Shown here one piece after another: positions 1 to 32,913 of a stretch of DNA of 32,913 nt. Origin of the DNA: an uncultured Oscillospiraceae bacterium. Its GTDB lineage: Bacteria > Bacillota > Clostridia > Oscillospirales > Oscillospiraceae. Both the position numbers and the translations under genes were made by a program. The DNA lies in assembly GCA_947629755.1 (NCBI GenBank), contig CANREY010000016.1, forward strand, positions 1 through 32,913, read 5' to 3'. The notes beneath the pieces were generated by a model. That model saw only the letters and a program-made list of their open reading frames with translations. It did no database searches and had not been told where the DNA came from. Each line of letters begins with the position of its first letter. Position 1 is the first letter of the stretch.

Positions 1-169
1 CCTATTTGTATTTAATTTCATTCCTCTCCCCAAAATTGCAGAGGGAGCCCGCGCGGAATTTAAGGGGCCGCGGTTGATAATGTACGGCAGAGGGAAAAGG
101 TTCTTTTTGCTTATAGCCGTCCAAATATTGACGGCTTGACTTTTCCGCCTTTCAGCTATTAATTTAAAA

Positions 170-205
170 AAACATACCCCCACCTCGCTTGGTGGGGGTA
201 TGTTT
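170..205 (-). terminator. Intrinsic terminator for the minus-strand nucleoside hydrolase/GH31 unit (possibly bidirectional)
   Basis: Perfect 15-bp inverted repeat AAACATACCCCCACC-TCGCTT-GGTGGGGGTATGTTT. On the minus strand the stem is followed by TTTTTTTAAATT. Confidence 0.85.
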
Positions 206-315
206 GTGAGGCTGACGGGGGGAGGACGTCGATGGTTTTTTAGGACAGCGAGATTTTGCGGAATTCAGTTTTTCAACACGCGGCGAACAGGTATTTTAAG
301 GCGGAGGTGTGTCCG

Positions 316-1209
316 TTATTCTTTCCGCGAAAACATCTGGAGCTTCGCGTAAAAGTCCTCTAAGATAAAGCGAGAATCGATATTCTTATACACTCGAATA
401 GGCCGATTCTTGCCGGCGTGGAGGTAACGCATGTTTGCGTCAAAGTCCGGCGCCGGTCGCCATTCCCACTCGCCGCAGTCTTCATACAGCATCACACCGA
501 TTGCGGGAGAATCGCCCAAAATGCGGTATTCAGCGGGTCTTGAAATATCCGAATCATCGTTGTTGAAGCGAATGACGTTCTCCGTCAGATACGCGCCGAT
601 TTTTCCGTACGGGTGGACTTTCGTCCAAAGCTCCGCGTAGGATACGGGCATCATTCGGTAGACGTTCCTTGGGATCTGCCACACTTGAACGGAGGACTTG
701 AAAACGACATTCGCGGCGAATACATCGTTGCTCAAATTGTACTCCTTACCGCCGCAGGGCCAGTCGCGCCCCCCGATCCAAACGACCCGAACATTCCTCC
801 GCGCGATCTCCGGGCAGAGCAGCAGCGCGGAGGCCATATCGGTAAGCGGGCCAAGAAAGGCGATATACAGCGGAGCGGGATCGTCCTTGAGCGCTTCTTC
901 GATGATGAGCCGCGCGCCGGGAGAATCTACCGGCGTGTTCTCGTCGGGAAGGGCGCGAACAGCGCCGTTCGCCAGATGCACGCGCTCAGCTATCCCCATC
1001 AGATCGAGCAACAGATCGATCTCTTTGCGGCTGTCCTCCATGCTGGTAGAGGACTTCCGCGTTCCAAAGTGCGCCGGTATGATCCCCCGCAGATCGAAGG
1101 AGGGCGTGAGCAGAGCGTGAACGATGGCGAATTGATCGTCCACCTCGTTTTTCGCGTCGGTATCCAGAATGACGCGCTTTTTCTTTTTTTGCGGAATGTC
1201 AAAATCCAT
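316..1209 (-). CDS. Nucleoside hydrolase-like (IUNH superfamily) protein
   Basis: N-terminal RVILDTDAKNEVDDQFAIVHAL matches the DxD...DD Ca-site motif of inosine-uridine nucleoside hydrolases. 297 aa. Confidence 0.8.
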   Translation of the reverse strand: MDFDIPQKKKKRVILDTDAKNEVDDQFAIVHALLTPSFDLRGIIPAHFGTRKSSTSMEDSRKEIDLLLDLMGIAERVHLANGAVRALPDENTPVDSPGARLIIEEALKDDPAPLYIAFLGPLTDMASALLLCPEIARRNVRVVWIGGRDWPCGGKEYNLSNDVFAANVVFKSSVQVWQIPRNVYRMMPVSYAELWTKVHPYGKIGAYLTENVIRFNNDDSDISRPAEYRILGDSPAIGVMLYEDCGEWEWRPAPDFDANMRYLHAGKNRPIRVYKNIDSRFILEDFYAKLQMFSRKE

Positions 1210-1261
1210 ATTTCATTCTCCCAATCATTTGATTGAAATTACAGGCGACGGTACGTGCCGC

Positions 1262-3682
1262 TTATAGCGTAACGCGTACCTCTTTGCCATCATATAGCAC
1301 AGAAGATCTTTCTTCTCCGGCCAGGCAAATGATGATCCGGGTCTTTTCCGGCATACCGGGAAAAGCGCCCGTTCTGGCGGAGATGCGCAGCTCACGGCTC
1401 GCCTCAAGCCAGGTGAAGGTCGTCAGCACGTATTGGCCTTTTTCGTATCCGTAACCGTCCCCGGCGTCGGTGTACCAGGTAAAGGCGCCGTCCGCGCCCG
1501 GATAGACCGTAACGGTCAGGGGGCCGTCGGGATCTTCGTCTACATATTGCCGCACCGGGCCTGTAAGCACGATTCCACCGGAGCGAACAAACAGCGGCAC
1601 CGTGTCCAGCGGCGCGTGCACGCGCACGGTCCGGCCGCCGGGAAGCGGCTCACGCACGCCCCAGCGATACCACGTCGCGCCCGCGGGCAGATACACCGTT
1701 TCGGTATCGTCCATGAAAGCGAGCTTTTCCCCGCCCGGCAGGTATTCCATGGGCCGTGTGACCGGCTTGACAAGTATAGCATTCCCCACCAGCATTTCGT
1801 CATCGATCTGCCGCAGGTGTTCGTCCTCCGGGAATACTAAGGCGGGAACGCACACCAAGGGCAACCCTTTAAAGGTGTACCTTGCCGCAAGGGAATACAG
1901 ATGCGGCACCAGCCTACTGCGCAGGCGAATGATTTTTTCTATCGCGTCGTACCATTTTTCGCCCTTTTGCCCAAACTGCCAGATCTCTCGCGGCGTGCCT
2001 GTGCCATGCGCGCGCATCATGGGCAGGAAAGCGCCGAGCTGCAACCAGCGCACGAACAGCTCCCGATAGCCAAAGTCGTCCACGCCGCCCGGAAAATCCC
2101 CCGCGCCAAACCATGCTCCGTTGCAGCCTGCCGGGAAAAAACCACCCGCGTCGGTGCTCCAGTAGGCCTCGCCCGCAGCCATAAAATTCAGCCCCTCCGG
2201 CACTTGACGGCGAAGCGTTTCCCATGTGGCGCTCACATCTCCGGACCATGTGGCGGTAGAGAACCGATGCTGACCGGCCCATGAGGAGCGTGTTAGATTC
2301 AGCACCCGCTTCTCCCCATTCTCCCCACGCTGGCCCTGATAGACGCCCATCGCGTGATACAGACTGTAAAGACTGATCTTGCCGGGGTCTAAATATTTTT
2401 TCGCTTCTTCCGTATTCAGCCGTACCCGCTCAAAGGGCTCCGGCTTGATGGTCCCATGCCAGTCCGACTCAAAGGGCTCGGAGCAGTCGCACCACCAGGC
2501 GTCCACGCCATAACGGAACAGTCCCTCGCTGGCTTGCTTCCAATACAGGCGGCGGGCCTTTTCGCTAAAAGCGTTATAGATCGTTCCGTTCCCCAGCATA
2601 CAGCCGTTTTCAAGCATTTCCGCGCGGTTTTTATTTTCCTCGCCTTTCATGGACGGCCAAATCGAAAGCATCAGCTTCGCGCCCATACTGTGAAGGGTGT
2701 TTGTCAAATTGCTGGGGTCCGGGTAACGCGTCTTATCAAAAACCTTATAGCCCCACTGTCCCTTGGGCCACGTCTGCCAATCCTGCACGATCACGTCCAA
2801 GGGCACCCTTCGGGCGCGGTATTCCCTTACGACGTCCACAAGCTCTTTCGCGTCCTTATAGCGCTCCTTGGATTGAATGAAGCCGAAAGCGTACCGGGGC
2901 ATCAGCGGCGCGGTGCCCGTCAGAGCGGCGTACTGCCGGTACACATTTTCAAATCCGCCGGACAGGAAATAATAATCCAATTCATCGGCGCAGTCCGCCC
3001 ACAGATAAGAGCCGTGCGCGTCGTCATGGAAGGCCATGAGGCAACCGAGGTCAAACAGCACGCCCCAACCCTTTGTGGACACCAGCACAGGCACAACGGC
3101 CCTCAGATTGTGCTGGTACATCTCCCGGCTTTTGCCCCGCAGATTTCCGAAGCCGTCCTCATAAGAGCCCAGCCCGTAAAGGCCCTCGCTGTCGTCGAAC
3201 GTGAAGGACAGCTTGCATGTGTAGGCCTTTCTATCCTCCCTGATCTCAAAATCCTCGCTGGAGGCCCGTACCCCGTCCGTACTTTGGGTGTAGGTGACCT
3301 TGGCGTCCTCGCGGAAATGATGGATCATCACGGGCTTTTCCTCCAAAACGCAGGGACGCTTTTCGTCCTCACGCAGGTACGCGCCGCCGTCAGTTGACAG
3401 GAAGGAGATCGCGCCGTTTTTTGCGTCGACCCGCGCGACGACGCCGCCGCATCTGACAAGCACCGCGTCTTCTGCCCTTGTGACATGGCATTCTCCGGGC
3501 AGTGAGCCGACCACCACGTCGCTGGGCCGGTCCAGAAACGTCTCCCGTGCTGTGCGGGTGACGCGCACAGCGCCGCAGGACAGCGCCGCGATCCGCAACA
3601 GCGTCTGTCGCGAGGAGGGAGAGGAATTAGACGCCGGAAGCTGTAACTCGATAGAATCCACCCGCTGGTTTTTGACGGTCAT
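1262..3682 (-). CDS. Glycoside hydrolase family 31 (alpha-xylosidase/alpha-glucosidase-like)
   Basis: 806 aa with GH31 motifs VPLDVIVQDWQTWPKGQWG...FDKTRYPDP and VDAWWCDCSEPFESDW. RBS AAAGGAG lies upstream of the minus-strand ATG at 3682. Confidence 0.88.
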   Translation of the reverse strand: MTVKNQRVDSIELQLPASNSSPSSRQTLLRIAALSCGAVRVTRTARETFLDRPSDVVVGSLPGECHVTRAEDAVLVRCGGVVARVDAKNGAISFLSTDGGAYLREDEKRPCVLEEKPVMIHHFREDAKVTYTQSTDGVRASSEDFEIREDRKAYTCKLSFTFDDSEGLYGLGSYEDGFGNLRGKSREMYQHNLRAVVPVLVSTKGWGVLFDLGCLMAFHDDAHGSYLWADCADELDYYFLSGGFENVYRQYAALTGTAPLMPRYAFGFIQSKERYKDAKELVDVVREYRARRVPLDVIVQDWQTWPKGQWGYKVFDKTRYPDPSNLTNTLHSMGAKLMLSIWPSMKGEENKNRAEMLENGCMLGNGTIYNAFSEKARRLYWKQASEGLFRYGVDAWWCDCSEPFESDWHGTIKPEPFERVRLNTEEAKKYLDPGKISLYSLYHAMGVYQGQRGENGEKRVLNLTRSSWAGQHRFSTATWSGDVSATWETLRRQVPEGLNFMAAGEAYWSTDAGGFFPAGCNGAWFGAGDFPGGVDDFGYRELFVRWLQLGAFLPMMRAHGTGTPREIWQFGQKGEKWYDAIEKIIRLRSRLVPHLYSLAARYTFKGLPLVCVPALVFPEDEHLRQIDDEMLVGNAILVKPVTRPMEYLPGGEKLAFMDDTETVYLPAGATWYRWGVREPLPGGRTVRVHAPLDTVPLFVRSGGIVLTGPVRQYVDEDPDGPLTVTVYPGADGAFTWYTDAGDGYGYEKGQYVLTTFTWLEASRELRISARTGAFPGMPEKTRIIICLAGEERSSVLYDGKEVRVTL

Positions 3683-3780
3683 TTGCGGAGCTCCTTTCGT
3701 GAGGGAGGGCGTCAGGTAAAATGTTACCGCGTCACATCAACGACGCCCCCGCAAAATATTTACTGCCCTTTTTGCCTATA

Positions 3781-3809
3781 AATATATAGAAAGCGCCGCG
3801 CTTCGTCAA
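3781..3809 (-). promoter_or_regulatory. SigA-type promoter for the GH31/nucleoside hydrolase unit
   Basis: Minus strand: TTGACG (3809-3804), 17-nt spacer, TATATT (3786-3781). Confidence 0.6.
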
Positions 3810-3948
3810 GGACGAAATTTAAGATCCGACGTTTTTCGCGAGCTTGCCTGACGCTTTCCGCGCGGAAGGTGGGGTGATCCGCAAGGCGGCCCACCGGTGG
3901 GAAGGTGGGGGGTGGAAAAAGCGGAGGGGGGTGGCGGGGACGTGCTCA

Positions 3949-3978
3949 AAAAGCAATTTATGATAGACGAAAAGCAAT
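3949..3978 (+). promoter_or_regulatory. Candidate regulator operator: two direct repeats AAAAGCAAT spaced 21 bp
   Basis: AAAAGCAAT at 3949-3957 and 3970-3978, immediately upstream of the -35 element at 3986. Confidence 0.4.
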
Positions 3979-3985
3979 ATCAGAT

Positions 3986-4015
3986 TTTACAAACCGTTAC
4001 AGAGTATGCTAAAAT
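3986..4015 (+). promoter_or_regulatory. SigA-type promoter for the AraC regulator/transport operon
   Basis: TTTACA (3986-3991), 18-nt spacer, TAAAAT (4010-4015), in an AT-rich patch upstream of the AraC-family ORF. Confidence 0.5.
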
Positions 4016-4132
4016 ATACAAAACAAAGGGGATTGAAGTCGATTTGTTTGTGAATTCTTATCCACTCTGGCGGTCGGGAGGGGCAGATAGGGCGCTCGTT
4101 CTGTTTTTTTGATGAAAGGAACGGCATAGAAG

Positions 4133-5014
4133 ATGAGGGGTATCATAGTACGCAAGAAGTATACTGTGAGCAGCAAGTGCGAGTCCAGACTTTGCGTTGA
4201 CGACAACTGTGAGATATTGCTTTTTCTGCGGGGAGATATTCTTGTACACGTGAACGGCAGGAGCTATGTGCCGGAGCCGGGGGACATACTCCTGTTCGGC
4301 GGCGGGGAGATACATTCCCTGACGGTCAACCCCGGCCAGCCCTTCGAGCGGGTGTACATCTATTTTGACAAGCAGATATTCCGGCAGCTGTCGGATAAGG
4401 ATTACGACCTGCTGGCGTCCTTCAATATGGAGGAGGGCTCCTCCGGGACAAATCTTATCAGAACCAGATTCGCGCGCAAGTACTCGCTGGGCGAAAAGCT
4501 GGCGTCCATGTATGAGCTCTACCAGATGGACGCCCCGGATACGGCTGTCAGAATGCTGTCGCTGATGCTGGACATTCTGGTGAATGTCAATCTTGCCCAC
4601 AAGGAACAGCAGTCCTCCGAGGGGGAGGACGCCGAGGAGATAAACGGGGGAGAGAAGATACACGAGATCCTCCGGTACATCGTAAGCAACCTGAACGAGA
4701 AGTTCACGCTGGACAGCATATCGGCGCGGTTTTACATCAGCAAATATTACCTGTGCCACGAATTCAAAAGGGTCGTTGGAATGTCGTGTCTGGAGTATAT
4801 CCGCCAGAAGCGGATCGACAAGGCGCGGGAAAGGCTGCTGGGCGGCTGGCCGGTCAACGACGTTTGGCTGGATCTTGGGTTCAACGATTATGTGAGCTTT
4901 TACCGATCCTTCAAAAAGGTGACGGGAGTGTCGCCCAACGAGTATGTGGGGACGGAAAAGGCTCACTCGATCGATACAGACGGCGGCGAGCCGATTCATA
5001 ACGAAGGGAGTTGA
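4133..5014 (+). CDS. AraC-family transcriptional regulator
   Basis: N-terminal cupin-like region (VNGRSYVPEPGDILLFGGGEIHSL). C-terminal double HTH (FTLDSISARFYISKYYLCHEFKRVVGMSCLEYIRQKRIDKARERL...GFNDYVSFYRSFKKVTGVSPNEY). Confidence 0.92.
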   Translation: MRGIIVRKKYTVSSKCESRLCVDDNCEILLFLRGDILVHVNGRSYVPEPGDILLFGGGEIHSLTVNPGQPFERVYIYFDKQIFRQLSDKDYDLLASFNMEEGSSGTNLIRTRFARKYSLGEKLASMYELYQMDAPDTAVRMLSLMLDILVNVNLAHKEQQSSEGEDAEEINGGEKIHEILRYIVSNLNEKFTLDSISARFYISKYYLCHEFKRVVGMSCLEYIRQKRIDKARERLLGGWPVNDVWLDLGFNDYVSFYRSFKKVTGVSPNEYVGTEKAHSIDTDGGEPIHNEGS

Positions 5015-5020
5015 GGTATC

Positions 5021-8000
5021 CTGAAAAAGCTGCTTTATAAAATTTCCCAACACAGCATAGAATCCGTCGTCATAACGGTCGTCCTGATCGTTCTGGCCGC
5101 CGTGTTCATCGCGAGCAGAGCGCTGGGGCAGTCGGATCAGGAGCAGCTTGGCCCGGAGGACCTGGCCGCCCTTGAGCAGATGGCCTACCTTGAGCATGAG
5201 ACGTATGGGGAGGATCTGCCCACCTACAATCTGCTCAAGAGGACCTACGAGCAGGAGGGCCGCGCGGCGGCCGAGAGCGGCATCGACATTCCGGTCCTTG
5301 AGGCGGACACCGCCGGAGCGGGGGAGACGCGCACGGGGATCGCCGGGTACGACGGCGAGGCGCTCTTTTTAGCTGAGGACGTGGACGCGCTCTGGAGGTT
5401 CGAGGTGGAGAGCGAGGGCCTCTACCAGATCGTTTTGGAGTACTGCGGACCGGAGGGGGACGGCGCCAAGATACAGCGCCAGCTCCTCATCGACGGGAAG
5501 CTCCCCTGCGAGGAGGCCACCAACGTCTGCTTCTACCGCCACTTCGAGGAGACCGGCGAGGTGAAGCTCAACGAGATCGGTGACGAGGTCTGGCCCCACC
5601 AAGATGAGATCCTGCTGTGGCAGACCCAGGCGGCCTTCGATTCCAACGGCTTCGACCCGGAGCCCATGGCCTTCTATCTGACGCCGGGGACACACACCAT
5701 AGCGCTTGAGTTCGTGGACCAGCCCATGGCCATACGGGCTATTCGGCTGGAGCCCGCCGAGACTATCCCCACCTACGCCGATGTGTCCGCCCAGTATCAG
5801 CAGAACGGGTACAAGCGGGCCGCGTCCGGGCTGGGGTACTACGTGGAGGGCGAGGAGTCGTCATGGAGAAGCGACTCCATAATCCGCCGGGAGGCCAACA
5901 GCGATCCGGGGACCAGCCCCTTCTCCCTCACCAGCCGCGTGCTGAACGCCGTGGGCGGCAGCCGCTGGAACAGAGGCGAGCAGAGCGTCAGCTGGACATT
6001 GGAGGTGCCGGAGGACGGGCTCTATGAGATCGGATTGCGCGTCCTGCAGAGCAAAAACGAGGGAATGCCCTCCTACCGTAAGGTAATGATCGACGGCCAG
6101 GTCCCCTTCCGGGAGTTTCTGGAGTACCAGTTCCCCTACAACAAGTCCTGGTACGGCGAGGTCCTGTCGGACGAGAACGGGGAGCCCTATCTTGTGTATC
6201 TGGAGAAGGGCACTCACGAGCTGAGGCTGGTGGCCCAGATGGGTCCCCTGTCAGCCGTCATCGAGCGGACCACCAACGACATAGCGGTGCTGTCCGAGAT
6301 CACGAGGGACATCACCAAGATCACCGGCACCGAGCCGGACCCCAACTATGAATACGACCTGTACCGCCTGATGCCGGACCTGTCCGGGCAGCTGTCCGAG
6401 CTTGCCGACAGCGTGGAGGTCAGCGCGGATATACTGTCCATCATCACCAACAAGCGGGCCTCTACGGAGAACAGCTACCGGGCCACTGTCGACACGTTGC
6501 GGGAGTTCTCCGAGGACGTGGACGCCATACCAAAGGCATTAAGTGAGCTGGAGAACGCCCAGACGAGCCTCGGTTCATACATAACGAGCCTTAAGACCTC
6601 GCCACTACAAGTGGACTTTGTGCGGATACTGTCCCCTGAGGACAAATTTGAGGTCAAGACCTCCGGGTTCTTCCAGAAGGCGTATGTCTCCGCCGTCAAC
6701 TTCCTTATGTCCTTCGTGAAGGACTACGACGCCGTTGGCGCCACCCAGGAGGACGGGGAGAACGTGGTGCTGGACGTGTGGATCGGGCGCGGCTCCGAGT
6801 GGGGCGAGATACTCAAGGAGCTCATCGACGAGAAGTTCACCCCGGAGACGGGGATATACGTGAACCTGAACGTGATGCCCAGCAGCCAGCTCACCACCGG
6901 GGGCGTCAACGTCCTGATGCTCTCCATCAACTCCCACACCGCGCCGGACGTGGCGCTGTCGGTGGATTACAACCTGCCGTCGGAGTTCGCCTTCCGCGGG
7001 GCGGCGGCGGACCTTACGCAGTTCGACGACTACGAGGAGGTCTCCAAGTGGTTCTACCCGGACAGCATGGTGCCCTACATCTTCCGGGACGGCGTCTACG
7101 CCCTGCCGGAGACCATGGACTTCACCGTGATGTTCTACCGGGAGGACCTGCTGAGGGATCTGGACCTGAAGCTCCCGGACACCTGGGACGACCTATATAT
7201 GGATACCCTGCCGAAGCTATATGAGAACAGCATGTCCTTCAACCTGTCGGTGGACACGTCCGTCTCCTCAAGCTCTCCGGCGGCCCTGAGGGGCTTCACC
7301 ATGATGCTTTTGCAGAACGGCGGCTCCTATTATAAGGACGGCGGCCGGTCCAGCGCGCTGGATTCCGCCGAGGCGTACCAGGCGTTCAAATCCTGGACCG
7401 ATCTTTACAGCCAGTACGAGGTGGACGAGGAGTCCAACCTCTTTACCCGCATGAGGACGGGCGCCACGCCCATAGGCATCGGCGGCTATACCGAGTACAT
7501 GCAGTTTCTGACCTCCGCCCCTGAGCTCTACGGGCGCTGGGGCATCGCCAAGGTGCCGGGCTCCCTCAACGCGGACGGCACTATAAACCGCTCCACCGGC
7601 TCCATCTCAAAGACCGCGAACCTGATACTTGCCCAGTCGGATAAGCAGGAGGCCGCGTGGAAGTTCCTGAAGTGGTGGATGTCCGCGGACACCCAGGCCG
7701 AGTACGGCAGACAGCTGGAGGCCGTCATCGGCGAGTCCGCCAGATGGAACACCGCCAACGTGGAGGCGTTCTTCCGCCTTCCTTGGAGGACGGCGGACAA
7801 GGCCATAATCCAGGAGACGCTGGAGGAGGCCCAGGAGCAGTATATTATCCCCGGCGGCTATTTCACCAGCCGCCACCTGATCAACGCGTGGAACAGGGTC
7901 GTCGTCAACGACGAGAGGACGAGGGACGCGCTTGAAGAAGCGGTGAAGGACATCAACAAGGAGCTGATCTCGAAACGCGAGGAGTTCGGCTTACAGAATG

Positions 8001-8026
8001 TTGACGTCATTCCGCGGGAGGATTGA
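5021..8026 (+). CDS. Large membrane-anchored extracellular solute-binding protein: N-terminal TM anchor, two carbohydrate-binding-like beta modules, helical linker, C-terminal family-1 SBP domain
   Basis: The ORF track starts at GTG 5102, but the frame is open upstream to CTG 5021 and encodes LKKLLYKISQHSIESVVITVVLIVLAAVFIASRALGQ, an N-terminal TM/signal anchor, with GGGAG/GAGG upstream. The C-terminal SBP region includes VVLDVWIGRGSEWGEILKELIDEKFTPETGI, a typical sugar-SBP start. Confidence 0.85.
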   Translation: MKKLLYKISQHSIESVVITVVLIVLAAVFIASRALGQSDQEQLGPEDLAALEQMAYLEHETYGEDLPTYNLLKRTYEQEGRAAAESGIDIPVLEADTAGAGETRTGIAGYDGEALFLAEDVDALWRFEVESEGLYQIVLEYCGPEGDGAKIQRQLLIDGKLPCEEATNVCFYRHFEETGEVKLNEIGDEVWPHQDEILLWQTQAAFDSNGFDPEPMAFYLTPGTHTIALEFVDQPMAIRAIRLEPAETIPTYADVSAQYQQNGYKRAASGLGYYVEGEESSWRSDSIIRREANSDPGTSPFSLTSRVLNAVGGSRWNRGEQSVSWTLEVPEDGLYEIGLRVLQSKNEGMPSYRKVMIDGQVPFREFLEYQFPYNKSWYGEVLSDENGEPYLVYLEKGTHELRLVAQMGPLSAVIERTTNDIAVLSEITRDITKITGTEPDPNYEYDLYRLMPDLSGQLSELADSVEVSADILSIITNKRASTENSYRATVDTLREFSEDVDAIPKALSELENAQTSLGSYITSLKTSPLQVDFVRILSPEDKFEVKTSGFFQKAYVSAVNFLMSFVKDYDAVGATQEDGENVVLDVWIGRGSEWGEILKELIDEKFTPETGIYVNLNVMPSSQLTTGGVNVLMLSINSHTAPDVALSVDYNLPSEFAFRGAAADLTQFDDYEEVSKWFYPDSMVPYIFRDGVYALPETMDFTVMFYREDLLRDLDLKLPDTWDDLYMDTLPKLYENSMSFNLSVDTSVSSSSPAALRGFTMMLLQNGGSYYKDGGRSSALDSAEAYQAFKSWTDLYSQYEVDEESNLFTRMRTGATPIGIGGYTEYMQFLTSAPELYGRWGIAKVPGSLNADGTINRSTGSISKTANLILAQSDKQEAAWKFLKWWMSADTQAEYGRQLEAVIGESARWNTANVEAFFRLPWRTADKAIIQETLEEAQEQYIIPGGYFTSRHLINAWNRVVVNDERTRDALEEAVKDINKELISKREEFGLQNVDVIPRED

Positions 8027-8028
8027 GT

Positions 8029-8952
8029 ATGAAAATGCTTCAGGCACATAAAAAGAGGGCTCCCATGACCAGCGCGGAGAAGCGCAGGACCGTCACGGGG
8101 TATATGTTCCTGGCCCCGTTCCTGTTGCTGTTCGTCACCTTTACGATGATCCCCATCGCGGTGGCCATGGGCCTGAGCCTCACAAACTACAATCTCATCG
8201 AGAAGCCGGAGTTCGTGGGCCTTACCAATTACATAAACCTTATCCTTGAGGACGACGTGTTCCTGAAATCCCTTGGCAACACGCTGCTCTTTGCCGTGCT
8301 GACGGGGCCCACGGGCTACATCGCCTCGTTCTTGATGGCGTGGCTCATAAGCCTTATGAAGCGGGGGCGCGGAGCCTTCTCGCTGGCCTTCTACGCGCCC
8401 AGCCTTACCAGCGGCGTGGCGATGGCCACCATCTGGCTCATAATCTTCTCCGGCGACCGGAACGGCTACCTCAACGACTTCCTTTTGAATCTGGGGGTCA
8501 TCACGGAGCCGATATTGTGGACCAAGGACGCCGACTATCTTAAGTGGGTCATAGTCATCATATCCGTGTGGATGAGCATGGGCACCGGATTTTTGGTGTT
8601 CCTGGCCGGATTCCAGAACATCGACCCGTCCCTTTACGAGGCGGCCAGAATGGACGGACTTAAGAACAGGTTCCAGGAGCTCAGGTACATCACCATACCG
8701 CTGATGAAGCCCCAGCTTCTGTTCGGCGCCGTCAACTCCGTGGTGGGGGCCTTTGCCATATTCGACGTGGCCACATCGGTGGCGGGCATGCCAAGTCCAA
8801 ACTACGAAGCGCACACGATCGTGGCGCACCTGTATGATAACGCGTTTATCCGAATGAACATGGGTTACGCGTCCGCCGTGGCTATGATCCTGTTCCTCAT
8901 GACATTCATTGTAGGCCGTATTTGCTTCTATGTGTTTAAATCGGAGGATTGA
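8029..8952 (+). CDS. Carbohydrate ABC transporter permease (MalF/UgpA type), pair 1
   Basis: Multiple TM helices and the EAA loop YEAARMDGLKNRFQELRYITIPLMKPQ. ATG 8029 is preferred over the track's TTG 8023. Confidence 0.9.
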   Translation: MKMLQAHKKRAPMTSAEKRRTVTGYMFLAPFLLLFVTFTMIPIAVAMGLSLTNYNLIEKPEFVGLTNYINLILEDDVFLKSLGNTLLFAVLTGPTGYIASFLMAWLISLMKRGRGAFSLAFYAPSLTSGVAMATIWLIIFSGDRNGYLNDFLLNLGVITEPILWTKDADYLKWVIVIISVWMSMGTGFLVFLAGFQNIDPSLYEAARMDGLKNRFQELRYITIPLMKPQLLFGAVNSVVGAFAIFDVATSVAGMPSPNYEAHTIVAHLYDNAFIRMNMGYASAVAMILFLMTFIVGRICFYVFKSED

Positions 8953-8954
8953 CG

Positions 8955-9842
8955 ATGCGTTCTGTTATTGTTGATACATTGACCGGCAAGAGAGCTCACC
9001 GAAAGGTGGACATTCCGCATATCCTCCTTGTGATCTGTATGCTCGCGCTGGTGTGCTTCACCGTCCTTCCGATGGTGGCTATGGTGTGCCGGGCGTTCAT
9101 GCCGCTTGATGAGCTCTATGTTTACCCGCCGAGGATCTTTGTGAAGAAGCCGACATTATCCAATTTCTCGGACCTTCTCAACTCTCTGAACGCCTCCGCG
9201 GTGCCATTCACAAGGTACATATTCAACAGCCTTCTCACTACGGGCGTCTCAGTGTTCCTGAGCATATTCGTCTCCTGCGCCGGAGCCTACGGGCTTTCCA
9301 AGTTCAAGCCAAAAGGGTCAAAGACCATTTTCGCGGTGATCACCGCCGCTCTGATGTTCTCGTCCTACGTCACCCAGATACCTAACTATATGATCGTAAA
9401 CGGTTTGGGGCTGGTGAACAGCTACTGGGCGCTCATACTGCCCAAGATCGCGGTGGCGTACAACTTCTTCCTTGTCAAGCAGTTCGCTGACCAGCTGCCC
9501 GACTCCATACTGGAGGCGGCGCGGATCGACGGCGCGGGGGAGCTTCGCATCTTCTGGAACGTCGCCATGCCCCTTCTGAAGCCGGCCTGGAGCACTCTGG
9601 CTGTCTTCTCATTCGTCAGCAACTGGAACGACTACTTCTCGGCGCTTGTTTATATAAACAAGGACGCGATGAAGACGCTTCCCCTGGCATTACAGTCACT
9701 GGCCGGCGGCGCGGGCGTTGTGGCCCGTTCCGGCTCGGTCGGCGCGGCGACGCTCATCACCACGCTCCCGACCATCGTTATCTTCTGTATCCTGAGAGGC
9801 AGGGTCATGCAGACGATGACATATTCGGGAATCAAGAGCTGA
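8955..9842 (+). CDS. Carbohydrate ABC transporter permease (MalG/UgpE type), pair 1
   Basis: EAA loop LEAARIDGAGELRIFWNVAMPLLKPAW. ATG 8955 is preferred over TTG 8949. Confidence 0.9.
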   Translation: MRSVIVDTLTGKRAHRKVDIPHILLVICMLALVCFTVLPMVAMVCRAFMPLDELYVYPPRIFVKKPTLSNFSDLLNSLNASAVPFTRYIFNSLLTTGVSVFLSIFVSCAGAYGLSKFKPKGSKTIFAVITAALMFSSYVTQIPNYMIVNGLGLVNSYWALILPKIAVAYNFFLVKQFADQLPDSILEAARIDGAGELRIFWNVAMPLLKPAWSTLAVFSFVSNWNDYFSALVYINKDAMKTLPLALQSLAGGAGVVARSGSVGAATLITTLPTIVIFCILRGRVMQTMTYSGIKS

Positions 9843-9855
9843 TTGGAGTACGAAT

Positions 9856-11301
9856 ATGAAACGGGGAAAGAAAGTACTGATTTTTCTTCTGACGTTCTCC
9901 GTCCTGCTTCCGTTCGTATCCGCGGCGGAGGCGAGGGCCTCCTCCGACGACTTGTCACTGGTGGCAAACGAAGATGGACTCTTTGACTCCATACCGAACG
10001 TTTACGACGTGGAGACCACCTACAAGAATCTGGGGGAGTACGGGACGCTGAACCACGCGGAGGACCTGTTCATCGACGATCAGGACCAGCTTTACATCGC
10101 CGATACAGGCAACAACCGGATCCTGAAGCTCTCCAAGGACGGGAAGGTCTTGGCGGAATTCAAAGAGGGCTACGACCTGGCGTTCAAGGGGCCCAAGGGC
10201 GTCTATGTGCACCCGGACGGGACCATTTGGGTGGCGGACACCGGCAACTACCGTATAGTCCGCCTCAATCCCGACGGCTCGGACAAGGAGGTCTACTATA
10301 AGCCGGAGAGCTCCCTTTTGGAGGAGAGCTTCACCTTCGCCCCTGAGAAGATATACGTGTCCCAGACCGGATACATCTACGTGCTCAAGGGCTCCAACCT
10401 GATGCTGATGGACGCCAAGAACGAGTTCCGGGGGTATCTGGGGGCGGCGACGGTGCCCTTCAGCTTCCAGCGGTTCCTCATACGGACCTTCGGCAGCAGG
10501 TCCCAGAAGGAGAGGACCGTCAAGCAGGAGCCGTCGTCCTATACAAACTTTATGATCGCCTCCGACGGAATGGCCTACGGCATTCTTGCCAATGAGCAGA
10601 CGGGACAGATACGAAAGCTCAACTCCGTGGGCACCAATACTTATCCGGAATTGCCCTACGGGTACAGCATCACCTTAGATGATACGAACTTTTCCGTGGT
10701 CATGTTCTCGGACATAAACGTGATGGACAACGGGATAATCACTCTGGCCGATCAGAACACGGGACTTCTCTACCAGTACGATCAGGACGGCGACCTGCTG
10801 GCCATGTTCGGAGGGAACGGCGGCGTAAAGGGGACATACACCACGCCGAACAGCATAGTCTCCGACAGCCTCGGCAGGCTCTACGTGCTGGACTACACCA
10901 CGAACACGGTGACCGTACTGCAGCCCACAAGGTTCATAGAGCTTATCCACCAGGCGGTGGCCCTCTATGACGTGGGGCGGTACGAGGAATCCAAGGAATA
11001 CTGGCAGCAGGTGCTGGCCATCGACTCCAACTACGCGCTGGCCCATTCGGGCTACGCGAAGGTGCTGTACAAGGAGGGCATGTACAAGGAATCCACCGAG
11101 GAGTATATCCTTGGCAGTGACAAGGAGGGCTATTCCCAGAGCTTCGCCGAGTACCGGCACTCCCTTTTCCGCCAGTATTTTGGCTGGATCGTATTGGCTA
11201 TCGTGGTGGTCTGCGCCGCCGTCTGGATCGCCTTTGTCAAGGTCAGAAAGTGGAGCGACGATATGGCCCACAAGCTTGAGATGGGAGGGTGGCTGAAGTG
11301 A
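9856..11301 (+). CDS. Secreted/membrane NHL-repeat beta-propeller protein with TPR-like segment and C-terminal TM helix
   Basis: Signal peptide (VLIFLLTFSVLLPFVSAAEA). NHL motifs (DLFIDDQDQLYIADTGNNRILKLSKDG; GVYVHPDGTIWVADTGNYRIVRLNPDG). TPR-like YDVGRYEESKEYWQQVLAIDSNYALAHSGYAKVLYKEGMYKES. TM WIVLAIVVVCAAVWIAFV. Confidence 0.85.
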   Translation: MKRGKKVLIFLLTFSVLLPFVSAAEARASSDDLSLVANEDGLFDSIPNVYDVETTYKNLGEYGTLNHAEDLFIDDQDQLYIADTGNNRILKLSKDGKVLAEFKEGYDLAFKGPKGVYVHPDGTIWVADTGNYRIVRLNPDGSDKEVYYKPESSLLEESFTFAPEKIYVSQTGYIYVLKGSNLMLMDAKNEFRGYLGAATVPFSFQRFLIRTFGSRSQKERTVKQEPSSYTNFMIASDGMAYGILANEQTGQIRKLNSVGTNTYPELPYGYSITLDDTNFSVVMFSDINVMDNGIITLADQNTGLLYQYDQDGDLLAMFGGNGGVKGTYTTPNSIVSDSLGRLYVLDYTTNTVTVLQPTRFIELIHQAVALYDVGRYEESKEYWQQVLAIDSNYALAHSGYAKVLYKEGMYKESTEEYILGSDKEGYSQSFAEYRHSLFRQYFGWIVLAIVVVCAAVWIAFVKVRKWSDDMAHKLEMGGWLK

Positions 11302-11912
11302 AGATAATAAAAATGTCCGTGCTGGTGCTGTTCCACCCGGCGGTGGCTTTCACCTATATCCAAAAGGAGCGCAACAAATTCAGTTGGTTCCCGGTGATCC
11401 TCCTTCTGGGACTGGGGATACTGATCCGGCTTTTCTCGCTGGAGTTCACCCACTTCCCGCTGTCGAGCATCACCGCCAGATCCAACCTGTTTTTGGAGGT
11501 AGCCAAGCTCTTTATACCGCTCATATCCTGGGGCATATGCTCCTACCTCATGACCACTATTCTGGACGGCGAGACGCTCTTCCGGGAGTCCATGCTGGCC
11601 GTCTCCTACGCGCTGGTGCCCTACATACTCTTCATGATCCCCCTGACCCTCCTTTCAAGGATCATGGACGTGAGCCAGCTGGGGCTCTATACCACCATCG
11701 AGACGGTCATTTTGGGGTGGGTGATACTTCTCATCATCATCAGCCTTCGGGAGATGAACCACTTCACCATCGGCAAGACGGTGGGCGTCGTGTTCCTTTC
11801 CCTGTTCACCGTGGCGGTGCTCTGGTGCGCGGTGGCGCTCCTCTATTCAATCTGCACTCAGTTCATAGATTTCGTAAAGGAAGTAATCACGGAACTCAGG
11901 TACAAGTTCTGA
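11298..11912 (+). CDS. YIP1-family-like polytopic membrane protein
   Basis: ~204 aa, about five hydrophobic segments, N-terminal HPAVAFTYIQKERNKFSW. GTG 11298 overlaps the upstream stop (GTGA). Confidence 0.65.
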   Translation: MKIIKMSVLVLFHPAVAFTYIQKERNKFSWFPVILLLGLGILIRLFSLEFTHFPLSSITARSNLFLEVAKLFIPLISWGICSYLMTTILDGETLFRESMLAVSYALVPYILFMIPLTLLSRIMDVSQLGLYTTIETVILGWVILLIIISLREMNHFTIGKTVGVVFLSLFTVAVLWCAVALLYSICTQFIDFVKEVITELRYKF

Positions 11913-11927
11913 AAAAAGGAGCGGACA

Positions 11928-14120
11928 ATGAAGAAACATGTTGGATTCTTACGACTGACGGGACTGCTCCTGTGCCTGTGCGTGTTCCTGAGTGCCTGCG
12001 GACGCAAGGAAAGCGGCTCTTTGGACGGCTATCTGTTCAAGCCGAAGCAGCCGGTCAACCTGTCTGAGGTGCGCGTTAAGGGCGACACGCTGGAGAACGA
12101 AAGCTTCAGGCTGGAGCTTATGAACAACTATTCCGAGGTCAGGCTCACGGATAAGGCCACCGGGGACGTGTGGTCGTCCTCAATGAACGATCCCAACTTC
12201 GACCCGTCCAAGGTCAGCGGAAAGTGGAAGAACAGGATACAGTCCATGTTCACGCTGAACGTGACGAACCTTAAGACCGGCGTGGGCGTGGTGGTCAACT
12301 ACGACGAGGCCGGGACCGATTACACGGCGACACCCTACGCCATCGGATCGGGCATTGGCGTCACCTACGACATGAAGCTGGCGGGTATCCGCTTCAATCT
12401 GGAGTTCACACTGACGGACAATGGATTTTCAATTCGTATCCCCGCCGGTAGCGTGGAGGAGTACGGCGGTACCTTCAGTATCGTGTCCATTGACCTTCTG
12501 CAGTTCTTCGCGGGAGCCACCGACGGGCAGGAGGGGTACCTCTTTTATCCCGACGGGAGCGGGGCGATCCTCCGCTTCGACGATATGTCACATCTCGGCG
12601 AGGCCTCGGTCATCTACAATGTGTACGGAGACATTCGCTCCGACCGGAACCTGAAGGGGACCTTTGAACAGAGCCAGGCGGACGTGCTGCTGCCGGTGTT
12701 CGGGGCCAACTACGGGGAGCGGGGGTTCGTCGCCTACATCACCTCCGGGGAGGAGAGCTCAAATATCACGGTGTCCCCGTCCACGCGGGTGGTGAGTATA
12801 AACAGCGTCTACCCGTCGTTCATCTTCCGCCGGGGCTTTGACGACCCACGCGTCACCACAAGCAAGGTGGTGAAATATGACGACGATATGCTAAAGACCG
12901 ACTATGAGGTCCACTACGAGATACTTCCCCACGGCCACGCCCAGTATTCGGATATGGCCCGCGCTTACAGGGACTATCTCATGTCCACCGACCAAATCGG
13001 AAAGCGGCCGGAGAGCTCCGTACCAACGCTGTCTGTGGACGTTTTCATGGGCATCAAGGAGGAGGGGCTGATCTTCGACACCTTCCAGAGCGTCACCACC
13101 TTCAGTCAGGCCAGGGACATCATGGCGGATCTGAAACACAGCGTGGATCTGGACTTGGACGTGTCGCTCTTAGGCTGGACAAAGGGAGGCTACAGGACGG
13201 AGCCCAAGTATTTCCCGGCAAACGGCAAGCTGGGCGGCAACAGCGGCCTTAAGGAGCTGGCCCAATTTGCCAGCCAGAACGGCATCGGGCTCAATCTGGC
13301 GGCAAACTTCATGACCGCCGACGCCCAAGCGGGAGGGTACTCCCAGACCACGGACATCGTGTTCCTTGGGAACTACCAGGTGCTGACGGACCTGCGCAAC
13401 ACGGTACGGGTGATAAGCCCCGACGCGGCATACAGGAACTTCTCAAAATTCATGACGAAGGCGACCGATTACCCCCTGTCCGGCCTGAAGCTGGAGAATC
13501 TGGGCAGTATGCTCTATTACAGCTACGGCTCCCGGAACATGACGCTTGCCTCGGAGTGCAGGGCCTACTGGCAGAAGATAATGGCGGAGACCAAGTCGTC
13601 TCTGGGCAGTGTCACCAGCGAAGGCGGCAACCTCTACACACTGGCCTACGCCGACAAGGTCACCGATATACCGGCGGAGGACGCCGGGTACCAGATGACC
13701 ACCGAGGAGGTCCCGTTCTACCAGATCGTGGTCCACGGACTGGTGGACTACACCGGGGAGGCGTATAACCTGTCCAGCGACTCCGGCCAGCTTTTACTGA
13801 AGTGGATCGAATACGGATATGAGCCGTATTTTGAGCTCACCAGCGAGTCGGCGGAGAAGCTCATAAACACCGAGTACAACGAGCTGTACAGCTCCATGTA
13901 CACCGACTGGAAGCAGGAGATCATAGACGCCTGCGGCCAGATCGAGGCGGCCCTCGGAAAAGTGCAGGACGCCATGATCGTCTCCCATGACAGGCTGGCG
14001 GAGGGACTATACCGGGTGACATACGACAACGGCGTAAGGGTATATGTCAACTACAACAGCGAGCCCGCCAAGGCTGACGGCGTGAGTGTGGGAGCGCAAG
14101 GCTGGGAGGTGGTCCAATGA
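11928..14120 (+). CDS. DUF5696-like lipoprotein, putative glycoside-hydrolase-like beta-sandwich plus barrel protein
   Basis: Lipobox LCVFLSACGRK. Recognisable blocks LRLTDKATGDVW-type start, GLKLENLGSMLYYSYG, EEVPFYQIVVHGLVDYTGEAYNLS and C-terminal YRVTYDNGVRVYVNYN. Confidence 0.7.
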   Translation: MKKHVGFLRLTGLLLCLCVFLSACGRKESGSLDGYLFKPKQPVNLSEVRVKGDTLENESFRLELMNNYSEVRLTDKATGDVWSSSMNDPNFDPSKVSGKWKNRIQSMFTLNVTNLKTGVGVVVNYDEAGTDYTATPYAIGSGIGVTYDMKLAGIRFNLEFTLTDNGFSIRIPAGSVEEYGGTFSIVSIDLLQFFAGATDGQEGYLFYPDGSGAILRFDDMSHLGEASVIYNVYGDIRSDRNLKGTFEQSQADVLLPVFGANYGERGFVAYITSGEESSNITVSPSTRVVSINSVYPSFIFRRGFDDPRVTTSKVVKYDDDMLKTDYEVHYEILPHGHAQYSDMARAYRDYLMSTDQIGKRPESSVPTLSVDVFMGIKEEGLIFDTFQSVTTFSQARDIMADLKHSVDLDLDVSLLGWTKGGYRTEPKYFPANGKLGGNSGLKELAQFASQNGIGLNLAANFMTADAQAGGYSQTTDIVFLGNYQVLTDLRNTVRVISPDAAYRNFSKFMTKATDYPLSGLKLENLGSMLYYSYGSRNMTLASECRAYWQKIMAETKSSLGSVTSEGGNLYTLAYADKVTDIPAEDAGYQMTTEEVPFYQIVVHGLVDYTGEAYNLSSDSGQLLLKWIEYGYEPYFELTSESAEKLINTEYNELYSSMYTDWKQEIIDACGQIEAALGKVQDAMIVSHDRLAEGLYRVTYDNGVRVYVNYNSEPAKADGVSVGAQGWEVVQ

Positions 14121-15016
14121 CTATCAAAACGAAAAAGACCGGAACGGCCATGGTGAAGCCACGACGTTTGAGCTTGGGGCGGAAGCACACGTTGGAGGTC
14201 CTCATCTTCCTGTCTCCGTGGATCATCGGGACCTGCGTATTCTTCCTAAACGCCATCATCTCCTCGGTGAGGCTCAGCTTCAGCAACATAGCGCAGCTCA
14301 AGGGCTTCGTCATGGAGTGGGCCGGGCTTGAAAACTACGAGTATATCCTGGCTTACGACATAAACTTCATGCCCATCTTTATGACGGTGGTGAAGGACAC
14401 CCTCATCAACACGCCGCTGACGCTGGTGTTCTCCCTGATCATCGCCCTTCTCATAAACAAGCCCATGTTCGGGCGGGGCTTCTTCAGGACCTGCTTCTTC
14501 ATTCCGGTCCTTCTGGGTACCGGCTATGTCATGCAGCAGCTGTTGCAGATCGACGCCATGGGCACGGTGGGCGTGGGCATAGTCCTGCCGCCGGTGCTCC
14601 GGGGGCTCTTAGGGAACACCATCGCCACGGTGGTCCAGTCGTTCTTGGACCGTATCACACTGATCTTGTGGCAGTCCGGCGTTCAGATCATACTGTTCCT
14701 GGCGGGACTTCAGGGCATCTCGCCCACCCTCTATGAGGCGGCGAAGGTGGACGGGGCCACCCAGTGGGAGATGTTCTGGAAGATAACGCTCCCGATGATC
14801 TCCCCGATAATCCTTCTCAATTTCGTCTACACCATGGTGACCTACTTTACCTCCTCGGACAACGAGCTGGTGGGTTACGTGCTGGACCAGGTGTTCGTCA
14901 ATCAGGAGTTCGGCCGGGGCGCCGCCATGGGCTGGGTGTACTTCGGGTTCGTGTTCCTCCTGTGCGGCATTATCTTCGGCGCAATCAAGATCTCCTCGCG
15001 CTCGCGGGACAAGTAA
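14117..15016 (+). CDS. Carbohydrate ABC transporter permease, pair 2
   Basis: EAA loop YEAAKVDGATQWEMFWKITLPMISP. ATGA overlap with the upstream CDS. Confidence 0.9.
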   Translation: MTIKTKKTGTAMVKPRRLSLGRKHTLEVLIFLSPWIIGTCVFFLNAIISSVRLSFSNIAQLKGFVMEWAGLENYEYILAYDINFMPIFMTVVKDTLINTPLTLVFSLIIALLINKPMFGRGFFRTCFFIPVLLGTGYVMQQLLQIDAMGTVGVGIVLPPVLRGLLGNTIATVVQSFLDRITLILWQSGVQIILFLAGLQGISPTLYEAAKVDGATQWEMFWKITLPMISPIILLNFVYTMVTYFTSSDNELVGYVLDQVFVNQEFGRGAAMGWVYFGFVFLLCGIIFGAIKISSRSRDK

Positions 15017-15029
15017 GGAGGGACGAGAT

Positions 15030-16001
15030 ATGAAATTGAATGGAAAAGTCAGACAGACAGGAATATCCCACTCCAGACCGCGCTGGAGCTTTAACTCGCT
15101 GGCGGCGGCGTCCATATACCAGCGGATCATCGTCAGGGTCTTCTACTATCTGGTGCTCTGCAGTCTGGCGTTCGTGTTCCTTTATCCCTTCCTCACCATG
15201 GTCATCACGTCGCTTATGTCGGACGCGGACCTCATCAACATCACGGTCAAGTGGATACCCAATGAGGTCAAGTGGTCCAACTATAAGATCGCGGCCCAAC
15301 AGCTGAGCTACAAGCGGTACTTCTTCAACTCCCTGCTCATCGCGGGCCTGTCCACCGTGGGACACGTGCTGTCCTGCGCCTTCGTCGGATACGGCTTCGC
15401 CCGGTACAAGTTCAAGCTCAGCGGGCCCCTTTTCGCGGTGGTCATACTGTCCATGCTGGTGCCGGTGCAGACCATCATCTTCCCCCTGTACATTCAGTAC
15501 AGCAAGATGGGGTGGCTGGACAGCTACAAGCCGCTCATAGTCCCCACGTTCTTCGGCTACGGCCTGAACGGCGCGTTCTTCATCTTCGTGTTCCGCCAGT
15601 TCTTCAAGGGACTGCCCAAGGAGATGGAGGAGGCGGCCAGGATCGACGGGTGCGGGCCCCTGCGGACGTTCTTCCGCATCATGCTGCCCATGTCCAAGTC
15701 GTCTATCCTGGTGACCACGGTGCTCTCCTTCGTGTGGCACTGGAACGACTACTTTGAGCCCAACATCTATATCCGGACCCCAGGCAAGCGGGTACTGCCC
15801 AGTATGCTCCCCAGCCTCTACGCGCTCCTGAACAGCGAGGACGCCATGGAGCTCGTTATGGAGGACGGAGGATTTACCTTCAACAACGCCATGCTGATGG
15901 CGGGCACGTTCCTGGTGGTGCTCCCGGTGCTCATCGTCTACTCCATCGTGCAAAAGCAGTTCATGGAGGGCGTTGAGAGGTCCGGTATCGCCGGTATGTG
16001 A
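15030..16001 (+). CDS. Carbohydrate ABC transporter permease, pair 2
   Basis: EAA loop EEAARIDGCGPLRTFFRIMLPMSKSS, multiple TM helices. Confidence 0.9.
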   Translation: MKLNGKVRQTGISHSRPRWSFNSLAAASIYQRIIVRVFYYLVLCSLAFVFLYPFLTMVITSLMSDADLINITVKWIPNEVKWSNYKIAAQQLSYKRYFFNSLLIAGLSTVGHVLSCAFVGYGFARYKFKLSGPLFAVVILSMLVPVQTIIFPLYIQYSKMGWLDSYKPLIVPTFFGYGLNGAFFIFVFRQFFKGLPKEMEEAARIDGCGPLRTFFRIMLPMSKSSILVTTVLSFVWHWNDYFEPNIYIRTPGKRVLPSMLPSLYALLNSEDAMELVMEDGGFTFNNAMLMAGTFLVVLPVLIVYSIVQKQFMEGVERSGIAGM

Positions 16002-16048
16002 CGCATGCTCAGGGCCGGTCAAAGCTTGATACCGTTTATCGGCCCTCA

Positions 16049-16101
16049 GCGTTTTTATCAGTTATAAAAACGCGCCGCGGACCACGAAAGCGGCGGCGCG
16101 C
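16049..16101 (+). terminator. Overlapping stem-loops between permease and SBP genes (attenuator or mRNA-stabilising structure)
   Basis: Perfect 10-bp stem GCGTTTTTAT-CAGTT-ATAAAAACGC (16049-16073). It overlaps CGCGCCGC (16071-16078)/GCGGCGCG (16093-16100), which is followed by the AT-rich CTTTATAAAAATTTTAA. Confidence 0.5.
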
Positions 16102-16132
16102 TTTATAAAAATTTTAACAGGAGGAAAAAACA

Positions 16133-17860
16133 ATGAAAAAGTCAAAGCTGATCTGCCTGCTTCTGGCGCTTGTTCTGTGCCTGAGCCTTGTTGCCTGCGG
16201 CGGCAACAACGACAGCACCAACCCGCCCAGCGGCAATGACAGCACCAACCCGCCCAGTGGGAACGACGGGACCAACCCCCCGGAGACCGGCGGCCAGGGC
16301 GAGACCGAGCCGACCGACAAGTACGCTTGGGAGCAGACATGGCCCGACGGACAGGTCATCACATGGCTGGTCCTGGACCAGAGCGCGTCCGCTGACTACT
16401 CCCGCTACATGGACCTGAAGGCGATCAACATGATCGAGGAGATGTTCCACGTGGACATTCAGTTCGAGGAGATCATCGGCAAGAAGGAGAACAAGGAAAA
16501 TTACCTGCTCCGCCTCACCGAGGATCCGCTCCCCGACGTCATCGGCTACAACAACGAGGAGAACTACGTTGGCGGTATCGTCGGCCTGTACAACGACGGC
16601 CTGATCATTGAGCTCAATGACATCATCGAGTCCAAGATGCCCCACCTTCAGGACATCTTCGCCGAGCACCCCCAGGTGGCTAAGGACATGAGCACCAACG
16701 ACGGCAAGTACCTCTACTTCCAGAGGATCAATCCTCTTGAGCAGCCCGGCGACTACTGGTCCTCCACCACCACGGGCCTTGTGATGCGCCAGAATTGGCT
16801 GGACGCCGTAGGCCTTGAGGTCCCCACCAACATGGACGAGTGGTACGAGGTCCTCACCGCGTTCAAGACCATGGACCCCAACGGCAACGGACAGTTCGAC
16901 GAGATCCCCTTCCACACCTCCGGCAGCGGCATCATGCTCTTTGAGGGCGCCTACGGGTTCCTCAGCGGCATCTATATCGACCCCGACACCGGCAAGGTGG
17001 ACTACGGCCAGAGGACCCAGAAGTACAAGGCCTATCTGGAGGAGATGAACAAGTGGTACACCGAGGGCCTTCTGGCCACCGATCTGGCGGCAGGCTCCGC
17101 TGACTACGAGGAGCTGGTGGCTCTGGACCAGGTGGGCTCCTGGAAGGGCAGCTCCAACAACAACACCAAGGGTTATATGGATACCCTGAGAGAGATGAAC
17201 CCCGACGAGGCGGTCACTCCTGTTCCCTGGCCCGCCACCGCTGACGGCACCGTCTATTCCGAGCGCGGCGTCTCCAGCAAGCAGAGGGGCACCGTGGTCA
17301 TCACCACCGACGGCGCCAAGGATCAGGCAAAGCTTGACGCTATCGCCACCGTTATGGACTACATGTTCTCTGAGGAGGGCTCAACGCTCCTGACCTGGGG
17401 CGAGGAGGGCGTTTCCTACACGGTCAACCCCGACGGGACAAAGAGCCTGACTGAGGAGGGCGCCGCACAGGTGGAGATCCCCAGCGGCGAGGTCCCCCAG
17501 ATGTATAAGCTCTACGGCAACGTCTCCGGCTATCTGCCCTCCTTCGGCAACTTCGATGTTGACCTTGCCTCCCGTGACGAGTGGTACAACAACTCCGCCA
17601 AGGTCTGGGCCGACGCCGACTTCAGTCTGGTCTATCCCAGCGCAATCGCGCTGACGGCTGAGCAGACCGAGGAGCTGGCCAAGTGGACCGGCAACAACAC
17701 CGAGCTCGACCAGTACATCGCCGACATGAAGACCAAGTTCATCACCGGCGAGGAGCCCCTGTCCAGCTTCGACACTTATGTCGCCAACCTTGAGAGAATG
17801 GGGATCCAGAACATCGTCGACATCTGGCAGACCGCCCTTGACGCGTACAACGCGAAATAA
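16133..17860 (+). CDS. Lipoprotein extracellular solute-binding protein (LplA/AlgQ-like)
   Basis: Signal peptide and lipobox LSLVACGGN; 575 aa; EF-hand-like DPNGNGQFDE; RBS AGGAGG upstream. Confidence 0.88.
   Translation: MKKSKLICLLLALVLCLSLVACGGNNDSTNPPSGNDSTNPPSGNDGTNPPETGGQGETEPTDKYAWEQTWPDGQVITWLVLDQSASADYSRYMDLKAINMIEEMFHVDIQFEEIIGKKENKENYLLRLTEDPLPDVIGYNNEENYVGGIVGLYNDGLIIELNDIIESKMPHLQDIFAEHPQVAKDMSTNDGKYLYFQRINPLEQPGDYWSSTTTGLVMRQNWLDAVGLEVPTNMDEWYEVLTAFKTMDPNGNGQFDEIPFHTSGSGIMLFEGAYGFLSGIYIDPDTGKVDYGQRTQKYKAYLEEMNKWYTEGLLATDLAAGSADYEELVALDQVGSWKGSSNNNTKGYMDTLREMNPDEAVTPVPWPATADGTVYSERGVSSKQRGTVVITTDGAKDQAKLDAIATVMDYMFSEEGSTLLTWGEEGVSYTVNPDGTKSLTEEGAAQVEIPSGEVPQMYKLYGNVSGYLPSFGNFDVDLASRDEWYNNSAKVWADADFSLVYPSAIALTAEQTEELAKWTGNNTELDQYIADMKTKFITGEEPLSSFDTYVANLERMGIQNIVDIWQTALDAYNAK
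16211..16282 (+). repeat. Tandem 27-bp repeat encoding the NDSTNPPSG linker (about 2.5 copies)
   Basis: gacagcaccaacccgcccagcggcaat / gacagcaccaacccgcccagtgggaac / gacgggaccaacccc. Confidence 0.8.
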
Positions 17861-17893
17861 GATCATCTGATAAAATCATCTGAATATTTGCAT

Positions 17894-17945
17894 GGAGGGG
17901 GGGTATCGGGGCCTATTATGTCCCCGGTACCCTCCCCCCCGTTTT
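17894..17945 (+). terminator. Strong hairpin/terminator after the SBP gene
   Basis: GGGGGGGTATCGGGG (17897-17911) pairs with CCCCGGTACCCTCCC (17922-17936), including two G-U pairs, 10-nt loop. It is followed by CCCCGTTTTA. Confidence 0.7.
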
Positions 17946-17987
17946 ACGCGTAACGCGGTCAAAACACGGCAGAAATAAATTAAGTAC

Positions 17988-18016
17988 TTGGCTTGGCCGC
18001 GGGACCGTGATATACT
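17988..18016 (+). promoter_or_regulatory. SigA-type promoter for the CAZyme operon
   Basis: TTGGCT (17988-17993), 17-nt spacer, TATACT (18011-18016), about 35 nt upstream of ATG 18051. Confidence 0.55.
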
Positions 18017-18050
18017 GGACGGGAAAGCACAAAGGAGAGGAGCCGCGAAT

Positions 18051-19181
18051 ATGGAGCTGGAGAAAATGGAACGGTATATCGGGCAGGTCTATTCCGACGA
18101 GAACAGACTCAAGGGCGACAAATGGAGCTACGACGACGCGTGCCTGCTGCTCGGCGCGATCCAGATGTACCGGGCGACCCGGAGAGAGGAATTCCGGGAG
18201 GTGGTCCTTCGGTACGCGGACCACTACGTGTCCGGCGCCGGGGATATTAGCACCTATAGGCCGGAGGACTTCAAGCTGGACGACATATTGGGCGGCAGGA
18301 TACTCCTTTTCGCGCTGGAGGAGACCGGCGAGCCCCGGTATCAGCACGCGGTGGAGGGCCTTCTTGACCAGCTTGAGCATCAGCCCAGGACAGGGGCGGG
18401 CAGCTACTGGCACAAGAAGATATACCCAAATCAGGTGTGGCTGGACGGACTTTTTATGGCTCAGCCCTTCAGAATGGCGTATGACACGAGATACGGCAAA
18501 AGGGACAAGTATATAGATATTCTGAATCAGTTCTATAACGCGCGCGACACATTGCGGGACCCGAAGACGGGGCTTTATCACCACGGGTATGACGAGTCCC
18601 GCGCCGTATTCTGGGCCGACCCGGTAACAGGCCGCTCTAAGAGCTTCTGGCTCCGGGGGATCGGCTGGTATCTGATGGCTCTGGTGGATACGGTGGAGGA
18701 GATGGACCGCAAGGTATACGACTGCATGAGACCGCTTCAGGATATTTACAAGGAGGCTATCCGCGGGCTCCTCACATACGCGGACAATAAGACGGGCCTA
18801 TTCTACCAGGTGGTGGACCGGCCGGACCTGGCGGGAAATTACATGGAGACCTCAGGCTCGGCAATGGTGGCGGCGTCCATTTTCAAGGCGTGCAGGCTCA
18901 GGCTTATCCTGATGGAGAAGTACCGGCCCGCCGCGGAGAAAATACTGGATACGCTGATCGGCGAGAGGCTCACGGAGAGGGACGGAAGGCTGGTGCTGAC
19001 GGGAACGTGTCAGGGGGCCGGGCTGGGCCCGCGGGAGGGCCGCCGGGACGGGAGCCCGGAATACTACCTCTCGGAGCCGGTACGCGACGATGACAACAAG
19101 GGGATAGGCGCGGCGGTCATGGCATATGCCCAGTATCTGTTGCTGAAAAAATGGGAGACCGGGGTGAGGTGGAAGGTATGA
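18051..19181 (+). CDS. GH105 unsaturated rhamnogalacturonyl/glucuronyl hydrolase-like
   Basis: YteR/YesR-like sequence (SYWHKKIYPNQVWLDGLFMAQPF, WLRGIGWYLMALVDT). ATG 18051 with AAAGGAGAGG RBS; the track start at TTG 17988 lies in the promoter. Confidence 0.88.
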   Translation: MELEKMERYIGQVYSDENRLKGDKWSYDDACLLLGAIQMYRATRREEFREVVLRYADHYVSGAGDISTYRPEDFKLDDILGGRILLFALEETGEPRYQHAVEGLLDQLEHQPRTGAGSYWHKKIYPNQVWLDGLFMAQPFRMAYDTRYGKRDKYIDILNQFYNARDTLRDPKTGLYHHGYDESRAVFWADPVTGRSKSFWLRGIGWYLMALVDTVEEMDRKVYDCMRPLQDIYKEAIRGLLTYADNKTGLFYQVVDRPDLAGNYMETSGSAMVAASIFKACRLRLILMEKYRPAAEKILDTLIGERLTERDGRLVLTGTCQGAGLGPREGRRDGSPEYYLSEPVRDDDNKGIGAAVMAYAQYLLLKKWETGVRWKV

Positions 19182-20752
19182 AGCAAAATACTTTACCGGA
19201 GCTCCGGGTGTTGCATGTCACCGCGAGACTGGCGGTGCTCCAACTACCGGAGGCGGAGGCCGACTACGGCACGGAGGAATACGACATCTACGTGGACGGG
19301 GAGAAGCGCCTGACCACCGCAAAGACCGTGAAGTCCCTTTTCGGACTGAAGCCGGACACCGAGTACACGGTCCGGGCGGGGCGCGGGAGCGAGCTTACGC
19401 GGGAGGTGACGTTCAGGACCGAAAAGGAATTCGTCACCCTGAACGTGCGGGATTTCGGCGCCTTTGGCAACGGGATCACCGACGACACCCAGAGCGTCCA
19501 GGCGGCCATCATGACGTGCCCGCCCGGCGGGAGGGTATTTATCCCGGAGGGCGTATTCCCGGTGACCAACATCTTTTTGAAAAGCGGCCTCATATTGGAG
19601 CTGGGCGAGGGCGCGGTACTGAAGGGGATACCCGACAGGAACCGTATCCCCGTGCTTCCCGGACGCGTCGAAAGCTGGGACGAGGAGGACGAGTTCCTGC
19701 CCGCCGTGTGGGAGGGCGCGCCCATGGACTCCTACGCGGGACTGCTCACCGGAATGTACGCGGAGAACGTGACCATCTGCGGACAGGGGACCATCGACGG
19801 GTCCGCCAACTTTGAAAACTGGTGGAACGAGAAGCGGAACGCCGGCGAGCCGGCGCGGCCAAGGCTCATCTTTTTGAACCACTGCAGGGACGTGGTCATT
19901 CAGGGCGTCACGCTTAAGGACGCGCCGGCATGGAACATACACCTCTTCTTTTGCGAGCGCGTGAAGTGCCTTGACATGTGGATCACGGCGCCGTACCACT
20001 CCCACAACACCGACGGGCTGGTGCCGGAGTCCAGCGCTCAGGTGGAGGCGGCGGGCGTCCGCTTTTCCTCAGGCAACGACTGCGTATCCATAAAATCAGG
20101 CACGTTCTACATGGGGAAGGCATACCACACGCCCACGCGGGATATTTTCATACACCACTGTCTGATGGAGCGCGGACACGGCGGCGTCACCATCGGAAGC
20201 GAGATGGCCGGGAGCGTGGACAACGTACACATCACCGACTGCCGCTTCATCGCCACGGACAGGGGCCTTCGGGTCAAGACGAGGCGCGGCCGGGGCAGCG
20301 AGGCGTATATAGGCGGGATATGCTTCGATAACGTGAAAATGGACGGCGTCAAATCCGCATTCATCATCAACTGCTACTACTACTGCGGCGTGGACGGCCG
20401 GACGGAGTACGTGTACGCCAAAAAGCCCCTTCCCGTGGACGACCGCACCCCAAGGATCGGCACCGTGACCATCAGGAATGTGCGGTGCAAGGACTGCCAC
20501 ATGGTGGGCATATTCTTCTACGGACTGCCGGAGTCGAAGATAGAGAGCGTTCTCATGGAGAACGTCCGTATAGGGTTCGCCCGCAACGCCATCGGCGGAA
20601 GACCGGCGATGATGTCCGGCTGTGCCGTCACAAAGAAACAGGGCATCTTCATACGTAACGCGAAGAAGGTCATCTTCCGGGACGTGGAGCTCTCCGGGTA
20701 CATCGGGGAGCCTATCGACATAGAGGCCGTGGACCAGTGGGAGTGGACGTGA
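19178..20752 (+). CDS. GH28 polygalacturonase-like with N-terminal FnIII-like domain
   Basis: NTDG, SGNDCVSIKSG, RGHGGVTIGSEM and RVKTRRGRG motifs. N-terminal YDIYVDGEKRLTTAKTVKSLFGLKPDTEYTVRAG is FnIII-like. ATGA overlap with GH105. Confidence 0.88.
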   Translation: MKQNTLPELRVLHVTARLAVLQLPEAEADYGTEEYDIYVDGEKRLTTAKTVKSLFGLKPDTEYTVRAGRGSELTREVTFRTEKEFVTLNVRDFGAFGNGITDDTQSVQAAIMTCPPGGRVFIPEGVFPVTNIFLKSGLILELGEGAVLKGIPDRNRIPVLPGRVESWDEEDEFLPAVWEGAPMDSYAGLLTGMYAENVTICGQGTIDGSANFENWWNEKRNAGEPARPRLIFLNHCRDVVIQGVTLKDAPAWNIHLFFCERVKCLDMWITAPYHSHNTDGLVPESSAQVEAAGVRFSSGNDCVSIKSGTFYMGKAYHTPTRDIFIHHCLMERGHGGVTIGSEMAGSVDNVHITDCRFIATDRGLRVKTRRGRGSEAYIGGICFDNVKMDGVKSAFIINCYYYCGVDGRTEYVYAKKPLPVDDRTPRIGTVTIRNVRCKDCHMVGIFFYGLPESKIESVLMENVRIGFARNAIGGRPAMMSGCAVTKKQGIFIRNAKKVIFRDVELSGYIGEPIDIEAVDQWEWT

Positions 20753-20771
20753 TATAAGCATGGAGGATAAT

Positions 20772-21749
20772 ATGGATTTGGAAAGGCAACAGGACGTACT
20801 GCGGCTGACAGTGGGACGGGACTGCGAGTATACGACCGTATCGGACGCGGTCCGCTTCGCTCTGACGTGCCCGGAACGGCCGGTGGTGATACACGTGCGC
20901 CCCGGCGTCTATTACGAAAAGCCGGAGGTCCGGCGGGGCGATATGACTATCGAGGGCGAGGGCGCGGAGAGCACGGTCATCACCTACGACGACTACGCCA
21001 ACGCGATAATGCCCGACGGGGAGAAGCGCGGCACCTTTCGGAGCTATACACTTCTCGTCACGGGCTCACATGTGCGCCTGCGGGATCTGACGGTGGAAAA
21101 TTCCGCCGGACCGAGAGAGGGCAGCGGACAGTGCGTCGCCCTCTACGCGGAGGGGGACGACATTGTGGTGGAGCGGTGCCGGCTCATAGGGGCCCAGGAC
21201 ACGCTGTTCACCGGGCCGCTGCCACCGCGCGAGATCGAGAAGAACGGCTTTCGCGGGCCCACACAGTACGCCCCAAGGGTCAACGGGAGACAGTATTATT
21301 TTGACACCTACATATGCGGGACGGTGGACTTCATCTTTGGAAGCGCCACGGCGTATTTCAAAAACTGCACCGTCCATTCCATCTTGCGGCCCGGATACGT
21401 CACCGCGGCGTCCACCCCACAGGGGCAGAAGTACGGATACGTGTTCGAGAGCTGCCGGTTCACCGGGGACGTGCCGCCGGGGACAGTGTACCTTGGCAGG
21501 CCATGGAGGGAATACGCCAAAACGGTGATCCTACGCTCTTGGCTGGGGGAGCACATTCGCCCGGAGAAGTGGCACGACTGGAACAAGGAGGCGGCCCATA
21601 CATGCGCCTTCTACGCCGAATATGAAAATTACGGCCCCGGCGCCGCCGGCGCGGGAGTCCCCTGGGCCCACACTCTGACGGAGAAAGAGGCGGAGGAATA
21701 CACGCTGGAAAAGATAGGATACCCTGAGACATGGGACGGTCGATTTTAA
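20772..21749 (+). CDS. CE8 pectinesterase (pectin methylesterase)
   Basis: Motifs LIGAQDTLFTG, YICGTVDFIFGSA and YLGRPWREYAKT. ATG 20772 is preceded by GGAGG; the track start is 20760. Confidence 0.9.
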   Translation: MDLERQQDVLRLTVGRDCEYTTVSDAVRFALTCPERPVVIHVRPGVYYEKPEVRRGDMTIEGEGAESTVITYDDYANAIMPDGEKRGTFRSYTLLVTGSHVRLRDLTVENSAGPREGSGQCVALYAEGDDIVVERCRLIGAQDTLFTGPLPPREIEKNGFRGPTQYAPRVNGRQYYFDTYICGTVDFIFGSATAYFKNCTVHSILRPGYVTAASTPQGQKYGYVFESCRFTGDVPPGTVYLGRPWREYAKTVILRSWLGEHIRPEKWHDWNKEAAHTCAFYAEYENYGPGAAGAGVPWAHTLTEKEAEEYTLEKIGYPETWDGRF

Positions 21750-21763
21750 CGGAGGGACGACAG

Positions 21764-23062
21764 GTGGAAGGAATTTTAAATATCCGTGAATTTGCCGGGC
21801 TTTCCCGCGAGGGCGCGGACTGGACGGAGGCTTTTCGGGCGGCGGTGGACAGAGCATGGGCAGAGGGCGGAGGCGTGATCTTCGTCCCGGCGGGAAAATA
21901 TCCCAGCGGCTCCATAAGGCTCCGTAGCAGGATCACGCTATATCTGGGCTCCGGCGCGCAGATCGTGTTCAAGGACGACCCGGAGGAGTACGGGACGCTC
22001 CCGGAGGCGGCGGGGACGGAGGGCCACGCAGGCTGTACGCACTGTGTGTACGCCTGGCGGGAGGAGTATGTCTCGGTGAAGGGCGACGGGGTGCTCAACG
22101 GGAACGGCGCTGCCTGGTGGAGGGCGGTTCGGGAGAAGCGAGAGCTCAAGAAGGGGCGGCCGAACCTCATATGCTTCCGGGAGTGCGCCCATGTGCGGGT
22201 GGAGGGCGTGACGCTCATAAATTCCCCGTCCTGGACGGTCCACCCCCTGCTGTGCACCGACGTCACCGTGGAGGGCGTGACCATACGCAACCCGGCGGAT
22301 TCCCCCAACACCGACGGCATCAACCCGGAGGGGTGCTCAAACGTGCGTATACTGGGCTGTCAGGTGGACGTGGGGGACGACTGCGTCACCCTGAAATCCG
22401 GCACCGAGAACAGCGCGGAGAGGCGGCCCTGCGAGAACATAACCGTGGCAAACTGCACACTGCTCCACGGACACGGGGGACTGGTCATCGGGAGTGAGAT
22501 GAGCGGGGACGTGCGCAATGTCACCGTCTCCAATTGCGTGTTCCAGGATACGGACAGAGGTATCCGGGTAAAGACCAGACGCCGCCGCGGCGGCGTGGTG
22601 GAGAACATACATCTTGGCAACATCGTCATGGACCGGGTGATGTGCCCCTTTGTGTTCAATATGTATTATAGCTGCGGCGAGGACGGAAAGCGGCAGTACG
22701 TGGGGGACAAGGCGGCCCACCCGGTGGACGACGGCACGCCGTGCCTTCGGAATTTCCGCATCAGCGACGTGACGGTCACGGGCGCCGGCGCGGCGGCGGG
22801 GTTCATCTATGGCCTGCCGGAGCGGCCCGTCACCGGCGTGACGCTCTCTCACGTGAGCGTGACAATGGACCCGGCAGGTGAGCCGGGGAAGCCCGCCATG
22901 ATGGAGGGGCTTGAGAAAATGAAGTGCGCCGGATTTTTTATACGGAACGCAAGGGACATCGTCTTTGACCATGTACGCTTTGAGAACGTGGAGGGAAAGA
23001 CCGTCGACACGGACGAAACGGTGCAGATGAGCGGCACGGTCCTCCGGGGCGACGGCGAGTGA
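21764..23062 (+). CDS. GH28 polygalacturonase-like
   Basis: NTDGINPEGC, VGDDCVTLKSG, GHGGLVIGSEMSG and RVKTRRRRG. GTG 21764 with GGAGGG upstream; the track start 21731 overlaps CE8. Confidence 0.88.
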   Translation: MEGILNIREFAGLSREGADWTEAFRAAVDRAWAEGGGVIFVPAGKYPSGSIRLRSRITLYLGSGAQIVFKDDPEEYGTLPEAAGTEGHAGCTHCVYAWREEYVSVKGDGVLNGNGAAWWRAVREKRELKKGRPNLICFRECAHVRVEGVTLINSPSWTVHPLLCTDVTVEGVTIRNPADSPNTDGINPEGCSNVRILGCQVDVGDDCVTLKSGTENSAERRPCENITVANCTLLHGHGGLVIGSEMSGDVRNVTVSNCVFQDTDRGIRVKTRRRRGGVVENIHLGNIVMDRVMCPFVFNMYYSCGEDGKRQYVGDKAAHPVDDGTPCLRNFRISDVTVTGAGAAAGFIYGLPERPVTGVTLSHVSVTMDPAGEPGKPAMMEGLEKMKCAGFFIRNARDIVFDHVRFENVEGKTVDTDETVQMSGTVLRGDGE

Positions 23063-24642
23063 CACAGGAAAGGCGGTTTGGAGAGATGGAGAGAAAAGAC
23101 ATCAAAAAAATGTGGATCGCGGACCAGGGCGACGGCACTTACCGCAACCCCATTTTGTATACGGACTATTCAGACCCCGATGTTATAAGGGTGGGCACGG
23201 ACTACTTCATGGTGGCCTCCAGCTTCAGCAACGCCCCGTCGGTCCCGCTATTACACTCCAAGGACCTGGTGAACTGGAAGGTCATAAACTACGTGATGCG
23301 GCGCTTGCCCTTTAAAAGCTACGACCGGCCCCGCCACGGCTGCGGGGCGTGGGCCCCGGCTATACGGTTCCACGACGGGCTCTACTACGTGTTCGTGCCC
23401 TTCCCGGACGAGGGTATCATGATGGTCACGGCGCGGGACCCCTGGGGGGAGTGGGACGAGCCCGTGATGATCAAACGGGCCTCCGGGTGGATAGACCCCT
23501 GTCCCTTCTGGGACGACGACGGTACCATGTATATGGTGAACGGCTTTGCCAAGAGCCGCATCGGCTTTAAAAGCGCCCTGTACCTTTGCCCGATACGTGA
23601 CGACGGGAAGGGGCTTGAGGCGATAGTGGACGAGGGCATGTTCGTCTACGACGGGCACAGGACCCAGCCCACCATCGAGGGGCCAAAGCTCTACAAGCGC
23701 AACGGCTGGTACTACATATTCGCCCCGGCGGGGGGCGTCAAAACAGGGTGGCAGACGGTCCTGAGGTCAAGAGACATCTACGGGCCCTACGAGGAGAGGA
23801 TCGTTTTGCGTCAGGGCGGTACGCCGGTGAACGCCCCGCATCAGGGCGGCTGGGTGGACACCCCGGAGGGGGAGGACTGGTTCATTCATTTTCAGGACGT
23901 GGGCAGCGCCGGGCGCATAATCCACCTCCAGCCCATGCGCTGGGAGGACGACTGGCCGGTTATCGGCGTAAATCAGGACGAAAACGGCTGCGGCGAGCCG
24001 GTGCTCAGATACAGAAAGCCACGGGTGGAGGGGGCGTGCCCCATAGACGCGCCGGAGGACAGCGACCTCTTTGACGGGACCGCGTTGGGGCTCCAGTGGC
24101 AGTGGAACGCCAACTATGACGAGAGCTGGTATTCTTTGCGGGACGGCTCCCTCACGCTCCGGGCGGTGCCTCAGGAGGAGGGGACGCGGCTTTGCGATAT
24201 GCCCAATCTCCTCTTGCAGAAGTGGCCGACGCCGGAGTTTACCGTTGAGACATGCCTTCACACGGAGGGACTTCGGGAGGGGGACGGCTGCGGTATGATC
24301 TCCCTTGGGGGATTGTGCGACGGACTCATCGCCTTTAGGCGCGGGGACGGGCTGGAGCTCCGGCAGAGGACCGGCCTTACGAAAAAGGGGCCGGAGACCG
24401 ACGACGACTTGGGCGTCAGGATACGCGGCGATGTACTCTATCTGAAAATGACCGTGGAGGCGGACGCCGTCCGCTGGACATGGAGCCCGGACGGGGAGAA
24501 ATGGTCCCCCGCAGGCAAACCCACAGCGGCCACCGCCGGCGTCTGGGTGGGCGTCAAGGTGGGACTTGCCGCCTTCCACGAGGGCGACGGCGGCTCAGGC
24601 GAAGCGCGGGCGGACTACTTTGTGTTCCGGCCGCTGGACTGA
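23059..24642 (+). CDS. GH43 beta-xylosidase/arabinofuranosidase-like
   Basis: YRNPILYTDYSDPDVIRVG, WIDPCPFWDDDG and IEGPKLYKRNGWYYI, with a C-terminal beta-sandwich. The start could also be ATG 23086. Confidence 0.88.
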   Translation: MTQERRFGEMERKDIKKMWIADQGDGTYRNPILYTDYSDPDVIRVGTDYFMVASSFSNAPSVPLLHSKDLVNWKVINYVMRRLPFKSYDRPRHGCGAWAPAIRFHDGLYYVFVPFPDEGIMMVTARDPWGEWDEPVMIKRASGWIDPCPFWDDDGTMYMVNGFAKSRIGFKSALYLCPIRDDGKGLEAIVDEGMFVYDGHRTQPTIEGPKLYKRNGWYYIFAPAGGVKTGWQTVLRSRDIYGPYEERIVLRQGGTPVNAPHQGGWVDTPEGEDWFIHFQDVGSAGRIIHLQPMRWEDDWPVIGVNQDENGCGEPVLRYRKPRVEGACPIDAPEDSDLFDGTALGLQWQWNANYDESWYSLRDGSLTLRAVPQEEGTRLCDMPNLLLQKWPTPEFTVETCLHTEGLREGDGCGMISLGGLCDGLIAFRRGDGLELRQRTGLTKKGPETDDDLGVRIRGDVLYLKMTVEADAVRWTWSPDGEKWSPAGKPTAATAGVWVGVKVGLAAFHEGDGGSGEARADYFVFRPLD

Positions 24643-24745
24643 AACGCCGTTTTGCCGGGATCAAGATGAAAAAAGCAGGGAATGCGGAGAAGCCGGGACT
24701 TTATGTCCTGCCAATATGGGGGAAATTTTACGGAAATCGGGCGAA

Positions 24746-26671
24746 ATGATGTTCTCTTTTGACAAAATGCGGTCTGTCAACGACCGCTATCGCATACCCC
24801 CTCCGAAGCGCCTGCGGGAGGTGCCGCGCTGGCTCCACAGACTGGTCGGGGCATTTACATCGAGACTTCTCTATATTTTCCGGCTGGTGTGGGAGACGCG
24901 AAAGAGCCTCCTTCTGATGATGGTGTTCATGTGCGTATTCAACGGCGTCATGCCGGTGGCGATCTCGCTCATCGGCGCGGCGGCGCTGAACGATTTGGCG
25001 GAGGTCTACGCCGGGGCGGAGCTGGCCTTCCGGGCGGTGGCCACGCTTCTCATCTGCCAGTTTGCCTGTATGTTCCTGACGGACGCCGTGCGGCGGGTCT
25101 ACACCATGTTCATAAGCGTCTCCGGGGAGCTGGTGTCCAATCACGTCAAGCAGAAGATCATGGAGAAGGCAAAGACCATCGACATGATGTGCTACGATTC
25201 GCCTGATTTCTACGCCCGCATGGAGAACGCCAACCGGGAGGCGGGCAAGAGGCCCGTCCAGATCATGTCCTCCGCTTTCTCCGTGCTCAGCACCGCCATA
25301 AGCATCGTAAGCTTCACGGCGGTGCTCTTTACCGTCAGCGCGTGGATACCCGTGTGCATCATCGTGACGGCTATCCCCTCGGCGGTGATCAATTTCATTT
25401 ACAGAAGAAAAAATGTGGACTATATGTCCCGGCGCTCCAAGAGCCGCCGGCAGATGGATTATTACTCCAATACTCTGGTCAACAAGGACCTTGCCAAGGA
25501 GATACGCATATTCAGCCTGGCGGAGACGTTCCGGGAAAAATATCAGGCCACGTTTGACGACTACTTCAAGGGTATGCGAAGGCTCCAGACGGAGGAGTGC
25601 CTCTGGACTGTGGGCGCGGCGGTGGCGACAAACGCGGTCTACTGCCTTTTGTACCTCTTTTTTGCGCGGGGCGTGTTCGGCGGACAGTACGACGTGGGCG
25701 GATTTTCCCTGTTCACCGGGGCCATCACCTCCATCGGCACCGGCGTCAGCACCCTCATAAGCACCACCGCGTCCATATACGAGGGGACGCTGTTCATCAA
25801 CAATCTGATGGAATTTCTGAGCCAGAAGCCCATTCTGAAGCCCATCGCGGACCCTCCGGCCGCTGTCCGTCGCCATCAGGGGCACGTGATCGTCTTCGAG
25901 GACGTGTCCTTCCGTTACCCCGGCGCCAAGGAGGACACCCTGCGGCACATCGACCTTACTATCCATGAGGGCGAGACGGTGGCCGTCGTGGGCTTCAACG
26001 GCGCGGGGAAGACCACGCTCATAAAGCTCCTGACGCGGCTTTACGACCCCACCGAGGGGAGGATACTCCTGGACGGCCACGACATTCGGGAATACGACGT
26101 GGACGAGCTCTATTCCATTTTCGGCATTATCTTCCAAGACTTCGGGAAATACGCCGTGTCCGCCGGGGAGAACATCGCCTTCGGGGACGTGCTCAGGTCC
26201 GCGCGGGACGGGGAGATACGCCACGCGGCACGGGAGAGCGGCGCCGACGACTTCATAAGCGGCCTGCCCCATGGCTATGACACGCCGCTTATGCGGTACT
26301 TTGAGGAGTACGGCACGGAGCTCTCCATCGGACAGTGGCAGAAGCTGTCCATCGCCCGCGCCTTTTACAGGGATTCGGACATACTCATTCTGGACGAGCC
26401 CACCGCGTCCTTAGACCCCATGGCGGAGCAGCGGATATTCGAGGAATTCAACGCCATGCGCCGGGACAAGACCAGCATCTTCATCTCCCACCGCCTTTCC
26501 AGCGCCACGCTTGCGGACAACATCTTCGTCATGGAGCGGGGACAGATCGTGGAGCGGGGTAGCCACAGGGAGCTTATGGAGAAAAAGGGGCTATATTGCG
26601 AGCTCTTTACCACCCAGTCCCGGCGGTATGTGACAACGGACGGCGACAAAAGTAGCGCCGCCGGGAAATAA
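24746..26671 (+). CDS. ABC transporter, fused TM plus ATP-binding half-transporter (exporter type)
   Basis: Walker A GFNGAGKTT, signature LSIGQ, Walker B ILILDEPTASLD, N-terminal TM domain. The track start 24566 overlaps GH43; ATG 24746 (or 24716) is more plausible. Confidence 0.88.
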   Translation: MMFSFDKMRSVNDRYRIPPPKRLREVPRWLHRLVGAFTSRLLYIFRLVWETRKSLLLMMVFMCVFNGVMPVAISLIGAAALNDLAEVYAGAELAFRAVATLLICQFACMFLTDAVRRVYTMFISVSGELVSNHVKQKIMEKAKTIDMMCYDSPDFYARMENANREAGKRPVQIMSSAFSVLSTAISIVSFTAVLFTVSAWIPVCIIVTAIPSAVINFIYRRKNVDYMSRRSKSRRQMDYYSNTLVNKDLAKEIRIFSLAETFREKYQATFDDYFKGMRRLQTEECLWTVGAAVATNAVYCLLYLFFARGVFGGQYDVGGFSLFTGAITSIGTGVSTLISTTASIYEGTLFINNLMEFLSQKPILKPIADPPAAVRRHQGHVIVFEDVSFRYPGAKEDTLRHIDLTIHEGETVAVVGFNGAGKTTLIKLLTRLYDPTEGRILLDGHDIREYDVDELYSIFGIIFQDFGKYAVSAGENIAFGDVLRSARDGEIRHAARESGADDFISGLPHGYDTPLMRYFEEYGTELSIGQWQKLSIARAFYRDSDILILDEPTASLDPMAEQRIFEEFNAMRRDKTSIFISHRLSSATLADNIFVMERGQIVERGSHRELMEKKGLYCELFTTQSRRYVTTDGDKSSAAGK

Positions 26672-26691
26672 ATCAGGAGGATAAAAGCGCA

Positions 26692-28974
26692 ATGGAGCTT
26701 CACTACGAAAGCCCTGCCGAATTCTGGGACCAAGCTGTGCCCCTTGGCAACGGGCGGCTTGGCGCCATGGTGTACGGCGCCGTGGCACGGGAGCACATAC
26801 AGCTCAACGAGGAGGGGCTTTGGAGCGGCGGCCCACAGGACCGGGTGAACCCGGACTGCCTTGACAATCTGGAGAAGATCCGCGCCCTGTTCCGCTCCGG
26901 TCAGGTGGAGGAGGCACAGCGCCTGGCCGTCAGCGCCATGTCCGGCACGCCCTTCACCCAGAGGGCCTACCAGACGCTGGGGGATCTGTGGATCGACTTT
27001 TTTGACGGCGCGCCCGAAAAGCCTGAGAGCTACTCCCGCGGTCTTGACCTTCACCGGGCCGTGGCGTGGGTGCGCTATGGCGCGGGGGAGCGGGAATATG
27101 AACGGCAATATTTCATCTCCCGCCCCGCGGACTGCTTGGGCCTACGCCTGACGGCCAGGGGCGGCGGGCGGCTGTCCTTCACCTGCCGCCTGGACCGGAG
27201 CCATCATATAGGCTTTACCGGCCACGCGGGCGGCGATACCCTCGTGTGCTCCGGGGACCAGAACGGCATCGGCTGGGCCATGGGACTGAAGGTAATGGCC
27301 TCGGACGGGGCCGTCAGCGCCATAGGCGCGCGCCTCACCGTCCGGGACGCCACGAATGTGACCCTGATTTTCACGGCAAAGACCGGTATCGGCGTCAACC
27401 CCGGAAAGAGCCCTTCGGAGGGACTTGCCGCAACGGTGTGTGAGTCCCTCTCGGACGTCCGCGCCCGTTACGCCGACGCCGGGGCGATGCTGGCGGAGCA
27501 TGAGGCGGACTTCGGGGCACTCTTTGGCCGGGTGGACCTGCGCCTTTCAGACCCCGCCTCCCGGCCGGACCTCGACGACCTCCCCACCGACGCGCGACTG
27601 CGGCGCTTCGCCGCGGGGGAGGCCGATCCGGGCCTCGCGGCTCTCTATTTCCAGTACGCCCGGTATCTCATGATCTCCGGCAGCCGCCCCGGCGGACTGC
27701 CCCTGACGCTCCAAGGGCTCTGGAACGAGGAATTTACCCCCGCCTGGGATTCCAAATACACGATAAACATAAATTTGGAAATGAACTACTGGCCCGTGGA
27801 GGTCTGCGCCCTGCCGGAGTGCGCGGAGCCGTATTTTGACCTCCTGCGTCGGGTGGCCGGGAGCGGCCGGGACACCGCCCGGCGAATGTACGGCTGCCGG
27901 GGCTTCGTGGCCCACCACAACACAGACATACACGCGGACACGGCCCCACAGGACGAGTGCCTGTCTGCCACCTACTGGGTAATGGGCGGGGCGTGGCTGT
28001 CCTTACATATCTGGGAACACTGGCTTTTCACCCGCGACCGGGAATTTTTGCGGAAAAATTTCGATATTCTCGAAGAAGCCGTCCTCTTCTTCCGGGATTT
28101 CCTTCAGGAGAACGGGAAAGGGGAGCTGGTGACGCTGCCCTCTATCTCCCCGGAAAACACCTTCTATCTCCCCGGCCCCGGCGCAAGGGTGAAGGCCAAT
28201 ATGTGTGAGATGCCCACCATGGATATTGAGATCTTAAATGACCTCATCAGCGCCTACCTGGGCGCCGCCGAGGAGCTGGGGACGGGCGCGCTTGTTGGCG
28301 ACGCCCGGAAGATGCTCTCAAAGCTGCCCAAGCTCCAGATCGCCTCCGACGGGCGGCTCATGGAGTGGCAGGAGGAGTACGAGGAGTTCGACCCCGGCCA
28401 CCGGCACATCTCCCACCTGTTCGGCCTCTACCCCAGCGCCCAGATCACCCCGGAGGACACGCCGGAGCTGGCCGCGGCGGCCAAGAAGTCCCTGGAGTAC
28501 CGTCTTGCCCGCGGCGGCGGGTACACCGGCTGGAGCCGGGCGTGGATCATCTTGTTCTGGGCGCGCCTCCGGGAGGGGGACCGGGCTTTCCGGGACCTTC
28601 GGGCGCTCCTGACGGACTCCACCTTTGAAAATCTCATGGACACCCACCCCAGAAAGGGCCGCCCCAGAGGGCGGGTATTCCAGATAGACGGCAACATGGG
28701 CGCCGCCGCCGGCATCGCGGAGATGCTGGTTCAGAGCCACAATGGCCGGATACGTCTGCTGCCGGCGCTCCCCACGGCGTGGCCGGAGGGGGAGATCCGG
28801 GGCCTTCGGGTCCGGGGCGGCGGCGAGGTGGACGTATCCTGGCGGGACGGCCGGCTTATAAGCTTCCGCCTCCTTGCCCACAGCCCCTTCCAAGGGCAGA
28901 TCGTCTACGGGGACACGGAGCGTCGCGTCGGCTTAGATGCCGGTGAGAGTATAAAGTGGAAGGCCGGTAATTGA
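26692..28974 (+). CDS. GH95 alpha-L-fucosidase/alpha-galactosidase-like
   Basis: N-terminus FWDQAVPLGNGRLGAMVYGAVAREHIQLNEEGLWSGGP; NLEMNYWPVEVCALPEC; GYTGWSRAWIILFWARL; FQIDGNMGAAAGIAEMLVQS. Confidence 0.92.
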   Translation: MELHYESPAEFWDQAVPLGNGRLGAMVYGAVAREHIQLNEEGLWSGGPQDRVNPDCLDNLEKIRALFRSGQVEEAQRLAVSAMSGTPFTQRAYQTLGDLWIDFFDGAPEKPESYSRGLDLHRAVAWVRYGAGEREYERQYFISRPADCLGLRLTARGGGRLSFTCRLDRSHHIGFTGHAGGDTLVCSGDQNGIGWAMGLKVMASDGAVSAIGARLTVRDATNVTLIFTAKTGIGVNPGKSPSEGLAATVCESLSDVRARYADAGAMLAEHEADFGALFGRVDLRLSDPASRPDLDDLPTDARLRRFAAGEADPGLAALYFQYARYLMISGSRPGGLPLTLQGLWNEEFTPAWDSKYTININLEMNYWPVEVCALPECAEPYFDLLRRVAGSGRDTARRMYGCRGFVAHHNTDIHADTAPQDECLSATYWVMGGAWLSLHIWEHWLFTRDREFLRKNFDILEEAVLFFRDFLQENGKGELVTLPSISPENTFYLPGPGARVKANMCEMPTMDIEILNDLISAYLGAAEELGTGALVGDARKMLSKLPKLQIASDGRLMEWQEEYEEFDPGHRHISHLFGLYPSAQITPEDTPELAAAAKKSLEYRLARGGGYTGWSRAWIILFWARLREGDRAFRDLRALLTDSTFENLMDTHPRKGRPRGRVFQIDGNMGAAAGIAEMLVQSHNGRIRLLPALPTAWPEGEIRGLRVRGGGEVDVSWRDGRLISFRLLAHSPFQGQIVYGDTERRVGLDAGESIKWKAGN

Positions 28975-28975
28975 A

Positions 28976-30010
28976 ATGCGCATAGAAAACGGATTGAAAA
29001 CAGCGCCTATCACCGAGGAGCCATTCAAGGTTTACGGTCTGACGGTCACGGATAGGGAAGCCCGGAAATTTTACCGTCTTCCGGAATATATGATGAAAAT
29101 AATGCCCCAGTATGAGTTTCAGGGCCGCCGGAGCGTGGGCGGGCGGGTGCGCTTTGCCACCAATTCCAAAAGGATACTGGTCAGACTGGCCGTTGACGCC
29201 TGCCGGGAGGATATAAATATCCCCCTCACCGGCTCCGCCGGGGCGGACGTGTACCTTGGGACAGGGCGGGACGCTAAGTATCTTGGCGTCGCCGCGCCCG
29301 GCGTACACGGGGAGGCGGAGACCACGGCGGAGAAAATATTCAAAAAGGGTCCGGGGCTTGCCACCGTGACGGTGAACCTGCCCCGCAACGACCTTCTTCT
29401 GGGAATGGAGATCGGGGTTGAGGAGGACGCCGTCCTCCGCAAGGCCCCGGACTACCGGGTGCGGGACCCCATCGTATTCTACGGCTCCTCGATAACCGAG
29501 GGCGGCTGCGCGGAGAGGCCGGGAAACGCCTACACCTCTCTTGTGTGCCGCTGGCTGGACGCGGACTACCGAAATTTCGGCTTTTCCGGCAAGGCGAGGG
29601 GAGAGAGGGAGTTTGCGGAGTACATCGCCTCACTGCCGAAGATCTCCGCCTTCGTCTACGACTACGACCACAACGCCCCGGACCCGGTTCATCTGAGGGC
29701 CACCCATGAGGCGTTTTTCCAAATCGTCCGGCGGGCCCACCCGGACGTCCCGGCCCTGATCCTCAGCCGCCCGGACACTGACAAGGACCCGGCGGACTCG
29801 GCGGCCCGGAGGGAGATCATACGGGCGACTTATGAGCACGCGCGGGACGCCGGAGATGAGCGGGTCCGGTTTCTGGACGGCGGGACCTTCTTCGGCACGG
29901 AGGGGCGGGCGGAGTGCACAGTGGACGGCACTCACCCAAACTCCCTTGGCTTTATGCGAATGGCGGAGGCGGTATATCCCGTACTTCGGGAGATGCTGGA
30001 CGGGAGGTGA
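28976..30010 (+). CDS. SGNH/GDSL-family hydrolase (putative carbohydrate esterase)
   Basis: Block I IVFYGSSITEGG; block V DGTHPNSLGFMRMAEAV. Confidence 0.82.
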   Translation: MRIENGLKTAPITEEPFKVYGLTVTDREARKFYRLPEYMMKIMPQYEFQGRRSVGGRVRFATNSKRILVRLAVDACREDINIPLTGSAGADVYLGTGRDAKYLGVAAPGVHGEAETTAEKIFKKGPGLATVTVNLPRNDLLLGMEIGVEEDAVLRKAPDYRVRDPIVFYGSSITEGGCAERPGNAYTSLVCRWLDADYRNFGFSGKARGEREFAEYIASLPKISAFVYDYDHNAPDPVHLRATHEAFFQIVRRAHPDVPALILSRPDTDKDPADSAARREIIRATYEHARDAGDERVRFLDGGTFFGTEGRAECTVDGTHPNSLGFMRMAEAVYPVLREMLDGR

Positions 30011-30015
30011 GCGGC

Positions 30016-31338
30016 ATGACGGAGCTTGCGCCGGCGGCGGCTGAGTTCGAACGCCGGCTCGCGGCCCGGCGTGTGCGGATACACGGGTATCTGATGATAT
30101 TCCGCGGGGAGCTCGCGGCGGAGCGGTACTGGCCGCCCTTCGGGCCGGAGACTAACCACCGAATGTACTCCGTCACCAAAAGCTTCACCGCCCTGGCGGC
30201 GGGACTTCTTGTGGGGGAGGGGCGGATAGGACTTCGGGACCCGATCTGCAAATATTTTTCGGATAAGCTACCGCCGGCTGGGCCGCACCCATGGTGCGCC
30301 GAGATGACAATAGAGGACATGCTGACCATGCGGACCTGCCACGGCGGCACCACCTACAAGCGCTGCGATGGCGACTGGGTGGAGTCCTTCTTCCGGGTGA
30401 CGCCGGACCACATACCGGGGACCGTGTTCGCCTACGATACGTCCTCGTCCCATGTGCTGGCGGCGCTGGCGGAGCGGTTGACCGGCATGGATATGCTGGA
30501 CTATCTGCGGCGCGGCGCTCTGGACGCGCTGGGCTTTTCAAAAGGGGCGTACATTTTGAAGGACCCCGCCGGAGTGTCTCAGGGCGGCACGGGGCTCATG
30601 TGCACCCTGCGGGACGTGGGCCGGGCGGCGTATCTGTGCCTCCACGGCGGGACTGCGAGAGGCCGGGAGCTGATCCCGGCGGACTTCATGGGCCGCGCCA
30701 CGTCCAACATGGTGCCCACCGACCTCCATATGTCACTGGACGAGCGCAACGGCTATGGGTACTTCTTCTGGAGGCCGCGGGTACCGGGATTTGTGATGTA
30801 CGGCATCGGCGGACAATTAGCGCTGTGCTTCCCGGAGGCGGATCTCTGCCTTGTGACCATGGGGGATACACTGGGCGACCCGGCGGGCCTCCGGAGCATC
30901 TACGACAGCTTTTACGAGACCGTCTGGCCCTGTCTGGGCCTAACGGAGGCGGTACACGAACAGGAACCGCCGCACATAGCGCCTCCTTCCGGGCACTATA
31001 CATTATTTGACAATGACGCCGGCTGGACGTGGGCGGAGCCGGACCCGGACCGACGGGAGGTGCGCCTCGGAACGCCGGAGGGGACCGTCACACTCTCCTA
31101 TGGGGAGAACGACGGCGTGGGCGGCCGGACCTTCCCCGGCACGCCCTACCCCTGCCAGTGCCGTGGGGAGCTGAAGGCGGGCCACCTTATCCTTCACTGC
31201 TACGTGACAGGCGAGGAGCAGGGCCACGTGAGCATGGACTTCGCGCCCAAGGATACGCGCCTTAGTATACGTATGACAGCCACCGACGAGCCGTTTTTCA
31301 AAAAATTCCGGGGCTTTGTCTCAGGAATCAGGGAATAA
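30016..31338 (+). CDS. Serine hydrolase, class C beta-lactamase/PBP fold
   Basis: SxxK motif (MYSVTKSFTAL) and Y-x-S-type motif FAYDTSSSHVLAALAERLTG. ATG 30016 is preferred over the track's 29914, which overlaps the SGNH gene. Confidence 0.82.
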   Translation: MTELAPAAAEFERRLAARRVRIHGYLMIFRGELAAERYWPPFGPETNHRMYSVTKSFTALAAGLLVGEGRIGLRDPICKYFSDKLPPAGPHPWCAEMTIEDMLTMRTCHGGTTYKRCDGDWVESFFRVTPDHIPGTVFAYDTSSSHVLAALAERLTGMDMLDYLRRGALDALGFSKGAYILKDPAGVSQGGTGLMCTLRDVGRAAYLCLHGGTARGRELIPADFMGRATSNMVPTDLHMSLDERNGYGYFFWRPRVPGFVMYGIGGQLALCFPEADLCLVTMGDTLGDPAGLRSIYDSFYETVWPCLGLTEAVHEQEPPHIAPPSGHYTLFDNDAGWTWAEPDPDRREVRLGTPEGTVTLSYGENDGVGGRTFPGTPYPCQCRGELKAGHLILHCYVTGEEQGHVSMDFAPKDTRLSIRMTATDEPFFKKFRGFVSGIRE

Positions 31339-31365
31339 ATGTTTTTCAATCGAAAGGAGCATAAA

Positions 31366-32910
31366 ATGAGCGAAAAAAGACAGTATCACAATCCGGTCCA
31401 GCGGGGATTTTTCCCGGATCCGTCGGTCATTCGGGTGGGTGACGACTTCTATATGGTCAACTCCAGCTTCCAGTACTTCCCCGCAATACCCATCTCCCAC
31501 TCAAAGGACATGGTCCACTGGCACATCGTGGGCCACGCCATCACAAACCCGGAGTGGCTGGACCTCAGCGACATTCGGGACTCTCACGGCATCTGGGCGC
31601 CGGACATCTCGTATGTGGACGGAAAATTCTACATTTTCGCGCCGCTGAGACTGAACGGCGACGGGACACGTGGGAACAACGTGCTGCGGCGGCAACTGGT
31701 GATGGTTTCGGATAGGCCGGAGGGGCCGTACTCCAAGCCCGTGTGTCTGGAGGTGGACAACATCGACCCGTCACACTTCGTGGACGATGACGGTAGCCGC
31801 TACATCGTCACGGCGGCGGGGGCCACGGTGACCCCGCTGACGCCGGACAGCCTGCGCCTTGCCGGCGAAAGCCGTGTGGCATGGCCGGGGAGCGGTGAGC
31901 GGTGCCCGGAGGGGCCCCACATCTTTAAAAAGGACGGCTGGTACTACGCCATGGTCGCGGAGGGCGGCACAGGCTACGGACACGGCATCAATGTGGCCAG
32001 AAGCCGGGAGCTTTTCGGGGAATATGAGTGCTCGCCCTTAAACCCGGTCATGCGCCAGAAGGACCCCGACGCCCCGATCCAGAGGGCGGGCCACGGGAAG
32101 CTTGTGCAGGACCGGAACGGGAAGTGGTGGTGCTACTATCTGTGCGGCAGGCCCAACGGCGGGCGGCACACGACCGTGGGACGCGAGACGTCTCTGGACC
32201 CGGTGGAGTGGACCGAGGACGGGTGGTTCACCGTCAACGGCGGCCGGGGACCCAGCCTTACACAGGACGCGCCGGATCTGCCGGAGTGCGTGTTCCCAAG
32301 GAACACCTTCGATGATTTTGACAGCGAAAAGCTCGATCTGGAGTGGGAATTTGTCCGCAACCCGGACAACGGCACATGGTCTTTGACGGAGCGCCCCGGT
32401 TGGTTCCGCATCTGGACCCGCGACGGCCAGCTCTCAGAGCGCCGGGCCAAGAACACCCTGGTGCGCCGGGAACAGGAGCTCACATACCGCGCCGAGACGA
32501 AGCTGGAATTTGCCCCTGACCGGGACGGCGAGCAGGCCGGACTTGTCTGCTATTACAGCACCGCCACCTACGCCCGCTTCTCCCTTTGCTGGGAGGACGG
32601 CCGGAAGCTCCGGCTCGTCATCAACCGCGCCCACGGCGAGGAGCTGATGGCGGAGGTCGCGAATGTGCCTGAGGGGACCGTGTGGCTGAAGGTGGACGTG
32701 AAGGGCCTCACCCGGACCTTCCTTTACAGCTTCGACGGCGAGACATGGCAGACAGCGGGGACGCTGGAGAACTGCGTCTTTCTGTGCGACGAGGGCGTAC
32801 CTGAGGACCGCAAGCGCCACACCGGCACGCTGGTGGGCATCTACGCCAACAACGGCGGCTGCGGCAGCCTCAAACCGGCCGACTTCGACTATTTCAAATA
32901 CGAGGACTGA
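31366..32910 (+). CDS. GH43 beta-xylosidase/arabinofuranosidase-like
   Basis: YHNPVQRGFFPDPSVIRVGDDFYMVNSSFQYFPAIPI, NIDPSHFVDDDG and PEGPHIFKKDGWYYAMVAEGG. RBS AAAGGAG upstream of ATG 31366. Confidence 0.9.
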   Translation: MSEKRQYHNPVQRGFFPDPSVIRVGDDFYMVNSSFQYFPAIPISHSKDMVHWHIVGHAITNPEWLDLSDIRDSHGIWAPDISYVDGKFYIFAPLRLNGDGTRGNNVLRRQLVMVSDRPEGPYSKPVCLEVDNIDPSHFVDDDGSRYIVTAAGATVTPLTPDSLRLAGESRVAWPGSGERCPEGPHIFKKDGWYYAMVAEGGTGYGHGINVARSRELFGEYECSPLNPVMRQKDPDAPIQRAGHGKLVQDRNGKWWCYYLCGRPNGGRHTTVGRETSLDPVEWTEDGWFTVNGGRGPSLTQDAPDLPECVFPRNTFDDFDSEKLDLEWEFVRNPDNGTWSLTERPGWFRIWTRDGQLSERRAKNTLVRREQELTYRAETKLEFAPDRDGEQAGLVCYYSTATYARFSLCWEDGRKLRLVINRAHGEELMAEVANVPEGTVWLKVDVKGLTRTFLYSFDGETWQTAGTLENCVFLCDEGVPEDRKRHTGTLVGIYANNGGCGSLKPADFDYFKYED

Positions 32911-32913
32911 TGA

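Follow-up and report, generated by a model that had tools for sequence, protein, structure and literature searches.

A conserved block of two permease pairs and three accessory proteins, predicted to capture and import large plant oligosaccharides

Introduction

An ordinary CUT1 sugar importer consists of one solute-binding protein (SBP), two permeases and an ATPase. The window analysed here, 32,913 nucleotides from an uncultured Oscillospiraceae bacterium, carries two permease pairs in one run with three non-transport proteins, which raises the question of whether these accessory proteins belong with the transporter and what the combined set would do. Uptake of large plant-wall fragments by Gram-positive bacteria of the gut and rumen is poorly understood compared with the SusCD systems of Bacteroidetes, and the block offers a defined gene set with a testable role for three families, the NHL-TPR, Yip1-like and DUF5696 proteins. 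DUF5696 was named in no paper of the open-access library that we searched, and no paper on the block was found there. In the reading that we favour, at a probability of roughly 0.6, the eight genes at positions 5021–16001 would encode a conserved, membrane-anchored assembly that captures large plant oligosaccharides, here pectic ones, and imports them with energy from shared MalK-type ATPases.

Results

The first-pass annotation of this DNA had described a run of SBP, permease, permease, NHL/TPR protein, Yip1 protein, DUF5696 protein, permease, permease and SBP, led by an AraC regulator and followed by pectin-degrading CAZymes. We confirm this run, with its nine genes on the + strand between positions 5,021 and 17,860. 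From SBP1 to the last permease, P2b, neighbouring genes overlap by 4–13 nt or are separated by gaps of at most 15 nt, after which 131 nt lead to SBP2. The AraC-family regulator (AraC_binding and HTH_18 by Pfam; 4133–5014, + strand) does head the run, 6 nt before SBP1, and an AraC gene is also found upstream in the nearest relative, L154. The CAZymes are likewise found downstream, and the clustering of regulator, ABC importer and CAZymes is that of a Gram-positive polysaccharide utilisation locus, an arrangement common to L154–L159.

Our neighbourhood survey covered 391 Clostridia genomes and 100 long DUF5696 genes. Long DUF5696 was present in 78 of the 391 sampled genomes, nearly always inside the same block, and a Yip1 gene lay just upstream of it in 93 of the 100 cases, where about 0.04 would be expected by chance. 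Yip1 and NHL/TPR form one fused protein in 43 of these 93 pairs. Of 95 Clostridia loci, 76 keep the gene order SBP1-a-b-NHL/Yip1-DUF5696-a-b unbroken, and 12 of the 19 exceptions are truncated at the end of a contig or of the fetched sequence. Block synteny is also kept in 64 of the 80 best-matching public loci, Paenibacillus and Cohnella included. Butyrivibrio fibrisolvens D1 has a copy of the block on pNP243. Adjacency and block integrity at these frequencies reject chance or neutral clustering; the conserved DUF5696 neighbourhood that had been proposed for survey emerged strongly, and the suggestion in the first-pass annotation that similar neighbourhoods recur in Paenibacillaceae and Clostridia proved correct. 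The phylogenetic distances of the seven units of the block are strongly correlated (r 0.83–0.94 across 74 loci), and on this sequence evidence the units co-evolve. Synteny, fusions and distance correlations together place the accessory genes with the transporter genes. One copy, L134, apparently lacks P2b in one genome. Two distinct importers maintained within a single operon would likewise be inherited together.

The four permeases, P1a (8023–8952, TTG start, overlapping SBP1 by 4 nt), P1b (8949–9842, TTG start), P2a (14117–15016) and P2b (15030–16001), are all BPD_transp_1 proteins by Pfam, twice the usual number for a CUT1 importer. They fall into four separate orthologous families (344/344), which rejects recent duplication of one permease pair. 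A strict motif search had raised the possibility that some permeases had lost ATPase coupling; this was rejected when aligned sequences revealed EAA loops in all four, intact in P1a, P2a and P2b and reading EAARIDG in P1b. An ATPase gene is absent from the block, and four OB_MalK matches, of the MalK/MsmX-type ATPase, lie elsewhere in the genome; in P. cellulosilyticus a ugpC ATPase gene stands directly upstream of SBP1.

SBP1 (5021–8026, + strand), with ~1,001 aa, supplies the extracellular MalE-type component expected of a CUT1 importer (SBP_bac_1, Pfam E 9e-23). Its AF2 model (pLDDT 88.6) matches sugar SBPs in Foldseek. The predicted layout comprises an N-terminal TM helix, CBM35/CBM6-like beta-sandwiches at residues ~80–247 and ~273–407, a helical/coiled-coil segment at ~410–525 and the SBP domain at ~580–960; in a PDB profile search the CBM35-like match reached E 5.8e-11 to CITase and was weaker to CBM35 2vzp/2w47. 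The reading frame holds no ATG, GTG or TTG start before a GTG at 5102, and initiation there would remove the TM helix. With a start behind GGGAGTTGAGG, at CTG 5021 or at ATC 5018, the protein regains this helix, which is present in 73 of 82 SBP1 homologues; the assignment of the start codon to either position is uncertain. Membrane anchors are found in nearly all SBP1, NHL and DUF5696 homologues.

SBP2 (16133–17860, + strand) has a lipobox and gave no Pfam match, and phmmer against the PDB revealed full-length homology to AlgQ1/AlgQ2 and their relatives (E 9e-34 to 5xs8 and 9e-28 to AlgQ1, residues ~109–573). The AlgQ family binds uronate oligosaccharides. The earlier description of two complete importer sets is true of the present locus and fails as a description of the conserved unit, as, of 95 loci, 55 have an SBP no more than two genes away from the block and the other 40 gave no SBP in that interval, a count to which imperfect detection of divergent SBPs and loci cut short contribute. 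SBP2 is, by gene neighbourhood, a facultative partner outside the conserved core. These data bear directly on a possible, if doubtful, reading in which one operon encodes two functionally separate CUT1 importers, P1 with SBP1 and P2 with SBP2 or other SBPs, while the NHL-TPR, Yip1 and DUF5696 proteins act as assembly or quality-control factors outside the working complex. The membership of the P1 and P2 pairs in different orthologous families, the second SBP adjoining the block in a subset of loci and the general nature of Yip1-like membrane proteins are all consistent with it; however, in many loci no SBP dedicated to the P2 pair was detected nearby, and both this pair and the accessory genes co-evolve tightly with SBP1 and DUF5696.

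Between the permease pairs lie the NHL beta-propeller and TPR protein (9856–11301, + strand), which by Pfam and TM scan has an N-terminal signal/TM segment and a C-terminal TM helix, and the multi-pass Yip1-domain protein (11289–11912, + strand; Pfam), whose gene shares 13 nt with the NHL gene and whose sequence had no match in the PDB. Because they are often one polypeptide, NHL-TPR and Yip1 are predicted to act as one unit; any role that we assign to it from its topology is a guess.

The DUF5696 lipoprotein (11928–14120, + strand; Pfam E 1.7e-159) adopts a GH129/GH101/GH36 fold in a high-confidence AF2 model (pLDDT 89.4), with top Foldseek matches to 5opq, 8rzk and 5wzn (E 1.7e-31, TM 0.66–0.73) and profile homology to ZgGH129 and NagBb (E ~1e-16). 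GH129 itself gave one match only among 196 Clostridia genomes. The first-pass annotation had cast DUF5696 as a surface enzyme, and a membrane-anchored, catalytically active GH129-like glycosidase trimming glycans ahead of import would agree with this fold and homology and with E523 and E565 of the present copy, which lie near the mapped catalytic positions. However, module members do not conserve the catalytic Asp nucleophile and the Glu acid/base, just 12 of 89 having acids at both mapped sites, and the 72% identical DUF5696 of L154 has no equivalent of E565; it is the stand-alone short relatives that keep the catalytic carboxylates and the IDV...SE motif. A conserved active enzyme is thus rejected for the family and the glycosidase reading is unlikely, although E523 and E565 mean that the present member may be active. 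Since the module proteins as a family have not conserved the catalytic pair, DUF5696 is probably a glycan-binding pseudo-hydrolase, apparently a glycosidase fold turned into a transporter subunit.

Degenerate enzyme folds often serve as ligand binders, which would also suit a surface glycan sensor in which DUF5696 and the NHL propeller lie outside, TPR and Yip1 lie in the membrane, and the assembly signals the presence of substrate and controls the importer or its transcription. The AraC regulator that precedes the present block, and the histidine kinases and AraC genes near some Paenibacillus copies, point the same way. We nevertheless regard a sensor as very unlikely: the accessory proteins contain no conserved signalling output domain, and the regulators lie outside the conserved core.

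Downstream of SBP2, Pfam identified genes on the + strand for GH88 (17988–19181), GH28 (19151–20752), a pectinesterase (20760–21749), a second GH28 (21731–23062), GH43 (23059–24642), GH95 (26692–28974), an SGNH esterase (28976–30010), a beta-lactamase-fold hydrolase (29914–31338) and a second GH43 (31339–32910), all without an N-terminal signal. The earlier proposal of surface trimming finds no support in these products; with no signal peptide on the linked pectin CAZymes, trimming is probably intracellular. Pectin CAZymes are kept beside the block in its nearest relatives, and plant-cell-wall CAZymes occur near other copies. The proposed uronate-oligosaccharide substrate gains support for the present copy from these shared CAZymes, the AlgQ-like SBP2 and the CBM35-like domains of SBP1.

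Discussion

One close comparison is with YtcQP-YteP and YesOPQ of B. subtilis, two MsmX-dependent SBP/permease sets in polygalacturonan/RG-I uptake (PMC5730181). Both they and the present block combine an SBP with two EAA-loop permeases, an ATPase encoded elsewhere and pectin CAZymes alongside. The B. subtilis systems take up galacturonate and rhamnose-galacturonate oligomers, whereas for the present block such uptake is a predicted likeness; the block differs in its ~1,000-aa TM-anchored SBP with CBM-like domains, its two permease pairs and its three conserved non-transport proteins. The alginate ABC importer of Sphingomonas shares the AlgQ type of SBP2, which here is a facultative neighbour of a core with a different SBP1 and extra proteins. 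Set beside GH129 enzymes of the GH101/GH36 superfamily, transporter-linked DUF5696 retains the fold without conserving the catalytic Asp/Glu positions, and its gene is fixed inside a permease operon. The maltodextrin (mdx) CUT1 cluster of B. subtilis and Listeria likewise encodes a membrane protein of unknown function, YvdJ (PMC2860498); the likeness is one of position, YvdJ being a single small protein beside one permease pair and the present block having a Yip1/NHL unit and two pairs.

These features suggest a mechanism in which SBP1, tethered by its N-terminal TM helix and extended by two CBM35-like domains and a helical spacer, would use these CBMs, together with DUF5696, to retain a long glycan at the membrane. 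The SBP domain of SBP1, and SBP2 where present, could then hand chains to P1a/P1b and P2a/P2b, while NHL-TPR-Yip1 may organise the permeases or chaperone their assembly and MalK/MsmX-type ATPases encoded elsewhere would supply the energy. On this view the block proteins may form a physical envelope complex. Far more tentatively, both ABC importers, the CBM-bearing tethered SBP, the pseudo-glycosidase and an NHL-TPR-Yip1 scaffold might form a single supercomplex that threads long glycans across the single-membrane envelope, a machine that in Gram-positive bacteria would fill the role of SusCD in Bacteroidetes or of macromolecule import in Sphingomonas. The cargo of the present copy is probably a methyl-esterified, branched pectic oligosaccharide, which the signal-less PME, GH28, GH88, GH43 and GH95 would cut after import under AraC control. 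Some copies of the block adjoin non-CAZyme genes, as with the LLM oxidoreductases in P. cellulosilyticus, and the cargo may therefore not always be a glycan.

Conservation and composition of the block

On the plus strand from 5021 to 16001, the contig encodes a solute-binding protein (SBP1), a permease pair (P1a, P1b), an NHL/TPR protein, a Yip1 protein, DUF5696 and a second permease pair (P2a, P2b), a block whose order is widely conserved. The window spans that entire contig of 32,913 bp. The source genome, a Clostridia member, is 2.20 Mb and 97.5% complete, and every gene named in the first-pass annotation was found, closely packed on a single strand. The gene-neighbourhood check which that annotation had called for bore out the proposed co-occurrence. 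Among 391 Clostridia genomes, 90 encode DUF5696 and 114 encode Yip1; in 93 of the 100 long DUF5696 genes, spread over 78 genomes, a Yip1 gene lies just upstream on the same strand (about 0.04 expected by chance), at a median gap of 677 bp measured between domain matches. For 43 of the 93 pairs the reading frame that holds Yip1 exceeds 480 aa (mostly ~700 aa), representing a fusion with the NHL/TPR protein, and no Yip1 neighbour was found beside any of 22 short or partial DUF5696 matches. Of 95 long copies inspected with as much as 20 kb of surrounding sequence, 76 have the unbroken order SBP1, permease a, permease b, NHL/Yip1, DUF5696, permease a, permease b. The same order was found in at least 64 of the best 80 public matches, including Paenibacillus, Cohnella and Caldicoprobacter; PGAP annotation of two plasmids agrees with it. 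Pairwise protein distances among the seven block units correlate at 0.83-0.94 (74 loci), partly owing to genome relatedness, so synteny is the stronger evidence. The four permeases form four distinct orthologous families (344/344 queries).

Among the 19 non-intact loci, 12 run past the end of the contig or fetched region, and one was counted as broken because the ORF rule of the survey split it. Two (L085, L090) have P1b downstream of SBP2, the second solute-binding protein, with permease content kept despite the changed order. One has genes inserted inside DUF5696 and one is decayed: in L071 and L080, one copy's DUF5696 is broken by two opposite-strand, mobile-element-like ORFs and the other copy has decayed into split ORFs, and both genomes also contain intact copies. 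P2b is missing from two loci of one genome (L134, L135; G335), one of which also reaches the end of its contig; at its expected place after P2a stands a surface-type protein of 1.6-1.9 kaa with CarboxypepD_reg, SdrD_B and, in one, CBM_4_9.

Binding proteins, permeases and a possible assembly

In SBP1 (5021-8026; AF2 pLDDT 88.6) a TM helix is followed by a pair of beta-sandwich domains, then by a helical segment matching only coiled coils, and finally by an SBP domain. Its first standard start codon is GTG 5102, with none further upstream; CTG 5021 is preceded by GGGAGTTGAGG, and a protein begun there gains the N-terminal TM helix, also present in 73 of 82 homologues. Against the PDB, the beta-sandwich region gave a CBM35-type match to cycloisomaltooligosaccharide glucanotransferase (E 5.8e-11) and weaker matches to the CBM35s 2vzp and 2w47; CBM_35 or CBM_6 is matched in some relatives. 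SBP2 (16133-17860) is of the AlgQ1/AlgQ2 type and is facultative: in 55 of 95 loci an SBP could be detected no more than two genes away from the block. NHL/TPR proteins have a signal or anchor at the N-terminus and a TM helix at the C-terminus, Yip1 is a multi-pass membrane protein, and DUF5696 has an N-terminal anchor, the window copy being a lipoprotein. The EAA loop, through which permeases couple to the ATPase, is intact in all four permeases, and MalK-type ATPases are encoded elsewhere in the genome, an arrangement paralleled by MsmX of B. subtilis (PMC5730181).

We infer that the block proteins would form one assembly, in which SBP1 and DUF5696 would hold long glycans and NHL-TPR-Yip1 would scaffold or assemble the permeases. 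The main rival is that two adjoining yet separate importers share an operon, with the accessory proteins as dedicated assembly factors. No full text linking Yip1 family proteins to polysaccharide utilisation was found in the open-access library searched.

A probably degenerate GH129-like protein

The window DUF5696 model (pLDDT 89.4) matched GH129 structures first (ZgGH129, NagBb), then GH101 and GH36, and by sequence the DUF5696 profile also retrieves ZgGH129 (E ~1e-16) and NagBb (E ~3e-9). An IDV and SE pair is nearly invariant among stand-alone short DUF5696 proteins and sits where expected on beta4 and beta5; the fold and established GH129/GH101 knowledge suggest that these are the catalytic residues. 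This pair maps to about N524 (or E523) and E565 in the window protein (profile alignment, P 100, E 6.5e-51). Among 89 DUF5696 copies inside the block, 48 have acids at 523/524 and 18 have one at 565, but both sites are acidic in only 12. The block protein is therefore probably a degenerate, glycan-binding GH129-like protein, which does not support its earlier proposed role as a surface enzyme. The window copy itself, with acids near both mapped positions, may be active. Its closest public relative (L154, 72% identity), from a MAG labelled uncultured Oscillospiraceae, isolate 'Lapin-020', and so probably from rabbit, lacks the E565 equivalent. The short proteins (L141-L149, L019; ~560-600 aa), with their GH129-like IDV...SE catalytic-type motif and no transporter block found beside them, look like an uncharacterised family of active GH129-like enzymes. 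DUF5696 was named in no full text of the open-access library searched, and an earlier description in subscription journals is possible.

Cargo and site of cleavage

Downstream of the block come GH88, GH28, pectinesterase, a second GH28 and GH43; an exporter-type ABC protein follows, and after it GH95, an SGNH esterase, a protein of beta-lactamase fold and another GH43. Since GH88, GH28, pectinesterase, GH43 and GH95 also adjoin the block in the closest relatives, the cargo of this clade is likely pectic. Elsewhere the neighbours include GH5, GH9, GH10, GH16, GH26, GH94 and CBM65 genes, and sometimes non-CAZymes, from which it is probable that the core serves as a general device taking varied cargo. 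On a Paenibacillus cellulosilyticus plasmid (L234) the block is bordered not by CAZymes but by a ugpC ATPase, LLM flavin oxidoreductases and additional SBPs, which suggests a different cargo.

By a hydropathy test, neither the window CAZymes nor those GH88, GH28 and pectinesterase homologues of relatives that were examined have a signal peptide; glycan cleavage therefore probably follows import, contrary to the trimming at the surface first envisaged. Pectin processing by the signal-less pectinesterase and GH28 enzymes (within 17988-32910), as in relatives, is apparently cytoplasmic, and the predicted location of the pectinesterase and two polygalacturonase-family enzymes would mean that oligomers are still methylated on entering the cell. 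A search of the genome for PL1-type pectate lyases found none, though it has seven GH28 genes. An AraC regulator gene stands 5' of the block, and divergent from it on the minus strand (316-3682) are GH31 and nucleoside-hydrolase-like genes. The exporter-type ABC half-transporter (ABC_membrane + ABC_tran; 24566-26671) belongs to the same run of genes, with GH43 before it and GH95 after it, and ABC-exporter-like genes are also close to the block in some near relatives.
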